Assembly (NCBI GenBank): GCA_024643555.1
Contig: JAHEMQ010000117.1
Span: 1-64,000 of the forward strand
Reading direction: 5' to 3'
Length of the DNA stretch: 64,000 nt
From: Crocinitomicaceae bacterium
Lineage (GTDB): Bacteria > Bacteroidota > Bacteroidia > Flavobacteriales_D > Crocinitomicaceae
Below, in pieces: positions 1 to 64,000 of the stretch. The translations under genes were made by a program, and so were the position numbers. Positions within the stretch are counted from its first letter, which is position 1. Each line of letters starts with the position of its first letter. Under the pieces are notes generated by a model. It saw only the letters and a list, made by a program, of their open reading frames with translations. It was not told where the DNA came from and ran no database searches.

Positions 1-2668
1 CTGAATCTATCGGTGTGAGATCACCTTTGTTCTCGTAGCGATAAACGACCCAACTTGCGGTATCTGCAGCATTTCCAGAAGCATTTGCCGTGTAATCTCT
101 GAAACGACATTCAAAGTAACCACTAGCCAAGTTCAATGGATCCACTACTTTGATATTGATTGGACCACGTCCATAATCATAGGTTGGATTCGCCATGTAT
201 CCTTGCTCCATGATCGTTTTCTCAGATTCCGCCGTTAATTCCAAGGAACGATTTCCATTTCCGTATCCATCCAAACGTGTAATCAATGGTGAAGATCCGT
301 AGGAAATCATTTGTGCCGTTCCGTCTGCTTCTGGCATTGGATTGTGTGGGATGGCAGAAACTGGACTAATTGCCGTTCCATCATAGCTCAAACGAGAAGA
401 GATATAAGGAATTTTTTGTCCATCCAACAATAATGGATCATTTGGATTATATTCTTTAAACTGGTTGAAAGCATATGCAACCGCTACATAGTAATATGTT
501 TTGTGATTCACCAATTGGCGAGCACCTTGAGCAAAAGCATCTTCCTTAATTTGGAATGTATGTTGAATTCCTGCATTTGCACCTTTCACTTTTTCAACTG
601 GCACAGAGAATCCTAAGGCCTCATCGTACACAAAGTTGATGATACGAGCAATGTTATTTTTCTTATCACATTGAGCAACTAAGCGCGCTTTATCTGCATC
701 AGCGATATCCGCAATGGAGACATCTTCTGATTTCAATTGGAAGATTTGGTAACCCTCGAAACGGTAGAATCTGTCAACATTCGGGTCTGGGATGTTTACT
801 TCATCTTTTTCTTCATATTTCTCCTGATAGTTGTTCGATGAAGAAGGGTTTTCCAACATCAAAATCAACTCATTCTCTAATTCTTGAATGGTTAATTTCG
901 GCGCATCTGGAGGAGATAAAATTTTGAAACATGCGTCAAACAATGCCTGAGCTTTTGTATCGGCACGTTTCATCGCATCGACAGAAGCCATTAATCCACC
1001 TTCACTGCTTCTTCCATAAACGATACCAACTGTAATGTTATTCGTTGCACCCGGACGCAAAGTAAATGGTCCAGCGGATTGCACAAATCGTCTATCTCCT
1101 GGAGGGTTGTTATTTGTTGACTCATCCCAACCAGCAGGATATTGACCTGTCATATCTTGACCACCAGTTGACCATGAAAGTGGATCTGAAGTTCCTGGGA
1201 ACATATAATCACTCAATACAGTACCTTGATTTCCAAGTCCACCATAGTACATTTCTGCACCATTCGCCCATTTTCCTTCCATGAATCGGTAGTATTCTGC
1301 TGCAGGACCTGGGTCATTGTATGGGTAGGCTGAAGTGGATGTATAGTAAGTAAATCGACGCATACCAAAGCGCTCGTTATCGATGATACCATCAGAATAA
1401 CCAATACCTATTCCTTTATATACAATTCCACCATTTGCTAATGCATCTACAACGGTAGGTACTACTTCAGTTTGGGTTACTTCGTCAAAGTAAGGACCTG
1501 GATTATCGATTCCATCAGCATCTTGGTACGGTCCTTCGAAGAAGTCACATCCGATTGCAGGAGGATTCTCTCCATAACCTAATTTACCACCATCACTTTG
1601 GTCATTTAAATCTCCATTGTACATGTAACCAAGTCCACGAGAAACGTCACAACCCGCATAGTCATCGGCGTAGTTTCCAACGTCTGCATCCAAGTATTGG
1701 GCAAAATAAGTGTTGTAAAGTGTTTGAGTTCCACGGTTGATTAACTCGTAGTTATAGAATGTCATGCGGTTTACTTCATCATTTGTTGCAAATGAGAAAG
1801 CCTGAGCACGAATCTCCATTCCAATAGGATCACCACTTGTTTCCGTGTGAATGTTTCCTTTGTCGTTAAATACCCACCAGTGCGTTTCATCACCATAAAG
1901 TGAAACACGACGGTCTACGCCACATTCGATATCATCACGACCTAAAATATCGTCATACCAAGGGTGGTCTCCGTTATCTGGATTATAAGATCCATCCCCA
2001 TCTCTATCATAAAATGGTGCTAACCAATAATCTTGTCCACGAGAAACATCACCATGAGCTGGCCACCCATAGATGCGATTCATCTCATCGTTCGTCAGCG
2101 CTTGAACATCATTACAGCCTTCAGTTGCCACACCATGTCCACATTCCCACCAGATATTGAAGCGAATGACTTCAGCTTTGCGAATTGTATAGAATTTATC
2201 GTAAGCGATACATTGATCTGGGTCAATATTAGCCTCGCCAAAATCGCGCGTTACTCCAGCACCTAGTGGATTTCCCGGGTCAAAATCTCCTGTACCAGGT
2301 GTAGCTGTTAACGGACCAGGCCAAAAGTCATTTCCATTTCGGTAACGTAGGGCCGCCAATTTAAGCTGGCCATTCACATCTGTACCACCCATCCAAAGGG
2401 CTCCGGCAAAAATCGCATAACGCTTACTTCCTTTCGGCACCTCGTAAGCGGCTACTCCAGCAGCACGATTTTGGAACATACTTCCACCCTGCTCAATTAA
2501 CGCTTTCACGTCATTGAACTCCATGTATAATTTTGCCGTTGCAGGACTACAATTCGCCCCTTTTGGTTTTGGGTTCGGCTTATCCATTTTGTCATTCGGA
2601 CCTAAATAAGCCAATGCGTTAAACACTAATGTAACCCCAAAAAACGTTGCAAATAATTGCTTTTTCAT
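1..2668 (-). CDS. Large secreted surface protein, 3' part outside window (partial)
   Basis: The ORF track misses this because the gene runs off the left edge. Reading the complement from ATG at 2668 gives 889 uninterrupted codons to position 2. The N-terminus (MKKQLFATFFGVTLVFNALA) is a signal peptide. The mature part is rich in aromatic residues, Gly and Asp, with short motifs such as FAGALWMGG (~residue 85) and an EF-hand-like acidic loop DRDGDG near residue 218. It follows the TonB-dependent receptor by 21 bp on the same strand, so the two are probably one operon. I recognise the general look of Bacteroidota proteins of this kind, which usually end in a T9SS sorting domain, but the C-terminus is not visible. 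No enzyme motif was recognised. A surface-exposed partner of the receptor is inference. Confidence 0.8.
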   Translation of the reverse strand, partial: MKKQLFATFFGVTLVFNALAYLGPNDKMDKPNPKPKGANCSPATAKLYMEFNDVKALIEQGGSMFQNRAAGVAAYEVPKGSKRYAIFAGALWMGGTDVNGQLKLAALRYRNGNDFWPGPLTATPGTGDFDPGNPLGAGVTRDFGEANIDPDQCIAYDKFYTIRKAEVIRFNIWWECGHGVATEGCNDVQALTNDEMNRIYGWPAHGDVSRGQDYWLAPFYDRDGDGSYNPDNGDHPWYDDILGRDDIECGVDRRVSLYGDETHWWVFNDKGNIHTETSGDPIGMEIRAQAFSFATNDEVNRMTFYNYELINRGTQTLYNTYFAQYLDADVGNYADDYAGCDVSRGLGYMYNGDLNDQSDGGKLGYGENPPAIGCDFFEGPYQDADGIDNPGPYFDEVTQTEVVPTVVDALANGGIVYKGIGIGYSDGIIDNERFGMRRFTYYTSTSAYPYNDPGPAAEYYRFMEGKWANGAEMYYGGLGNQGTVLSDYMFPGTSDPLSWSTGGQDMTGQYPAGWDESTNNNPPGDRRFVQSAGPFTLRPGATNNITVGIVYGRSSEGGLMASVDAMKRADTKAQALFDACFKILSPPDAPKLTIQELENELILMLENPSSSNNYQEKYEEKDEVNIPDPNVDRFYRFEGYQIFQLKSEDVSIADIADADKARLVAQCDKKNNIARIINFVYDEALGFSVPVEKVKGANAGIQHTFQIKEDAFAQGARQLVNHKTYYYVAVAYAFNQFKEYNPNDPLLLDGQKIPYISSRLSYDGTAISPVSAIPHNPMPEADGTAQMISYGSSPLITRLDGYGNGNRSLELTAESEKTIMEQGYMANPTYDYGRGPINIKVVDPLNLASGYFECRFRDYTANASGNAADTASWVVYRYENKGDLTPIDS

Positions 2669-2689
2669 ATCTATACGTTTATTGCTTTC

Positions 2690-5600
2690 TTAAAAATCAA
2701 ATTTCACTCCTAAACGGATGGTTCTAGGAGAACTAATATTAAATGGATTTTGAATCTTCATCATGTAATAATCACGGAAAGACTGCTCATCTGTTTGGTT
2801 TTGAATCGATGTTTGGCTCGAAGCAGCTGCTAAGTATCCATCATCATTCCAGTTTCCAGTTGCACGGTATACATTTAATTTGTTGAATTGATTAAACATA
2901 TTCGTTACACGCACATACACATTCAAGAAAGCAACTTTCTTTTTGTTGTCTTTGTTTCCATATTGTAGGTTGAATGTTTTATCCAACTGCATATCCAAAC
3001 GGTAAGACCAAGGCAAACGTGAACCATTCAAGGTACCATTAATACCCGCGTTCAAGTTACCGATTCCCTCATCTGTAATAAACGTTTGAGAAGAATAAGG
3101 AGACCCTGAATAGAAGTTAGAGAAAATGTTCAATCCTGTATTTTCAAGTATTTTAGATTTTCCAATTACTGGACCATTGTAGTCTTTTCCTTCACCATAA
3201 CGGTAATCAAAAGTCACTGCAAATGCATGACGTTGATCATAGCTATAAGGGAAAATGTTACGTAAGTTTGGTAAACCTGCATTGACTAAAGCTCCCATTG
3301 AAGTCGCATCAGACCCTGTACCATCAGCAAACTGTAAGGTATAGTTCGCTGTCATACGGATATTTCCTGTTTGTCTTAAGTCGTAAGCGATTGTCATACC
3401 TTTTACTGTTCCAAAATCTCTATTTCCATACGTTTTGTACGTTGCTGGATATGCTTGGAAAATATTCACCAACTGTACATTATTACGTTGTTCACGGTAG
3501 AACGCAGAAATTTTAACAGAGGAGGTGCGCGTTAACACTTGTTGGAAACCTAATTCGTAATCAACCGTTTTTTCTGGTTTCAAATTCGCATTGTTAATCA
3601 CTGCGTTACGAGATTGGATGTATTGGTATTCGTACGGGTCAAAACGGTATCCTGAAGTTGGTCGTTTCGTTAAGATGTCGTAGTGAGCAAAGAACGATGC
3701 CTCCTCCGAAATAGGGAATGAGAATGCCACACGAGGCATTACATTTACTTGTGCTTTGTAATCTGCAAAAGCATCTGCTGTTGGAGAAGTTAAAGATGGA
3801 TCTTGTAACCAAGGAGCAATTCCGTTCGGACCTTCAACTAACTTCGGATCCTCGATTGGAGTACCAGCAGCGTTGAACCAAGTCATTCCAGTTCTAAATC
3901 CTTTGATTTCAGTTGGATTCTTCACATCGTTCACGTAAACGATATTGTCATCTGCCATACCATTTGGCAAGTTCACCCATGCATATTGGTTAGGATCACT
4001 TTCTTTCAATGCGCGAACTTCTTTTACTGTTTTTGCGTTGTAGAATAAATATTGATCTTTCAATACGGGTTGATTCGCATCAAATACATCCACACGTACA
4101 CCAACGTTGAATACGATGTCATTAAATGCAAATTTATCCATAATGTATCCAGCCATGTAAATTGGTTGGAATGCCCCTACGAATCTTTTGTAGTTATGAT
4201 TTTGGTCAAATTCGTTGAAGTATTTATTGATGTCCGTGTTTCCTTTTACCTTCTTACCTGTATGGTCAAAACCGTAATAAGAAACGAACGAGTTCCCACT
4301 GTTTAATAATTCATCCGGAGAGAACATGTCATATTGGAATAAATTCGGGTCGTAACTATCGATATCGACAAAGTCATCCCCTGCTACATTTATACCTAAC
4401 TTCTTTCTCAAGTTATAATCGAAGAAGGATTGGTTGTCATTATTTAACTGTCCACCGTATTCGCCTGTTCCACTAGTGTAAGCGTAACCTGAATTTAATC
4501 GGTCGTAAGTAATCGCTTTAAATGATCCTGAATCAGATACTACCCCACTGTTCATGTCTAATTCCTTAATATGGAAGTTTGTCAATTGTCGTGCTATCGA
4601 CCAAATTCCTGTAGGACCAAAATCACCACTTGACCAACCACGGTCAACTCGTTGTTCGTATTCGAAACCTAGGGAAATACTGTGGTCTCCAATAATTACT
4701 GATCCAGCACCAGTTACACGGAACTGATCATTCTCGAAACGTCCGAATCCATTATAAGGTGCTCCGATATTACTCCAAATTCCATAAACGCTTTGAGGAG
4801 CATCCCCATTTCTTAATGCATTTCCAGCATTGATTTGCGTTAAGTTTTCAAAGTGTCCAAATGGTGAACCTTCGTAAATGTTAAAGTATTGTGTAGTGAT
4901 TGCTGCCAATGCTGCATTTGTTTCAGACGGAGTAAAATCTACTTGAACATCTTTGAATCCATCATGCACATACATTTGAGTCGCATCATTAAATGTGTAA
5001 GATGGACGACGTGTTGTTACAAATTTACCTACGTAACCGTAGTTAAATAAATTGAATTGGTGTTTAGGATCGTATGACTCACTGAATGATTTCGAGTAAT
5101 CCACCATTAAACTGTACAATGCCGATTTAATTTTTGAGCTACTTCCTTCGCGTTCGTTGTTAAAACGTTGCGTCAAACGTCCAAATACACGGTAATCATA
5201 TGATTTGCTGTATCCAAAATTGGTAAAATTCAATAGTGATCCACTGTAAGAATAACTACTTCCTGTATTGTAGTTCATGGATGCACCAAACTGCAAGTTG
5301 ACAGATGGCCCGGTATTTACATCAATTTTCGCTTGTCCAGAATAAACTGTATTTCGTGCGTTCATTCTCCATGCCACTTTTTCGAAATCACTTTCTCGAA
5401 GGAATAAAGCATTGTGGAAAGTTCCGAATCCTGTTGAGTTTGGTCTTAATGGATTCGCTAACAATTCATCGCGCACCTCTTTTTTAACTCGGTATCCACC
5501 ACCAGCAAGAGGTCGACCATCCAATTGGTCCGTCATGTTTGCTGAAATCAAGAATCCCAATCTTGGTTTTGTTTTCTTTCCTGTTGAATCACGTTGCATC

Positions 5601-6442
5601 CATAATGGACCAGACAACATCCCTTCTACCAGGTTATAACCATATTTATCCAATCCGAAAACTTTTCCGTCGTATCCATTTGGATCTGCTCCTTTAAAAT
5701 AAAGACCGGAAGATACACCTTCAATTGAACCAAAATAAACAGCAGATGGACCTCGCGTTGTAATGGAGATGATACCACCAGTAACGTCACCGTAGTTAGC
5801 CGGCACACCACCCGTAATCACGGACACTTCTTCTAGAGCTGATTTAGGAATGTTTGCAGACCCCCTTACTTTGATTCCATCGATGTAGTAATATGTACCG
5901 TCAGAACGTGAACCGCGAACGGAAATGGCGCCAGAGCCTTCATTTGAATTGACACCACCAACTGATCGTGCGACACCATCCGCTGAACGCACTGGCATTC
6001 TGCTGATGTCCTCACGTGTAACTGTCGCACCAGATGCACCACCATTTTTATCAATTAATGGCACTTTATAGATGATAACTTTTACCTCTTGCTCATCTTT
6101 GACTTTTTTCGCAAGAGTCAAATTATCCAAGAATGTAATACGATCTGGCGAGATTGAAACCCCTGTCATCACCGACATATTGTACCCGGAGATTGCGTTA
6201 GAAAAGTGCAAATCATAGGTTCCCGGAGGAATACCATTGATTTGGAATTTTCCTTGGATATCCGTTGAAGCACCACTTTTAATTTGGTCCCCTTGTTTCA
6301 ATAGAACTTTACAAAGCTCAATTGGCTGCCCTGTTGATTCGTCCTTAATTGTCCCTTTTAGGGTACCAAGACCCGATTGAGAGAATGCATAAGTGCTTGC
6401 GAACAAAACACTTAGTAACAATAACTTTAGTTTACCCACCAT
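2690..6442 (-). CDS. TonB-dependent outer-membrane receptor with N-terminal carboxypeptidase-like domain
   Basis: A 1250-residue outer-membrane transporter of the TonB/SusC-like superfamily. The track starts at 6571, but the extra 43 residues are charged and non-signal-like. The ATG at 6442 opens a clean signal peptide (MVGKLKLLLLSVLFASTYAFS) with Gln at +1, so I use that start. Next come a carboxypeptidase-regulatory-like beta domain (~25-105), a plug domain (~120-235, with VTREDISRMPVRSADG and YYIDGIKVRG) and a long beta-barrel ending in the typical aromatic C-terminus GVKFDF. It is upstream of and probably co-transcribed with the large surface protein at 1-2668. The substrate cannot be read from the sequence; there is no SusD homologue beside it, so a glycan-SusCD assignment is not supported. 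Confidence 0.93.
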   Translation of the reverse strand: MVGKLKLLLLSVLFASTYAFSQSGLGTLKGTIKDESTGQPIELCKVLLKQGDQIKSGASTDIQGKFQINGIPPGTYDLHFSNAISGYNMSVMTGVSISPDRITFLDNLTLAKKVKDEQEVKVIIYKVPLIDKNGGASGATVTREDISRMPVRSADGVARSVGGVNSNEGSGAISVRGSRSDGTYYYIDGIKVRGSANIPKSALEEVSVITGGVPANYGDVTGGIISITTRGPSAVYFGSIEGVSSGLYFKGADPNGYDGKVFGLDKYGYNLVEGMLSGPLWMQRDSTGKKTKPRLGFLISANMTDQLDGRPLAGGGYRVKKEVRDELLANPLRPNSTGFGTFHNALFLRESDFEKVAWRMNARNTVYSGQAKIDVNTGPSVNLQFGASMNYNTGSSYSYSGSLLNFTNFGYSKSYDYRVFGRLTQRFNNEREGSSSKIKSALYSLMVDYSKSFSESYDPKHQFNLFNYGYVGKFVTTRRPSYTFNDATQMYVHDGFKDVQVDFTPSETNAALAAITTQYFNIYEGSPFGHFENLTQINAGNALRNGDAPQSVYGIWSNIGAPYNGFGRFENDQFRVTGAGSVIIGDHSISLGFEYEQRVDRGWSSGDFGPTGIWSIARQLTNFHIKELDMNSGVVSDSGSFKAITYDRLNSGYAYTSGTGEYGGQLNNDNQSFFDYNLRKKLGINVAGDDFVDIDSYDPNLFQYDMFSPDELLNSGNSFVSYYGFDHTGKKVKGNTDINKYFNEFDQNHNYKRFVGAFQPIYMAGYIMDKFAFNDIVFNVGVRVDVFDANQPVLKDQYLFYNAKTVKEVRALKESDPNQYAWVNLPNGMADDNIVYVNDVKNPTEIKGFRTGMTWFNAAGTPIEDPKLVEGPNGIAPWLQDPSLTSPTADAFADYKAQVNVMPRVAFSFPISEEASFFAHYDILTKRPTSGYRFDPYEYQYIQSRNAVINNANLKPEKTVDYELGFQQVLTRTSSVKISAFYREQRNNVQLVNIFQAYPATYKTYGNRDFGTVKGMTIAYDLRQTGNIRMTANYTLQFADGTGSDATSMGALVNAGLPNLRNIFPYSYDQRHAFAVTFDYRYGEGKDYNGPVIGKSKILENTGLNIFSNFYSGSPYSSQTFITDEGIGNLNAGINGTLNGSRLPWSYRLDMQLDKTFNLQYGNKDNKKKVAFLNVYVRVTNMFNQFNKLNVYRATGNWNDDGYLAAASSQTSIQNQTDEQSFRDYYMMKIQNPFNISSPRTIRLGVKFDF

Positions 6443-6598
6443 AAGAATGCGTATAAATTTTACTATATCTCGTTTTTTAAAGATTGTAAATATAGAAAAA
6501 TCCATATTGATTTCCTTAAAAAAGCTAAAAAAAAGTAATTCGAAATTAATGTGCACCTTTGTCATGTTCATATTTAGGAAATATTAATTCTACATTAA

Positions 6599-7222
6599 AT
6601 GTCTTCGACTATTAACGTAATCCAATTAACAAATGAGGGGTGCTTGATTGTTTATGATAAAAAACACACCTTAAATTCCTATTCAGAGAAAGTGCTTTTC
6701 ATCGAGGAGACAACTAAATGGAACGAAATTCAGCACGAAGCAAGAAAAGTGGAATTTATTGGAATACGAACCTTGCGTAATTTCTGTGGAATTGATTCCG
6801 CCATTTTTTATTCCCCCTCAGGAAAACCAACTTTGGACCCTGCACTTCAAAAAGAGATTTCAATCAGTCATTCTCGTCATTTTTGTGCATTGGCCTATGG
6901 TGATTCTGAGCTTGGTTTGGACATTGAAGAAATCAATGAACGCATATTAAAGGTCCAATCTAAGTTTATTCATGAAAAAGAACGAAGTTTTTTTCGTGAA
7001 GACCTTGCCACCGTACTAACGAAGCTTTGGTGTATGAAAGAAGCGATGTTTAAATTGAACAATCGAAAAGGCATTGACTTCAAAACAGAAATGCTGGTAG
7101 AATCTAACGATGGGGACGTCTATTTTGGGAAAATGTTATGTGAAGACGGATGGAGAAAAACAAAAATGCACTGTTTTCAAGTGGACATGCTTATTTTTTG
7201 TCTTTGTACCTATTTCGACTAA
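6599..7222 (+). CDS. 4'-phosphopantetheinyl transferase superfamily protein
   Basis: Transfers 4'-phosphopantetheine from CoA to a serine of carrier proteins. At 207 residues it has Sfp-type size. The diagnostic motifs are visible: GKPTLDP (~76-82), ISISHS (~87-92), the metal-binding GLDIEEI (~106-112; D108, E110) and LWCMKEAMFK (~143-152, the WxxKEA/K motif). It is divergent from the receptor operon, about 150 bp apart, and its last four bases overlap the stop codon of convergent nadC. No synthase or carrier-protein gene is adjacent, so whether it serves fatty-acid ACP or a secondary pathway is not shown. Confidence 0.85.
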   Translation: MSSTINVIQLTNEGCLIVYDKKHTLNSYSEKVLFIEETTKWNEIQHEARKVEFIGIRTLRNFCGIDSAIFYSPSGKPTLDPALQKEISISHSRHFCALAYGDSELGLDIEEINERILKVQSKFIHEKERSFFREDLATVLTKLWCMKEAMFKLNNRKGIDFKTEMLVESNDGDVYFGKMLCEDGWRKTKMHCFQVDMLIFCLCTYFD

Positions 7223-8052
7223 AATTTGGCTTTTAAACTAAGATCCAAGGATTTCACGGAATGCGTTAATGCTCCCATCGAAATGAACTGAACACCAGTT
7301 TCCGCATATGGACGAATATTTTCAATTGTAATTCCGCCAGAAGCCTCTGTTTCGTATTCATCAGGAATCATTTTTAATGCTGTTTGAAGCTCCTCCGGAG
7401 TGAAATTGTCTAACATGATGCGATTTACTCCTCCTTGTCGCAGTACTTGTTCTAATTCCTCCATGGAGCGCACTTCAATTTCGATTTTCAATTGCTTTCC
7501 TGTTTCCGTTAAATATTGCTGTGTTTTTTGAATGGCCTGTTGAATTCCCCCGGCATAGTCAATGTGGTTATCCTTCAACATAATCATATCATACAATCCA
7601 AATCGATGGTTTTCGCCACCTCCTATTTTCACTGCCCATTTTTCTAAAAACCTCATCCCCGGAGTGGTTTTTCTTGTATCCAAGATGCGTGTCGAACATC
7701 CTTTAATTTTTTCAAGGACTGTTGCTGTTTGCGTGGCAATACCGCTCATGCGTTGCATGCAATTCAATACCAGTCGTTCCGTACTGAGTATTGTTCGAGA
7801 GGACCCGTGAACTTCGAATACGATGTCCCCTATTTCCACATGATCACCATCGACTTTATAGCACTCCATTTTGATATCGGGGTCCACTAATTGATAAATT
7901 CGTTTAGCAACATCCAAGCCAGCAAGAATTCCAGGCTCTTTTACCAAAAGTGAGGCTTTTCCTTGGGCACCTTCTGGAATACACGCAAGCGTTGAGTGAT
8001 CCCCGTCACCTAAATCTTCCTGTAAGGATTTTTGAATGAATTCATCTAACAT
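7219..8052 (-). CDS. nadC: Nicotinate-nucleotide pyrophosphorylase (carboxylating)
   Basis: Converts quinolinate and PRPP to nicotinate mononucleotide, CO2 and PPi in de novo NAD synthesis; cytoplasmic. 277 residues, the usual family length. The family signature is complete: RLVLNCMQRMSGIAT, LDTRKTTPGMR, the GGGENHR loop, MLKDNH, then EIEVRSMEEL, IMLDNF and ASGGIT along the barrel. ATG at 8052 lies 4 nt after a strong TATCTTTG element, so the mRNA is probably leaderless. It is divergent from uvrC with only 56 bp between the start codons. nadA and nadB are not in the window; nadD is, at 57.3 kb. Confidence 0.97.
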   Translation of the reverse strand: MLDEFIQKSLQEDLGDGDHSTLACIPEGAQGKASLLVKEPGILAGLDVAKRIYQLVDPDIKMECYKVDGDHVEIGDIVFEVHGSSRTILSTERLVLNCMQRMSGIATQTATVLEKIKGCSTRILDTRKTTPGMRFLEKWAVKIGGGENHRFGLYDMIMLKDNHIDYAGGIQQAIQKTQQYLTETGKQLKIEIEVRSMEELEQVLRQGGVNRIMLDNFTPEELQTALKMIPDEYETEASGGITIENIRPYAETGVQFISMGALTHSVKSLDLSLKAKF

Positions 8053-8056
8053 GCAA

Positions 8057-8087
8057 CAAAGATAGCATTGCTCATCTTCATCTGAAA
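8057..8087 (-). promoter_or_regulatory. nadC promoter (TTTC-N19-TATCTTTG), leaderless
   Basis: On the complement, TTTC is followed by 19 nt, then TATCTTTG, then 4 nt and the nadC ATG. This matches the Bacteroidota housekeeping consensus (-33 TTTG, -7 TAnnTTTG) with one mismatch in the -33 box. A start site a few bases after the -7 box would fall at or next to the start codon. Confidence 0.75.
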
Positions 8088-8108
8088 CATTGTGCTTAAT
8101 TTTATCTC

Positions 8109-9914
8109 ATGGAAAGCCATTCCTCCCTCGTTCTTGAAAAAATTAAGGTGCTGCCAAATGAAGCAGGAGTTTATCAGTTTTACAATCAAAAAGGAGAAGT
8201 CATTTACGTTGGAAAAGCAAAAAACTTATTTAAACGCGTTCACTCCTACTTCAAAGCTAATCATACGGAGGGAAAAACCCGCGCGTTAGTCAAAAACATT
8301 GCGGATATTAAGTTTACGGTTGTTTCCTCTGAATTGGATGCCTTGCTTTTGGAAAACAACTTGATTAAGTCTTATCGTCCTCGCTACAACATACTTCTCA
8401 AAGACGACAAAACCTATCCTTGGATTGTGGTTAAAAACGAGGATTTTCCAAGGGTATTCAGTACACGACGAAAGGTCAAAGATGGCTCGCGTTATTATGG
8501 TCCTTATCCCAATGGCCGCGTCATGCATACCTTATTGCAATTGATTCGTGAATTATTCACGTTGCGGACATGTCAACTGGACTTAAGTGATGAAAAAATC
8601 AGTCAAGGAAAACACAAGGTATGTTTGGAATACCACATAGGAAAATGTGCTGCCCCATGCGTAGGAAAACAGTCCAAAGTTGAGTATGCCGGCATGTTGG
8701 ACTCGATCGAATTACTCTTGCAAGGAAAGACATATGCACTGACCCAATCGCTCAAAAAACAGATGTTACTTTATGCAGAAAAATACGCATTTGAATCTGC
8801 TCAAAACATCAAAGAAATCATTGAGCAAATTGAAAAATACCAATCGAAATCAACCATTGTTTCTCCGACTGTTCAAGAAGTAGATGTGCTCACATTTGAG
8901 GCGGATGAAACGAACATTTATTTCAATTACTTAGTGGTACGAGAAGGGGCGATTGTGCACACGTATACTTCACATGTTGGCATCGGATTAACGGAGGATC
9001 AATCTCATATTTTTACGTATGTTCTCCCTCAACTGCGCATGAATTTTGAAAGTTCATCAAAGGAAGTTTTGATCAGTGAAAAAATGACCAGCGTTTTTCC
9101 GGATTTTATTTTTTCAAGTCCCCTAAGAGGGGATAAAAAAAAGTTGCTTGAACTTTCCTTGAACAACGTGAAGCATTATCGCTTACAACTACGAAAAAGG
9201 GAAATGAATCGCGTTTCAGAGCATGGTGGAATGGATGCGCTCATTGAATTACAACAGTCGTTAAATCTAACCGATTTACCACAGCATATTGAGTGTTTTG
9301 ACAATTCAAACCTTCAAGGAACAAATGCGGTTTCCTCCTGTGTGGTCTTTAAAAATGGTGTTCCAAGCAAAGCCGATTATCGACATTTTAACGTAAAAAC
9401 AGTGGTTGGACCCGACGATTTTAGCACCATGAAAGAAGTCGTATTTCGTCGCTATCATCGCTTGATTTCGGAAGAACAATCATTGCCTCAGTTGATTATC
9501 ATTGATGGTGGGAAAGGACAATTAAGTGCTGCCATGGAGTCCATTCATGAACTTGGCATTTCAGATCAAGTCAGTGTTTTTGGGCTTGCCAAGCGAATGG
9601 AGGAATTATTTCGTCCAAATCATTCCCAATCAATCTTATTAGATCGTCGATCGAAGGGGCTGAAATTAGTTCAACACATGCGGGATGAAGCGCATCGCTT
9701 CGGCATTACGCATCACCGAAATAAACGTAGTAAAAATTCCTTTGAAACAGAATTAGCTTCAGTGAAAGGAATTGGCGAAAAAACCTGGACACTTCTGCTA
9801 AAAGAATTTAAATCAGTTGAAAAAATAAAAGCCCTCACCAGCGAGGAATTGATAAAAAAAATAGGACAAGCGAAGGCGCTTATCCTATTTGATTATTTTC
9901 AATCCAATCGGTGA
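8109..9914 (+). CDS. uvrC: Excinuclease ABC subunit C
   Basis: Makes the dual incisions in UvrABC nucleotide excision repair. 601 residues. In order: N-terminal GIY-YIG nuclease (GVYQFYNQKGEVIYVGKAKNL, ~20-40), a Cys-containing segment (CLEYHIGKCAAPC, ~170-185), a UVR-type stretch (~200-235), the C-terminal RNase H-like nuclease (HIECFDNSN, ~395; IIDGGKGQL, ~462) and a terminal helix-hairpin-helix (VKGIGEKTW). The start ATG is 4 nt after TAATTTTA, one mismatch from a -7 element. The uvrC TGA abuts the stop codon of the convergent protease gene with no spacer. Confidence 0.97.
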   Translation: MESHSSLVLEKIKVLPNEAGVYQFYNQKGEVIYVGKAKNLFKRVHSYFKANHTEGKTRALVKNIADIKFTVVSSELDALLLENNLIKSYRPRYNILLKDDKTYPWIVVKNEDFPRVFSTRRKVKDGSRYYGPYPNGRVMHTLLQLIRELFTLRTCQLDLSDEKISQGKHKVCLEYHIGKCAAPCVGKQSKVEYAGMLDSIELLLQGKTYALTQSLKKQMLLYAEKYAFESAQNIKEIIEQIEKYQSKSTIVSPTVQEVDVLTFEADETNIYFNYLVVREGAIVHTYTSHVGIGLTEDQSHIFTYVLPQLRMNFESSSKEVLISEKMTSVFPDFIFSSPLRGDKKKLLELSLNNVKHYRLQLRKREMNRVSEHGGMDALIELQQSLNLTDLPQHIECFDNSNLQGTNAVSSCVVFKNGVPSKADYRHFNVKTVVGPDDFSTMKEVVFRRYHRLISEEQSLPQLIIIDGGKGQLSAAMESIHELGISDQVSVFGLAKRMEELFRPNHSQSILLDRRSKGLKLVQHMRDEAHRFGITHHRNKRSKNSFETELASVKGIGEKTWTLLLKEFKSVEKIKALTSEELIKKIGQAKALILFDYFQSNR

Positions 9915-12107
9915 TTATTTCACCATGAATGGCAAGGTTTTTTGACCATTTGAACCGGACAACACTAATTGATACATCCCAGCAGCCAATTGATCAGTGT
10001 TCATCATTACTAGGTTTTTTCCTATTTTTCCTTTCACCAAGTGTTTTTGTAGCGCTTTACCTGAAAGGTCGTAGATGGAAACCGTTAAATCTTCTGAGTT
10101 TAATAGATCAAAGGAGACATTTAATTCTTCATCCGTTGGATTTGGGAACAATTCGATGTTGGCCATGAATGCAAGTTCGTTCATACCCGTGACAATTTCA
10201 TTCGAAGGACTGCCATTGTAAATATTAATATCATCCAAGTAGATATTATTTCCACCTTCACCTTCGAAGCGGAATTTCACCCTAAATTTATCCGTGAAAT
10301 AAGTGCTTGTTACATTGGTCATGTGAACGGTTACCCAATCCGTCTGAGCACTTGGTTTCCATGAAGTCGTTGATGTCAAATTAGATAATTGATTCCCTTG
10401 AATCGTTTTACGTTGAATCCAAGCAGTTCCACAATCACCAGAAATAAACACTTTGAAGTATTCAAAATCTGCGGCCAAAACCTTGCGATATGCATAACGG
10501 AAGCTTAAGGTTACGGTACCTGTGGTGGGAACAGTAGATAAGTCAATTTGTGAAGAAATCAACTCATCTACATTGGAAGTACCTTGGCCAAAGTTCATCA
10601 ATTTCGCACATTGATTTCCTGTATAACCCGTCGTGGACTCAATTGTCCATGCATTATTTGTTGAAGAATTATATACATCCCATGTCTGAATTCCATTCAA
10701 ACTAGCGTAGTTTTCAAATCCTTCCCAGAATGGCAAAGAAGCACCTGTATTTAACACATGAATGAAATTATTTTTGATTTCATCATCTGTTATTGTTCCA
10801 TCGGTTGCTGTCAATTGAATGGTATACAATCCAGGTGTATCAAAGTTCACTTTTGGATTCTGACTTGTCGCAGAAGTTCCGTTCGTGTATGTCCAACCAG
10901 TTGAAGGAGTAATGGTCCATGTCCAGCCGTTTGCCACATTGTAAGAATCATCTGAAAAGGCAATTTCATCTCCTGTACAGATAGTGGTTTTGTCTGCCGT
11001 AAATTCTGCCTTGCACAAGTATACCACTCCATTTGCCCCAACAGCCGCCAAATTTGCTGCAGACCAAACATTCGCACGTCCGGTATTCGTTGACTGCAAA
11101 GCGGTTCGCATGCGCGTTCGTTGACCCTGAGTAAACATTTTAGAACAGTACGAATAGTCCATGTAATTCTCCACATTATCTCGCATATCAAATCCCCAAT
11201 ATGCATTGTCATTACTGCAGGTATTTGAATTTAATAAACAAGCTGTTACTCCAATACAGGTTGGTGTGTCTTGAACTTGATCACCATTCCCGGCACAACT
11301 TCCTGCGGTTCCAGGATTATTGTTTGAACCCCAAGTATGCGATAGATTTAACCAGTGTCCAACCTCATGGGTTAGTGTTCTACTTGTATTTACTGAACTC
11401 GTACCTATGGAACCAACATAATCATGTAGCACCCATATTCCATTGGTCATATTATTTGCCGAAAATCCGGAAGGATTTGTGGTATAACCAGCGGCACCAC
11501 CAATCTCTCCACAAATAAAGACGTTCATGTATTTATTACCTGGCCACTGACCTTGATACACGTCATTTCCAGCCACAATTGCCGATACTTGTGCGTCGCC
11601 GTTTGAACCATCGTAACTTATGGGATTATAGGTTCTCGTAATTCCTTTGAAACAAGCGCCATTCGGTGCTTTTGTAGCCAATACAAATTCAACTTCGATG
11701 TCTGCAGGCATTCCAGCAAAATCCGGATGAACATTTGCCGTATCTGCATTTTGTTTACGGTAATCTCTATTCAAAATGTATAATGCATCCATGATTTGAT
11801 CATCCGAAATATTTTCCACCCCATTCATGTGAAGTACATGAAAAACAACAGGGATTTTATAAATGGTCGCTTTTTCTGTATTTCCTTTTTTGGATAACAT
11901 TTCAAACTCAGCATCGTCGAGTTCTTTTGCTTTAACGTACGCCGGATTCTTCATCAACTCAGCTTGTTTTTTGTGCTGCGTACAATATTCGATGTGCTCA
12001 CCCTCGCGCATGTTCCCAGGGTCCAGGGCGCGTTTCTGTTGAGCAAACAACGTTGTTGAAAAAGTAAATAACGATAATAAAGCAAAGAATAGTTGTCTTC
12101 TTTTCAT
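9915..12107 (-). CDS. Secreted M43 (pappalysin-like) metalloprotease with PKD domain and T9SS type A sorting domain
   Basis: A 730-residue exported zinc protease. Signal peptide ~1-22 (ends LFA, Gln at +1). The zinc motif HEVGHWLNLSH is at ~247-257 and a Met-turn-like ENYMDYSYC follows, which together identify the pappalysin/M43 family. Cysteines around the catalytic domain suggest disulfides. A PKD-like beta domain follows (~375-450), then a jelly-roll-like segment, and a ~75-residue type A C-terminal sorting domain starting at LFPNPTDEELNV and ending FMVK. Expected to be exported by Sec, then by T9SS to the surface or medium. Single gene; an intrinsic terminator was not found. The substrate is unknown; degradation of environmental protein is inference. 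Confidence 0.92.
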   Translation of the reverse strand: MKRRQLFFALLSLFTFSTTLFAQQKRALDPGNMREGEHIEYCTQHKKQAELMKNPAYVKAKELDDAEFEMLSKKGNTEKATIYKIPVVFHVLHMNGVENISDDQIMDALYILNRDYRKQNADTANVHPDFAGMPADIEVEFVLATKAPNGACFKGITRTYNPISYDGSNGDAQVSAIVAGNDVYQGQWPGNKYMNVFICGEIGGAAGYTTNPSGFSANNMTNGIWVLHDYVGSIGTSSVNTSRTLTHEVGHWLNLSHTWGSNNNPGTAGSCAGNGDQVQDTPTCIGVTACLLNSNTCSNDNAYWGFDMRDNVENYMDYSYCSKMFTQGQRTRMRTALQSTNTGRANVWSAANLAAVGANGVVYLCKAEFTADKTTICTGDEIAFSDDSYNVANGWTWTITPSTGWTYTNGTSATSQNPKVNFDTPGLYTIQLTATDGTITDDEIKNNFIHVLNTGASLPFWEGFENYASLNGIQTWDVYNSSTNNAWTIESTTGYTGNQCAKLMNFGQGTSNVDELISSQIDLSTVPTTGTVTLSFRYAYRKVLAADFEYFKVFISGDCGTAWIQRKTIQGNQLSNLTSTTSWKPSAQTDWVTVHMTNVTSTYFTDKFRVKFRFEGEGGNNIYLDDINIYNGSPSNEIVTGMNELAFMANIELFPNPTDEELNVSFDLLNSEDLTVSIYDLSGKALQKHLVKGKIGKNLVMMNTDQLAAGMYQLVLSGSNGQKTLPFMVK

Positions 12108-12194
12108 AGGAGTTTAGTTTTCTAGCAAAATAGTTGACGCTAAAATTAAGGAATAATTCATTTATTTTTTCAATAAACTTCATCTTAATTTGAA

Positions 12195-12229
12195 TTTGAA
12201 TTTACGAAAGTTATAAATGACTAATTTTG
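12195..12229 (+). promoter_or_regulatory. Promoter of acyl-CoA thioesterase gene, leaderless
   Basis: TTTG at 12195-12198 and TAATTTTG at 12222-12229 with 23-nt spacing, the long end of the accepted range. The ATG begins 4 nt after the -7 box, predicting a leaderless mRNA. Confidence 0.65.
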
Positions 12230-12233
12230 TTGA

Positions 12234-12749
12234 ATGAAAGCAGTAAAAGCAATTCAAACACTTTCCATCTCGACTAAAGTGGTATTACCGAATGATACAA
12301 ATACTTTAGGGAATCTTTTTGGCGGACAATTATTGGCATGGATGGATGTCATTGCGAGTGTTTCGGCCCACAGGCATTGTAAGCGTGTCGTTGTCACCGC
12401 ATCAGTGAACAACGTTTCTTTTCAAAAACCCATCAATCATGCGTCCATCGTGACACTTGAGGCAAAAGTCTCTCGAGCTTTCAATTCATCGATGGAAATA
12501 TTTGTAGATGTTTTTGTAGAAGACCACCTAACTGGTGCTCGTGAAAAATGCAACGAAGCGATTTACACATTCGTCGCCGTGGATCAAAATGGAGGTCCCA
12601 TTCAAGTGCCTGAATTAATACCAGAAACACCAGAAGAAATTGAACGATACGAAGGGGCTTTGCGCCGAAAGCAACTCAGTCTGATTTTGGCAGGAAAAAT
12701 GAAAGCGTCAGAAGCGACGGAATTGAAAAAACTATTTTTAGAAGACTAG
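12234..12749 (+). CDS. Acyl-CoA thioesterase, hotdog fold
   Basis: 171 residues resembling the YciA/ACOT group, which hydrolyses acyl-CoA to free acid and CoA in the cytoplasm. Family features seen: PNDTNTLGNLFGGQLLAWMD near residues 20-38 (the substrate-tunnel helix of the hotdog fold, with the conserved Asp after GGQLL), then the beta-strand VTASVNNVSFQKPI. The C-terminal ~35 residues are charged and helical. It stands alone between two minus-strand genes, and its stop TAG interlocks with the stop of GT9 (shared CTAG). Acyl-chain preference cannot be deduced. Confidence 0.88.
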   Translation: MKAVKAIQTLSISTKVVLPNDTNTLGNLFGGQLLAWMDVIASVSAHRHCKRVVVTASVNNVSFQKPINHASIVTLEAKVSRAFNSSMEIFVDVFVEDHLTGAREKCNEAIYTFVAVDQNGGPIQVPELIPETPEEIERYEGALRRKQLSLILAGKMKASEATELKKLFLED

Positions 12750-13732
12750 TTCTCTTTTATACTAGCTGCGATTTCGGCTGCATTTTGTTGATTCATACAG
12801 GCAAAATGTTTCTTCGGACAAGACTCAAATCCAATTTTAGAGCACGGTCTGCAAGATAATCCTTTCACTTCAAATTGGTAATCATCTGATGCTCCATTTG
12901 GTCTGAACGGATACATGCCAAATGCTGGAACGGTATTTCCCCAAATGGAAATGATTTGAACATCGAAACTTGCAGCGATATGCATCATTCCCGTGTCGTT
13001 GGTTAATACACTTTTTGCCTGTGAAACAATGCTGGAAGATTGCAAAATGCTCCACTCGCCACATGCGTTTTCAATGTTTTTTTCCGGCAGCTGCTGCATG
13101 ATCCAAGAAGCCATTTCCCGATCCATTTTTCCACCCAAAACAACAATGGAATCATGTGTTTTGCGCAAAATTTCCACCCACTTTTCTTTGGGCACTCGCT
13201 TCGTTTGAAACTGAGCTCCAATGGCAATGGCGACAAATGATTTTCCCAAAGATGGATAGCTATCTGCCATGTTCACTCGACTTTCCTCCGGAATAATAAA
13301 GCACTTATTTTCCTTTATTGGAGAATCAATATTTAACACCTTCAAAGTCGCCAAATAACGTTCTACAATATGCACATGAGGTAATGTATTCCACTTCAAA
13401 GTGGTGAAGAGCCATTTTTTGAAATTAAGTTTTGAAAAGCGTACTTTTTTCCCAGAAAGACCTGTGGTTAATCGCTTGGATCGCAAATTATTATGGAGAT
13501 CAATCACCACGTCGAAGGATTCGCTTTTTAGCTCACGTTTGAACGCGGGAAATGAATCTGAAAGTAAATGTACGCGGTCAATGTGCGCAGAGGCACGCAA
13601 TAACTCCTCAAATGTCTTTTTTGTCGCATAGTGAATTTCTGCTTGGGGAAATTCATGTTTGATCGCAGCCAACACGGGAAAAGTGAGAACAATATCACCA
13701 ATGGAACTAAAGCGAACGACAAGTATTTTCAA
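12746..13732 (-). CDS. Glycosyltransferase family 9 (heptosyltransferase-like)
   Basis: Likely transfers a sugar from an activated donor to a lipopolysaccharide-type acceptor at the inner membrane. 328 residues. N-terminal Rossmann motif MKILVVRFSSIGDIVLTFP and the C-terminal donor-site motif TNDTGMMHIAAS are both characteristic of GT9 (WaaC/WaaF-like). A cysteine-rich stretch near the C-terminus (CRPCSKIGFESCPKKHFAC) occurs in related proteins. The start codon is TTG, because the family's N-terminus begins exactly there and no ATG is available. It lies downstream of the membrane protein/DUF349 cluster (36-bp gap). The specific sugar is not determinable. Confidence 0.9.
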   Translation of the reverse strand: MKILVVRFSSIGDIVLTFPVLAAIKHEFPQAEIHYATKKTFEELLRASAHIDRVHLLSDSFPAFKRELKSESFDVVIDLHNNLRSKRLTTGLSGKKVRFSKLNFKKWLFTTLKWNTLPHVHIVERYLATLKVLNIDSPIKENKCFIIPEESRVNMADSYPSLGKSFVAIAIGAQFQTKRVPKEKWVEILRKTHDSIVVLGGKMDREMASWIMQQLPEKNIENACGEWSILQSSSIVSQAKSVLTNDTGMMHIAASFDVQIISIWGNTVPAFGMYPFRPNGASDDYQFEVKGLSCRPCSKIGFESCPKKHFACMNQQNAAEIAASIKEN

Positions 13733-13768
13733 TTGATTTCGTTTTTTAATCCTTCGAAATTACAATTA

Positions 13769-14437
13769 TTACTTGGGATTTGTGTTTTGAAATAGTACGC
13801 GGTTGGGATCTAACTGTGCTTCCAACTTTTCGAAAAAAGCTGGCCGATTTTCCATTTCAATGCAATCGATTGGACAAGAAAGCTGAAGTTCTTCGATGTA
13901 ATCAAAATAGATGGTTTGTTGACTGACGCTTACTTTTCGCAGTCCGGCCAAATAGATTAAAATCACTTCTCTATCACTCACGAGAACCGCTTTTGAGGTA
14001 ATTCCCACGCGGAAATGATGCTTGGCATTCACCACAAGAAAAACCAGAGACTCCAATGCGAAAAAGACCAAAACCAAACTGATGAATAGCGCTTGTTTGG
14101 TCACAATGTAATAGGAAATGGCCAAGAAAAAAAGCATGGTCGCTTCAAGACATGTGTACAATATGACACGTTGCTTGCGTTCCTTACTAATCTCACCATT
14201 CCATGCAAATTTATTGGTTTGAGCCGTCATTCTCACCCCCATCCATCGGCGAACGGAACGACGCAAACTAATGATGGCATAGATCATTCCAAGCACTAAA
14301 AAAACTTCGAAACGATACAATAATTTTCCGCCAGTTGTATTCAAAAAATCGATGGGCAAATCAAATCCAACGAAAACAGAAACGAGCATGGTTGGAAAGG
14401 TCACCACCAATAAAAGCACATTGATAAAACTATTCAT
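13769..14437 (-). CDS. Uncharacterised four-helix membrane protein
   Basis: 222 residues, not recognised. Four hydrophobic segments are visible, at about 5-25, 42-58, 90-110 and 113-135, then a soluble C-terminal part (~136-222). The C-terminal part alternates hydrophobic and polar residues (KAVLVSDREVILIYLAG) in a way that could form a small PH-like beta domain; that is a guess. Its ATG overlaps the end of the DUF349 gene by 8 nt, so it is very likely translated with it. No catalytic motif seen. Confidence 0.75.
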   Translation of the reverse strand: MNSFINVLLLVVTFPTMLVSVFVGFDLPIDFLNTTGGKLLYRFEVFLVLGMIYAIISLRRSVRRWMGVRMTAQTNKFAWNGEISKERKQRVILYTCLEATMLFFLAISYYIVTKQALFISLVLVFFALESLVFLVVNAKHHFRVGITSKAVLVSDREVILIYLAGLRKVSVSQQTIYFDYIEELQLSCPIDCIEMENRPAFFEKLEAQLDPNRVLFQNTNPK

Positions 14438-16139
14438 TCGGAATCAATTTCAGTTTCATTTTCAATCCTTGAATGCGTTCTTGTGCATGCTTCACTTTTT
14501 TCTCAACGTCCGCACGTAATGCATCTGCTCCTTTTGATTTTGCAAAGAAACCAAGGTTGTTCTCTAGTAACATAATCTCTTTGTTTAAACCATCGATTTG
14601 CTTGCGAATATCATTTTTCTCGTATTGGAATAATTTGGCCCGATCCGGACTCGATTCCAAGTTGTCGATTTTGGCTTTAAATAAGATGTTTTCCTTTTCT
14701 TGTCCTTCCAGTTTTAAGGCTGCATATTTCGCGTCAATGGCCTTTTTAAAAGCTTGATATACGGTATTTTTATGTTTGATGGGCACTTGTCCCATTGCAT
14801 TAAAACGGTCTTGGAAAGAACGCAATGATTGCAATGCTTCGTTTTTGTCGGCTGGCAAATTCCACGCTTCCAATTCAGCAATTAACTCATTTTTTGCACT
14901 GAGATTTGCCGCATTTGCATCATCTTGCTCTTTAAAATGTGCTTCTTTCGCTTCAAAGAAGACGTTGCATGCAGCACGGAATTCTGTCCAAAGTTTATTT
15001 TCAAATCGATGCCCCGCATTTCCAGATTCTTTCCACTGCTTTTGTAAACGAATGAGTTTTTCTGATGTATTTTTCCAATCCTGGGAATTGCAAAGTGATT
15101 TTGCTTCTTCAATTAACGCGCGTTTTTTATCCGCAATATCTTTGAATTTTCCTTCGATTTCCTTCGAAAAATCTTTCTTCGCTTGAAAGAAAACATCACA
15201 ATGCTTTCTGAACTCTTGGTACACTTGTTCGTTTTCCTTTCTAGAACCAAAACCAATTTTTTTCCAAGCTTCTTGTAGCGCTAATACTTCTTTGGTTTTT
15301 TGGTCCCAATCTTTTGCTGTTTTGAGGCTTTCAATTTCACTGGTGATCGTTGCTAATTGTTGAATCAAGGCTTTTTTGGCATCGATATTTTCTTTTAAAA
15401 CGACGCGTTGTTGTTCGTAATGCTCATTGAATTTCTCATACACTCCCCGAACCGTTTCCCAATAGGCATTTTTCAAAGATTCCCATTCTTCGTTCTGAAC
15501 GGGTCCAATTTCTTCCCATTCGTCTTGAAGTGCACGCAAATTTGCCTCTGCTTCCCGAACCGGTAGATTGGCTGTGCGCAATTGTTTTAGCTTAAAAATC
15601 AGGGCTTCCTTCAACTGCTGATTACGTTTGTAATCATGGTCCTTCAATTCTTTGTAAATTTTAATGTTGTAAAAGAAAATCTCCAAAAGACGAGAATATT
15701 CTTTTTGAATCGCTTCGCGTTTGTCTCTTGGGATGTCCCCTACTTTCTTCCAGTTTTCGTGAATTTCCTTATAAGATGTGAAAGCTGAACCGATTTTTTC
15801 TTCGTTTTCAATGACATCTTTCAAGCGTTCAATGAGCGACTTTTTTTGCTTCAGGTTTTCGTTTTCAAGCGCGGATTTTAGTTCCACTTGTTTCTTGCGT
15901 TTTTCCTGAAAAGATTTATATGTCTCGAAAAATGCCTCCTTGATTGGACGATAATCAAGCTCTTCATAGCTTGATCCTTGATCAGCCGCCTCGAGGCGTT
16001 TCACCTGTTCGACACGTTCTGCCTCGATCATGAAGTCTTCGAACTCTTGTCGAAGTTCAGAAGCTTCGCGTCCCAATCCGATTAAATCTTCTGCTGCTTC
16101 TAGCGTTTGTATTTTTTCTTGAAAGTTAGTGAGTTCCAT
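14430..16139 (-). CDS. DUF349 repeat protein
   Basis: 569 residues, almost entirely charged alpha helix and probable coiled coil. I count about five DUF349-type repeats, each carrying a W/LQxxW-x-x-x-G core: WKKVGD, LQDEWEEIGP, LQEAWKKIGF, LQKQWKESGN, and a degenerate FQDRFNAMGQ. No signal peptide or membrane segment, so cytoplasmic. The family is common in Bacteroidota and Actinobacteria, and I know of no established biochemical role. It overlaps the sugar-kinase gene upstream by 14 nt and the membrane-protein gene downstream by 8 nt, indicating a tightly coupled operon. Confidence 0.88.
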   Translation of the reverse strand: MELTNFQEKIQTLEAAEDLIGLGREASELRQEFEDFMIEAERVEQVKRLEAADQGSSYEELDYRPIKEAFFETYKSFQEKRKKQVELKSALENENLKQKKSLIERLKDVIENEEKIGSAFTSYKEIHENWKKVGDIPRDKREAIQKEYSRLLEIFFYNIKIYKELKDHDYKRNQQLKEALIFKLKQLRTANLPVREAEANLRALQDEWEEIGPVQNEEWESLKNAYWETVRGVYEKFNEHYEQQRVVLKENIDAKKALIQQLATITSEIESLKTAKDWDQKTKEVLALQEAWKKIGFGSRKENEQVYQEFRKHCDVFFQAKKDFSKEIEGKFKDIADKKRALIEEAKSLCNSQDWKNTSEKLIRLQKQWKESGNAGHRFENKLWTEFRAACNVFFEAKEAHFKEQDDANAANLSAKNELIAELEAWNLPADKNEALQSLRSFQDRFNAMGQVPIKHKNTVYQAFKKAIDAKYAALKLEGQEKENILFKAKIDNLESSPDRAKLFQYEKNDIRKQIDGLNKEIMLLENNLGFFAKSKGADALRADVEKKVKHAQERIQGLKMKLKLIPNE

Positions 16140-17058
16140 CTAGGTTCATTTCAAAGTTAGACAATGCTACAAATTGAGCAATTCGTGCATGGATATCATC
16201 CATTGTTATTTCCGTTAATCGTTGTGTTCCAAATTTTTCTACGCAAAAAGATGCTAAAGCCGAACCAGCAATGATGGCACGTTTCATGTTTTCAAAAGAA
16301 ACATCATTCGTTGCGGCGATGTATCCCATAAAACCACCGGCAAATGTATCACCAGCGCCTGTTGGATCGAATACTTCTTCCAATGGCAACGCTGGAGCAA
16401 AGAAAATGTTCTCTTCATGGAACAATAATGCTCCGTGTTCGCCTTTTTTAATGATGAGGATTTTTGGTCCCATGGCACGAATAACTTTTGCAGCGCGAAC
16501 CAAAGAATATTCTTTTGACAATTGACGAGCTTCTTCGTCGTTGATGATTAACACATCAATTTCCGCCATCGTTTTTTTCAAATCATCTAGGGCAATATCC
16601 ATCCAGAAATTCATAGTATCCATCGCTATGAGTTTCGGACGTTTTGCCAAACGTTCAATCACCGTTAACTGTACTTGTGGACTCAAATTACCGAGCATCA
16701 AGTACTCTGCCTCTTGACTAGAAGCAGGTAGAATTGGATCGAAATCACCCAGAACATTTAGCTCCGTCACTAGGGTATCTCGAGAGTTCATATCGTTATG
16801 GTATTTGCCGGACCAGAAGAATGTTTTCTCGCCTTGCTTGATTTGAACGCCATCGGTATTCACACCACGTGATTTCAAATAATCCAGCGTTTCAGACGGA
16901 AAATCTTCTCCCACCACTGAAATTAAACCTTGCTCCTTTGCAAAAAAAGAGGATGCAATGGCAATAAAGGTTCCGGCTCCACCAACGATTTTATCCGTTT
17001 TTCCAAACGGTGTTTCAATAGCGTCGAATGCTACACTTCCTACAGTTACTAACTTCAT
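16126..17058 (-). CDS. PfkB family sugar/nucleoside kinase
   Basis: ATP-dependent kinase of the ribokinase superfamily, 310 residues. The second PfkB signature, DPTGAGDTFAGGFMGY, is present near 240-255 with the catalytic Asp in GAGD. The N-terminal GGAGTFIAIASSFF corresponds to the substrate-side glycine motif, and IINDEEARQL matches the N-x-x-E metal-binding stretch. The substrate (a sugar, adenosine or other) cannot be assigned. It heads the kinase-DUF349-membrane-protein operon. A TATCTTTG box sits 17 bp upstream of the ATG. Confidence 0.9.
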   Translation of the reverse strand: MKLVTVGSVAFDAIETPFGKTDKIVGGAGTFIAIASSFFAKEQGLISVVGEDFPSETLDYLKSRGVNTDGVQIKQGEKTFFWSGKYHNDMNSRDTLVTELNVLGDFDPILPASSQEAEYLMLGNLSPQVQLTVIERLAKRPKLIAMDTMNFWMDIALDDLKKTMAEIDVLIINDEEARQLSKEYSLVRAAKVIRAMGPKILIIKKGEHGALLFHEENIFFAPALPLEEVFDPTGAGDTFAGGFMGYIAATNDVSFENMKRAIIAGSALASFCVEKFGTQRLTEITMDDIHARIAQFVALSNFEMNLDGTH

Positions 17059-17075
17059 ACAATAAAATTGGACTG

Positions 17076-17083
17076 CAAAGATA
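17076..17083 (-). promoter_or_regulatory. -7 element upstream of the PfkB kinase gene
   Basis: TATCTTTG on the complement, 17 bp from the ATG. A clear -33 box is missing (only GTTG at 23-nt spacing), so this is a moderate call. It lies between xerC and the kinase gene and would free the kinase operon from xerC transcription. Confidence 0.5.
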
Positions 17084-17109
17084 TGGAATTTCAGAGAGTG
17101 ACTCTACAA

Positions 17110-17991
17110 CTATTTGGATTTCTCCATTCCCCTTGGATGTGCTTGCGCATAAACCGCTGTTAATTGCGCAAAAGAATTATGGGTGTAGACTTGTGTAGCG
17201 GATAAATTTGCGTGTCCGAGCAAGTCTTTTAAGGTCTCTAATCCTGTTCCTCGGTTTAACAAATGTGTGGCAAAAGTGTGACGTAAAATATGCGGGCTTT
17301 TCTTATCTGCACTGGTTAAGGTTCCTAGAATTGCATTAATTTTTCGGTAAACGAACGTTGGATATAAATCCTTGCCATTTTCTCTCGTAAACAACTTGAT
17401 GGAATCAATGTGCATTTTGCGCTTCATGTTTCGAAACAACTGAATGGTTTGAGAAAGTTCGTGGGAAATTGGAATCAAGCGCTCTTTGTTGCGTTTTCCG
17501 AGCACTTTGATGTATTGCTCGCTCACATCTGTGTCTTTTAGTCCGATGAGCTCGCTCAGACGAATTCCTGTTTGATAAAATAATTCAAACATGAGTTCAT
17601 CTCGCACTCCATTAAAATCACTGGAAAAAAGCTGACTTGTTTTCTGACTTGCTAGTTCGGATTCTTTCACAAAAACAGGTAGGCGTTTTTCGTTTTTCGG
17701 TCCTTGGATTTTAAGCATTGGATTCCCGCTAATCTTCGCTTCTTTTCGAAGCCATTTAAAATAGGTTCGAAGGGAAGCTAATTTTCGATTCACACTTCGG
17801 TTACTTATTCCCGCATCAATTAAGGCAACAATCCAACCGCGAATAACAAAGGCATTGACTTCTTCCAAGTCTGCAAACGATTTCAATGCGGCAAATTCTA
17901 TGAATTGAAGTATGTCATGTTCATACGCTCCGATGGTATGCGTTGAATATCTTTTTTCAAAGGTTAAATATTGAAGGAAACTTTGGAGCAT
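17110..17991 (-). CDS. xerC: Tyrosine recombinase XerC/XerD family
   Basis: Site-specific recombinase that resolves chromosome dimers at dif with a partner Xer protein. 293 residues. N-terminal SAM-like domain (~1-85), then the catalytic domain with all expected residues: R144 (TGIRLSEL), K in VLGKRNKE (~166), H234 and R237 (HILRH), H260 (LLGHANL), and the nucleophile Y269 (TQVYTH). It lies just downstream of rpsU, a gene order I recall as common in Bacteroidota, so it is a chromosomal Xer rather than a phage integrase. XerC versus XerD is not certain. The start codon directly abuts the rpsU terminator T-tract. Confidence 0.88.
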   Translation of the reverse strand: MLQSFLQYLTFEKRYSTHTIGAYEHDILQFIEFAALKSFADLEEVNAFVIRGWIVALIDAGISNRSVNRKLASLRTYFKWLRKEAKISGNPMLKIQGPKNEKRLPVFVKESELASQKTSQLFSSDFNGVRDELMFELFYQTGIRLSELIGLKDTDVSEQYIKVLGKRNKERLIPISHELSQTIQLFRNMKRKMHIDSIKLFTRENGKDLYPTFVYRKINAILGTLTSADKKSPHILRHTFATHLLNRGTGLETLKDLLGHANLSATQVYTHNSFAQLTAVYAQAHPRGMEKSK

Positions 17992-18018
17992 AAAAAAAGG
18001 AGCTATTGCTCCTTTTTA
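17992..18018 (-). terminator. Intrinsic terminator of rpsU
   Basis: On the complement: AAAAAGGAGC-AATA-GCTCCTTTTTTT, a perfect 10-bp stem with a 4-nt loop and a T-run that ends immediately at the xerC ATG. It should attenuate read-through from rpsU into xerC. Confidence 0.9.
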
Positions 18019-18039
18019 ACGAATATCTTGAACATAAGG

Positions 18040-18231
18040 TTACAGTTCAGCTGACTGCATTCTTTGTTTGTAAGCAGCTCGGATGATTTCCTGGCGACGA
18101 GACACAGATGGTTTAATAAACTCTTTACGTCCACGCAATTGTTTCATCACATTTGTTTTCTCGTACTTTTTCTTGTACTTCTTCAATGCTCTTTCGATGT
18201 TTTCGCCTTCTTTAATTGGAATGATCAACAT
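18040..18231 (-). CDS. rpsU: 30S ribosomal protein S21
   Basis: 63-residue basic protein of the small subunit. The N-terminus MLIIPIKEGENIERALKKYKKKYEKT and the following Arg/Lys-rich helices with RRQEIIRAAYKQR match S21 of Bacteroidota. In this phylum S21 has been connected with the lack of Shine-Dalgarno use, because it helps occlude the 16S anti-SD; that is background knowledge. It has its own excellent promoter and its own terminator, so it is effectively monocistronic with limited read-through to xerC. Confidence 0.97.
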   Translation of the reverse strand: MLIIPIKEGENIERALKKYKKKYEKTNVMKQLRGRKEFIKPSVSRRQEIIRAAYKQRMQSAEL

Positions 18232-18262
18232 ATGCTATAATTTACATTTAAACTTAGGGTGG

Positions 18263-18293
18263 CAAAGATAGGATATTAATCCTAATTGACAAA
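18263..18293 (-). promoter_or_regulatory. rpsU promoter (TTTG-N19-TATCTTTG)
   Basis: A perfect match to the Bacteroidota consensus on the complement: TTTG, 19-nt spacer, TATCTTTG. The spacer contains a 5-bp inverted repeat AGGAT-TAAT-ATCCT. The leader is about 27 nt. Confidence 0.88.
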
Positions 18294-18296
18294 AAT

Positions 18297-19436
18297 TTAT
18301 TTCAATATTTCTCGAGAAATTACCAATTTCTGAATTTCCGAGGTTCCTTCCCCAATCGTCATCAATTTTGCATCGCGTAAAAACTTCTCAGCAGGATACT
18401 CTTTTGTGTAGCCATAACCACCCATAATCTGAACGGCTTCGTTTCCGCATTTTACGGAAACTTCCGATGCAAAATACTTTGCAAAAGCACCTTCTTTCGT
18501 CATCTGAAGTTTGTTGTTTTTGCGATATGCCGCTTGGAAAGTTAAAAGTTCCGCAGCTTCTACTTGCGTTTTCATGTCGGCCAATTTAAAAGCGATGGCC
18601 TGAAATTGAGCAATGGGATGTCCAAATTGTTCGCGTTCTTTCGCATATTTTACAGAGGCTTCAAATGCACCTCGTGCGATGCCACAGCTCAAGGAAGCAA
18701 TGGAAACACGTCCGCCATCTAAGATTTGCATGGCTTGTTTAAAACCTTCCCCAACATTTCCAATGACATTTTCCTGTGGAACACGGACATTGTCAAAGAT
18801 GAGTTCTGCCGTTTCACTCGCTCGAACACCCAATTTATCTTTGATTTTGACGGCAGAAAATCCTGGCATTCCTTTTTCGATGATAAATGCTGTGATGCCA
18901 TTTGAATCCAATAATTCACCAGTACGAACTAAAATCACTGCGACATCGCCACTTAATCCATGAGTGATCCAATTTTTTGCACCATTGATAATCCAATCGT
19001 TGCCATCTTTCACTGCTGTGGTTTGCATGCGCATGGCGTCAGATCCGGTGTTGGCTTCGGTTAATCCCCACGCACCAATGAATTCACCGGAAGCAAGTTT
19101 TGGTAAATATTTCTTTTTTTGTTCTTCATTACCATGGTAATAAATATGACCCGAACACAAAGAATTGTGCGCAGCCACACTCAACCCGATTCCACCACAT
19201 ACTTTTCCTAACTCCATCAATGCCGTCGCATATTCGAAATAAGAGAATCCAGATCCACCGTATTCTTCTGGAATAAAAATTCCGAGAAGTCCGAGTTCAC
19301 CCATTTTTTTCATGGTTTCCACTGGGAAATGCTCATCGGCATCCCACTGCTTGTAATAAGGTTTGATTTCCTTTTCAGCAAAGTCACGCACCATTTGAGC
19401 GATCATTGCTTGGTTTTCATTTTGAGAGAAATTCAT
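18297..19436 (-). CDS. Acyl-CoA dehydrogenase
   Basis: FAD-dependent alpha,beta-dehydrogenation of an acyl-CoA thioester, feeding electrons to ETF. 379 residues, the typical length. Seen: the all-helical N-domain, LTEANTGSDA (~125-135) and the GAKNWITHG beta-domain stretch contacting FAD, the substrate/FAD helix QFGHPIAQFQAIAFKLADM, the IMGGYGYTKEYPAEKFLRDAK motif, and the catalytic Glu in IGEGTSEIQ near the C-terminus. This layout fits short/branched-chain enzymes, but chain length is inferred only. It follows apt by 33 bp, with a CAA-rich leader. Confidence 0.95.
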   Translation of the reverse strand: MNFSQNENQAMIAQMVRDFAEKEIKPYYKQWDADEHFPVETMKKMGELGLLGIFIPEEYGGSGFSYFEYATALMELGKVCGGIGLSVAAHNSLCSGHIYYHGNEEQKKKYLPKLASGEFIGAWGLTEANTGSDAMRMQTTAVKDGNDWIINGAKNWITHGLSGDVAVILVRTGELLDSNGITAFIIEKGMPGFSAVKIKDKLGVRASETAELIFDNVRVPQENVIGNVGEGFKQAMQILDGGRVSIASLSCGIARGAFEASVKYAKEREQFGHPIAQFQAIAFKLADMKTQVEAAELLTFQAAYRKNNKLQMTKEGAFAKYFASEVSVKCGNEAVQIMGGYGYTKEYPAEKFLRDAKLMTIGEGTSEIQKLVISREILK

Positions 19437-19469
19437 GTTGTTGTTGATTGATGTTGATGTTATAATTTT

Positions 19470-20000
19470 CTAATACGAAATAAGACTATGATTGTTTTCT
19501 GAATATGCATTTAATTTTTCTTGTCCATTTAAAAAACTGAGTTCCACCAGAAAACTGAATCCAGCAACAACTCCGCCGCTTTTTTGAATGAGTTCTGCTG
19601 CCGCAGCTGCGGACCCTCCTGTTGCCAAAAGGTCATCGTGAATTAAAACACGCTGGTGCTCACTCACCGCATCACTGTGCATTTCGATCACCGCACTTCC
19701 ATACTCTAACTCGTAAGCATGTTTGATTTTTTTGTACGGAAGTTTCCCTTCTTTTCGAATTAAAATAAAGGGGACACCAAGTTTGATTGCCAGGGGAAAG
19801 CCGAACAGGAATCCTCTACTTTCAATCCCCGCGACCGCGTCGATTTGCTGATCTTTGAAGCTTTCAACTAAATGATCCAAAACATCAGCAGATAGGTTTG
19901 CATCTAACATGATGGTAGAAATATCTTTAAAAAGGATGCCTGGCTTTGGGAAATCGGCCACATCTCGAATGCTTGATTTTAATCGTTCTGCTATGTTCAT
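19470..20000 (-). CDS. apt: Adenine phosphoribosyltransferase
   Basis: Purine salvage: adenine + PRPP to AMP + PPi. 176 residues. Family motifs seen: FPKPGILFKDIS near the N-terminus, GIESRGFLFGFPLA, RKEGKLPYKK (flexible loop) and the PRPP-binding HDDLLATGGSAAAA. The start is ATG at 20000, two bases from the ComEA-like gene's stop. It appears to have its own promoter within the last codons of that gene, so it need not depend on upstream transcription. Confidence 0.97.
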   Translation of the reverse strand: MNIAERLKSSIRDVADFPKPGILFKDISTIMLDANLSADVLDHLVESFKDQQIDAVAGIESRGFLFGFPLAIKLGVPFILIRKEGKLPYKKIKHAYELEYGSAVIEMHSDAVSEHQRVLIHDDLLATGGSAAAAAELIQKSGGVVAGFSFLVELSFLNGQEKLNAYSENNHSLISY

Positions 20001-20002
20001 AC

Positions 20003-20893
20003 CTACAAAGATAGGTAAGGTCGGACTTTTTCAAATGTTTCTTGATCAATAATTACGGATTCTTTGATTTCATCAATGGATTTATACCCTCCTTTTTGCA
20101 CTCGCATCTTGACAATTGAATTTGCCTGATTCCAATTTAAGTAAGGATGTGCCTGCAATTTTTCAGCTGTTTCGCTGTTAATATGCAAGAGTGTTAAATT
20201 TGTTGCGGCACAACTAAACTCGGCTTGAATTTGCTCATATAGTTCTGGGGTCATTTTCCATACTTCTTTTAATTGTTCCTTGCGAGAGAATCCGCCTAAT
20301 TGCGAACGATATTTCAGTATTTGCTTTGAAAAAAAAGGTCCTATTCCTTTTACTTCAGACAACTCCTGTTCATTCACCTGATTTAAATCAAGGGTCACAT
20401 TGGTGCGCTCAGATTTCAACGCCATTTTTTTACTACCTTCTGCTTCCGTCGGATACGAAGTAAATTCCTTGATGTTTTCAAAAACCTCCGGTGGGATAAA
20501 CTTAATTCCTTGTAATTCCTGATTTGAGTGGATGCCTCTCTTTGCGATTTTCAGCACCACTTCCGCTTGTTTTTCACTCAGTCCAAAGAACATCCATTCT
20601 TGCTTCGTCAATTCATTTGGATCAAAAAACTTTGTTGGTTTGTGCTTCACAATGGCCTTTTTCGCAAACCAACGGTTTTTATTAAATCGATTTCTTTGTG
20701 GGAAATGTCGGTACTTTTTATGCCACGTTTTTTCTGCAACATAAGGGACTATTTCCAGTTCAAACCCTTCCTTCTCGTCTGTAAAAAACTGAAGAACACG
20801 AGGTGCAAAAATAATGACGGTTGATAAAAAGATTAAAATCCAAACACCACGCTGGTGTCGCTTGGATACATCAAAAGGATTTCCTTGATACAT
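20003..20893 (-). CDS. ComEA-like membrane-anchored helix-hairpin-helix protein
   Basis: 296 residues. One N-terminal membrane helix (~16-36, WILIFLSTVIIFAP) is followed by a basic linker rich in Lys, Arg and His, then a helical module (~95-145), a canonical HhH pair around LDLNQVNEQELSEVKGIGPFFSKQILKYR (~170-198), and another around HINSETAEKLQAHPYLNWNQANSIV (~232-258). The helix-hairpin-helix architecture with an anchor fits periplasmic DNA-binding ComEA-type proteins used in DNA uptake; that function is inference. Its terminal codons (L-S-L) overlap the -7 box of the apt promoter. Confidence 0.85.
   Translation of the reverse strand: MYQGNPFDVSKRHQRGVWILIFLSTVIIFAPRVLQFFTDEKEGFELEIVPYVAEKTWHKKYRHFPQRNRFNKNRWFAKKAIVKHKPTKFFDPNELTKQEWMFFGLSEKQAEVVLKIAKRGIHSNQELQGIKFIPPEVFENIKEFTSYPTEAEGSKKMALKSERTNVTLDLNQVNEQELSEVKGIGPFFSKQILKYRSQLGGFSRKEQLKEVWKMTPELYEQIQAEFSCAATNLTLLHINSETAEKLQAHPYLNWNQANSIVKMRVQKGGYKSIDEIKESVIIDQETFEKVRPYLSL
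20006..20035 (-). promoter_or_regulatory. apt promoter inside the 3' end of the ComEA-like CDS
   Basis: On the complement: TTTG, 18-nt spacer, TATCTTTG, 5 nt, ATG of apt. Both boxes are exact consensus. The -7 box lies in the codons CTA TCT TTG directly before the upstream gene's TAG stop. Confidence 0.8.
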
Positions 20894-20979
20894 AGCTGCT
20901 CAAAAAATGAAGTCAAACATGAAATTCAAGTAATCTTTTCCCTCAGGCTAAACGCTGAAAGAACATAAAAAGTATATGG

Positions 20980-22416
20980 CTATGCTTTTTTTCTATTAGC
21001 GATGAGGTAAACCGGTATGCCCAATAAGACAATTAATAGACCCATTCCAGCATTGCGCAAATCATACACCAATAAGTCAACACAAATTGCCGCCGTAATC
21101 AAGATGTACAAGGCAGGAATAACAGGATACCCAAATGCTTTGTAAGGTCGCGCTGCATCAGGTTCTTTTTTGCGTAGGATAAATATGCCGAAAATCGTAA
21201 GTATGTAAAATAACAAACTTGCAAAGGTACTATAGACTAACAAGTCTCCATATTTGCCCGACAGACATAAGATGCTTGCCCAAATACCTTGAATCCACAT
21301 GGCACTACTTGGGACATTGAATTGATTCAATTTTTTTGCTTGTTTGAAAAATAGTCCATCTTTAGACATGGCATAAAACAAGCGAGAACCGGCTAGAATC
21401 AATCCGTTATTGCAACCAAAAGTAGAAATCATGATGAGTGCCGCCATGAACATGATTCCTGCTCCTCCAAACATGATCGACGCAGCCCCGGCCCCTACTC
21501 GATCATCCGTCGCAAACATAATCCCTTGCCCAAAAGCATCCGTTGCATTTGGATCTCCACCTTTGGGAAGAAGTGCCAAATATGCCAAATTCGCGAGAAT
21601 GTAAATAGCCGTAACAATGGTGGTTCCGAAAAACAAACTTTTTGGAATGTTCTTTTTGGGATCTTTAATTTCCCCTGCAATGAAGGTGACATTATTCCAG
21701 GCATCAGAAGAGAAAAGTGAATTGATGATGGTCGCGCCTAAAGCACCCATTAAAGCGAATCCACTCAGCGGAATCGTATCCAACGCTCCACTTGGTAATT
21801 TAACTGTTTGATATGCATCCCACATGTGATCAAAATTCTGTGCAAACACATCGGTTTTCAATCCAATAGCAAGACCCAATACAATGAGTGCAAATAAGGC
21901 CAAAAGTTTTGCAGATGTAAATATCAACTGTAATATCTTTCCATTTTGAACACCCCTTGCATTTAATACTGTCAAAGAAATAATGCTAAAAATGGCCAGA
22001 ATTTGACCATAGGAGATCGTAAAAAAAGAAGTTTTCAAAAAAAGACCATTCAATTCAGGAAAGAACACACCAGCATACTTTGCAAAGGCGACAGCAACTG
22101 CTGCAATCACTCCTGTTTGAATGACGGTGAAAACGGTCCATCCATAGAGGAAGGACATCATCTTACCATAGGCACGTTGAATGTAGACATATTGTCCTCC
22201 AGCATTTGGCATCATTCCTGCGAGTTCACCATAACTCAAGGCAGCAAAAATGGTAATTAAGCCAGTCAGGACCCAAAGCACAATCATCCATGCGGATGAG
22301 CCTATGTCCCGCATCATTTGGGCAGTAACAATAAAAATTCCCGATCCGATCATGGATCCTGCAACAAGTAGTGTTGCATCCATTAATCCAAGTGATTGCT
22401 TCAATTTCGTTTCCAT
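20980..22416 (-). CDS. APC-superfamily amino-acid permease
   Basis: 478 residues with about 12 hydrophobic segments and short loops. The first helix carries the broken-helix substrate motif GSMIGSGIF, a hallmark of APC transporters, and helix 6 has an FSSDAWNNVTFIAGEI stretch. The N-terminus resembles LAT/serine-threonine-type permeases. Located in the inner membrane; probably imports or exchanges amino acids, with the exact substrate unknown. It lies 81 bp downstream of a second, distinct APC permease, and the two are only distantly related in sequence, so this is not a recent duplication. Confidence 0.9.
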   Translation of the reverse strand: METKLKQSLGLMDATLLVAGSMIGSGIFIVTAQMMRDIGSSAWMIVLWVLTGLITIFAALSYGELAGMMPNAGGQYVYIQRAYGKMMSFLYGWTVFTVIQTGVIAAVAVAFAKYAGVFFPELNGLFLKTSFFTISYGQILAIFSIISLTVLNARGVQNGKILQLIFTSAKLLALFALIVLGLAIGLKTDVFAQNFDHMWDAYQTVKLPSGALDTIPLSGFALMGALGATIINSLFSSDAWNNVTFIAGEIKDPKKNIPKSLFFGTTIVTAIYILANLAYLALLPKGGDPNATDAFGQGIMFATDDRVGAGAASIMFGGAGIMFMAALIMISTFGCNNGLILAGSRLFYAMSKDGLFFKQAKKLNQFNVPSSAMWIQGIWASILCLSGKYGDLLVYSTFASLLFYILTIFGIFILRKKEPDAARPYKAFGYPVIPALYILITAAICVDLLVYDLRNAGMGLLIVLLGIPVYLIANRKKA

Positions 22417-22497
22417 GGCTTCTGGTTTAGCTTAAAACAAAACTGTCTCTCCGAGTGAACGAAAAGACAGTTTATTATTTGATCTGTAGACAATAAA

Positions 22498-24063
22498 TTA
22501 GTTCTTTGGATGTAAGTGCGAATTTTTTCGGCTGTAGGTAAAGTAAATGATTAACCCAATTGCCATCCACAATCCTGCGGCTTGAAGCGTTGCAAGATCG
22601 AGAGAAACAATCATTGCTGTACAAACTAGCACTCCTAAAATTGGTACTACTGGAACCAATGGGGTTTTAAATGGACGTTTCAATTCAGGATTGCTTTTAC
22701 GCATGATCAAAATTCCAACACATACAAGGATGAATGCAAACAAGGTTCCAAAAGAGGTTAAATCTCCCGCAACACTTCCTGGAACAAAGGCAGCAAATGC
22801 ACCTACGAAGATGAATAACATCCAATTGGCGATGTATGGAGTTTGGAATTTCGGGTGCAGTTTTCCGAAAGCTGCTGGAATGAGTCCATCTTGACTCATA
22901 GAGAAAAATACGCGGCTTTGTCCCATTAACATCACCAGGATCACCGAAGAGAATCCAGCTAAAATGGCTAAGGTCACTCCTGTTCCCAACCACTCATATC
23001 CTGCCATGTAGGTTTTGATGGCATATGAAACAGATGCTTCTTTACCGGCTGTTGCGAATTCACTCCAATTTGCCACACCGGTTAACACATGTCCGAAAAG
23101 AATGTAGAGAACCGTACAAATCGCTAATGACCCAAGAATTCCAATAGGCATATCGCGTTTTGGATTTTTTGCCTCTTGCGCTGTCGTACTTACGGCGTCA
23201 AATCCAATGAACGCAAAGAAAACAATCCCCGCTCCACCAAGGACGCCGCCCCAGCCCCATTTGAAAAATCCTTCGTGACCAAAAGTACCTTCAGGAATCA
23301 AATAAGGTGTGTGATTTTCCGGCTTAATGAATTGCCATCCAATAACAATAAAGACCAATACGATGGCTACTTTCACGAAAACGATAATGGCATTTACTAA
23401 AGCAGATTCTTTCGTGCCTTTGATTAATAACAAAGTTAAGGCCAACAGGATAATCAGTGCCGGCGCATTGATGAATCCGCTTGTAATCGATACTTTAGAT
23501 GCGATTTCCGAGGGTAAATTTTCATATTGTGCCGCACTCAAAATGCCTTTTTCAATTCCCTCCCAATGTCCTGGTAGTGACTGAATTTGTGCCACCATCT
23601 CCTGAGAAACTTTGTACATACTTTCGAACGGTGAATGACACCATTCATATGGAATCGCATTTCCAAGGAGGTTGTTGAGGTACTCACTCCATGCAATGGA
23701 AACCGTTGCTGCTCCGAGTGCATATTCCATGATCAAGGACCAACCGATAATCCATGCTACAAGTTCACCCATGGTCACAAACGAGTACGCGTATGCACTA
23801 CCTGAAATAGGAATCATCGATGCAAATTCCGCATAACAAAGTCCTGCCAAAGCACAACCGAAAGCCGCAATAACAAAGGAAATCGTAACTCCAGAACCTG
23901 CGGCCTCTGATGCCGCTGCTGCAGTTCTAACGAATAAGCCTGCACCAATAATGGCTCCAATTCCTAGTGCAATTAAACTACCCGCACCGAGCGTGCGTTT
24001 CATTTGACTATTTTCGGCTTGCGCCAATAAATCGATTAGTGATTTTTTTCTCCAAAGTGACAT
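22498..24063 (-). CDS. APC-superfamily amino-acid permease (CAT-like)
   Basis: 521 residues with 12-14 predicted membrane segments. The N-terminal cytoplasmic helix SLWRKKSLIDLLAQ and the motif GIGAIIGAGLFVRT in helix 1 are typical of cationic-amino-acid-transporter-like permeases; FFAFIGFDAVSTTAQEAKNPKRD is the conserved helix 6 and following loop. A ~60-residue extracytoplasmic insertion (around 130-190, with EWCHSPFESM) separates helices 4 and 5. Substrate not determinable. It has a strong promoter and may be co-transcribed with the next permease. Confidence 0.92.
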   Translation of the reverse strand: MSLWRKKSLIDLLAQAENSQMKRTLGAGSLIALGIGAIIGAGLFVRTAAAASEAAGSGVTISFVIAAFGCALAGLCYAEFASMIPISGSAYAYSFVTMGELVAWIIGWSLIMEYALGAATVSIAWSEYLNNLLGNAIPYEWCHSPFESMYKVSQEMVAQIQSLPGHWEGIEKGILSAAQYENLPSEIASKVSITSGFINAPALIILLALTLLLIKGTKESALVNAIIVFVKVAIVLVFIVIGWQFIKPENHTPYLIPEGTFGHEGFFKWGWGGVLGGAGIVFFAFIGFDAVSTTAQEAKNPKRDMPIGILGSLAICTVLYILFGHVLTGVANWSEFATAGKEASVSYAIKTYMAGYEWLGTGVTLAILAGFSSVILVMLMGQSRVFFSMSQDGLIPAAFGKLHPKFQTPYIANWMLFIFVGAFAAFVPGSVAGDLTSFGTLFAFILVCVGILIMRKSNPELKRPFKTPLVPVVPILGVLVCTAMIVSLDLATLQAAGLWMAIGLIIYFTYSRKNSHLHPKN

Positions 24064-24082
24064 AGCTTGAATTTAGTGAAAA

Positions 24083-24113
24083 CAAATATATCATTTTCAG
24101 TCTAAATGGCAAT
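24083..24113 (-). promoter_or_regulatory. Promoter of the CAT-like permease gene
   Basis: Complement: ATTG, 19-nt spacer, TATATTTG (exact -7 consensus), then about 19 nt to ATG at 24063. Confidence 0.72.
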
Positions 24114-24135
24114 ACATAAAACTAGCGAAGCACTT

Positions 24136-25017
24136 TTACAATAAATCTAAGGTTTCTTCGAGCGACTTTGGACGGTAACCGAGCACGTTTTCTGCTTTGC
24201 TTAAATTAAATCCAGTTTTTGGTGGACGCACAGCCGGCTGATTTAAAGTGGAGCTATTCGTTCGTTTGACCTGAGACATCGGTAATTTATAGTGTTGAGC
24301 GATGCGTTCTACCAAGTTGAAAATAGACATGGTTTCTGGTCCAGCTATGTGAAAAATGCCTTTCTCATTTAACTCACAAATGCGAATACAGGCCCAAGCT
24401 AAGTCATCTGCCCATGTTGGAGCACGAAACTGATCGTCGATAATCGATAATTCTTGTCCTTTTTGTAAGGCCTCTTTTGCCCAAAGCACAATATTGGATC
24501 GCGACAAGTTTTTCCCAGTACCATAAACGATAATGGTACGTACAATGGAATAACTCAAGTTTGGTAATGACATTACCAACTTTTCACCTTCCACTTTTGA
24601 CTTTGCGTAGACAGAAAGTGGATTTGGCGTGTCTGTTTCAACATAATTGCCTTTTGCGCCGTCAAAAACGAAATCGGTTGAAAGTAATTGAAAGTGTACA
24701 CCCATTTTTTGACAGGCATTGGACAAGTAACGAACAGCGTCAACATTGATTTTTTGACAAGTCAAGGGGTCAAGTTCACACGCGTCAACGTTGGTCATCG
24801 CAGCTGTATGAATCACATGCGTGGGATTAAAATTTGCCAAGACACGTTGGATTTCCGCTTGATCAGTAATGTCCATGGAGCAATAAACAGTTGTCGGACA
24901 ATCATCATTTCTATTGCTACCTAGCGAAGTTGCTAAAAATGAAATATTCGCATTTAACAGTTGTTGAACGATTTTCTGCCCCAACAGACCATTGCTTCCT
25001 GTGACTAATATTCTCAT
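24136..25017 (-). CDS. RmlD-like sugar-nucleotide reductase (extended SDR)
   Basis: 293 residues. Starts at the second Met (25017) because that ATG overlaps the upstream stop as ATGA and opens directly into the NAD(P)-binding strand MRILVTGSNGLLGQ. Catalytic pair in YAKSKVEGE (YxxxK); HTAAMTNVDACE and STDFVFDG are typical of dTDP-4-dehydrorhamnose reductase. Full rhamnose genes (rmlA, B, C) are not nearby, so it may act in another surface-sugar pathway. Last gene of the coupled DUF2851-PspC-RmlD unit. Confidence 0.87.
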   Translation of the reverse strand: MRILVTGSNGLLGQKIVQQLLNANISFLATSLGSNRNDDCPTTVYCSMDITDQAEIQRVLANFNPTHVIHTAAMTNVDACELDPLTCQKINVDAVRYLSNACQKMGVHFQLLSTDFVFDGAKGNYVETDTPNPLSVYAKSKVEGEKLVMSLPNLSYSIVRTIIVYGTGKNLSRSNIVLWAKEALQKGQELSIIDDQFRAPTWADDLAWACIRICELNEKGIFHIAGPETMSIFNLVERIAQHYKLPMSQVKRTNSSTLNQPAVRPPKTGFNLSKAENVLGYRPKSLEETLDLL

Positions 25018-25253
25018 AAATCCCAAATTGATTTCTTTTGTTTATGCTGTAATTTGAAGTAGTGTTTGTGCTCCAAAATCCAAGCCATAATCAAATAAAG
25101 AAGGATTGGGGAACCTATGCCTATGAATGAAAAATAAATAAATCCAAGTCGCACTTTACTCGTTCGAATTCCAAGGCGTCGAGCCCACCATTCACAGACT
25201 CCAAAGGATTGCATTTCAAAGAAAAAAATGATTTTTTGTAGCAGTCGTCTCAT
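25014..25253 (-). CDS. PspC-domain small membrane protein
   Basis: 79 residues from ATG at 25253, which overlaps the DUF2851 stop codon (ATGA); the track's start at 25292 would lie inside that gene. The sequence FGVCEWWARRLGIRTSKVR followed by one strong membrane helix (FIYFSFIGIGSPILLYLIMAWIL) is the PspC module. Such proteins sit in the inner membrane and in enterobacteria contribute to the phage-shock response. Here no PspA is adjacent, so that role is not implied. Confidence 0.85.
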   Translation of the reverse strand: MRRLLQKIIFFFEMQSFGVCEWWARRLGIRTSKVRLGFIYFSFIGIGSPILLYLIMAWILEHKHYFKLQHKQKKSIWDL

Positions 25254-26341
25254 GATTTTAAAAGCTTTTGCCCGACGCAACATTGCAGGCATTTATTTTG
25301 AGTACAAAATTGCTGATAAATTTCCAAATTAGCTTGCGTCTCGAATGCATTTTTAGCATGGATTCCAATGTGCTTCCAATGGCGCGTATTTCGATTTTTT
25401 TCGGGTGAAATTTGCTGTAAGTATTTCATCCCCTTTAATATTCCAGACGACCTTTCTTTTTCTACTTGCTTTTTAAAGATTTCAATGTAGGCAATGGCAT
25501 TGATGCGAATATTATTCTGAAGTAGTGAATTCTCAATGCCTGCTGTTTCAAATCCTACTGACCAATTAACCTCCGACTGTATTTTCGAATGATCATTCTC
25601 AAAAAAATACCAGCGTATCAAACGTAACCAAGAAAGGACCCTTTTCCGAATTTTCGATTGAAGCAAAAAGTTTTTACTTTTCCAACCTTGTTGATTTGAA
25701 TGAATAATTTCTATTAGTTCCCCTTCCGATTTGTTGACATGCCAGACCAAAGGAACTTGTTGCGATAAAATCTCAAAAGAAAGGGCATTGGTTTTAGTGC
25801 CAAAAGCCATTGAAAGCAATCGATAAACAGATTCCTTCGTAAGACCAGTCCCAAACGCCTCTTGAAATTTTCGATTTAAGCGCAGTTGTATCGCTAAATG
25901 CTGCATTTCCCTGTGGCTAGGCAGAAATTCGCTTAAACGCTTTCCGCAGGATATTTTTGAGGCTTTGTTCCAATCATAATACTTCGGAAAACTAAATTCT
26001 CCTTGCAAGTATGGTTTTAACTCTAAAGTTGGTAAGACAGAACCACGGACAAATACCTCTTGATCGTGTTCATGGACTACGTGTAGAATGACATTTTCAT
26101 AGGACTGATCTTGATGATGTCGGTGTTTATACCAATCCGATGATTTCAAATGAAATTCTATGGAACCAAACCATTTCAAGCCATCAAAATAAATTTCTGC
26201 CAATTGAAAATCAGGACCACTTCCTGCAATGTTCCAAATACCCGTTTGAATGATCGTAATGGGAGAGCCACTTGTTAAACAAAAGAGGTGGAAAGGTAAG
26301 CGTTTGTTTTGCCAAAGTTGTTGTAGGTGATGCTCAATCAA
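25250..26341 (-). CDS. DUF2851 family protein
   Basis: 363 residues, a Bacteroidota family of unknown function. Recognised from SGPDFQLAEIYFDG, GSIEFHLKSSDWYKHRHHQDQ and NVILHVVHEHD in the N-terminal third; the conserved Asp, Glu and Lys pattern there resembles a nuclease-like fold, which is speculation. C-terminal cysteines CTQNKCLQCC could bind metal. The start codon is TTG: the frame is open upstream to a TGA but contains no ATG, and the next Met is ~145 residues in. First gene of a three-gene overlapping unit. Confidence 0.85.
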   Translation of the reverse strand: MIEHHLQQLWQNKRLPFHLFCLTSGSPITIIQTGIWNIAGSGPDFQLAEIYFDGLKWFGSIEFHLKSSDWYKHRHHQDQSYENVILHVVHEHDQEVFVRGSVLPTLELKPYLQGEFSFPKYYDWNKASKISCGKRLSEFLPSHREMQHLAIQLRLNRKFQEAFGTGLTKESVYRLLSMAFGTKTNALSFEILSQQVPLVWHVNKSEGELIEIIHSNQQGWKSKNFLLQSKIRKRVLSWLRLIRWYFFENDHSKIQSEVNWSVGFETAGIENSLLQNNIRINAIAYIEIFKKQVEKERSSGILKGMKYLQQISPEKNRNTRHWKHIGIHAKNAFETQANLEIYQQFCTQNKCLQCCVGQKLLKS

Positions 26342-26364
26342 AGTATTCTGTTTTGAATACTTTA
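26341..26364. repeat. Inverted repeat at the DUF2851 start codon
   Basis: AAAGTATTC-TGTTTT-GAATACTTT: perfect 9-bp arms with a 6-nt loop. One arm covers the last base of the TTG start. There is no T-run, so it is not a classical terminator. It could be an operator or a structured leader. Confidence 0.6.
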
Positions 26365-26371
26365 AGTTACA

Positions 26372-26401
26372 AAAAAAAGGCGCTCAGTAGAGCGCCTTTT
26401 T
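26372..26401 (-). terminator. Intrinsic terminator of the PorE-like gene
   Basis: Complement: AAAAAGGCGCTC-TACT-GAGCGCCTTTTTTTT just after the stop codon. A 7-bp GC-rich stem, 4-nt loop and an 8-T run. Confidence 0.93.
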
Positions 26402-26403
26402 CA

Positions 26404-28539
26404 TTATCTCGGTAGTGGTTTAAACACTGAGTATTCTGGATTCGCCGGTGGGGCTGTTGCAGGATTGAAATCAGTTCCTGTAATTTTAGCTGTGGTACGT
26501 CGATTGATCTGATGTAATTTTTGGAATTTTGCAGGGTCACTCGTTTTAAACTGGTTAATGTAAGCTTCTGTTAAGATAACTTTTTGACCATTTTCGTCCT
26601 CCCATGTTGCAGGCTCAGACTCTCCCTTGCCAACTGGACGAATGCGACGAGCATCGATTCCTTTTTGCTCCACTAAGTATTTGTAAACTGCTTTTGCACG
26701 ATTTTCTGACAATACTTGATTTTTAACGTCTGTGTCACGAGCATCTGTGTGTGAGAATAAATCAATTGTAATATTCGGGTACTCGCGCAACATGCTATCC
26801 AAGAATTTTAACGAGTCCAAACTCATACAAGTCGCATCGTTGATGAATGTCCATTGGCTAACAGGGTAACGAACTTCCGGTGTTCTGATCTCTCCAATCG
26901 GCAACAATGGCATTTCAAGGATAAACGTTTGACTTTGGTCTAATCCAACTGTGCTGAATTTTGCACCACGTTTATCTTCGTAATAACCTTCCTTCGCTGC
27001 TTTCAAGGTGTAATCTTTTCCTACAAGAATCCAACGGCTCTTTTTATCTGGTTTCTCATTCCAACTAACTTTACCACGTGCATCGGTTGTCCCTTCCCAC
27101 GTCGTGCCATCAGATACAGTTACTGTTACTTTGGCGCCAGCTAATTTTTTCGTCTTTTTACCTGATTCATATACAATGACACGAAGGTCATACAAATTTG
27201 GTGGAATCGAATAGCTCCAAATGTCTGATGTATATTCATTACTTGATGATGTTTTGCGTTCTGAGGTAAAGAATCCTGTTCGTCCATCAAAATCACACAT
27301 TCCGTAATCGTTTCCTTGAGAATTGAATGGAACGCCCATGTTTTTTGTTCCTGACCATTTGTTTTCATCGCCTTGTTTTTGAGCAACGAAAATATCTAAA
27401 CCACCAATTCCTGGAAGACCATCACTGGCGAAGTACAATTGACCTTTTGGACCAATGGAAGGGAACAATTCATTTCCTGCGGAATTAAACATAGCACCCA
27501 TGTTGTGCGGAACAGAGTCCCACATTTTTGAACGTTTGTCATAGGTAACGTACCACAAATCGCGTCCACCAAAACTTTTTTCTCCGTTTGCACTCTCCGT
27601 CATATCCGAAGCAAAAATCAACATTTGATCATCAGGAGTTAAGCATGGATGTCCAACGGAAACAGTATCGTTTGTTTTCAAAGAAATTTTCATTGGATTC
27701 TCGAATTCTTCTCCACTGAGATCAGCTTTCCAAATTTCACAACCCAAATCCATTTTTTCTGCATTTGGACATCTTGTGAAATACAAAGTTTTCTTTCTTG
27801 AATCAAAACAAGCAGTTCCTTCGTTTTGTGTCGTATTCACCACTCCTTTCGTATCGATTGATTTTACGTTTGTTGGATTCCCATTTACGTCATATTCCGC
27901 GCTGAAGATATCCATGTATTTTTGACCAGAAATTGGATCGCGATCTGAACCAGTACACTCATCTCGACTTGTTCCAAAGTAAATGATTTTTCCTTTTTTG
28001 TCACCAAAAGATGGTGCCATGTCATATTGTTTCGAGTTGATTTTATCTTCACACTTGATCACATAGTTTGATTCTTCCGATTCAAAATCTCTGTATTTTT
28101 CAATAGCAGCCATTGCATCTTCCAATTCTTTTACTCGAGATTTTGGCGCAAGTCTTTTGTATTCGCGGTAACTTTTCAAAGCGTTGTCATACTCCTTCAA
28201 CATGCGTTGCATGTCACCTCTGTAGAAATACACTTCAGGAACAACGTCAAAATACTTCAACTCGATACAGGTTCCATACCATTCATTTGCTTTATCATAT
28301 ACTTGCATGTTTCTATACGATTCAGCGATTTTGAATGCCATGTCACCTTTTTGACGGATTGTGCCTTTGTATCCTAATGTTTTATAAGCATCTTGACAAA
28401 CTTTGATGGCTTCAAAATAGTTACCAGAATAATAGGTATCATTGGCCTTTCTGATGTATTTTGGCTCGGGTGTGTTTTGTCCAAATGTAAACTGAGCAAA
28501 GGAAAGCGTAAGAAAAGCTAAAATAAAAAATTGTTTCAT
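26404..28539 (-). CDS. PorE-like TPR / beta-propeller / carboxypeptidase-like / OmpA protein
   Basis: 711 residues. Signal peptide ~1-20 with Gln at +1. Then TPR-like helices (~22-130), WD40-like PD40 beta-propeller repeats (~150-440; GKIIYFGTSRDECTG, CFDSRKKTLYFTRC, HPCLTPDDQMLIFASD, FPSIGPKGQLYFASDG), a carboxypeptidase-regulatory-like domain (~455-530) and a C-terminal OmpA peptidoglycan-binding domain (~570-690; SHTDARDTD, NRAKAVYKYL, RRIRPVGKGESEP) with a ~35-residue helical insertion. This domain order is that of PorE of the type IX secretion system, which couples the outer-membrane part to peptidoglycan. Paralogues are common, so the T9SS role is likely but not proven. Monocistronic with its own terminator. 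Confidence 0.88.
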   Translation of the reverse strand: MKQFFILAFLTLSFAQFTFGQNTPEPKYIRKANDTYYSGNYFEAIKVCQDAYKTLGYKGTIRQKGDMAFKIAESYRNMQVYDKANEWYGTCIELKYFDVVPEVYFYRGDMQRMLKEYDNALKSYREYKRLAPKSRVKELEDAMAAIEKYRDFESEESNYVIKCEDKINSKQYDMAPSFGDKKGKIIYFGTSRDECTGSDRDPISGQKYMDIFSAEYDVNGNPTNVKSIDTKGVVNTTQNEGTACFDSRKKTLYFTRCPNAEKMDLGCEIWKADLSGEEFENPMKISLKTNDTVSVGHPCLTPDDQMLIFASDMTESANGEKSFGGRDLWYVTYDKRSKMWDSVPHNMGAMFNSAGNELFPSIGPKGQLYFASDGLPGIGGLDIFVAQKQGDENKWSGTKNMGVPFNSQGNDYGMCDFDGRTGFFTSERKTSSSNEYTSDIWSYSIPPNLYDLRVIVYESGKKTKKLAGAKVTVTVSDGTTWEGTTDARGKVSWNEKPDKKSRWILVGKDYTLKAAKEGYYEDKRGAKFSTVGLDQSQTFILEMPLLPIGEIRTPEVRYPVSQWTFINDATCMSLDSLKFLDSMLREYPNITIDLFSHTDARDTDVKNQVLSENRAKAVYKYLVEQKGIDARRIRPVGKGESEPATWEDENGQKVILTEAYINQFKTSDPAKFQKLHQINRRTTAKITGTDFNPATAPPANPEYSVFKPLPR

Positions 28540-28577
28540 AAAGCGTGGTTTAAGCTTAGATATTTATCCAAGGAAAG

Positions 28578-28609
28578 CAAAAATAAGAAATATTTATTTA
28601 AAATCCGAA
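28578..28609 (-). promoter_or_regulatory. Promoter of the PorE-like gene, overlapping the rluD 3' end
   Basis: Complement: TTCG, 20 nt, TATTTTTG (exact -7 consensus). It overlaps the last codons of rluD. The leader would be about 35 nt. Confidence 0.55.
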
Positions 28610-29631
28610 CAATATTTCCTCCATCGATCGAGGAGTTCAGTGAATCCCGCTGGCAACGCTGAATCAAACTCAAGGTATTGCTGAGTGCTCGGCTGAATGA
28701 ACCCGAGGGTTTTTGCATGTAAGGCTTGTCCGGGTATTAACTCCATACAATGTTCAACGAATCTTTCATAGCTTGACGACCTTGTGCCTTTCACTATGCG
28801 ATTTCCACCATATTCCAAATCGTTAAAAAGAGGGTGTCCAATGGACTGAAAATGCACACGAATTTGATGAGTTCTTCCCGTTTCTAATTTGCATTCAATG
28901 AGTGTCACCAACCCAAATCGCTCCAAAACCTTGTAGTGAGTAATAGCCGTTTTACCATGGTCTCCTTCCTTGAAAACGGCCATGACTTTACGGTTTTTCA
29001 ATGATCGTCCGATGTTTCCTTCGATTGTTCCGTCATGCGCTATGTCACCCCAAACCAATGCATGGTAACGTCTTTCCGTTGTCCGATTATAAAACTGCTT
29101 AGCTAATTCTACCAATGCAAGTTCTGTTTTTGCGATTAACAGTAGTCCTGTGGTATGCTTGTCAATGCGGTGAACCAAACCTGGTCTTCCGAAATAATCT
29201 TTGGGGGGACTAGGTAAATTTTGAATGTGATAAACAAGTGCATTCACCAAGGTTCCGGTATAGTTCCCGTAGCCCGGATGGACCACCATATTTGAGGGCT
29301 TATTGACCACTAATAAATCATCATCTTCATAAGCAATTTCGATGGGAATGTCTTGCGGAATCAATTCGATTTCTCGCACAGGATACGGCAGGACAATCGA
29401 AATTTCATCTCCCGGTTTGACCTTAAAGTTTTGCTTAACTTTTTGTCCGTTTACGAGGATATTTCCATTTTTCGCAGCAATTTGAATCTTGTTTCTCGAA
29501 GTATTCGCCATGCGATCAATGAGAAACTTATCAATGCGAATGACGACTTGACCTGGGTCAGCTTTAAATCGATGGTGCTCAAAAAGTTCTTCTTCCTCGT
29601 TTTCAAGGTCGCTTACTGCATCTTCATTCAT
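28594..29631 (-). CDS. 23S rRNA pseudouridine synthase, RluD/RluA family
   Basis: 345 residues. N-terminal S4 RNA-binding domain (~25-85: IRIDKFLIDRM, NGNILVNGQKV) followed by the pseudouridine synthase domain with catalytic Asp in LVHRIDKHTTGLLLIAKT (~150). Later motifs LETGRTHQIRVH and GHPLFNDLEYGG are those of the RluA/C/D family. Likely target is helix 69 of 23S rRNA (U1911/1915/1917 in E. coli numbering), by analogy with RluD. ATGA overlap with the upstream T9SS cargo gene indicates coupled translation. Confidence 0.93.
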   Translation of the reverse strand: MNEDAVSDLENEEEELFEHHRFKADPGQVVIRIDKFLIDRMANTSRNKIQIAAKNGNILVNGQKVKQNFKVKPGDEISIVLPYPVREIELIPQDIPIEIAYEDDDLLVVNKPSNMVVHPGYGNYTGTLVNALVYHIQNLPSPPKDYFGRPGLVHRIDKHTTGLLLIAKTELALVELAKQFYNRTTERRYHALVWGDIAHDGTIEGNIGRSLKNRKVMAVFKEGDHGKTAITHYKVLERFGLVTLIECKLETGRTHQIRVHFQSIGHPLFNDLEYGGNRIVKGTRSSSYERFVEHCMELIPGQALHAKTLGFIQPSTQQYLEFDSALPAGFTELLDRWRKYCSDFK

Positions 29632-31838
29632 TGCTTGATGAACTTAATCGGTTGTGCAGAAATGGTAGGAATAGACACGAAGTACATCCCAGCTTGAAAA
29701 CTTGTCAAAGAAATAATAGAATCAGTACTAGACAACATGAGGCGCCCCGATGCATCGTAAATATATTTCATTTCTCCAGTCAGATTTACTTCACTTTGAA
29801 ATTGAATTTCATCCATGGCTGGATTCGGGTAACAGGTGAATGATTTGACAGGGTTCGGTTTGCTTAACCCTAAAATTGGATCCAAAGCCGTGGAAAAAAT
29901 TGGGCGCATCATGGCACTTCCTGGAAAAGGTGAGCTCATCCAAGAACCACCACCATCTACACTAAATTTAATTTGATCAGAGTGGTCGGTGTTGCGATCC
30001 AATCCTAAGTTCAATCGTTGTTGATCCAATTGTCTCCAACCTACGAAGAATTTTTTGGGGCACGCTATTTTGGCAGTATCAGGGAAGTAATAATGAATGT
30101 ACTGATTCATCTCCGTGCCATAAATTGGATTTCTGGTATGGAAAATATCATCCTCATAGAGCACTTGGCCTGGATTTCCAGTTCCATCAGCAGCCCATAC
30201 AGTCAATAAAAACAGTTTATTACTAACATCGGTTACAGATGGGACGAAATCCATCGCTACCCCAATTAAGGAATCTGCCTCATATGCTTCAAAACCTATG
30301 GCTAAACGAGACTGCACACCAGTTGGGCCAAAAGCCGCTTCCGCACTACCATCATCGTAACTATAATAGTTGTAGAAGAGTTGTTGAAACGATGAATGGT
30401 CATTGTTAATGTCATTTGGAAATTGAGCAGACACAGTTGTTAAAATATCAAATGATTGAGTGTCACCTGTCAAATTTCTTGGGAAGTCTGCACCACTTGA
30501 TAAATCATGATATGACGTATGGGTGGTTCTAGGCTGGTAATTAATTTGTTGTTCAGCTAACGTGAATCCTTGCAAGGTAAAGGTTCCATAGTTGGTGGCA
30601 CCTTGGGAGAAAACAATGCTACCGTTTTGATAATTCTCCGGATTCGGACTTCCGTTGTGCACCTTCACCATCAGCGCATCGTTCATTTTATTCTCTGTTG
30701 AATTCTTGTAATGGTCCCACGGTACAGAGGTGTAAGTTTTTAATAAGGAATTGATTGGATACACTAACGCAAAATCTTTGAATAGCGTATCTGCTAAAAA
30801 AGATTGTGTGCGCAAATGAACATAATCAATGTGAAAATGATCCAAGGCACCCGCTAAGGAACCGTAGTTTTTAAACCTGAATTGGAATCCTTTTTTGAAA
30901 TATTTTGCATCCTTTATCGCGATATGAACCGCTTTGAAAGCATAGCTCGTATCTCCATTTATTGCCCAAACTCGAAACCATTGATCCAAATCCTTCGCAT
31001 ACAATTCCAAAACCAAAGAGTCTCCTTGTTCAGGAATATCACCCAAGCCTTCTGGTTGAACCAGAAAAGATAGATACAACGAATCGGCTGCTGTATATGG
31101 CGCCAAGTTCAATGGTTTACATGTTAAGCGATCCGCATAATTTGTCACAGTTGTTCCGATTTGATAAGGATATCCGTATTCGTTTAGCCCATCAAAAGTA
31201 GCAACTCCCAAAGAGCGGGGATCTGCACCAAATCGCTCGTTTAAATATGCTTTATGGTCCAACCATATTGCATTTGGATCGGCAAGGTTTGCGAAAAAAA
31301 CACGTGCTGAATCTTGAAAATAGGTTGGATTAGTTACCCAAACAGTATCCGAAATGTCTGGTACACCAATGGTGTCGTAAATGTAAAAAGGTGGATACAA
31401 ATCTTCCGTTTGATAGTTGACCGGAAAACTAGTAAAATCTGCTACTTTAACGGGTGTCGTAGCAAAGATACTATCGACAAATAAACCTGTTGTACTATCA
31501 TAGGTTCGTTTGAATGTAACACCATTTGTAAAACTTGCCGTTGCCCCAAAAGGAATCATCGTAGTTGGATTCAACAGACGGTAATACAACTGATTGGTGA
31601 CACCTGGGTCATTGAAATTCGCTCCGTATAATTGAAACTTGTTTGTTGAAAAATCATCAAACAAAGGCAAGTTTAAGGTATCTGACACATAACTAAAGGT
31701 ACTATCAATATTGGTTATTCCTGATTTTAATTGCTGCTCCGGACCATTTAAAAATAAATTTCGCGTAATCGGCCCCATTTCCAATTTTTGGGCAAATGAA
31801 AAGGTGGCAAGCAAGGAAAAAAACAACAGGAGTTTCAT
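29628..31838 (-). CDS. Secreted protein with T9SS type A sorting domain
   Basis: 736 residues, exported: signal peptide ~1-16 (SLLATFSFA, Gln at +1) and a C-terminal type A sorting domain starting at CYPNPAMDEIQFQS with the IYDASGRLM strand and GMYFVSI. The body is beta-rich (jelly-roll-like stretches such as FFANLADPNAIWLD and FQFRFKNYGS) without a recognisable catalytic motif. Its place between a PASTA protein and RluD, spaced 2 nt and overlapping 4 nt, suggests co-expression with envelope and ribosome genes. Function unknown; a cell-surface or secreted adhesive role is only a guess. Confidence 0.85.
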   Translation of the reverse strand: MKLLLFFSLLATFSFAQKLEMGPITRNLFLNGPEQQLKSGITNIDSTFSYVSDTLNLPLFDDFSTNKFQLYGANFNDPGVTNQLYYRLLNPTTMIPFGATASFTNGVTFKRTYDSTTGLFVDSIFATTPVKVADFTSFPVNYQTEDLYPPFYIYDTIGVPDISDTVWVTNPTYFQDSARVFFANLADPNAIWLDHKAYLNERFGADPRSLGVATFDGLNEYGYPYQIGTTVTNYADRLTCKPLNLAPYTAADSLYLSFLVQPEGLGDIPEQGDSLVLELYAKDLDQWFRVWAINGDTSYAFKAVHIAIKDAKYFKKGFQFRFKNYGSLAGALDHFHIDYVHLRTQSFLADTLFKDFALVYPINSLLKTYTSVPWDHYKNSTENKMNDALMVKVHNGSPNPENYQNGSIVFSQGATNYGTFTLQGFTLAEQQINYQPRTTHTSYHDLSSGADFPRNLTGDTQSFDILTTVSAQFPNDINNDHSSFQQLFYNYYSYDDGSAEAAFGPTGVQSRLAIGFEAYEADSLIGVAMDFVPSVTDVSNKLFLLTVWAADGTGNPGQVLYEDDIFHTRNPIYGTEMNQYIHYYFPDTAKIACPKKFFVGWRQLDQQRLNLGLDRNTDHSDQIKFSVDGGGSWMSSPFPGSAMMRPIFSTALDPILGLSKPNPVKSFTCYPNPAMDEIQFQSEVNLTGEMKYIYDASGRLMLSSTDSIISLTSFQAGMYFVSIPTISAQPIKFIKQ

Positions 31839-31840
31839 GA

Positions 31841-32671
31841 CTAATCTGGTATTTCAATGTCGGAAAGTGAACGTTTCATCGACAACGTAAATTGTGTTGA
31901 TTTAAATACGGTAGACCCTTCTATAAATTCAGGTGTTTGGCTAAAAATGATTGCCGCTGAAGAATCTTGAGAGTTGGCGCAATCTGGACAGACAAATGAA
32001 TATGAAGTTACACCGAGTGTATCCATAATGAAACGGGCATCCGCCATCGATAACCCGACAAAATTTGGAATAGGAATCGGCTCACCTTGATCGTTTTGTC
32101 CAACAACAAGTGTAACAATTGCACCAATTGGAATGCGGTCCCCTTCTTTGATTCGTCTTCCTCTAAACAATTGGTCTAAAACCGATCCATTTGCCTCACT
32201 GGTTGGACGATACTGAATGCTAAATCTCAGTCCTCGTTGTTCTAAAATACTCTCGGCAAATTGCAACTGCTTGTGAACCAAGCTAGGCATCTCGACCATT
32301 TGAGATCGTTTCGTTAATCTTAAACCAATGATTCTTCCGGATTTCACATGAACTTTGGAAATACTTGTCGGCTCAACCAATTGCTCTACGACTGTTCCTT
32401 CCGGAGATTTAGGGTCATAAATGCTGTCTAGGATTTGATATTGCAAGTCCAATTCCTCGATTTTCTTTTTTGCCTCTTCCCCATTCATTCCGACAAGGTT
32501 AGGAACGATAATTTTTTCACCATGATTTGTGGCTAAATCCAAATATAGGACGGTTGCAAAAACAATTACTAAATAAAACAAAATGACCAAGCCAATTTGC
32601 TTGAGAAAATATTTTGTTAGAACAAAATTCTTAATTTTTTGAAACACTATTTTTACTTTTTCGATAGTCAA
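31841..32671 (-). CDS. Membrane-anchored PASTA-domain protein
   Basis: 276 residues. A short cytoplasmic basic segment, one membrane helix (~27-45, LVILFYLVIVFATVLYL), and three periplasmic PASTA repeats: IIVPNLVGMNGEEAKKKIEEL (~54), VEMPSLVHKQLQFAESILEQ (~122) and IPIPNFVGLSMADARFIMD (~199). PASTA domains bind peptidoglycan or beta-lactams in kinases and PBPs; here no kinase or transpeptidase domain is attached. The third repeat has a CPDC motif. The frame has no ATG: candidates are TTG at 32671 (used here) or GTG at 32647, and the TTG coincides with a TAACTTTG box. Downstream of LOG by 28 bp. Confidence 0.85.
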   Translation of the reverse strand: MTIEKVKIVFQKIKNFVLTKYFLKQIGLVILFYLVIVFATVLYLDLATNHGEKIIVPNLVGMNGEEAKKKIEELDLQYQILDSIYDPKSPEGTVVEQLVEPTSISKVHVKSGRIIGLRLTKRSQMVEMPSLVHKQLQFAESILEQRGLRFSIQYRPTSEANGSVLDQLFRGRRIKEGDRIPIGAIVTLVVGQNDQGEPIPIPNFVGLSMADARFIMDTLGVTSYSFVCPDCANSQDSSAAIIFSQTPEFIEGSTVFKSTQFTLSMKRSLSDIEIPD

Positions 32672-32699
32672 AGTTAAGCTTTAGTTTTATTACTGAACA

Positions 32700-33383
32700 C
32701 TAGAAGTTTGGTGAAAGTGCATGAGAGCGGTAGAAATCTTCAATGTGCTCAACGGCTTCTTCCGCAGAATCTACCACTTTGTAAAGTTTCAAGTCGTCCT
32801 TAGAAATATTGTTTTCCTTCCACAGCATGGTTTCTTCTACCCATTTCAAGAGGCCACTCCAATAGGATGTGCCCACCAACACTACCGGACGCTTGGTGAT
32901 TTTTTTTGTTTGGATAAGTGTCATCGCCTCAAAGAACTCATCTAGTGTTCCGAATCCACCAGGAAGAATTACGAATGCTTGGGAATATTTTACAAAAATG
33001 ACCTTTCTCACAAAAAAATAATCAAATTCCAAATTGTGTTCTTGATCAATATATGGATTATGGTTTTGTTCAAACGGCAAGTCGATGTTCAATCCTACCG
33101 ACTTTCCTTTGGCCTGCTGCGCGCCTTTGTTAGCGGCCTCCATCAGTCCAGGTCCTCCGCCCGTAATGATACCGTATCCCGCTCGCGCTAATTGATCCGC
33201 AATGTCAACACCTAACTGGTAGTATGGATTGTCAACCTTTGTCCGAGCGGAACCAAAAATAGAGACGCAAGGTCCAATTTTCGCCATGCGGTCATATCCT
33301 TCGACAAATTCAGACATGATTTTAAAAATCGACCAACTATCGTTGCTTTTAAATTCATTCCAATCTTTTTGTGTCTGTTCCAT
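32700..33383 (-). CDS. LOG family nucleotide 5'-monophosphate nucleosidase
   Basis: 227 residues. Lysine-decarboxylase-fold protein with the LOG motif PGGFGTLDEFFE (~140-151) and the upstream GGGPGLMEAANKG (~78-90). Family members hydrolyse the N-glycosidic bond of nucleoside 5'-monophosphates, including cytokinin nucleotides in plants. SIFGSARTKV starts the Rossmann core. Cytoplasmic. Despite the Pfam-era name, these are not lysine decarboxylases. The physiological substrate here is unknown. Confidence 0.9.
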   Translation of the reverse strand: MEQTQKDWNEFKSNDSWSIFKIMSEFVEGYDRMAKIGPCVSIFGSARTKVDNPYYQLGVDIADQLARAGYGIITGGGPGLMEAANKGAQQAKGKSVGLNIDLPFEQNHNPYIDQEHNLEFDYFFVRKVIFVKYSQAFVILPGGFGTLDEFFEAMTLIQTKKITKRPVVLVGTSYWSGLLKWVEETMLWKENNISKDDLKLYKVVDSAEEAVEHIEDFYRSHALSPNF

Positions 33384-33438
33384 AGCGTTAAGGTAAAACT
33401 TTCAAACGATTGAACCTCAGAAAAATTGTATAAAATGG

Positions 33439-34500
33439 TTATTTGAGTACCTTCACCTCAAACATGGTTGGCCAAAATTTACCGGTCATGTACATTTTCT
33501 TTGTTCCTGGGTGATAGGCAATTCCATTCAACACTTCCCCATTTCCCTTGCCTTCGTTGACCAAGTTGGTCGCATCGATGATCGCCAAAACTTTACCGCT
33601 AGAAGGATCTATCACAGCAATTTCATTCGATGTCCAAACGTTGGCATAAATTAATCCATCGACAAACTCTAGCTCATTCAAACGTGCAATCGCCCCTTCG
33701 TTGGTGTATACCTCAATGGTTTTGACGATTTCGAAATTTTTTGGATTGCGTACAAAGATGCGTTCAGATCCATCGGACATGTACAAGTATTTTCCATCGT
33801 TACATATTCCCCAACCTTCCGTGGTATAGGCAAATTCCTTTGTGTTTTTTAAAGTTTCTTTGTCGTAAACCAAACATTGATGGTTTAACCAAGTCAGCTG
33901 AAACAATTGATCTCCAAGAATGGTAATACCTTCACCAAAATGACTGGCATCCAATCCAATTTTTGCACCTTGTTCGCCCGTTTTAATATTCACTTTAGCG
34001 ACAATTGAAGCCCCATTTTGATTAGGGTCTCCCGTTCCTTCATACATTTGATCACCAGAAAAGGCAAGTCCTTGCGTAAAGCTTGTTTCTAAATGCGGGA
34101 ATCTGTTGACAATTTCCAATTTCCACTTTTCTGGAACGATGTCCGATAGGATCCGTACATTTCGAATTTCCGTGAAAAACTGGCCTTCTAAATCCACACC
34201 ATGAATCTCCATTTCATATGCCCCGACTTGATAATTCTTTGAGTCTAAGGAAATGATTTCCTTTTCTTTTGGTGCAGGCCATTTTTGTATGGTTTTCCCG
34301 CCGAAGGTTACAACTAGGTTTTTAACTTCTCCATTGGTTTGAATGGGGATATTGACTACTTCACCATAACGAATTGCCAAGTTATCTGTGAATCCAAATT
34401 GAAATGGAGATTCTGTTGATTCGGATTTCTTTAAAAATATCGGCACAAGGTATCCACCTAATAATCCGAGGACAAGTAAAATGACCAGTGTTTTTTTCAT
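33439..34500 (-). CDS. Glutaminyl-peptide cyclotransferase, membrane-anchored (plant/bacterial type)
   Basis: 353 residues. Converts N-terminal Gln to pyroglutamate. An N-terminal membrane helix (~4-22, LVILLVLGLLGGYLVPIF) lacks a cleavage site or lipobox Cys, so the enzyme is probably tethered to the inner membrane facing the periplasm. An Ig-like part (~30-115) is followed by the five-bladed propeller of the glutamine cyclotransferase family (FTQGLAF at ~141; EGTGDPN; FGEGITILGDQLFQLTW; EGWGICNDGKYLYMSDG; LNELEFVDGLIYANVW; LNGIAYHPG). Third gene of pheS-ytxJ-QC, with 4-nt spacing. Its likely clients are the many exported proteins with Gln at +1, including eight in this window. Confidence 0.92.
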   Translation of the reverse strand: MKKTLVILLVLGLLGGYLVPIFLKKSESTESPFQFGFTDNLAIRYGEVVNIPIQTNGEVKNLVVTFGGKTIQKWPAPKEKEIISLDSKNYQVGAYEMEIHGVDLEGQFFTEIRNVRILSDIVPEKWKLEIVNRFPHLETSFTQGLAFSGDQMYEGTGDPNQNGASIVAKVNIKTGEQGAKIGLDASHFGEGITILGDQLFQLTWLNHQCLVYDKETLKNTKEFAYTTEGWGICNDGKYLYMSDGSERIFVRNPKNFEIVKTIEVYTNEGAIARLNELEFVDGLIYANVWTSNEIAVIDPSSGKVLAIIDATNLVNEGKGNGEVLNGIAYHPGTKKMYMTGKFWPTMFEVKVLK

Positions 34501-34504
34501 TTTT

Positions 34505-34840
34505 CTAAACTATTTTTTTTAGCAGCTCATTGGCGTCGATCATACCATGACTTTCTTGATAAATTACTTCACCATTTTTTAGTAATATTGCCTGAGGGGA
34601 TTGATGGATGACGTGGCACTTCACTTCAATTTCAGACGATATTGGGCGGTATTCTAAAAGATCTAAATACCAGCATACCAATGCGTTATTTTCTAATATA
34701 CCCGATTTTTCAAATCGCGAAAGTGCCATGGTTGAGATACTGCAGCGCGTGCTGTGTTTAAAGAATAATTGAGGGGTTTCTCGACTGGCTTCGATGATGT
34801 GCTGAACTTGTGAAAGATCATTTAAGGTATTCCATCCCAT
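34505..34840 (-). CDS. ytxJ: YtxJ-like bacillithiol-system thioredoxin-fold protein
   Basis: 111 residues. Thioredoxin-like with a single redox Cys in FKHSTRCSIS (~27-36, Cys ~33), characteristic of YtxJ, and VIHQSPQAILLKNGE matching the cis-Pro strand region. YtxJ is proposed to act as a monothiol bacilliredoxin in bacillithiol-producing bacteria; that function is from the family, not shown here. It lies 1 nt after pheS and 4 nt before the cyclase gene. Confidence 0.85.
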   Translation of the reverse strand: MGWNTLNDLSQVQHIIEASRETPQLFFKHSTRCSISTMALSRFEKSGILENNALVCWYLDLLEYRPISSEIEVKCHVIHQSPQAILLKNGEVIYQESHGMIDANELLKKIV

Positions 34841-34841
34841 G

Positions 34842-35858
34842 TTAAATTCCTGGTGTAAATTGTTTTAGAAAACGAATGTCATTCTCTGAATACAATCGCA
34901 AATCCGTGACACGATATTTCAACTGTGCGATGCGTTCAACACCCATTCCGAAGGCAAATCCACTATAGATATTTGAATCGATTCCGCATGCGTCTAAGAC
35001 ATTTGGATCAACCATTCCGCAGCCAAGAATTTCGAGCCATCCAGAGTATTTACAAACGTTGCATCCTTTTCCATGACATAGGGTACACGAAACGTCTACC
35101 TCAGCACTTGGTTCTGTAAAAGGAAAATACGAAGGACGCAATCGAATGGTCGCTTTTTCACCGAATAACTCTTTCGCAAAGAACAATAAGGTTTGTTTTA
35201 AGTCAGCAAAGGAAACATTCTTGTCGATGTATAATCCTTCTATCTGATGGAAAAAACAATGAGCACGCGCCGAAATGGCTTCGTTTCTAAAAACACGTCC
35301 GGGAGAAATTGTTCGAATTGGAGGTTGGCTCGACTCCATAACCCGAACTTGCACACTACTCGTATGGGTGCGCAATGCCATCTCTTTTTCTCCTTTCTCA
35401 ACAAAAAACGTATCCTGCATATCCCGAGCTGGGTGTTCCGGTGGAAAATTTAAGGCGGAAAAATTATGCCAATCATCTTCGATTTCTGGTCCTTCAGAAA
35501 CGACGTATCCAATGCGATTGAAAATGTCAATGATCTCCTTTCGAACCAGTGAAAGCGGATGATGGCTTCCAATCAAGGCATCGGTTCCAGGACGTGTAAC
35601 ATCGATTTTTTCAGCTTGATTTTGAACTTGAGACAAGGAAATTTTAAAGGATTCGAATTTTTCTTCCGCTAATTGACGCAACTCGTTTATTTGCTGTCCT
35701 ACCAAACGCTTTTCTTCGTTCGGAACACTTTTTAAAGCATTGTAAAGGTCTTTAATTTGTCCTTTCGCTCCTAAAAACTGAATTCGAAAGGCTTCTAAAT
35801 CAGATGATGTATTGATTTTAAATGCTTGAACTGACGCTAAAATTTCTTTTAAATCCAT
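34842..35858 (-). CDS. pheS: Phenylalanyl-tRNA synthetase alpha subunit
   Basis: 338 residues. Charges tRNA-Phe with the PheT beta subunit (not in the window). N-terminal coiled coil (~1-90), then class II motifs: motif 1 region FNRIGYVVSEGPEIE, motif 2 GRVFRNEAISARAHCFFHQIEG, and motif 3 SGFAFGMGVERIAQLKY. A Cys cluster CTLCHGKGCNVC (~258-269) resembles the zinc-like knuckle found in many bacterial PheS. First gene of the pheS-ytxJ-cyclase operon. Divergent from the lipoprotein triplet. Confidence 0.97.
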   Translation of the reverse strand: MDLKEILASVQAFKINTSSDLEAFRIQFLGAKGQIKDLYNALKSVPNEEKRLVGQQINELRQLAEEKFESFKISLSQVQNQAEKIDVTRPGTDALIGSHHPLSLVRKEIIDIFNRIGYVVSEGPEIEDDWHNFSALNFPPEHPARDMQDTFFVEKGEKEMALRTHTSSVQVRVMESSQPPIRTISPGRVFRNEAISARAHCFFHQIEGLYIDKNVSFADLKQTLLFFAKELFGEKATIRLRPSYFPFTEPSAEVDVSCTLCHGKGCNVCKYSGWLEILGCGMVDPNVLDACGIDSNIYSGFAFGMGVERIAQLKYRVTDLRLYSENDIRFLKQFTPGI

Positions 35859-35927
35859 TTTAATTCTTAGAATGTGTAACTTTTAGGACCAAAAACTTGT
35901 TTAACTTGTAGCTAAACAGCCTAAAAC

Positions 35928-36326
35928 ATGCAAATGTACAAGAATTTTATTGGTAAAATCAAGGTGCATGGAGGAATTATTCCTTTGATGATTTTATGTG
36001 TTTTCGTGCTGAATGCTTGTTATAAAAAGGCCCCAACTAGCTTAGAAGTGGCTGTGCAATTTTCAAATGGAGAATTTGTGAAAAATGCACGTGTCAAATT
36101 GATAGCTGAACCAAGTACATCTTCAAGTCAAGTTCCCATAATAAACGACAGTACGTATACAAATGCAGGAGGATTGGCATTTTTTGATATGGACAAATAT
36201 TACAAATCGGGTCAAGTTGGAGTAGCGGTATTGAAGGTTCAAGCCTTCTATTATGGATTAAATGGATACGAAACTATTCAGATTATCGAAGAAAAAAGAA
36301 ATCGTACGGTGATTGTCGTTCAATAA
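35928..36326 (+). CDS. Small lipoprotein, member 1 of a tandem paralogous triplet
   Basis: 132 residues. N-terminal hydrophobic segment followed by lipobox VLNAC (Cys ~31). The mature part is a ~100-residue beta-rich domain that shares a pattern with the next two genes: an N-terminal xVxVQFxNG strand, a basic variable middle, then YTNAGGLAFFDMDKYYKSGQVGVAVLKV. This resembles carboxypeptidase-regulatory-like (CarboxypepD_reg) folds. Initiation could be at Met1 or Met3 (35934). Function unknown. Cellular site: outer membrane or periplasmic face by lipobox. Confidence 0.75.
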   Translation: MQMYKNFIGKIKVHGGIIPLMILCVFVLNACYKKAPTSLEVAVQFSNGEFVKNARVKLIAEPSTSSSQVPIINDSTYTNAGGLAFFDMDKYYKSGQVGVAVLKVQAFYYGLNGYETIQIIEEKRNRTVIVVQ

Positions 36327-36341
36327 AGGAATGTAGTCACA

Positions 36342-36373
36342 TTTGAACATTTAAAATAATTAATGTAAATTTG
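36342..36373 (+). promoter_or_regulatory. Promoter before lipoproteins 2 and 3 (TTTG-N20-TAAATTTG)
   Basis: Exact consensus boxes: TTTG at 36342-36345, a 20-nt spacer, TAAATTTG at 36366-36373. The leader to the ATG at 36390 is about 11 nt after the expected start site. Confidence 0.82.
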
Positions 36374-36389
36374 AAACTTTAGAAGTCAT

Positions 36390-36761
36390 ATGAAAACCTT
36401 TTTTAACCTACTTACACTGAGCCTTGTTATTGTTCTTAGTGTTTCTTGTGAGTCCAAAGATCCAGCTGTATTGAAAGTCTTTGTGCGTTCTTCATCAAAT
36501 CAATTAATGGATGGAGCGAAAGTAATCGTTATTGGAGACCAACAATCAAATCCTGCAACATTACCGTTTGTTGATACCGTTTTCACAAATGCTTCTGGTT
36601 TCTCTATTACTGATATGGACCAATATTTTAGTGTTTCTGGTCCAGATAATACCACTGGATATTTCGATATCATTGTGAAATACAACAACAAAGTTGCTTA
36701 TGACTATGCACGTTGTCGCGTTCACACCACAACCGTCAAAACAATTTACTTACCGAATTAA
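36390..36761 (+). CDS. Small lipoprotein, member 2 of the tandem triplet
   Basis: 123 residues. Signal with lipobox SVSC (Cys ~20). Mature domain parallels member 1 and member 3: an LKVFVRSS strand, then TVFTNASGFSITDMDQYFSVSG and a closing beta hairpin. Unlike 1 and 3 it lacks the GQ-x-GVAVL stretch and has an insertion PDNTTGY instead. It has its own consensus promoter and is followed after 11 nt by member 3, so 2 and 3 are probably one transcript. Function unknown. Confidence 0.78.
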   Translation: MKTFFNLLTLSLVIVLSVSCESKDPAVLKVFVRSSSNQLMDGAKVIVIGDQQSNPATLPFVDTVFTNASGFSITDMDQYFSVSGPDNTTGYFDIIVKYNNKVAYDYARCRVHTTTVKTIYLPN

Positions 36762-36772
36762 TTTTAAGTACG

Positions 36773-37135
36773 ATGAAAAATATTTTAGTTCTTGCCATTT
36801 TATCTGTAATCGTTACCACTTCTTGTAGAAAGAAACTAGATACAACTGCAAATATTTACGTGAAAGATGAAAATAATGCGAGCGTAAGCAATGCCATGGT
36901 TGTTCTGTATGGTACGAACACACAAGGAACTCCTCAGCAAGTTGCGGTGTTTGACACGGCTTATACCAATTTAAATGGTATGGCATCCTTCAATTTTAAT
37001 GACTTGTACCAATTAGGACAAGCAGGTGTCGCTGTTTTGGACATTGACGCAAAAAAAGGAAACAAAGCCGGTGCCGGTATCATAAAGATTGAAGCAGAAA
37101 AATTAAACGAGGAAACCGTTTATATTCAGCCTTAA
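36773..37135 (+). CDS. Small lipoprotein, member 3 of the tandem triplet
   Basis: 120 residues from ATG at 36773; the track's 36713 start would run through the previous gene in another frame and lacks a signal peptide, while MKNILVLAILSVIVTTSC is a clean lipoprotein signal (Cys ~18). The domain repeats the family pattern: TANIYVKDEN, TAYTNLNGMASFNFNDLYQLGQAGVAVLDI. Closest to member 1 in that segment. The stop interlocks with the stop of the convergent gene (TTAA). Function unknown. Confidence 0.78.
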   Translation: MKNILVLAILSVIVTTSCRKKLDTTANIYVKDENNASVSNAMVVLYGTNTQGTPQQVAVFDTAYTNLNGMASFNFNDLYQLGQAGVAVLDIDAKKGNKAGAGIIKIEAEKLNEETVYIQP

Positions 37136-37452
37136 GCTCGAATCTGTTTTAACGCTCTTTCTTCTTGACCAAGCAAATCTGCTTGTGTGAAGCATCGATT
37201 TAATTCAGAAGGGAGAACCACATTGTATTCTGTCACAAATCCTAAATGAAAGGTGCACAAATGATCGTAAAGATCAAAATGCTCATTGTTTCTTTGAAGG
37301 AAATTGATAATAGCGTTCAATCGGTTCATTGGAACCTTAACTTTGGTCTCGTATTGAAGATACTCCTTGTGCAATACGCCAATTAAAATCACCTCTGAAT
37401 CCGCATTATTAAACCAGATCTCTTTTACATCAAATTTCTTTTCCATAACCAT
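37132..37452 (-). CDS. Conserved-looking small protein of unknown function
   Basis: 106 residues (104 if Met3 is used). Not recognised. Seen: an N-terminal beta strand pair (VKEIWFNNADSEVILIGVLH), a helix MNRLNAIINFLQRN, then mixed segments ending in a charged helix. No signal or membrane segment; cytoplasmic. Codon use and amino-acid composition look like the neighbours, which supports a real gene. Convergent with the lipoprotein array, divergent from tatC. Confidence 0.65.
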   Translation of the reverse strand: MVMEKKFDVKEIWFNNADSEVILIGVLHKEYLQYETKVKVPMNRLNAIINFLQRNNEHFDLYDHLCTFHLGFVTEYNVVLPSELNRCFTQADLLGQEERALKQIRA

Positions 37453-37531
37453 TAATTTTAAACAAAGTTCAGTTGTCAGGTCGTAAACAATTTACGTTCT
37501 GAATTATTCTATTTAAAACATAGAAAATCAT

Positions 37532-37539
37532 TACTTTTG
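37532..37539 (+). promoter_or_regulatory. -7 element of tatC, leaderless
   Basis: TACTTTTG exactly matches TAnnTTTG and ends 4 nt before the tatC ATG. No convincing -33 box at usual spacing. Confidence 0.6.
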
Positions 37540-37543
37540 TAAC

Positions 37544-38323
37544 ATGTCCGACAATAAGCAAATGTCTTTTCTTGATCACCTTGAAGAACTTCGATGGCGA
37601 TTAATGCGTTCAGCTATTGCAGTGATCATTTTTGCAATCATCATTTGGATTTACCAGAAAGAAATTATGGAAAATGTTTTCTTGATCATGGTTGATCCGG
37701 AATTCATTACCTTCCGATTACTTTGTGAATACTTAAATGTTTGTATCGATAAGATTCCAGTGAATTTTCAAAGCATGACCTTGTCGGGTCAATTCTCTTA
37801 TGCTTTAATGATGAGTATCATGGGTGGAGCAGTCCTTGCCTTTCCATACATTTTCTATCAGCTTTGGGCGTTTGTAAAACCTGGATTAAAATTGAAGGAG
37901 CGAAACATGGCAAGAGGCATCGTTTTTTATGTCAGTATCCTCTTTTTTACAGGGATTATTTTTGGATACTTCGTTGTTGCACCGCTAAGCGTTCAGTTCT
38001 TCGGCGCCTTCCAAATTACGGATCAAATTAAGAATGATTTCACGATTAGCTCCTATATGAGCACCATTCTTTCTACGGTGTTCTACACAGGACTTTTCTT
38101 CCTCTTGCCAGTTGTTACCTATTTATTGGTAAAAATTGGATTGTTTACTCCAGAATTCCTTGTGAAATACAGAAAACACGCCGTTGTAGTGATTCTTATT
38201 CTTGCTGCCATTATCACACCACCGGATGTGATCTCACAGGTCATTGTGACCATCCCTATTTATTTATTATTTGAACTAAGTATTTTAGTTGCTAAACGTG
38301 TAGCAAAAAATCAAAAAGACTAA
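37544..38323 (+). CDS. tatC: Twin-arginine translocase subunit TatC
   Basis: 259 residues, polytopic inner-membrane receptor of the Tat system for folded proteins. The cytoplasmic N-terminal motif SFLDHLEELRWRL is canonical. Six membrane segments are visible (~17-37, 77-98, 118-143, 162-183, 202-218, 221-240). TatA/B are not in the window. Followed after 9 bp by the DUF5686 gene, so likely co-transcribed with it and lptB. Confidence 0.97.
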   Translation: MSDNKQMSFLDHLEELRWRLMRSAIAVIIFAIIIWIYQKEIMENVFLIMVDPEFITFRLLCEYLNVCIDKIPVNFQSMTLSGQFSYALMMSIMGGAVLAFPYIFYQLWAFVKPGLKLKERNMARGIVFYVSILFFTGIIFGYFVVAPLSVQFFGAFQITDQIKNDFTISSYMSTILSTVFYTGLFFLLPVVTYLLVKIGLFTPEFLVKYRKHAVVVILILAAIITPPDVISQVIVTIPIYLLFELSILVAKRVAKNQKD

Positions 38324-38332
38324 CCAGTCCGT

Positions 38333-40777
38333 ATGAAATTCCTACTCTTTTTATTCTTCTTATTTCCAGTTCTTGGATATTCGCAAACCACTACCGTAAA
38401 AGGATTTGTAAAAGATGAGAAAGGTGAACCTATCCCTTTTGCCCGTGTACGATTCGTGGGTACAAAAATTGGGGATTTAACCGATTCGACAGGAGCTTAT
38501 TTTCTACAAAGTTATTATGCAACCGATTCGATTAATGTTCAATTCATAGGTTTTCAGACACAAACCATTAAAATCAAAAAGGATGCGGAACAAACAATAA
38601 ATGTGACAATGAAGATTCAATCAACCGACCACAAAGATGTGGTTGTGATGATCTCAAGTGAATCCCCTGCTGTCGCTTTGCATAAAAAAGTGATTGCAAA
38701 CAAACCCATCAATAATAAAGAGAAGTTAAATGCTTATCAATACAAGCTATACAACAAAATCCAACTTGATTTAAATAATCTTGGAGATAAGTTTCAGCAA
38801 AATGGTCTTGTCAAACGCATGGACCTTGTTATGAATTACCTTGATTCTACTCACGACGGAAATACGTATTTACCGGTTATTTTGACAGAATCAATTTCGG
38901 ACTATTTCTTCAAAAATCAACCTAAACAGAAAAAGGAAATCGTTCAAGCAACAAAAATTACAGGGATTGAAAATGTTCAGGTCAATCAATTCTTAGGCGA
39001 CATGTACCTGGACCTCAATGTGTACGATAATATCTACGACTTGTTCAATAAATCATTTATCAGTCCACTTGCACCTTTTGCAAGAACCTATTATCAATTC
39101 GTTCTTGAAGATTCAAGCTTCATCGGTGCCGACTGGTGTTACAAATTGCGATTTGAACCGAAACGAACAGGAGACCTTGCCTTTACCGGCGAAATGTGGA
39201 TCAATGATACGACTTATGCTGTGAAGCAAATCAAAGCTTCGATATCGCCTGATGCCAATCTAAATTACATTCAAAACCTATATTTCGAACATTTCTTTGA
39301 GCAAGTTCAAAATGAAGTTTGGATGTTAACTGAGGAACGATTAATCTTAGAATTTAGGTTAACCGAAGAATCTAAAATTCTTGGAATGTATGGGCGTAAA
39401 TACAGCAAAAGAAGTGATTTCGTCATAAATCAACCGAAGGAAAATCAATTCTACACTACCAATGCTGTAGAAATTAGTGATAGTGCAAAAATTCGTTCAC
39501 AAGAATACTGGCAACAGCATCGCCCGATTGTGTTAAATGTCCAAGAAAAACACATCGAAGAAATGGTGGATTCCTTGAGTAAAACATCCTTCTACAAATC
39601 GATGAAAAAACTGGTATATTTCGCAACTACAGGGTATTATCAGGTTAATAAAATCGAACTTGGAAACGCATCTTCACTCATCAGTACTAATCCAGTCGAG
39701 AAATACCGTTTAGCAATGGCACTTCGGACTTCGAATGACTTTTCAAAGCGACTCGAACTTGGAGGACGTGTGGCATACGGATTTGGAGATGAGAAATGGA
39801 AATACGCGGCAAAAATTCGGTATAACATTACTCCGAAAAAAAGAGGAATGCTGACTGGTATTTATTCCTATGATATTGAACAAATTGGACAATCACCAAC
39901 CGCAGCTTCCATGGGTAGTACTTTCGCAACCGTTTTCAATACAGCACCTTTTGATAAATTAACCTTTGTCAATAAAATTGGACTGAATTTAGAAAAAGAC
40001 ATCAAAAAAGACCTCATCTTGTATGGTGGTTTCGAATGGAAAAGTTACACCCCTTTAGGATTAGCAAATTACCAACGCGTTCTCAATTTTGATACCGTAA
40101 ACGTCTCCAATATCAAAACGTTTGAATTCATTGGGCGCGTGAGGTGGACCAAAGGAGAAGAATTTTTATCTGGATATTTCGACCGAACAAGCTTACGTTC
40201 GGTTTACCCAATCTTTTCCATTCAAGCCATCATCGGAATGAAAAATGTATTCGGAAGTGAATACAATTACCAACGCCTGGAGTTTCAAATGGAACACAAT
40301 ACGCAATTAGGGGTCTTAGGACGCATGCGCTATGGATTCACAGCAGGATACATATTTGGGACAACCGCTTATCCTTTTCTCAAAGTCCATGAAGGGAATC
40401 AATCTCTTTGGTTGTTGACAAGTACATTTAATAAATTAAACTTCATGGAATTCATTAGCGACAAATATGTCACGGGCTTTGTTGAAAATCACTGGGAAGG
40501 ACTTTTCTTCGATCGCATTCCACTCGTAAAGAAATTAAACTTGCGCTTAGTAACAACAGGACGCGTTCTATACGGAGACATCAGTCAAAAACATGAACAA
40601 GCCATGTTAATACCGGATTTTGTCAAACGTTTTAATGGCGTCCCATATATGGAAACCTCAGTAGGAATAGAGAACATTTTCAAAGTCATTCGAGTGGATT
40701 TGGTTTGGCGCATGACTCATCCGATTCCAGGCCAAAGTCCATTTGGAATTCGTGCACGCTATGCATTCAATTTTTAA
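38333..40777 (+). CDS. DUF5686 outer-membrane protein with N-terminal carboxypeptidase-like domain
   Basis: 814 residues. Signal peptide ~1-17 (LFPVLGYS, Gln at +1), a CarboxypepD_reg-like domain (~20-105: VKGFVKDEKGEPIPFARV, LTDSTGAYFL), then a DUF5686 middle portion (~120-400) and a beta-barrel-like C-terminus ending IRARYAFNF, with the terminal aromatic typical of outer-membrane barrels. The family is common in Bacteroidota and has no established function that I know of. The operon with tatC and lptB suggests an envelope-biogenesis role, which is inference. Confidence 0.88.
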   Translation: MKFLLFLFFLFPVLGYSQTTTVKGFVKDEKGEPIPFARVRFVGTKIGDLTDSTGAYFLQSYYATDSINVQFIGFQTQTIKIKKDAEQTINVTMKIQSTDHKDVVVMISSESPAVALHKKVIANKPINNKEKLNAYQYKLYNKIQLDLNNLGDKFQQNGLVKRMDLVMNYLDSTHDGNTYLPVILTESISDYFFKNQPKQKKEIVQATKITGIENVQVNQFLGDMYLDLNVYDNIYDLFNKSFISPLAPFARTYYQFVLEDSSFIGADWCYKLRFEPKRTGDLAFTGEMWINDTTYAVKQIKASISPDANLNYIQNLYFEHFFEQVQNEVWMLTEERLILEFRLTEESKILGMYGRKYSKRSDFVINQPKENQFYTTNAVEISDSAKIRSQEYWQQHRPIVLNVQEKHIEEMVDSLSKTSFYKSMKKLVYFATTGYYQVNKIELGNASSLISTNPVEKYRLAMALRTSNDFSKRLELGGRVAYGFGDEKWKYAAKIRYNITPKKRGMLTGIYSYDIEQIGQSPTAASMGSTFATVFNTAPFDKLTFVNKIGLNLEKDIKKDLILYGGFEWKSYTPLGLANYQRVLNFDTVNVSNIKTFEFIGRVRWTKGEEFLSGYFDRTSLRSVYPIFSIQAIIGMKNVFGSEYNYQRLEFQMEHNTQLGVLGRMRYGFTAGYIFGTTAYPFLKVHEGNQSLWLLTSTFNKLNFMEFISDKYVTGFVENHWEGLFFDRIPLVKKLNLRLVTTGRVLYGDISQKHEQAMLIPDFVKRFNGVPYMETSVGIENIFKVIRVDLVWRMTHPIPGQSPFGIRARYAFNF

Positions 40778-40789
40778 TACCTTCGCATT

Positions 40790-41515
40790 GTGAAATTACA
40801 CACCCTTAATATTCGGAAAACATACAAAGGTCGTCCCGTTGTAAATGGGGTTACTGTCGAAGTGAAGCAAGGCGAAATTGTTGGGCTTCTTGGTCCGAAT
40901 GGAGCTGGCAAGACCACTTCGTTTTATATGATGGTTGGACTTGTTCGTCCTGATCAAGGACAAGTATTCTTAGATGAGTTGGAAATCACCAAGTTGCCCA
41001 TGTACAAAAGGGCACAAATGGGAATCGGCTACCTTCCTCAAGAGGTTTCCGTATTTCGAAAATTAAGTGTGGAAGACAACATCATGGCTATTTTGGAGAT
41101 GACAGATCTATCCAAGGAGGATCGCCAAGCAAAACTCGAGCAACTGTTGGAAGAATTCAGTCTGACACATGTTCGAAAAAATCTTGGAAACCGTCTTTCC
41201 GGTGGAGAAAAACGCCGAACGGAAATTGCACGTGCTCTTGCTACCAATCCAAAGTTTGTTTTGCTAGATGAACCCTTTGCAGGTGTCGACCCAATTGCCG
41301 TTGAAGACATTCAAAGCATCATTTCAGAACTTAAAAAACGAAACATCGGAATTTTAATCACCGACCATAATGTGCAAGAAACGTTGTCCATTACAGATCG
41401 TGCTTACTTACTCTTCGAAGGAAGTATACTTAAATCAGGAACGGCAGAAGAATTGGCTTCAGATGAACAAGTTCGAAAAGTATATTTGGGTCAAAATTTC
41501 GTCTTGAGAAAATAA
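40790..41515 (+). CDS. lptB: LPS export ABC transporter ATP-binding protein
   Basis: 241 residues. ATPase that powers LPS extraction by LptFG. Walker A GPNGAGKT (35-42), Q-loop [17 protein letters not shown] (typical of LptB), signature LSGGEKRR (~139), Walker [14 protein letters not shown] (~159-171) and H-loop TDHNVQETL. The start is GTG at 40790, directly aligned with the family N-terminus; no ATG is better. 12 bp after the DUF5686 gene. lptFG/A/C are not in the window. Confidence 0.95.
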
Positions 41516-41517
41516 CC

Positions 41518-44190
41518 TCAACGAATCAAGTTGACGAAACCATCCACTTGTTGCCAAATGTAAGGCTTATCACAAGATCGGAACTTCACAACATACGAGT
41601 AAATACCATCCTGACACATGATGCCTTTTAACTTTCCATCCCAAGCTTGTGCTGGGTCATTGGTTTGAAAAATAAGTTCTCCCCACCGGTCATAAATACG
41701 AAAATCCCATGAAACAACCTCAAAATCTGTTATTGGTTTGAACAACTCATTACGCCCATTTTCGTCAGGAATGAACGTATTTGGTATGTAAATCGAGAAT
41801 GGCTCAACAAAAACGGTACGTCGGGCAGTGTCTCTGCAGCCAAATTGATTCGAAACAATTTGAATCGGGTAATCTGATCCTGCATTTACATAGTCATGTG
41901 AGAAATTTGCCAAGTTCGATGTGAATTCATGGTGATCAAAAACGTACTGAATATGCTCAGCACCTTGTGATTGATCAATAAAAACTACGGTATTGTCACA
42001 CACGTCTACCTTTTCCGGGTTGACACTAAATGCTGCTGTTGGTGAATCGTGAACGGTTACTAAATCTTGCTTCATTAAATAAAGTGTATCCATACATCCG
42101 TAAAGCTGATTCAACGTTAGACTCACACTATAATTCCCTGGTATTAGATAAATGTGATTTGGATTGACGGCATTGGAGACAATCCCATCTCCAAAATTCC
42201 ACTGATATTGAATCGGAACATCCGATTGACTTAAATTGACAAACTGAGCGACTGATGGCGCACATTGTAGAGTATTGATAAACATAAAATCAATGCTGGC
42301 ATGTCCAAAAATCTGTATGCTGGTTTGAATGGTATCCGAGCAATTGTCGTATTGTCCGATGAAATAAACAGGCATGGTTCCAGATTGCGCATAAGAAACC
42401 CCTTGCACACTGAGATTTGAGGAAGTCGGCGGTGTCGCATTGTTTCCAAAGTCCCAATGGAATGTGGCATTACTTGGGCCCGAAACCGTTGCTGTAAAAT
42501 CAAAGGTATCATCAATACATAAAGAATCTGTGTGGGTAACAGACATCACGAGTGGTTCTTTAATGTTTACCATGACCTCACTCGTGTCAGCACAATTAGG
42601 CGATGAATTCGCAATCAATTGAACGGTGTACATTCCTGGACTCGGAAACGTAAAAGTTGGCGTACTTAAAGTACTTTGTCCAACGCTTCCTCCATTTATG
42701 CTGAAATCCCATTGATAATTAACAGAGGAACTCGAATTGTTTCCAAAAGGCACGGTATAACCGATGCATTCGACTAACGGAGGAACTGCAATGGCACTGA
42801 TAGGAACATCAAAGATGAAAATGGAGTCTGTGTAACTCAACTGGCAGAAACCATCATCTGCAATGATTTCTACTTCATGGAAGCCTGGGGCAGTATACGA
42901 GACATTCAACAAGGAATTCCCTGTTCCACTCGTTTGACTCGCGGTTGGATCAAGTACCCATGCGAGGGTTGCAGACGGATTGGAAACATTCGCAATGAAA
43001 TCAAACTGATTGCCTAAGATGCACAATGAATCTTGTGAGGACCATGAAACACTCAAAGGATTATTGACAATGATATTCATGTAAGCCGTATCCGTACAGG
43101 GCATTCCAGGATTGACAATTAATTGAACATTGTAATTCCCCGGACTCGGGAAAGTATAATTTGGAGCAAATTGAGAGGAAACATCAGTCGTAATATTCGG
43201 AACCCCAAAATTCCATGCGTAACTTGTTCCACCATAGGAATTGTTAACAAATTGAACATTTAAACCCTGGCAATAAGACACAAAGGTTGGTAATTGCGTT
43301 TGCAACGGTAACAATGCCTGCATGACAATGTTACAATCAAATACTCGGAATAAAAAATCACGTATTGTTTGTCCGACCAAAACCCCATTTCGGTATTCCT
43401 TTACACATACACCCACTACAAACAAGCCAATCATGTTTGGGTTGACCGTAAGCACACCAGTAACTGGATCGATTACGGTTGATGACCCCGGGCCAAGTGG
43501 TTGTTGTGCATTGAAATTGGTCCCATTCCACTGCACCGGAAAATATGGTGGTGCTGGAGCTTGAGTCGGTTGCGGATTTGCAGAACTAGCCCCAGACCAA
43601 GGCGTCACCAATGAATAGCTTAGAAAATCGCCGTCGGGATCGGTTGCAACATGATTGAAGATCAATTGATCATTGTTACATAAAAGAACCGGTGGATAAT
43701 TCGTAAAACGGGGACTGCTATTTGCAGTAAATCCAGTGTCAGAACCAGGAACATGGGTTGTTAACGTGATCCCAGTATCGTCAGGAAATAATAAATTGGT
43801 GATATTCGGTCCCCGACAACACCGTTGATAAGAAACATCGTAACCGCCTGGTGAAGGCGGTAGGGTTACAACGGTCGTGTATATCGCACGTTCGACACAA
43901 ATATTTGTTGGTGGTGTTGCGCAAGGATTATTGAAATTAATGGGAAGGATGACGCTTCCCGGAAATGGAACCAAAATATTCGCAAAGAACACATTGTTTG
44001 GTTTGTAAATAGTCAAGGCTAAAGGGTCGTCATACTGTGCTCCAGAGGAATTACAATCCCGGTAAAGCGTTATGAAAAAACGGTACTGGTTATTCCCTAA
44101 ATAATCATAATAAATATCTCCCCCAATAATATGCGAGGCATAGGAGGAGGTAATCATGAAAAAGGAAAGAATAAGGTAGAGTTTCTTCAT
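41518..44190 (-). CDS. PKD-repeat surface protein with T9SS type B (gliding-motility-type) sorting domain
   Basis: 890 residues from ATG at 44190. The track's 44208 start is a TTG lying within the promoter -7 box. Signal peptide ~1-18 ending SSYA, then a mature start near SHIIGG (no +1 Gln, unlike most neighbours). N-terminal domain (~20-285), then about six PKD-like repeats (YAWNFG, YQWDFS, HWDFGNN, YQWNFGDG etc.). The type B sorting domain starts at IYIPNTFIPDENG and ends GFVNLIR. Likely exported by T9SS with a PorP/SprF-type partner; none is adjacent. Adhesion or surface-filament role is inference. Confidence 0.9.
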   Translation of the reverse strand: MKKLYLILSFFMITSSYASHIIGGDIYYDYLGNNQYRFFITLYRDCNSSGAQYDDPLALTIYKPNNVFFANILVPFPGSVILPINFNNPCATPPTNICVERAIYTTVVTLPPSPGGYDVSYQRCCRGPNITNLLFPDDTGITLTTHVPGSDTGFTANSSPRFTNYPPVLLCNNDQLIFNHVATDPDGDFLSYSLVTPWSGASSANPQPTQAPAPPYFPVQWNGTNFNAQQPLGPGSSTVIDPVTGVLTVNPNMIGLFVVGVCVKEYRNGVLVGQTIRDFLFRVFDCNIVMQALLPLQTQLPTFVSYCQGLNVQFVNNSYGGTSYAWNFGVPNITTDVSSQFAPNYTFPSPGNYNVQLIVNPGMPCTDTAYMNIIVNNPLSVSWSSQDSLCILGNQFDFIANVSNPSATLAWVLDPTASQTSGTGNSLLNVSYTAPGFHEVEIIADDGFCQLSYTDSIFIFDVPISAIAVPPLVECIGYTVPFGNNSSSSVNYQWDFSINGGSVGQSTLSTPTFTFPSPGMYTVQLIANSSPNCADTSEVMVNIKEPLVMSVTHTDSLCIDDTFDFTATVSGPSNATFHWDFGNNATPPTSSNLSVQGVSYAQSGTMPVYFIGQYDNCSDTIQTSIQIFGHASIDFMFINTLQCAPSVAQFVNLSQSDVPIQYQWNFGDGIVSNAVNPNHIYLIPGNYSVSLTLNQLYGCMDTLYLMKQDLVTVHDSPTAAFSVNPEKVDVCDNTVVFIDQSQGAEHIQYVFDHHEFTSNLANFSHDYVNAGSDYPIQIVSNQFGCRDTARRTVFVEPFSIYIPNTFIPDENGRNELFKPITDFEVVSWDFRIYDRWGELIFQTNDPAQAWDGKLKGIMCQDGIYSYVVKFRSCDKPYIWQQVDGFVNLIR

Positions 44191-44205
44191 GTATTTACTA
44201 GTACG

Positions 44206-44237
44206 CAAAATTAACTTAAATGTTGTCTTTTATCAAA
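44206..44237 (-). promoter_or_regulatory. Promoter of the PKD/T9SS type B gene (TTTG-N20-TAATTTTG)
   Basis: Complement: exact TTTG, 20 nt, exact TAATTTTG, then 15 nt to ATG at 44190. The -33 box lies within the last codons of the epimerase-like gene. Confidence 0.82.
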
Positions 44238-45010
44238 TCTAATGCACTGATATTCTGAATGGATTCCTCGTAGCAAAAGCTTAACTCTTCGGTGATTTTG
44301 GAACCATCAATCTTCTTGCCAATTTTTCCAGGTGCAAATTCCAATTCGATACCGGCAAGATTCTTGGCCAATTCCCCATAATATTCCTGTTTCGTGGGAT
44401 GCTCGGGTGAACATAGATTGTAGGTTTTTTGACACACTTGCTGCTTCACACAAGTAATGATGGCTGAAATGATGTCCCGCTGATGAATGAGGTTGACCGG
44501 GGCATTTCCATTAGCAATGACTTTTTGCTGCGCCAAAAAATACCGCAAGGGATGTCGATTGGGGCCAATGTGCCCTGCGAGTCTCAATATCATGTATTTT
44601 TCAGGAGCTAAATCCTTCACTGCTTCTTCCATCAAAGTGACCGTATGTTCAGGGTCAATCGGAGCTTCTTCATTTAAAAAAGCATTTGATTCCTTATAAA
44701 CCCCTGTTGAACTTGTAAAAATCAATTGGTCAAAAGTTAAGGGGCTTAGAAGTGACCGCATGGCACCCAATACTCCTTCAAACGGAGGAAAGGTGAAGAT
44801 AATGGAATCAAAATGTTTTGTTGGAGCTGAATCCCAAGTTAAAATGCCATTTTCTCGATTCAATTTTAGGGAATGTATTTGAACCGCTTGCATTTCTATA
44901 AATTTTTGGTCATTTGTAGTGGTGGCCGCAACCTGTATGTTTTGCTTTTGCAGTGCCTCCACTAACGGACGACCTAACCAACCACAACCAATGATTAAAC
45001 ATTTCTTCAT
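44216..45010 (-). CDS. NAD(P)-binding epimerase-like protein
   Basis: 264 residues. Rossmann dinucleotide-binding N-terminus CLIIGCGWLGRPLVEALQ (GxGxxG), then a short SDR-like core with FTSSTGVY and MILRLAGHIGPNRHP. It resembles the YeeZ-type atypical SDRs, in which the catalytic YxxxK is degenerate; only scattered Tyr/Lys residues are seen, so catalytic activity is uncertain. Cytoplasmic. Substrate unknown. Confidence 0.78.
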   Translation of the reverse strand: MKKCLIIGCGWLGRPLVEALQKQNIQVAATTTNDQKFIEMQAVQIHSLKLNRENGILTWDSAPTKHFDSIIFTFPPFEGVLGAMRSLLSPLTFDQLIFTSSTGVYKESNAFLNEEAPIDPEHTVTLMEEAVKDLAPEKYMILRLAGHIGPNRHPLRYFLAQQKVIANGNAPVNLIHQRDIISAIITCVKQQVCQKTYNLCSPEHPTKQEYYGELAKNLAGIELEFAPGKIGKKIDGSKITEELSFCYEESIQNISALDLIKDNI

Positions 45011-45073
45011 GCCTTGAATAACGTAAAAAAACGAAAAGAGTTTGAATTTTATTGACCTATATCAGCTTTCCAT

Positions 45074-45104
45074 TTTCAACTTGTGAATTGTTGTGCTAAC
45101 TTTG
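45074..45104 (+). promoter_or_regulatory. lpdA promoter (TTTC-N19-TAACTTTG)
   Basis: TTTC at 45074-45077, a 19-nt spacer, TAACTTTG at 45097-45104. ATG is 16 nt after the -7 box. Confidence 0.68.
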
Positions 45105-45120
45105 AGGAAAAATTTGAGAA

Positions 45121-46524
45121 ATGAATGCTTTTGATGTCATAGTAGTAGGATCTGGCCCTGGTGGATATGTTTCAGCACTTCGTTGTGCGCAACTTGGTTT
45201 AAAAACCGCACTTGTAGAAAAATACAACACACTAGGTGGAACATGCCTAAATGTGGGATGCATTCCGTCAAAAGCACTGTTAGATTCGTCAGAGCATTAC
45301 CATAACGCACAACACAATTTCAAAACCCATGGAATTGAAATAACTGGCTTAAAAGCAAATTTAAGTCAAATGATTGCCCGAAAAAATGAAGTGGTGAGTC
45401 AAACTTGTGCGGGCGTGAAATTTTTAATGGACAAAAATAAAGTGACCGTTTTCCACGGACATGGTTCATTCGCGAACGCAAACACAATTTCAGTGAAATC
45501 TATTGATGGAACAGAAACCTTGTTGCAAGGAAAAAACATCATTATTGCAACCGGTTCAAAACCGAATTATTTCCCAGGAATGGAGCCGGACAAAAAACGA
45601 ATCATTACCTCGACAGAGGCATTGAATATGACCGAGATTCCAAAAAGAATGTTGGTCATTGGAGGTGGGGTCATTGGTTTGGAGCTTGGATCTGTATACG
45701 CACGACTTGGTGCAGAAGTGGAAGTGATCGAATTTGCTCCTACCATTCTTCCAACAATGGATGCTGGAATTGGAAAAGAATTTACGAAAATTTTGAAAAA
45801 AGAAGGCTTTAAGTTCCATATGGAGCATAAAGTTTTGAAGGTAGAGAACCTTGGCAAAAAAGTCGTTTTAACGGCAGAAAATAAAAAAGGAGAAACTGTT
45901 CAACTGGAAGCAGATTATTGTTTGGTGGCTGTTGGTCGCAAACCGTATACGGACGGATTAAACCTTGAAAAAGCAGGATTAGTTGCCACGAATCGTGGTC
46001 AAATTGAAGTAAATGATCACTTGCAAACAAGTGTTGCAAACATTTATGCGATTGGAGACGTCGTTCGTGGAGCAATGCTCGCTCACAAAGCTGAAGAAGA
46101 AGGTGTATTTGTGGCAGAATTAATTGCTGGACAAAAACCACACATCAACTACAACCTAATTCCTGGTGTTGTGTATACATGGCCAGAAATTGCAGCTGTT
46201 GGAAAAACAGAAGAAGAATTGAAAGCAGCAGGAATTGCGTTCAAGGTGGGTAATTTCCCAATCAAAGCCCTTGGACGAGCACGAGCAAGTATGGATACAA
46301 GTGGTTTTATTAAAATCCTAGCTGACGAAAAAACAGACGAGGTTTTGGGTGTTCATATGATCGCGCCAAGAGCGGCTGACTTGATTATGGAAGCTGTTAC
46401 TGCGATGGAATACCGAGCATCTGCTGAAGATATCGCGCGCATTTGTCACGGACATCCGACGTATTCAGAAGCCATGAAGGAAGCGGCGCTTGCTGCAACC
46501 GAAAATCGTGCCCTGCATATTTAA
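45121..46524 (+). CDS. lpdA: Dihydrolipoyl dehydrogenase
   Basis: 467 residues. E3 component of pyruvate/2-oxoglutarate dehydrogenase complexes, reoxidising dihydrolipoamide with NAD+. FAD site GSGPGGYVSA (10-19), redox disulfide C42/C47 in GGTCLNVGCIPSK, NAD site GGGVIGLELGS (~180-190), second FAD motif YAIGDV (~310), and the active-site HGHPTYSEAMKEA near the C-terminus. It has a good promoter and stands alone; E1 and E2 genes are not in the window. Confidence 0.98.
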   Translation: MNAFDVIVVGSGPGGYVSALRCAQLGLKTALVEKYNTLGGTCLNVGCIPSKALLDSSEHYHNAQHNFKTHGIEITGLKANLSQMIARKNEVVSQTCAGVKFLMDKNKVTVFHGHGSFANANTISVKSIDGTETLLQGKNIIIATGSKPNYFPGMEPDKKRIITSTEALNMTEIPKRMLVIGGGVIGLELGSVYARLGAEVEVIEFAPTILPTMDAGIGKEFTKILKKEGFKFHMEHKVLKVENLGKKVVLTAENKKGETVQLEADYCLVAVGRKPYTDGLNLEKAGLVATNRGQIEVNDHLQTSVANIYAIGDVVRGAMLAHKAEEEGVFVAELIAGQKPHINYNLIPGVVYTWPEIAAVGKTEEELKAAGIAFKVGNFPIKALGRARASMDTSGFIKILADEKTDEVLGVHMIAPRAADLIMEAVTAMEYRASAEDIARICHGHPTYSEAMKEAALAATENRALHI

Positions 46525-46527
46525 TCT

Positions 46528-46881
46528 TCAGGCTGAAAAAGCGTCTGGAATGTGCTCTATCGTGGTCTGATATTGATTGTGTACAATTGACACGATGTCG
46601 AATCTGACGTTTTTATCAATTAAATTTCCTTGCACATAGTAATCCGCCACTCGAATGATTTGGCGTTGCTTTGAACGGGTGACAGCACGCCAAGGCTCAC
46701 CGATTTGCGCCGTGCATCTTGCCTTCACTTCTACAATAACCAATTCATCCCCATCCTCCAAGATTAAATCAACTTCCCACTTTTTAAAGCGGATATTTCG
46801 ATCGATTAAACGAAATCCTTTACCATGCAAATAATCCAATGCCGCATCTTCTCCCCAAACTCCTAAATCTTCCTTATTCAT
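46528..46881 (-). CDS. YraN/UPF0102 family endonuclease-like protein
   Basis: 117 residues from ATG at 46881. The track's start at 46908 is a TTG and adds nine residues. GEDAALDYLHGKGFRLIDRN, WEVDLILEDGDELVIVEVKAR and the RSKQRQIIR helix form the UPF0102 nuclease-like fold, with a D-x(n)-ExK active-site pattern (D in VDLI, E/K in VEVKAR). Proposed Holliday-junction resolvase-like; biochemical role is not established. Convergent with lpdA with 3 bp between stops. Confidence 0.88.
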   Translation of the reverse strand: MNKEDLGVWGEDAALDYLHGKGFRLIDRNIRFKKWEVDLILEDGDELVIVEVKARCTAQIGEPWRAVTRSKQRQIIRVADYYVQGNLIDKNVRFDIVSIVHNQYQTTIEHIPDAFSA

Positions 46882-46968
46882 CTCATTTCTTTTAACTAAA
46901 TATACCAATTTCTCGTCGATTTTCCGAGTGAATCATTCAAGTACTTATCTTTATATCAAATTCAATGT

Positions 46969-48201
46969 ATGTCTAAAATTCTGATCAAAAACATCAAAGG
47001 ACTTGTGCAAGCAGGAGAAGAGATTCCGAACGTGAAGAAGGGGAAAGAAATGAGTACATTGAACATCATTGAAAATGCCTTTTTAGCACTAGAAAACGGA
47101 GAAGTACTTGCTTATGGAAGTATGGAAGAATGGGAAGGAATCCTCGATTGGAGAGGTGTGGAAGTGGTCGACGCTGATGGTTGTTTTGTCTTGCCAGCGT
47201 TTGTGGACTCCCACACTCATGCCGTTTTTGCGAAAACACGTGAAGAAGAATTCGTGGACCGTATTCACGGACTGAGTTATGAAGAAATCGCAGCAAAAGG
47301 CGGGGGTATTTTAAATTCCGCTCGTAAATTAAGCGAAATGTCTGAGGATGACTTATTTGAGGCAGCTAAAAAACGAATCGAAAAAATCATTCAATCCGGA
47401 ACAGGTGCGCTAGAAATAAAATCTGGTTATGGACTATCCGTAGAAGGAGAGTTGAAAATGCTGCGTGTCATTAAGCGGCTCAAAGGATATGCTCCCATCG
47501 CGATAAAAGCGACTTTTTTAGGTGCACATGCATTTCCTCAAGCATATAAAGCGAATAAACGTGGTTACATTGACCTAATCCTTCAGGAAATGTTGCCAAA
47601 AATAGCAGAAGAAAAACTAGCAGATTACATAGACGTTTTCTGCGAACGGAATTATTTCTCTGTAGAGGAAATGGAGGAAATTCTAAAGGCTGGACAGGCG
47701 CACGGACTAAAACCCAAAGTACATGTGAATCAATTTTCCATATTAGGTGGCGTTCAAAAGGCAGTAGAACTGGGAGCGATTTCTGTTGATCACTTGGAAG
47801 AAATGGACGAGAATGATCTTCTAGCCTTGCAGCAATCCAACACCATTCCTACCCTACTTCCAGGTTGTTCACACTTTCTATCCATTCCTTATGGAGACGC
47901 CAGAAGGATCATTAACGCAGGATTACCGCTTGCTTTAGCGAGTGACTTTAATCCCGGGTCTTCACCCAACTACGATTTGATGACGATCCTTTCTTTGGCA
48001 TGCATTAAACAAAAAATGACGCCGGAAGAAGGAATAAATGCCCTCACCATCAATGCAGCAGCTGCACTTGAGTTATCAGAATCACATGGGAAAATTGCTT
48101 TGGGAAGACGCTCTCCCATTCTGTTAACGAAAGAAATTCCTTCTCTGGCTTATTTGGCCTATGCCTTTGGTGAACAACATGTGCAACGAATTTTCCTATG
48201 A
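46969..48201 (+). CDS. hutI: Imidazolonepropionase
   Basis: 410 residues. Third step of histidine degradation: imidazolone-5-propionate to N-formimino-glutamate. Amidohydrolase barrel with the metal motif FVDSHTHAVFA (HxH), KSGYGL, HVNQFS, SVDHLEEMDE and the SDFNPGSSPN catalytic Asp. The other hut genes (hutH, hutU, ftcD/hutG) are not in this window. Upstream TATCTTTA is one base off a -7 box. Divergent from yraN. Confidence 0.95.
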   Translation: MSKILIKNIKGLVQAGEEIPNVKKGKEMSTLNIIENAFLALENGEVLAYGSMEEWEGILDWRGVEVVDADGCFVLPAFVDSHTHAVFAKTREEEFVDRIHGLSYEEIAAKGGGILNSARKLSEMSEDDLFEAAKKRIEKIIQSGTGALEIKSGYGLSVEGELKMLRVIKRLKGYAPIAIKATFLGAHAFPQAYKANKRGYIDLILQEMLPKIAEEKLADYIDVFCERNYFSVEEMEEILKAGQAHGLKPKVHVNQFSILGGVQKAVELGAISVDHLEEMDENDLLALQQSNTIPTLLPGCSHFLSIPYGDARRIINAGLPLALASDFNPGSSPNYDLMTILSLACIKQKMTPEEGINALTINAAAALELSESHGKIALGRRSPILLTKEIPSLAYLAYAFGEQHVQRIFL

Positions 48202-48216
48202 TCCATTGTAAAAATG

Positions 48217-48224
48217 TAACTTTG
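48217..48224 (+). promoter_or_regulatory. -7 element before the TraB-like gene
   Basis: TAACTTTG, exact consensus, 8 nt before the ATG at 48233. No clean -33 box at 17-23 nt. Confidence 0.5.
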
Positions 48225-48232
48225 AATCTGAA

Positions 48233-49459
48233 ATGAAAAATATCCTCATCCTTTTTTCTATTTGCTTGCTTTGTTTTCATTCATTTGGGCAAACAATGAA
48301 TGCAGAAAAAGAATTATTATGGGAGATTTCAGGAAATGGTTTAAAACAGAAATCCTACCTCTTTGGATCGCTTCATTCTAATGATAAACGCTTGTTTCAA
48401 TTAAGTGATTCCGTTTATACCGCTCTTGTAAATACACAAAAAGTCATTCTAGAAACAGATATTTTTGGACTTTTTAACGAACTGGATACACGAACGAAAT
48501 TACCAAGTACACGATACGATAAAAATGGGACACCCTATACGGCGGAAGTCGAAGCAGGAAAGACATTTTATGGGGATGAAGATGGCATGCCCCAGTTTTT
48601 GGATGCCTATTTTCAAATGTACTGTCTGAATGCAGGGAAACCCTTTATTCAGCTGGAAACAGTAAAAGAACAGTACGACTTACTTTCCGATGAAGTAAAA
48701 CTTTCCGATCGTCAGTTTATCGATAATGCGTTGAATGATTTCACGCATGAACACTTGCTTGATCTTTACTTGAAAGGAGATTTGATGGCTATTGATAAAT
48801 TCATGAAAGCCAACATGTCCATTCAACCCGGTTTGTACGATGAAGTCATTTCAAAGCGCAACGTGAATATGACTCAAAAATTAGATTCCATTTTGAAAAC
48901 TCGAACGAGTTTTTTCTGTGCTGTTGGTGCAGGACACCTTGGTGGTTCGACTGGTATTTTAAATTTATTGCGTTCAAAAGGCTACCGAGTGCGCATGGTG
49001 ACGTGGAATTATTCCGAAAAACCGAGCAAGGATGAGGTAAAGATTAAATCCTTCAGAGAGTTCGTATACAAAGACGAAAAGTCTGGTCTCATCGCTCAAC
49101 TACCAAGCAAACCAATGGTACTTTCGGAAGAAGGAAACGTAACAAGATTGGTATACCGCGAACTCGGACAAGGCAATACGTACGAAATATCTATTATTCC
49201 CATGGATTCCACACTCAGTCCGGATGAAATTGCGGCAATTTACATTGCGACGCCACCAGATACACGAATTAAAAAAATGTTGGAAGACGACGGACGACTC
49301 GTTTATGAGGGATTATCAAACACCTATCCGGAAGGATTAAATTTTGTGCAAATTCAATTTAATCCAGCATACTTCGCAGTCATCAAAACCTATGGTGGAA
49401 ATAAATTCATGCACTCCAATCGTCCAAGTCAGTTCTTTTTGCGCGTCTGGTTCGAGTAG
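48233..49459 (+). CDS. TraB/GumN family protein
   Basis: 408 residues, exported: signal peptide ~1-19 (LLCFHSFG, Gln at +1). The N-terminal ~275 residues match TraB/GumN (Tiki-like) proteins: YLFGSLHSND near 43, VILETDIFGL near 75, and FCAVGAGHLGG (~225). The invariant GxxH and E/H residues that would bind metal are present. The C-terminal part (~280-408) is a separate mixed alpha/beta stretch that I do not recognise. Possible protease of the periplasm or cell surface; unproven. Confidence 0.85.
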   Translation: MKNILILFSICLLCFHSFGQTMNAEKELLWEISGNGLKQKSYLFGSLHSNDKRLFQLSDSVYTALVNTQKVILETDIFGLFNELDTRTKLPSTRYDKNGTPYTAEVEAGKTFYGDEDGMPQFLDAYFQMYCLNAGKPFIQLETVKEQYDLLSDEVKLSDRQFIDNALNDFTHEHLLDLYLKGDLMAIDKFMKANMSIQPGLYDEVISKRNVNMTQKLDSILKTRTSFFCAVGAGHLGGSTGILNLLRSKGYRVRMVTWNYSEKPSKDEVKIKSFREFVYKDEKSGLIAQLPSKPMVLSEEGNVTRLVYRELGQGNTYEISIIPMDSTLSPDEIAAIYIATPPDTRIKKMLEDDGRLVYEGLSNTYPEGLNFVQIQFNPAYFAVIKTYGGNKFMHSNRPSQFFLRVWFE

Positions 49460-49501
49460 AATACCTAACTTCGGATATCGCTAATCATCCCGAAAACGAA
49501 C

Positions 49502-52297
49502 ATGGCTTTTATTGAAAAACTTACACAGAAAATTCTATCGGAATATACCGATCTGGAAGAGTTAGTGGTTATTTTACCATCTGAAAGAGCCATTAAATAC
49601 TTGGGGAACGCTTTGTTTAAACAAAACAATGGACCTCTCATCGCACCGGAAATGATGACCATTGATCGATGGGTTCGTAGTCATTTCCCTACTATTATTG
49701 ATCCAACTCGACTATTGATCGTGCTGTTTGAATCATATTTGCAAACTGAGGAAGGCAAGGGCTGTACATTCGAATCATTTCTTACCTGGGGAGCCACGTT
49801 GCTGAGTGATTTCAGCGACCTCGATCGTTACTTGGTTGATCAATCCCAACTTTTCAAAAACCTCAAATCCATCAAAGAATTAGAGAGTTGGCACATAGAT
49901 GAAGAAGAGTACAGCGAATCGCAACGAAAATTCATGGCCTTTTGGGAGCAAATCCCCAAATTACATGAGCGTTTAATGGCACATTTGAAGGAGCGTGGAC
50001 AATTAACCTTGTCACAGGCGTATCGAGCTTTAGCGGAAAAAACCCACACGTTTGTAGCGGAAGATAAACAATTCATTTTTGCAGGTTTCAATGCACTTTC
50101 GAAAGCAGAACTGCAACTCATTAAGAATTTGCAAAAAAGAGAACAAGCAACATTCATTATGGATGCCGATCACTATTACTTCAACAACGAGCACCATGAA
50201 GCAGGTTCCTTTTTACGTCATGACCTTGCATTTTTAGGACTAAAAAATGCTGATTTTATCGTCGATGAACTTCGGCATAAAAAACTTGACATTTCCGTGA
50301 TCGAATGCGCGCAACACACCGGGCAAATCAAAGTAGCTGCCACTGAAATTGCCAAATTAAGTCCTTCAGAATTGGATGAAACCTTAGTTTTATTAGCTGA
50401 TGAATCCTTGATTCACTCCTTTGTAAAAAACATACCTGTTCAAGTTGGGAAAGCGAACATCACATTAGGTCTTCCCTTGCAACAAACGCCCATAAAATCT
50501 TGGATTGAACTTTTGTTTACCATACAAGAAAACAAACGACGATTTAAAACAAAAGCACTTTATTTTAAAGATTTTCAACGCATTTTAAACCATGTTTTTT
50601 GTCTCGCTTCCTTACCAGAGGATGAAAAAAAAGAATTGACAAAAATAGAACAAGAAAGCATCCGTAAAAACAAAGTTTTTCAATTAGTTGAACGCCTAAA
50701 CTTACCACCTCAAGCAAAGGAAATCATCGAATTGAGCACGATGGACTGGCAAGATGACTGGGGATTAGCATTACAGCAAATTCGAAAATTAGGGGCCATT
50801 TTTATGCACTCCTTTGGCAAAGCGCATGAATTCGAAAAAACCGCCGTACAAGTTTTTGACCAATCCATGCGTGGATTTGAACGAATCGTAAAGGATGGCA
50901 TACCAAAAATGGAAATGCGCAGTTTTAAATTATTGCTGAACCAACATTGGTCTGGTGTAACAATCGCCTTTCATGGAAATCCGACAAATGGTTTACAAAT
51001 CATGGGACTGCTTGAAACCAGAATGCTTGATTTTAAAACATTAATTGTACTCGGACTAAACGAAGGGAAATTGCCGAATAACAATCCCATTCGCACCCTC
51101 ATTCCAATGGATTTAAGATCCGCATTTGAACTCCCTTCCACGCGCGAAAAGCAAGGACTATTTGCGCATCACTTTTATCGCCTTCTTCATCAGGCTGAAC
51201 GAGTAATTGCCACATATACAGCCTCCGCAGAACAAATTGGGAGCAATGAGGCCAGTCGTTATTTGATGCAACTCGAACTAGAATTGACACAAATTAACAA
51301 AAACATCACTTGGAATAAGTACTTCTATCATGTTCCATTCTCTGAACAAGTTAGTTCCCATGCAACGCGAATTGAAAAATCTGCGGATATCATTGATCGT
51401 CTAAATGAATTTCTCAAAAAACCTTTATCAGCTTCCGCGCTGAATAAATTCATGTCTTGTCCTCTCGATTATTACTACCGATACATCGTTGAATTTGGCG
51501 AGGACAAAGATGTGGAAGAAGAACTTGAGAACAATACCTTTGGAACCTTAATTCACGGTACATTGGAAGAGCTTTTCAAGCCCTTTGCTCAACGTGATAA
51601 GCAGGGCGTATTTGTACAGCCAGCTCCTCCTCCCGTAAAGGAAAAAGACATCTTAAAAATGCTCGCGACGTTCGAAGGAATTTTATACAACGCCTTCTTG
51701 AAACAATTTGATCAAGACGCAACCTTATTCAAAACAGGGAAAAATCGCTTAAGTTACGAGATGGCACTAACCATTACTAGAAATGTTCTTGAGAAAGAAC
51801 TTCAGTTTGTTCAGTCCTCTTCAGAGCCACTGTACATCGAACAAATTGAAGCAGAAATGTTTGCTGAAATCGAGGTGCCCATTCAGGGCGAAAAACGAAA
51901 ATTAACCTTTAAAGGCTATATCGATCGCATCGATCGCATCGGCGATACATACCGGGTCATTGACTATAAAACGGGTAAAGTCAAAAAAGATGACGTCCAG
52001 TTTAAACTCAATAAAAATGGACTAATTCCTGCATTCACCTCTTGCAAACATGCTTTTCAATTAACCCTTTATTGCCTGTTTTTCAAAGAAAGGTATGGGC
52101 ATTTGCCGAACGAAGCGAAAATTAGTTCGATGATAAACATCAAGGAAGAATTTAATTTAAATTATAACGATGGTTCCTTAGAGGAAATGATTCCACTGTT
52201 AACAGACTTGTTAGGTGAAATCATGGAATCTCTTTTCGATACCGAAACAGCGTTCGAGCATGATCCGGAATCCAAATATTGTATTTACTGTTCTTAA
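49502..52297 (+). CDS. AddB-like PD-(D/E)XK nuclease
   Basis: 931 residues. N-terminal helicase-like remnant lacking a recognisable Walker A (VVILPSERAIKYLG), long helical middle, and a C-terminal RecB-type nuclease: LSASALNKFMSCPLDYYYRY (~655), the conserved His in GTLIHGTLEELF (~690), D in FKGYIDRID (~810) and DYKTGK (~826) for metal/catalysis. In AddB-type nucleases four Cys bind a [4Fe-4S] cluster; here SCPLDYYYRY and terminal YCIYC give three, and the protein ends one residue later. Probably recombinational DNA repair with an AddA/UvrD-like helicase, absent from the window. Confidence 0.88.
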   Translation: MAFIEKLTQKILSEYTDLEELVVILPSERAIKYLGNALFKQNNGPLIAPEMMTIDRWVRSHFPTIIDPTRLLIVLFESYLQTEEGKGCTFESFLTWGATLLSDFSDLDRYLVDQSQLFKNLKSIKELESWHIDEEEYSESQRKFMAFWEQIPKLHERLMAHLKERGQLTLSQAYRALAEKTHTFVAEDKQFIFAGFNALSKAELQLIKNLQKREQATFIMDADHYYFNNEHHEAGSFLRHDLAFLGLKNADFIVDELRHKKLDISVIECAQHTGQIKVAATEIAKLSPSELDETLVLLADESLIHSFVKNIPVQVGKANITLGLPLQQTPIKSWIELLFTIQENKRRFKTKALYFKDFQRILNHVFCLASLPEDEKKELTKIEQESIRKNKVFQLVERLNLPPQAKEIIELSTMDWQDDWGLALQQIRKLGAIFMHSFGKAHEFEKTAVQVFDQSMRGFERIVKDGIPKMEMRSFKLLLNQHWSGVTIAFHGNPTNGLQIMGLLETRMLDFKTLIVLGLNEGKLPNNNPIRTLIPMDLRSAFELPSTREKQGLFAHHFYRLLHQAERVIATYTASAEQIGSNEASRYLMQLELELTQINKNITWNKYFYHVPFSEQVSSHATRIEKSADIIDRLNEFLKKPLSASALNKFMSCPLDYYYRYIVEFGEDKDVEEELENNTFGTLIHGTLEELFKPFAQRDKQGVFVQPAPPPVKEKDILKMLATFEGILYNAFLKQFDQDATLFKTGKNRLSYEMALTITRNVLEKELQFVQSSSEPLYIEQIEAEMFAEIEVPIQGEKRKLTFKGYIDRIDRIGDTYRVIDYKTGKVKKDDVQFKLNKNGLIPAFTSCKHAFQLTLYCLFFKERYGHLPNEAKISSMINIKEEFNLNYNDGSLEEMIPLLTDLLGEIMESLFDTETAFEHDPESKYCIYCS

Positions 52298-52306
52298 GCA
52301 TAAAAA

Positions 52307-52355
52307 AACCTGAAAAGAAACAAAGGAATACATTCGCTTTCTATCTTTTCAGGTT
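52307..52355 (-). terminator. Hairpin with T-tract: terminator of the minus-strand gene at 52448
   Basis: AACCTGAAAAG / CTTTTCAGGTT, perfect 11-bp arms around a 27-nt loop. On the complement it is followed by TTTTTTT, which makes it an intrinsic terminator for the minus-strand transcript. Confidence 0.65.
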
Positions 52356-52381
52356 ACTGCAAGTTAAATAAAACCAAAACT

Positions 52382-52399
52382 GAACAAACGTTTTTGTTC
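52382..52399. repeat. Short hairpin in the AddB-like / 52448 intergenic region
   Basis: GAACAAA-CGTT-TTTGTTC: 7-bp arms with a 4-nt loop, no following T-run. Could add to 3'-end folding. Weak by itself. Confidence 0.5.
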
Positions 52400-52414
52400 C
52401 GCTGTGATTAAGAC

Positions 52415-52438
52415 GGCAACACCTAAAAAAAGGTTGCC
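52415..52438 (+). terminator. Hairpin, terminator of the AddB-like gene
   Basis: GGCAAC(A)CCT / AGGTTGCC with an A-rich loop, followed by TTGGTTTT on the plus strand. The arms include one bulged A. A less perfect terminator than the others. Confidence 0.6.
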
Positions 52439-52447
52439 TTGGTTTTA

Positions 52448-52807
52448 TTAATATAATTCAGCTTTCAAAGCAGTACGATAATCCTTCATTTCTTCACGAT
52501 TAATTTTGTGGTCTGCATTTTTCAACAAATTCAATAGGTACAATAAATTCTCTTGGTCCTCGATTTCAATTGGGTATTCGTTTCCTTCCTCGTCTTCGTC
52601 ATATTGGGCTTGCACATCAAAACATTCGTTTTCTGTTAAAAACTCGTAGGTAAGGCGCAACAATTTAACAACTAAAGGATCTTGCTCAAGCAACGCCATT
52701 TCACGCAATGCTTTCAAATCTTCTACTAAATTTGAAGCAGTCACACCACTTTTTTCAACATTTGCGATGATTGCATCTAATTTTTGATTTGCTAGTCCAG
52801 TTTTCAT
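52448..52807 (-). CDS. Small acidic helical protein of unknown function
   Basis: 119 residues from ATG at 52807. The track start at 52828 is a TTG within a TAAATTTG box, so it is rejected. Not recognised. Helical, acidic (DEDEEGNEYPIEIEDQENLL), with NLVEDLKALREMALLE and VVKLLRLTYEFL as heptad-like helices. Cytoplasmic. Conserved in appearance (good -7 box, own terminator), but no function can be assigned. Confidence 0.72.
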   Translation of the reverse strand: MKTGLANQKLDAIIANVEKSGVTASNLVEDLKALREMALLEQDPLVVKLLRLTYEFLTENECFDVQAQYDEDEEGNEYPIEIEDQENLLYLLNLLKNADHKINREEMKDYRTALKAELY

Positions 52808-52825
52808 GTATTCAATTTTGATGGA

Positions 52826-52833
52826 CAAATTTA
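52826..52833 (-). promoter_or_regulatory. -7 element of the gene at 52448
   Basis: TAAATTTG on the complement (exact consensus), 18 nt before ATG at 52807. No clear -33 box. Confidence 0.5.
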
Positions 52834-52909
52834 GTGGAAATCCTTGAAATATTCATGCATACATCCATAACAATCTGTGAAAAGCCGTTTTCCGAGCAAA
52901 AAGAAATCC

Positions 52910-52917
52910 TATTTTTG
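52910..52917 (+). promoter_or_regulatory. -7 element of the LysE-family gene, leaderless
   Basis: TATTTTTG, exact TAnnTTTG, ends 4 nt before ATG at 52922. It fixes the start: the track's start at 52877 lies upstream of the promoter. -33 box weak (TTTT at 18 nt). Confidence 0.62.
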
Positions 52918-52921
52918 TTGT

Positions 52922-53587
52922 ATGCATTTCTTTATTCAAGCTTTTAGTATCGGGTTTTTATTGAGCGTCATGATTGGCCCTATTTTCTTTTTGTTACTTG
53001 AGACAAGTATTACAAAAGGATTTAGGTCGGCCTTAGCACTCGATTTTGGTGTCTTAATCAGCGATGTCATCTATGTACTAATAGCGGTAATGTTCGTCGA
53101 ACAAATCAAAGGACTAATTGCCGGAAATAAATTGATGTTCAGCGTCATTGGTGGAAGTATCTTTGTCATTTACGGACTCGTGAGTTTATTCAAAAAAGTA
53201 GCGTTAACGGATAGTCAGTCATTGGAAGGAATGGATGCTAAATTTCAACTGCCCTCCGCCCAAAAAAACCGCAAAGACTATGTGTTTCTGGGATTAAAAG
53301 GATTTTTACTGAATTTCGCGAATCCAATGGTTATTTTCTACTGGGTGAGTGTGGCTTCAGTTGCCAATAACGCCGTTCCGGATGAACACGGCACAACTTG
53401 GGCTTTTATTTTTCTTGGGATTGTTTTATTGACTTTTTTCAGTGTGGATGTCTTAAAAATTATCGCTGCAAAAAAGATTCGCCCACTGGTTAATCAAACC
53501 TTATTGAATGGGCTTAATCGCTTAATCGGTATCGTGTTCGTTTTATTTGGAGTGTTTTTAATCCTTCAGTTCTTTTTGAAGAAATAA
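52922..53587 (+). CDS. LysE family transporter
   Basis: 221 residues from ATG at 52922 (MHFFIQAFSIGFLLSVMIGP). Six hydrophobic segments, with the conserved N-terminal GxxLSVMIGPIFFLLLETSITKGF of the LysE/RhtB superfamily, which exports amino acids from the cytoplasm. ALDFGVLISDVIYVL and NPMVIFYW are further typical motifs. The cargo amino acid is unknown. The MORN-like protein follows after 3 bp. Confidence 0.88.
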   Translation: MHFFIQAFSIGFLLSVMIGPIFFLLLETSITKGFRSALALDFGVLISDVIYVLIAVMFVEQIKGLIAGNKLMFSVIGGSIFVIYGLVSLFKKVALTDSQSLEGMDAKFQLPSAQKNRKDYVFLGLKGFLLNFANPMVIFYWVSVASVANNAVPDEHGTTWAFIFLGIVLLTFFSVDVLKIIAAKKIRPLVNQTLLNGLNRLIGIVFVLFGVFLILQFFLKK

Positions 53588-53590
53588 ACT

Positions 53591-55294
53591 ATGAGAATTT
53601 TACTCGCTTTTTTCTTTTTGATTATTACAAGTATCGTATTTGGACAAAAGGTTCTGAAAGAGAATTTAAGTCCAAAAGTTCGTATTTACTGGGATGCCAA
53701 TAACAAGCACCTTCAAGGAACTGGTTCTTATTTCACAAGTGCTGCAAGTCCAAAAACGACAGAAAAACATGGCAAATGGGTGTTTTATTCCTACGATGGC
53801 GTTTTAGAAGAGGAAAGTAATTATTACCGAGATCGCTTATTAGGTAAACGCTTATTTTACTACCCCAATAAACAAGTAAAAGAGGAATCTTATTTCAAAT
53901 TTAATGTCCCGGACAGTTTGTTTTTTCAGTGGAATCAAAATGGAAAATTAATCACGAAGGGGCAATTCGAATTGGGAAGTCCTGTTGGGGAATGGCAGTA
54001 TTATTTTGATGATGGTCGCGAAAAATCAATTGAAAAGGTCGTGAATGATACGGTTTATTTGATGGCCAGTTGGGAAGAAAATGAAGCACACAAACAAACC
54101 GTCATCAATGGAAATGGCTCCATCGACGAAAGATACATCAGTGGTGGTATCAAGGCCCACTATACGTTTAAAAATGGTCTGAAAAATGGTCCATTCGAAG
54201 AACGAACCGCAAATGGCGTGCTGTCCGTCAGTGGATCCTTTTTAAATGGAAAAAAAGACGGAACTTGGGAATTTTATGAATACCAAGGCATATTGGAGAA
54301 AAGGATTTCCTATTTAGCAGATTCCTTGGATGGAGCTTATCAGGTTTTTGACTTGAATGGCGATACCTTGACCTCAGGGACTTACACGAATGGTAAAAAA
54401 CATGGATTTTGGATGTGGAATACTCCGGAAAAGCGCTTAGAAATGAGTGGGTACTTTCAAATGGACAAACAAGATAGTATTTGGCATTACTATTTTCCGA
54501 CAGGAGAGTTATCTTATGTAGCGCACTACAAGGACGGATTAAAAACAGGTGAATGGAATTATTATTATCCAAATGGAGCCAATTACCGCAAAGGGAATTA
54601 CCTGAATGATCAACGTGAAGGAAATTGGCAAACATGGTATGAAGATGGTGTTTTACTCATGAATGGAAATTACACCAAGGGAAAAGAACAAGGTGTTTGG
54701 TATAATTACTGGGAGAATGGCGCCTTAAAAAACAAAGCGGAATTTAAGGATGGTCTCATGAACGGAACATGGCTTTCCTATACTCCAGAAAGCGTTCTTT
54801 CGATGTCCGGCAAGTATAAAAAAGGATTTAAAGTGGGTACATGGGAAAGTTACTACAACAATGGCCGACTGAAAGAAAAAGTAAATTACAAGATTTTCAC
54901 GGAAACCAATGTGACCAATGACATGGCCATTATGGGATTAAAAGAAACCGTGAGTGATTATCATGGTAAATTTCAGGCTTACTCTCAGAAGGATTTTTCG
55001 CTGAAATCGGAAGGCAAATATTACAAAGGAATGAAACACGGTCAATGGTTCGACTATTATCCGGGAGGAGTTATTCCAACCATCATTTCAGAATACCGCT
55101 ATGGAAAATTAGACGGTGTATTTAAACAATTAGATCCACGAGGTAGGGTCGTATATGAAATCCATTATAAAAATGGTTTGAAACACGGGCCATTTATCGT
55201 TTACGGAGAGAATGGAAACATTGTCTCACAAAAAGAGTTTCGTTTCGGAAAAGAAGTATCGCGCGGAGGATCCGGAGCCTTATTTACTCCCTAA
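53591..55294 (+). CDS. Exported MORN/YwqK-like repeat protein
   Basis: 567 residues. Signal peptide ~1-18 (IITSIVFG, Gln at +1). The rest is about 17 imperfect ~22-residue repeats with the pattern NGxxKxGxWxxYYxxGxLxxxxxY, for example KDGLKTGEWNYYYPNGANYRKG, typical of MORN/YwqK-like beta repeats. Databases label these 'YwqK family antitoxin', but here it is an exported repeat protein with no toxin gene, so that label should not be taken literally. Co-transcribed with the LysE-type gene. Its 3' end overlaps rsmA by 15 bp. Confidence 0.85.
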   Translation: MRILLAFFFLIITSIVFGQKVLKENLSPKVRIYWDANNKHLQGTGSYFTSAASPKTTEKHGKWVFYSYDGVLEEESNYYRDRLLGKRLFYYPNKQVKEESYFKFNVPDSLFFQWNQNGKLITKGQFELGSPVGEWQYYFDDGREKSIEKVVNDTVYLMASWEENEAHKQTVINGNGSIDERYISGGIKAHYTFKNGLKNGPFEERTANGVLSVSGSFLNGKKDGTWEFYEYQGILEKRISYLADSLDGAYQVFDLNGDTLTSGTYTNGKKHGFWMWNTPEKRLEMSGYFQMDKQDSIWHYYFPTGELSYVAHYKDGLKTGEWNYYYPNGANYRKGNYLNDQREGNWQTWYEDGVLLMNGNYTKGKEQGVWYNYWENGALKNKAEFKDGLMNGTWLSYTPESVLSMSGKYKKGFKVGTWESYYNNGRLKEKVNYKIFTETNVTNDMAIMGLKETVSDYHGKFQAYSQKDFSLKSEGKYYKGMKHGQWFDYYPGGVIPTIISEYRYGKLDGVFKQLDPRGRVVYEIHYKNGLKHGPFIVYGENGNIVSQKEFRFGKEVSRGGSGALFTP

Positions 55295-56062
55295 TTCCTC
55301 AATAAACAAAGTCAATTCAATAAAGTCATCTACACTGAGACGTTCCGGCCTTTGTGTGACAAATTTATCCGGAAGTTGTGCGTCGTGCGTCAATGATTTG
55401 ATGGAATTTCGCAAGGTCTTCCGACGTTGCTGAAATGCTGTTTTTACGACACGCATAAATAATTTTTCATCACAAGGCAAAGACTCACGCTCATTTCGAA
55501 CACAACGAATGACACCCGATTTGACTTTTGGGGGCGGAATAAACACATGTTCATCCACAGTAAAACAATAGCTTATCTCATAAAATGCCTGCATGAAAAC
55601 ACTTAGAATTCCATATTCTTTTGACCCTGGCTTTTCAGCAATGCGAACTGCCACTTCCCGTTGGAACATCCCCATGATTTCGGGGATTTGATTGCGGTAC
55701 TCCAAACATTTAAAAAGGATTTGAGAAGAAATGTTGTACGGAAAATTTCCCGCTACAATGAATGGTTCTTCTCCCATGATTTCGCTTAAATCTTGACGCA
55801 AAAAATCAGCATAGATAATACGATCGCCCATCAAGGGATATTTCTGATGTAAATATTCAATCGATTCCGCATCAATGTCAACCAAAAACAATTCAATGTC
55901 CTCATGTGACTTCAAAAAATCGGTCAAGGCACCCATGCCAGGTCCAATCTCTAATACGCGCTTACAACCGCGATGAAAACTCACTTGTTTCGCGATTTTT
56001 TCACAAGTTTCTAGGTCCTTAAGAAAATGTTGTCCGAGGTGTTTTTTAGGTTTAACGTTCAT
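55280..56062 (-). CDS. rsmA: 16S rRNA dimethyladenosine transferase (KsgA)
   Basis: 260 residues. Dimethylates the two adjacent adenosines (A1518/A1519 in E. coli) in helix 45 of 16S rRNA during 30S maturation, using SAM. N-terminal KPKKHLGQHFLKD, SAM site VLEIGPGMGALT and catalytic GNFPYNISSQI (NxPY). C-terminal FIPPPKVKSGVIRC is typical. ATGA overlap with the upstream DUF4286 gene. Confidence 0.97.
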   Translation of the reverse strand: MNVKPKKHLGQHFLKDLETCEKIAKQVSFHRGCKRVLEIGPGMGALTDFLKSHEDIELFLVDIDAESIEYLHQKYPLMGDRIIYADFLRQDLSEIMGEEPFIVAGNFPYNISSQILFKCLEYRNQIPEIMGMFQREVAVRIAEKPGSKEYGILSVFMQAFYEISYCFTVDEHVFIPPPKVKSGVIRCVRNERESLPCDEKLFMRVVKTAFQQRRKTLRNSIKSLTHDAQLPDKFVTQRPERLSVDDFIELTLFIEELGSK

Positions 56063-56376
56063 GGTGCTTTGAATTCTTCAATGACCGTTAATAGGGTTCT
56101 AAATGCAACGAATTTTCCGCCGAAATGCTGTGCATGATCTTGTTGTAACCTTGGCGCATGTTTTTCCTGATATTCATCCATTTTGTCTTGACTTGGCGCC
56201 AAATAGAGAAATGAATAAGCGGAACCACCCTCCTCCTCAGCTTGGATTCTGGAAATGCGGCATTCGAGGAAGCATCCTGTTTCCATGACTTGAGGAATGT
56301 GTGTTTTGCGCATCCATTCGAGCCATTCTCCTTCTATTTCAAGATCAATGCTCACTGTTACGTTATATAATACCAT
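56059..56376 (-). CDS. DUF4286 family protein
   Basis: 105 residues. Small ferredoxin-like alpha/beta protein (MVLYNVTVSIDLEIEGEWLEWM, then HIPQVMETGCFLECRI) of the DUF4286 family, Bacteroidota, function unknown. Translationally coupled to rsmA (ATGA). The start ATG is 4 nt after TAATTTTG, so the dicistronic mRNA is probably leaderless. Confidence 0.85.
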   Translation of the reverse strand: MVLYNVTVSIDLEIEGEWLEWMRKTHIPQVMETGCFLECRISRIQAEEEGGSAYSFLYLAPSQDKMDEYQEKHAPRLQQDHAQHFGGKFVAFRTLLTVIEEFKAP

Positions 56377-56380
56377 AGTG

Positions 56381-56388
56381 CAAAATTA
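56381..56388 (-). promoter_or_regulatory. -7 element of DUF4286-rsmA, leaderless
   Basis: TAATTTTG on the complement, exact consensus, ending 4 nt before the ATG. No good -33 box. Confidence 0.6.
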
Positions 56389-56469
56389 AAAAACTTGAGA
56401 AGATACTTCCGTATGCACATACAATATTCGCAAATTCCTTCGTTTAATGATGATAATTACAAAAAACCC

Positions 56470-56477
56470 TATATTTG
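56470..56477 (+). promoter_or_regulatory. -7 element of the T9SS gene at 56500
   Basis: TATATTTG, exact consensus, 22 nt before the ATG. -33 box TTTA at 23-nt spacing is weak. Confidence 0.5.
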
Positions 56478-56499
56478 AACCAATTAATTAACAGAAACT

Positions 56500-57255
56500 A
56501 TGAAAAAACTTTTGATTCTCTCGCTTTCAACATTCTTGTTGAATGCTGCATCTTGGGCTCAGTCGTGTACACCAGGAGCAAACTATGTCGATTCAACTTA
56601 TGGTGTTTGGCCAGATACAACACAAAACTTACCTCCCGCATTGGTAAATGTTGCCTATTCCACCGATGTTAACTTTAAGGTTCCAGCTACTGTTACTGCC
56701 GAATTGGATGCAACTGGGCAGTTTGTAGGTTCTCCTATTCAAGGATTTACGGTAACTGGATTAACCGGACTCCCATCTGGATACAACTATGCTTGTAACA
56801 TCAGCAGTTGTACTTATGCTGGTGGAGCAAATGGTTGCGCAAACATTTATGGTACTACCGCTACAGCAGGAACGTATCCAATTACAATTGAGGTTACCGC
56901 TACCGTTTTAGTTACCCTTTTCCCAGGTTTACCACCAACTCCGGTTACACAATCGGTATCTTTTCCAGGTTACAAAATCATCGTGGGAACAGCCGGGGTT
57001 ATTGAAGGCATCATCTATCCGATTTCAGTGAGTCCAAATCCTGCAAATTCCATGATTACTGTTAATGGAATTACTTCAGCCATGAATGCTACAGAAATGG
57101 TTTTGTCGAATGTGGAAGGAAAAATCATTGAAAAAAGAAATCTTGACTCGAATTCAAATTTAACTTTTGATTTAAATGGTTTAAATACAGGAATCTATTT
57201 CATCCATGTTTCACACACGAATGGTGTGGAAACTGTGAAATTTATGAAAAACTAA
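56500..57255 (+). CDS. Small secreted protein with T9SS type A sorting domain
   Basis: 251 residues. Signal peptide ~1-20 (LNAASWA, Gln at +1). The mature N-terminus has Cys-containing segments (QSCTPG, YACNISSCTYAG) and a beta-rich, Thr/Pro-rich body. The C-terminal ~75 residues are a type A sorting domain: ISVSPNPANSMITVNG, MVLSNVEGKIIE, LNTGIYFIHVSH, ending VKFMKN. Monocistronic, flanked by a consensus -7 box and a bidirectional terminator. Function of the ~150-residue mature module is unknown; it has no enzyme motif. Confidence 0.88.
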   Translation: MKKLLILSLSTFLLNAASWAQSCTPGANYVDSTYGVWPDTTQNLPPALVNVAYSTDVNFKVPATVTAELDATGQFVGSPIQGFTVTGLTGLPSGYNYACNISSCTYAGGANGCANIYGTTATAGTYPITIEVTATVLVTLFPGLPPTPVTQSVSFPGYKIIVGTAGVIEGIIYPISVSPNPANSMITVNGITSAMNATEMVLSNVEGKIIEKRNLDSNSNLTFDLNGLNTGIYFIHVSHTNGVETVKFMKN

Positions 57256-57270
57256 TTTTTTCGAACTCAC

Positions 57271-57306
57271 AAAAAAGGGAGGCTTTTATTAAGTCTCCCT
57301 TTTTTT
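57271..57306. terminator. Bidirectional intrinsic terminator
   Basis: AAAAAAGGGAGGCTT-TTATTA-AGTCTCCCTTTTTT: a GC-rich stem flanked by A- and T-runs works in both directions between the convergent T9SS and nadD genes. It overlaps the nadD stop codon. Confidence 0.9.
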
Positions 57307-57919
57307 ATTTGTAAAAGTGCATGTCCATGATGTATTTGTAAACGGGTTCCGTCAGCAAATACCTCACATCCTTTCCTTCCTTAATGGATTGACGAATGAA
57401 ACTTGCCGAAACCTTCATGATAGGTGCATCGTCGCAAAAAATCACCTTTTCCGAATTACGATACGGATGATCGACCGTTCCTTTTTGAGCGATGACCTCT
57501 GCTTCCTCCGAGCTTGTGAGCACACGTGGGTAGACATATATCATGTGTTTCGCTAGGATCACCTCATGATTATACCATTTATGAAAGGTCCGAAGGTTAT
57601 CTTCACCCATAATCAAGGAAAAAGTATGCTGCGGATATTTTTCTTGTAGATGGGTCAGTGTTGAAATGGTATAATTTGGCTTCGGCAGATGAAATTCCAC
57701 ATCTGAAGCACGCAGTTTTGTGTTGTCTTCAATGGCCTCACGAACAATGCTTAAACGATGAGCGTCCTTCAATAAGGTAGACTTATCCTTTAGTGGATTT
57801 TGCGGTGTTACAACCAACCAAACTTGATCTAGGTCGGTATGATCTGCCATGAAATTGGCAATGATTAAATGTCCCACATGAATGGGATTAAACGTCCCAA
57901 AATACAAGCCTATGTTCAT
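57305..57919 (-). CDS. nadD: Nicotinate-nucleotide adenylyltransferase
   Basis: 204 residues. Adenylates nicotinate mononucleotide to deamido-NAD. Nucleotidyl-transferase motif GLYFGTFNPIHVGHL (~4-18) and the SASFIRQSI motif (the ISxTxIR region). Third in yicC-gmk-nadD with ATGA overlap with gmk, an order I recall in other Bacteroidota. Confidence 0.96.
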   Translation of the reverse strand: MNIGLYFGTFNPIHVGHLIIANFMADHTDLDQVWLVVTPQNPLKDKSTLLKDAHRLSIVREAIEDNTKLRASDVEFHLPKPNYTISTLTHLQEKYPQHTFSLIMGEDNLRTFHKWYNHEVILAKHMIYVYPRVLTSSEEAEVIAQKGTVDHPYRNSEKVIFCDDAPIMKVSASFIRQSIKEGKDVRYLLTEPVYKYIMDMHFYK

Positions 57920-58482
57920 ACTGCGATAAAGGTTTCTATTTTCTGTTTCACTGCCGCAATGGCTTGTTGTAAGTCATCATTGACAATCACGAAGTCAAAT
58001 CCATTTGCTTGGTCAATTTCAAATTTCGCTTTCGACAAACGCATGGCTATTTTCTCATCGCTGTCCGTATTTCGATGGCGAAGACGTCTTTCCAACTCTT
58101 CAATAGAAGGAGGTTTCACAAAGATGCTCAAGGCGCGTTCACCCATGATTTTCTTTAAGTTCAGTCCGCCGACAACATCCACATCAAAAATCACAATTTG
58201 ACCTTGACTCCAGATACGTGTTAATTCGGATTTAAGTGTCCCATAATACATCCCTTCATATACTTCCTCCCATTCTAGAAAAGCATCTTCTGCCATCTTT
58301 TCTTCAAATCCTTGTTTCCCTAAAAAATAATAATCTTTACCGTCTATTTCTTGTCCACGTGGATCGCGTGAACAGGCGGAAATTGAAAATGAAAGCTGTT
58401 TCACTTCTTGCAGAATGGCCTGAACAATTGTTGTTTTACCTGCGCCTGAAGGAGCTGAAATAATGATGCACTTTTCGTTCAT
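57916..58482 (-). CDS. gmk: Guanylate kinase
   Basis: 188 residues from ATG at 58482. The track's 58491 start is a TTG three codons earlier. Phosphorylates GMP to GDP with ATP. P-loop SAPSGAGKTT (~8-17), GMP-binding SFSISACSRDPRGQEIDGKDYYF, lid and VIFDVDVVGGLNLK. Between yicC and nadD, coupled with nadD. Confidence 0.96.
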   Translation of the reverse strand: MNEKCIIISAPSGAGKTTIVQAILQEVKQLSFSISACSRDPRGQEIDGKDYYFLGKQGFEEKMAEDAFLEWEEVYEGMYYGTLKSELTRIWSQGQIVIFDVDVVGGLNLKKIMGERALSIFVKPPSIEELERRLRHRNTDSDEKIAMRLSKAKFEIDQANGFDFVIVNDDLQQAIAAVKQKIETFIAV

Positions 58483-58492
58483 GACAATCAAC

Positions 58493-59359
58493 TTACAAAG
58501 TGTTTAGCACTTGTTCTTTCATTTTTTCTAGATTATCCTTCATGTCAACCACTCTTTTTTGAATTTCCGAATGGTTGCATTTGCTTCCAAGCGTATTGAT
58601 TTCGCGGCCCATTTCCTGACAAATGAAGCCCAATTTCTTTCCATTTCTTGGCAGGATCATGGTTTTTAAAAAATAATCCAAGTGATTCGTTAAACGCATT
58701 TTTTCTTCCGAAACATCCAATTTCTCCAAGTAGAAAATCATCTCTTGTTCTAGGCGATTTTCATCAATTCTTACATCAGACAAATCTCCCAATGCTTTTG
58801 AAATACGTTCACGAATGGTTTGAATTCGTTCCGGTTCAAATACAATGATTTCTTGAATTCCTTGACGAATGCATGCTATTTTTTCACTAAAGTCCTTCTG
58901 TAATGCCTGTCCCTCCTGTTCACGGAATTGCGTCAATTTCTGACAAGCGCTGAGACAGAGATCCATGATAAATGCTTTTTCATCTTCATTTATTTCAGGG
59001 ACTTGTTGATTTAAAACTTCGGGCATTCGCAAGACCAAGGACATATAGTCGACCGGTGCTTCTGACCAAGACTCATTTAATCTTTTTAATTCGTGGTAGT
59101 AAGTCGTTGCAAGCTCAACATTAATCAATCCACTTGACAAATCTCCTTGACTTTCCACATAAATTCCTAAATCAATTTTACCACGGTCCAGTTGCTCCCC
59201 TAAAAGTTTTCGGATTTCAGATTCCAATTCTCTATAAACAGAGGGGATTCTAAGATTTAAATCCAAACCTTTGCTATTCAAGGATCGTACTTCTACAGAT
59301 ACTTTTTTCGATTGGAAAATTCCATTGCTTTTTCCAAAGCCAGTCATTGATTGCAACAT
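58493..59359 (-). CDS. YicC family endoribonuclease
   Basis: 288 residues from ATG at 59359 (MLQSMTGFGKS). The track's longer start is a TTG and adds non-conserved residues. N-terminal MTGFGKS and VEVRSLNSKGLDLNLR, and C-terminal GREINTLGSKCNHSEIQKRVVDMKDNLEKMKEQ, are diagnostic of YicC (DUF1732 C-terminus). E. coli YicC has been linked to sRNA decay; not shown here. First gene of yicC-gmk-nadD. Confidence 0.93.
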   Translation of the reverse strand: MLQSMTGFGKSNGIFQSKKVSVEVRSLNSKGLDLNLRIPSVYRELESEIRKLLGEQLDRGKIDLGIYVESQGDLSSGLINVELATTYYHELKRLNESWSEAPVDYMSLVLRMPEVLNQQVPEINEDEKAFIMDLCLSACQKLTQFREQEGQALQKDFSEKIACIRQGIQEIIVFEPERIQTIRERISKALGDLSDVRIDENRLEQEMIFYLEKLDVSEEKMRLTNHLDYFLKTMILPRNGKKLGFICQEMGREINTLGSKCNHSEIQKRVVDMKDNLEKMKEQVLNTL

Positions 59360-59373
59360 AGTGCTTGTTTTTA

Positions 59374-59381
59374 CAAAGTTA
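59374..59381 (-). promoter_or_regulatory. -7 element of the yicC-gmk-nadD operon
   Basis: TAACTTTG on the complement, exact consensus, about 14 nt before the ATG. ATTG occurs at 23 nt. It lies between the HEAT-like gene and yicC, close to the HEAT-like gene's end. Confidence 0.55.
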
Positions 59382-59396
59382 GGGAATTGACTTGAA

Positions 59397-59954
59397 CTAA
59401 TCTTCAATCAATAAATCAGCATCGATACCGTCATTTTGTTCTTTTATAAACCATGCGATTTCACTCATGATTTGACGCTTTTGCTCATCTTCTGACTTCG
59501 CTTCTTCTACGTATTCTTTCAGAAGTAATTGCGCTTCCAGTAATTCATGTTCCTCAAACGGACCTTGCATGTTTTCAATAATTGTCAAACATTCCAATGC
59601 CTGCATAAAATCACCAGTAGAAGCAAGCATCACGAAAAAGGGCAAGTGTTTATCATAAGATAGTTTTGAATTCCAAATCGTCGTGAGCAGTTTTTGACGA
59701 AGAACGGCATCTTTTTCCTCTCCGAGAAAATTCACCATGACCTCCACAGCTTCAGGTTTTTGAATGTCGGCCAAAAAAGCGAGAATGGCTTTCTCTAAAA
59801 CCAAATCACATGCGCGCAATTGATTGAAAACAATGGGCAAAATGGATATTTCCCCCTGAAGTTCGAATACTTTTAATGCCGAAAGTGCATCGGTAGGAGA
59901 ACCCTGTTGAAATTGTTTCATTGCTTCGTTAAGCTTTACTTTTTTTTGCTGCAT
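59397..59954 (-). CDS. HEAT-like helical repeat protein
   Basis: 185 residues from ATG at 59954. The track's 59996 start is upstream of the promoter. Helical pairs such as LQGEISILPIVFNQL, EAVEVMVNFLGEEKD and QALECLTIIENM, spaced like HEAT/ARM repeats. Acidic overall. Cytoplasmic; likely a protein-protein interaction module. Function unknown. Upstream of yicC with a small gap. Confidence 0.75.
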   Translation of the reverse strand: MQQKKVKLNEAMKQFQQGSPTDALSALKVFELQGEISILPIVFNQLRACDLVLEKAILAFLADIQKPEAVEVMVNFLGEEKDAVLRQKLLTTIWNSKLSYDKHLPFFVMLASTGDFMQALECLTIIENMQGPFEEHELLEAQLLLKEYVEEAKSEDEQKRQIMSEIAWFIKEQNDGIDADLLIED

Positions 59955-59968
59955 GCTTGAATTTTGGA

Positions 59969-60000
59969 CAAAGTTACAAAATCCACAGGACCTCATCGAA
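59969..60000 (-). promoter_or_regulatory. Promoter of the HEAT-like gene (TTCG-N20-TAACTTTG)
   Basis: Complement: TTCG, 20 nt, TAACTTTG (exact), then 14 nt to ATG at 59954. One mismatch in the -33 box. Confidence 0.65.
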
Positions 60001-60113
60001 CCAACTTTCCCTCAGACGAATCACAATTATGAAATTTTCATTGTTTAAAAGTAGTTCGAAGCTGCTCAAATTGGAGCTTGATCTTTTAGAAATTTGTATC
60101 AAATCGATTTATT

Positions 60114-61088
60114 ATGAAAAAAGGAACGCAACTTTTTACTGGAATTTTAGTTGTTTTGGGAATGAGTGCTTGTGTCGCGCCGAAGAAATACAAAGAACTC
60201 GAAGCACGCGAAAAAGTATGTTCGGAAGAATTAGCAAAATATAAGAAAAGTGCCAGTGATTTCGAATCCCTTTCAAAAGATTTACAATCGAAATACGATC
60301 TTGCCTCGCGCGATGTTTCTAAGTTGAAACAAGATACTTCCGCAACAGGAAATGCGATGCGTTTGTTGCAAAGAGATTACGAACAACTTCAATCACAGCA
60401 TGAATCCTTGGAAAATTCCTTCAATAAAATGAAAAATTTAAGTGCAAAGGAAACGGCTGAATTACAAACTGAGTTAGAAAATACCAACAAAGAACTTCAA
60501 CGCAAGGCAGATGCCTTGTTAAAATTGGACGAAGAATTAAAAGCGAAGCAAAAACTCTTGGAGGAAAGAGAAAAACGTGTCAACGAATTGGAAGAAGCGA
60601 TTCGCAAAAAAGACGCCGGAATTCAGTTGTTAAAAGCCAAAGTAGCCAATGCTCTGCGTGGATTTGAAAACAAAGGTCTGACCGTCGTTCAGAAAAATGG
60701 TAAAATTTATGTGAGTCTTGAAGCAAAATTATTGTTCAAGTCCGGCTCAACATTTGTTGAACCCGAAGGTCGCGAAGCATTGATTCAATTGGGACAAGTA
60801 CTCGAAAGTGAAAAGGATTTAGAGATTGTAGTGGAAGGTCATACCGATACGGATAAATTATCTAGTCCAAATTCACCTAAAAATAATTGGGAACTTTCCG
60901 TTCTACGTGCTACATCTGTTGTAGAGATTTTATTAGCGAATTCGAGCATGTCGCCAGCCCAAGTAATGGCAGCAGGACGAGGAGAATTTCACCCTGTAGA
61001 TGTGAATGATAAAGCTAAAAATAGACGTATTGAAGTGATTATTTCACCAAATTTAAATGAGTTATTTGAGATCATCTCGAACGACTAA
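60114..61088 (+). CDS. OmpA-family outer-membrane lipoprotein with coiled coil
   Basis: 324 residues. Lipobox LGMSAC (Cys ~20), long coiled coil (~28-180), then an OmpA peptidoglycan-binding domain (~205-315): LLFKSGSTFVEPEG, VVEGHTDTDKL, NWELSVLRATSVVEIL, GRGEFHPVDVND, KNRRIEVIISP. Lipid anchor, spacer and murein-binding domain suggest an outer membrane-to-peptidoglycan link. The TMTC-like gene follows after 13 bp. The extended coiled coil before the domain is longer than in Pal. Confidence 0.92.
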   Translation: MKKGTQLFTGILVVLGMSACVAPKKYKELEAREKVCSEELAKYKKSASDFESLSKDLQSKYDLASRDVSKLKQDTSATGNAMRLLQRDYEQLQSQHESLENSFNKMKNLSAKETAELQTELENTNKELQRKADALLKLDEELKAKQKLLEEREKRVNELEEAIRKKDAGIQLLKAKVANALRGFENKGLTVVQKNGKIYVSLEAKLLFKSGSTFVEPEGREALIQLGQVLESEKDLEIVVEGHTDTDKLSSPNSPKNNWELSVLRATSVVEILLANSSMSPAQVMAAGRGEFHPVDVNDKAKNRRIEVIISPNLNELFEIISND

Positions 61089-61101
61089 TTCAACACGCAT
61101 T

Positions 61102-63087
61102 ATGGGATCCAAAGAAAAGAAATTAACCCAAGATTCCGCTCCAATTTCCATCCCTACATGGTACGGTAAATCATGGCATTGGTTGCTGATGTTCGGAATC
61201 ATTATCTTGAGTTACCTCACCTATTCCCCTGGATTTTCAGAAGAAAAGGAATTTACCAACTGGGACGATCCGGGTTATGTAGTGAATCAGCCGCTCATTA
61301 AAACGCAAGATGCCGATAGTTCTGCTTTGCTGTGGAAGCCAAGCACTGAAGTCATGCTCAATTACCATCCCATCACAATGTGGACATTGGCGAAAAACTA
61401 CGCGTCCGCTGAGCTCGACATCCAAGCATATTTTAAAACAAACTTGTTTATACATACACTGAATGCCGTATTGGTCTTTATTTTGCTTTTTTCTCTGGCG
61501 AATGGATCTGTTTTCGTTTCTTTTTTTGGCGCACTTTTATTCGCCATTCATCCCATGCACGTTGAAAGTGTCGCTTGGATTTCTGAACGAAAGGATGTCC
61601 TTTATACCTTCTTTTTTCTCTTGTCACTCTTAAGTTATCTGCGCTATTTGCGCTTAGGTAAGTTCACTTGGCTATTAATCTGCCTACTTCTTTTTGCTGG
61701 GTCGTGTTTTTCAAAAGCGATGGCCGTTCCGCTTCCTTTTGTTTTGATTTTATTGGACCTCCTAAAAGGACGAGCATTCACATGGAAGACGATCGCTGAA
61801 AAAATCCCATTCCTCTTGATTGCCATTTGGTTTGGTCTAAATGCCTTAGAAATTCAATCCAAAGGTGCGATTACTGACTTTGATTTCTTCACTGGATGGC
61901 AACGAATCATGTTTGCCTCATATGGCTTCTGCGTATATTGGATAAAGTTTTTTGTGCCCTACGGACTATCTGCCTTCTATCCATATCCAAATTTGGAAAA
62001 ACTCGATGAATTGCCTTTTTACTTCCAACTTGCACCTTTCGCAATCGTGGTATTCGGTCTTAGTTTACTACTGTGGACCTGGAAAAAAAAGAAAGAAGCC
62101 TTTAAAATCAGTGTATTCTCCCTCGGCTTTTTCACGCTGATGGTTGCACTCGTTTTACAGTTCATCAGTGTCGGGGCGGCAATAACTGCAGATCGATACA
62201 CCTATATTCCATATATTGGAAGCGCATTTCTTGTTCTCTATTTTATTGATAATTGGTCTTTAAAAACAAGATTCCCTTACGTGGTCTCAGGTGTATTTTT
62301 TCTCTATACACTCCTGTTGATGAAACAAGCGTACGAACGAACGGAGGTGTGGACAAATTCTGCGACACTTTGGAGCGATGTAATTGAGAAATATCCATTT
62401 AAATTAAAAGAAAACGGGAAAGAAGTGAAGGTTCTTCAAACCGGTGCAGAAGTGGCCTATAAAAATCGTGGGAATTATTACCGTGAACACGGTGATTCTG
62501 TTTCGGCGATGCGCGATTATAGTGTGCTCGTGAAAGCACGTGTCAAAGATCCACTCATTTATTCCAATGTTGGAAACATGTATGCATTATTGAATCAGTA
62601 TGATTCGTCCCTGTACATGTATAATTTAGCTTTAGAACGCAATCCAAAGTCCTTTGATGTACACTTAAACCGAGGCATCACTTTCGTTAAAATGTCTAAC
62701 TATCAAAGTGCTGTCAAAGACTTCATCATGGCTTTGAAAATCAGGCCTAACGATGTAAATGCCCTTGTCAACCTGTGTGCCGCCACATTGAATGGAAAAA
62801 TGTATGACAAATGCATTTCCTATAGTGTGCAATTGGAAAAAATCGCTCCACAGCGTTGGGAATCCTATTTCTATTTAGGAACAGCCTATGTCAATCAAGC
62901 AAAATTCAAACTGGGTGCAGATGCATTAGAAAAAGCAATCACATTGAATCCAAATGACCCTTATGCTTGGTACAACGCAGGTATTGCGCAACAACAAATT
63001 GGTGCAACAGAAAAAGCAAAAAGTTATCTGTTAAAAGCAAAGGCTTTAAATTATCCTGTTTCAGATCAAGTAATCAATAGCCTTTAA
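61102..63087 (+). CDS. TMTC-like O-mannosyltransferase (GT-C) with C-terminal TPR repeats
   Basis: 661 residues from ATG at 61102; the track's 61057 start is inside the upstream gene. About 10-11 membrane helices in the first ~400 residues, with the GT-C type acidic loop TNWDDPGYV (~50) and WISERKDVLYTFFFLLSLL, which resembles the TMTC/DUF1736 region. Then about six TPRs (~430-650: ALERNPKSFDVHLNRGITFVK, ALKIRPNDVNALVNL). These enzymes add mannose to serine/threonine in the periplasm using lipid-linked donors. The substrate is unknown. Its stop interlocks with the stop of the T9SS gene (TTAA). Confidence 0.87.
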   Translation: MGSKEKKLTQDSAPISIPTWYGKSWHWLLMFGIIILSYLTYSPGFSEEKEFTNWDDPGYVVNQPLIKTQDADSSALLWKPSTEVMLNYHPITMWTLAKNYASAELDIQAYFKTNLFIHTLNAVLVFILLFSLANGSVFVSFFGALLFAIHPMHVESVAWISERKDVLYTFFFLLSLLSYLRYLRLGKFTWLLICLLLFAGSCFSKAMAVPLPFVLILLDLLKGRAFTWKTIAEKIPFLLIAIWFGLNALEIQSKGAITDFDFFTGWQRIMFASYGFCVYWIKFFVPYGLSAFYPYPNLEKLDELPFYFQLAPFAIVVFGLSLLLWTWKKKKEAFKISVFSLGFFTLMVALVLQFISVGAAITADRYTYIPYIGSAFLVLYFIDNWSLKTRFPYVVSGVFFLYTLLLMKQAYERTEVWTNSATLWSDVIEKYPFKLKENGKEVKVLQTGAEVAYKNRGNYYREHGDSVSAMRDYSVLVKARVKDPLIYSNVGNMYALLNQYDSSLYMYNLALERNPKSFDVHLNRGITFVKMSNYQSAVKDFIMALKIRPNDVNALVNLCAATLNGKMYDKCISYSVQLEKIAPQRWESYFYLGTAYVNQAKFKLGADALEKAITLNPNDPYAWYNAGIAQQQIGATEKAKSYLLKAKALNYPVSDQVINSL

Positions 63088-64000
63088 CGAATTACATTGA
63101 CATGACCGGTGAGGTCTTCGAAAATCCCCTTGCCAATTTCATAAACAAAATACCAAGAGTAGGTCCCAATTTGTACTGGTTCACCCTTGTATGTTCCATC
63201 CCACTTGAAATTTAAGTCAGTTGATTCAAAAATGAGTTCTCCCCAACGGTCATACAAATAGAAATGTCCACTCATCAAACCGGTAAATGCACCGGAGAAA
63301 AATTCATTGCAGCCATCTTGATCTGGGGTAAAGGAATTTGGAATGTAGATGTAGCGCTCTGGAATTACATGTATCCATTTGCTGATGCTATCGGAACAAC
63401 CTTTTTGATCCGTGGCAACCAAGGTTACCAAATAGTCTCCTGGATCTGTAAAAATATGCGTAGGATTCACCATAAATGAATTAGCCGATCCATCGCCAAA
63501 ATTCCACACATAAGCCCAAGCATTTTGGGATTGATTTAAAAAGGAAGTACTTAGATTTTCTGTTGGATAATGGGTCATTACCCAAAAGTCTGCAGTTGGT
63601 TTGACGACTTGAACAACTGCAACTCCGGTCACATAGAAGGTTTGACATTCATCAGAAACCTGCACAAAATAAGAGGTCGTCGCGACTGGATTGACCCATA
63701 TTCCAGTAGTGGTTTGACTGGTTTGTGTCCAGAGGTAATAATAGTTTCCAAATCCACCCGAAGCCGTGACAAACAAATAAGCGCTATCTCCGGGGCATAT
63801 TTGAAGAGGTCCATTGGTTTGAACCGTCAACGGAGGACTTGTGATCGTATATAAAATGGAATCTATCGCTAGGTTTCCACAATTATCACTAACAGATATG
63901 ACATAATTGGTTGTCATTCCAGGAGAAACTGAAATCGAATCTGAAGCAGTAAAAGGAATTCCATTTGCCGTCCATTGATAATTATATGCGCCTGTGCCAC
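63084..64000 (-). CDS. PKD-repeat T9SS type B surface protein, 5' part outside window (partial)
   Basis: The track shows 63084-63917 from an internal Met, but the frame is open to the right edge (upstream residues GTGAYNYQWTANGI), so the start is outside. C-terminal type B sorting domain IYIPNSFTPDQDG to GHVNVIR, preceded by a PKD-like domain with VWNFGDGSANSF and earlier SprB-like repeats GTYSWYF/YLWTQTSQTT. The ~300 visible residues resemble gliding-motility adhesin C-termini. Total size cannot be known here. Similar in its C-terminal domain to the type B protein at 41.5 kb. Confidence 0.87.
   Translation of the reverse strand, partial: GTGAYNYQWTANGIPFTASDSISVSPGMTTNYVISVSDNCGNLAIDSILYTITSPPLTVQTNGPLQICPGDSAYLFVTASGGFGNYYYLWTQTSQTTTGIWVNPVATTSYFVQVSDECQTFYVTGVAVVQVVKPTADFWVMTHYPTENLSTSFLNQSQNAWAYVWNFGDGSANSFMVNPTHIFTDPGDYLVTLVATDQKGCSDSISKWIHVIPERYIYIPNSFTPDQDGCNEFFSGAFTGLMSGHFYLYDRWGELIFESTDLNFKWDGTYKGEPVQIGTYSWYFVYEIGKGIFEDLTGHVNVIR

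Follow-up and report, generated by a model that had tools for sequence, protein, structure and literature searches.

The genome of Crocinitomicaceae bacterium analysed here very probably follows the Q-rule, according to which Gln is selected directly after the cleavage site (position +1) of signal peptidase I (SPI) precursors. In this reading, a single glutaminyl-peptide cyclotransferase (QC) keeps its type I active site intact and is held by an N-terminal hydrophobic anchor lacking a lipobox, and evolution has kept an inner-membrane tether rather than a particular kind of anchor. The main finding is an instance of a known rule. The Q-rule that the original prediction had invoked for Bacteroidota was published in 2018 (PMC5837995) and 2023 (PMC10653852), and the present genome fits it in its excess of +1 Gln, in the conservation of this residue among orthologues and in its type I QC. 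Mechanistically, SPI-type precursors would have Gln as the first residue left by cleavage, and a tethered type I QC would close the N-terminal Gln to pyroglutamate. The repeated swap between lipid and transmembrane anchors suggests that it is the inner-membrane tether, not the kind of anchor, that is maintained in evolution. For this bacterium, we infer pyroglutamate formation, the location of the QC and a protective role of the modification. The Q-rule matters because the modification extends across the phylum and is indispensable to P. gingivalis.

A type I glutaminyl cyclase with an intact active site

The window, a contiguous stretch of 64,000 nucleotides, encodes on its minus strand the plant/bacterial-type cyclase that had been predicted (Table 1). 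The protein matches Pfam PF05096 with 286.6 bits (E 2e-85; curated cut-off 22.3), and its nearest solved relative is the papaya QC 2faw (171 bits). The AlphaFold2 model (pLDDT 91.7) matches 2iwa at E 1.9e-27, the top structure matches being the papaya, Xanthomonas, Zymomonas and Myxococcus QCs. All papaya active-site residues are kept in the window QC: Q143, E190, N275 and K341 correspond to papaya Q24, E69, N155 and K225 (catalytic residues as named in PMC5837995), and F188, W204, W230 and W289 are further active-site equivalents. Across 95 homologues, the four former positions do not vary, apart from a Glu replacing Q143 in one of them and single gaps. Judged by sequence and model, this gene encodes a type I QC whose active site is intact, and cyclase activity is predicted. 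Between the anchor and the propeller, about 90 residues form a beta-rich domain, which is absent from plant QC.

The window QC is the sole QC found in its genome, the assembly of which is 86% complete, such that another could be missing. A second PF05096 match was absent from this assembly, and an order-wide type II search gave no match in this genome or in any other genome of the family. Three M28 proteins of the genome were considered as a second QC and rejected: none is type II-like, and the best one matches aminopeptidases. With regard to gene context, a bacilliredoxin-like gene lies directly upstream of the QC gene, and the pheS-ytxJ-QC neighbourhood (33439-35858, minus strand) is kept in 30/30 genus loci. 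A linkage between the QC and signal peptidase genes was discarded, the PF10502 match residing on a different contig (C94).

Table 1. Features of the 64,000-nucleotide window discussed in the text, in order of position. The arrow marks the cleavage site.
Feature	Position	Strand	Details and evidence
Exception: left-edge protein, +1 Tyr (ALA↓YLGPNDK)	2606..2608	-	Gene 2-2668 of the window
+1 Gln codon, TonB receptor (AFS↓Q)	6377..6379	-	Internal start, ORF residue 44, MVGKLKLLLLSVLFASTYAFS↓Q
+1 Gln codon, M43 protease with T9SS tail (LFA↓Q)	12039..12041	-	N-terminus and domain search
+1 Gln codon, PorE-like protein (TFG↓Q)	28477..28479	-	Gln in 30/30 orthologue rows
+1 Gln codon, T9SS cargo (SFA↓Q)	31788..31790	-	Por_Secre_tail just under Pfam cut-off
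Type I (plant/bacterial-type) QC, 353 aa	33439..34500	-	PF05096, papaya QC match, AlphaFold2
Catalytic beta-propeller, QC residues 122-351	33448..34137	-	PF05096 match, structures, model
N-terminal beta-rich domain, QC residues 33-120	34141..34404	-	Strands in model; catalytic match only from 122
Predicted uncleaved transmembrane anchor, QC residues 4-23 (TLVILLVLGLLGGYLVPIFL)	34432..34491	-	20-residue uncharged core, mean hydropathy 2.5
ytxJ/brxC bacilliredoxin-like gene	34505..34840	-	Directly upstream of QC; PF11009 and TIGR04019
+1 Gln codon, DUF5686 protein (GYS↓Q)	38384..38386	+	Gln in 28/28 aligned orthologue rows
Exception: PKD/CHU_C protein, +1 Ser (SYA↓SHIIGGDIYY)	44134..44136	-	Start at 44190; gene 41518-44190
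+1 Gln codon, TraB/GumN protein (SFG↓Q)	48290..48292	+	Gln in 27/29 orthologue rows
+1 Gln codon, MORN-repeat protein (VFG↓Q)	53645..53647	+	N-terminus and domain search
+1 Gln codon, T9SS cargo (SWA↓Q)	56560..56562	+	N-terminus and domain search

Exchange of lipid and transmembrane anchors

The window QC starts MKKTLVILLVLGLLGGYLVPIFLKKSES and lacks a lipobox, with no Cys occurring within its first 35 residues. Residues 2-22 are helical in the AlphaFold2 model, though at low confidence. The uncleaved membrane anchor put forward in the original prediction is supported by sequence, as the hydrophobic core has a transmembrane-like length of 20 residues, compared with a median of 12.5 in the cleavable +1-Gln signal peptides of the same genome, and no A-x-A site is found at its end. 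Bacteroidetes QCs had been regarded as mostly or entirely lipoproteins. Of the plant-type enzymes, 87% are predicted to be lipoproteins and about 5% to be SPI substrates (PMC5837995), and the latter figure lends some weight to the idea that the anchor is an ordinary signal peptide, cleaved to yield a soluble periplasmic enzyme. We consider this unlikely, given that the core length fits transmembrane anchors and not signal peptides, and that the core, besides ending without A-x-A, is followed by KKSES and often has a Pro near its end across the genus. With the anchor taken as uncleaved, we infer that the window QC sits at the inner membrane.

Anchors were then compared among related QCs, using classes defined by sequence patterns, with five proteins reassigned and three left ambiguous by eye. 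So classified, 50 of the 54 QCs of the genus have a transmembrane anchor, the others carrying a lipobox (3) or being ambiguous (1). The 20 QCs sampled from other genera of the family divide into 8 transmembrane proteins, 11 lipoproteins and 1 ambiguous case, and outside the family all QCs are lipoproteins, one ambiguous protein aside. On a QC tree built on the protein body, with the first 30 residues left out, the anchor type changes seven times. At least five of these changes are forced by well-supported branches, and none of the bootstrap trees gave a single anchor change. The tree thus points to lipid and transmembrane anchors having been exchanged at least five times in the family. Such repeated exchange would mean that inner-membrane tethering near signal peptidase is the selected property, a proposal that extends the P. 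gingivalis QC location to plant-type enzymes and for which we see the balance as even. Against a strict need of an inner-membrane tether stands the case of P. gingivalis itself, which survives on a heterologous QC located at its outer membrane (PMC5837995 / PMC10653852).

These anchor findings bear on a point that the 2018 paper left open, namely the site of QC action outside P. gingivalis. In P. gingivalis, the QC is located at the inner membrane (PMC5837995, PMC10653852). Elsewhere its location is hard to predict, because lipoprotein sorting rules fail in Bacteroidetes (PMC5837995). If our reading is true, plant-type enzymes, for which no location could be predicted, share the inner-membrane location, and relatives that swap lipid for transmembrane anchors make the site of QC action testable by comparison. 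We found no report of a transmembrane-anchored Bacteroidetes QC in the literature searched, which included a minority of subscription papers, and the transmembrane anchor together with its repeated exchange with a lipid anchor appears to be a new detail.

Gln at the predicted mature N-terminus of exported proteins in the window

Gln occupies position +1 in eight of the ten complete SPI-type proteins of the window. All ten N-termini, comprising the eight Gln sites and the two exceptions, are present as originally described, and domain searches agree with the names that the proteins had been given (TonB plug; M43 with T9SS tail; OmpA/TPR/PD40 for the PorE-like protein; DUF5686; TraB/GumN; MORN; T9SS tails; PKD with CHU_C). 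For the TonB receptor, the +1 Gln reading depends on an internal start. Four more candidates (35928, 36390, 36713 and 60114) were excluded from the SPI set on account of a lipoprotein-like N-terminal sequence. Considering that Gln makes up 4.0% of the residues in the ten proteins, the chance of finding it at +1 in at least eight of ten is 3e-10, and it is 1e-6 when three sites per protein are allowed for the eye to choose from.

We extended the analysis to orthologues, taking up to 30 loci per protein and including the window's own copy in the row counts. The +1 Gln is kept in every aligned row of the DUF5686 and PorE-like proteins and in all but two rows of the TraB protein (Table 1). Next to the kept Gln, position -1 can be Ala, Ser or Gly, and in these three window families the hydrophobic core is freely variable. 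The alignments argue that Gln directly after the cleavage site is under selection in SPI-type precursors.

The two exceptions are likewise stable in their orthologues. At +1 of the PKD/CHU_C orthologues read, the residue is Ser within the genus; more distant copies have Ala, Thr, Asp or Phe, and none has Gln. The left-edge protein, for which no Pfam match was obtained and relatives of which occur in 59/60 genomes searched, has Tyr at +1 in 30/30 orthologue rows, all of which begin the mature protein with Y[LY]GP. Because the orthologues are consistently without Gln too, both exceptions look like proteins whose mature N-terminus is under its own constraint, not like misread cleavage sites, and the lasting departure of the left-edge protein from the Q-rule suggests a functional N-terminus. 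The mature start of the PKD/CHU_C protein is itself conserved as xH[IVL][IV]GG[DE], with an H-[IVL]-[IV]-G-G motif after +1.

Type I and type II cyclases across the order

Among 199 genomes of the order, 124 encode a type I QC, 72 a type II QC, none both and 3 neither, and exactly one QC type is thus present in 196/199. No genome has both types because the matches fall in disjoint families, type I in f1, f2, f4, f5, f6, f8, f10 and f11, and type II in f3, f9 and f13. The type II enzyme of genome G038 (L167) matches solved bacterial glutamine cyclotransferases as well as human QC, and all five type II proteins read have a lipobox at their start.

G042 (99% complete, same order) and G178 are among the three genomes without a recognised QC of either type. 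In G042, the readable SPI-type proteins (L147, L161 and L172) have Gln at +1 in 3/3 cases (FLVG↓QK, TVQG↓QK and TFA↓QD), which could reflect either a third cyclase, a gene absent from the assembly, or a rule outliving its enzyme. Because +1 Gln is still seen in this genome without either type, a known QC may not be obligatory for it. The persistence of +1 Gln in G042, together with the QC and signal peptidase genes being unlinked, would also suit a scenario in which signal peptidase favours +1 Gln, or the residue serves as a sorting mark, and the cyclase has other substrates. We regard this scenario as very improbable, however, since proteomics of five species detected pyroglutamate, never free Gln, at these termini, and a sorting role of N-terminal Gln has been argued against (PMC5837995). 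Moreover, if the activity is needed and can be supplied by either type, nearly all genomes should have one QC type each, as is the case. The sharp division of the order into type I and type II genomes, along with the few lineages having neither, indicates where one could look for a third enzyme or for loss of the modification.

+1 Gln beyond the window

The genome-wide enrichment of +1 Gln anticipated in the original prediction was recovered as a strong excess confined to +1 in 507 kb of the genome outside the window; the sample further comprised 400 kb from each of two relatives and 250 kb of E. coli. Signal peptides were scored by a crude predictor that takes no account of the +1 residue. 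In its best-site version, it placed Gln at +1 in 20/49 proteins of the 507 kb and at each of the positions +2 to +8 in 0-3/49 (p = 2e-13 for +1 vs the remaining positions), compared to +1 Gln in 2/23 for E. coli K-12. Because best-site prediction misplaces several sites, owing to its preference for Ala at -1, we added a site-based test. Here, Gln followed 53/195 allowed cleavage sites of the 507 kb vs 35/896 other c-region positions (p = 9e-21). Among the candidates, 51/92 (55%) had Gln directly behind an allowed site; this test passes some non-SPI substrates, and its E. coli rate of 9/28 represents a non-negligible background. Counted by sites, Gln came next at 9/90 allowed sites of E. coli K-12, a difference from the present genome with p = 6e-4. 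The fractions for the present genome are probably underestimates because the crude predictor admits non-SPI proteins. In the same site-based test, the type II-only genomes G038 and G054 showed +1 Gln in 66% and 67% of candidates, and these genomes follow the Q-rule as strongly as the genome of the window, with its 55%.

There is hardly any likelihood that the +1 Gln pattern arose from picking cleavage sites by eye: the sites were indeed so picked, several signal peptides offer two or more allowed sites, and the best-site predictor puts just 3/8 window calls on Gln, but the excess persists with the +1-blind predictor, elsewhere in the genome and at +1 only, Gln is kept in orthologues while neighbouring residues change, and E. 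coli under the same treatment shows less +1 Gln.

Relation to known systems

The experimental reference for the Q-rule is P. gingivalis, for which experiments have shown that pyroglutamate is formed, that the QC is essential and that the modified proteins are stabilised (PMC5837995, PMC10653852). The P. gingivalis QC is an animal-type (type II) lipoprotein, whereas the window QC is a plant-type enzyme with a predicted transmembrane anchor, and pyroglutamate is predicted here. Compared to the solved type I QCs from papaya (2faw/2iwa), Xanthomonas campestris (3mbr), Zymomonas mobilis (3nol) and Myxococcus xanthus (3nok), the window QC has the same beta-propeller and the same active-site residues, being 38-39% identical to the papaya and Xanthomonas structures. 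The equivalent of papaya Gln24 is kept in the window QC, whereas the X. campestris QC has Glu instead (PMC5837995). What sets the window QC apart from these enzymes is its additional beta-rich domain on the N-terminal side and its predicted transmembrane anchor. In other families of the order, the lipoprotein type I QCs (L047, L049-L059) belong to the same protein family and are of similar length as the window QC, but they carry a lipobox Cys, whereas the genus of the window mostly has a transmembrane anchor instead.
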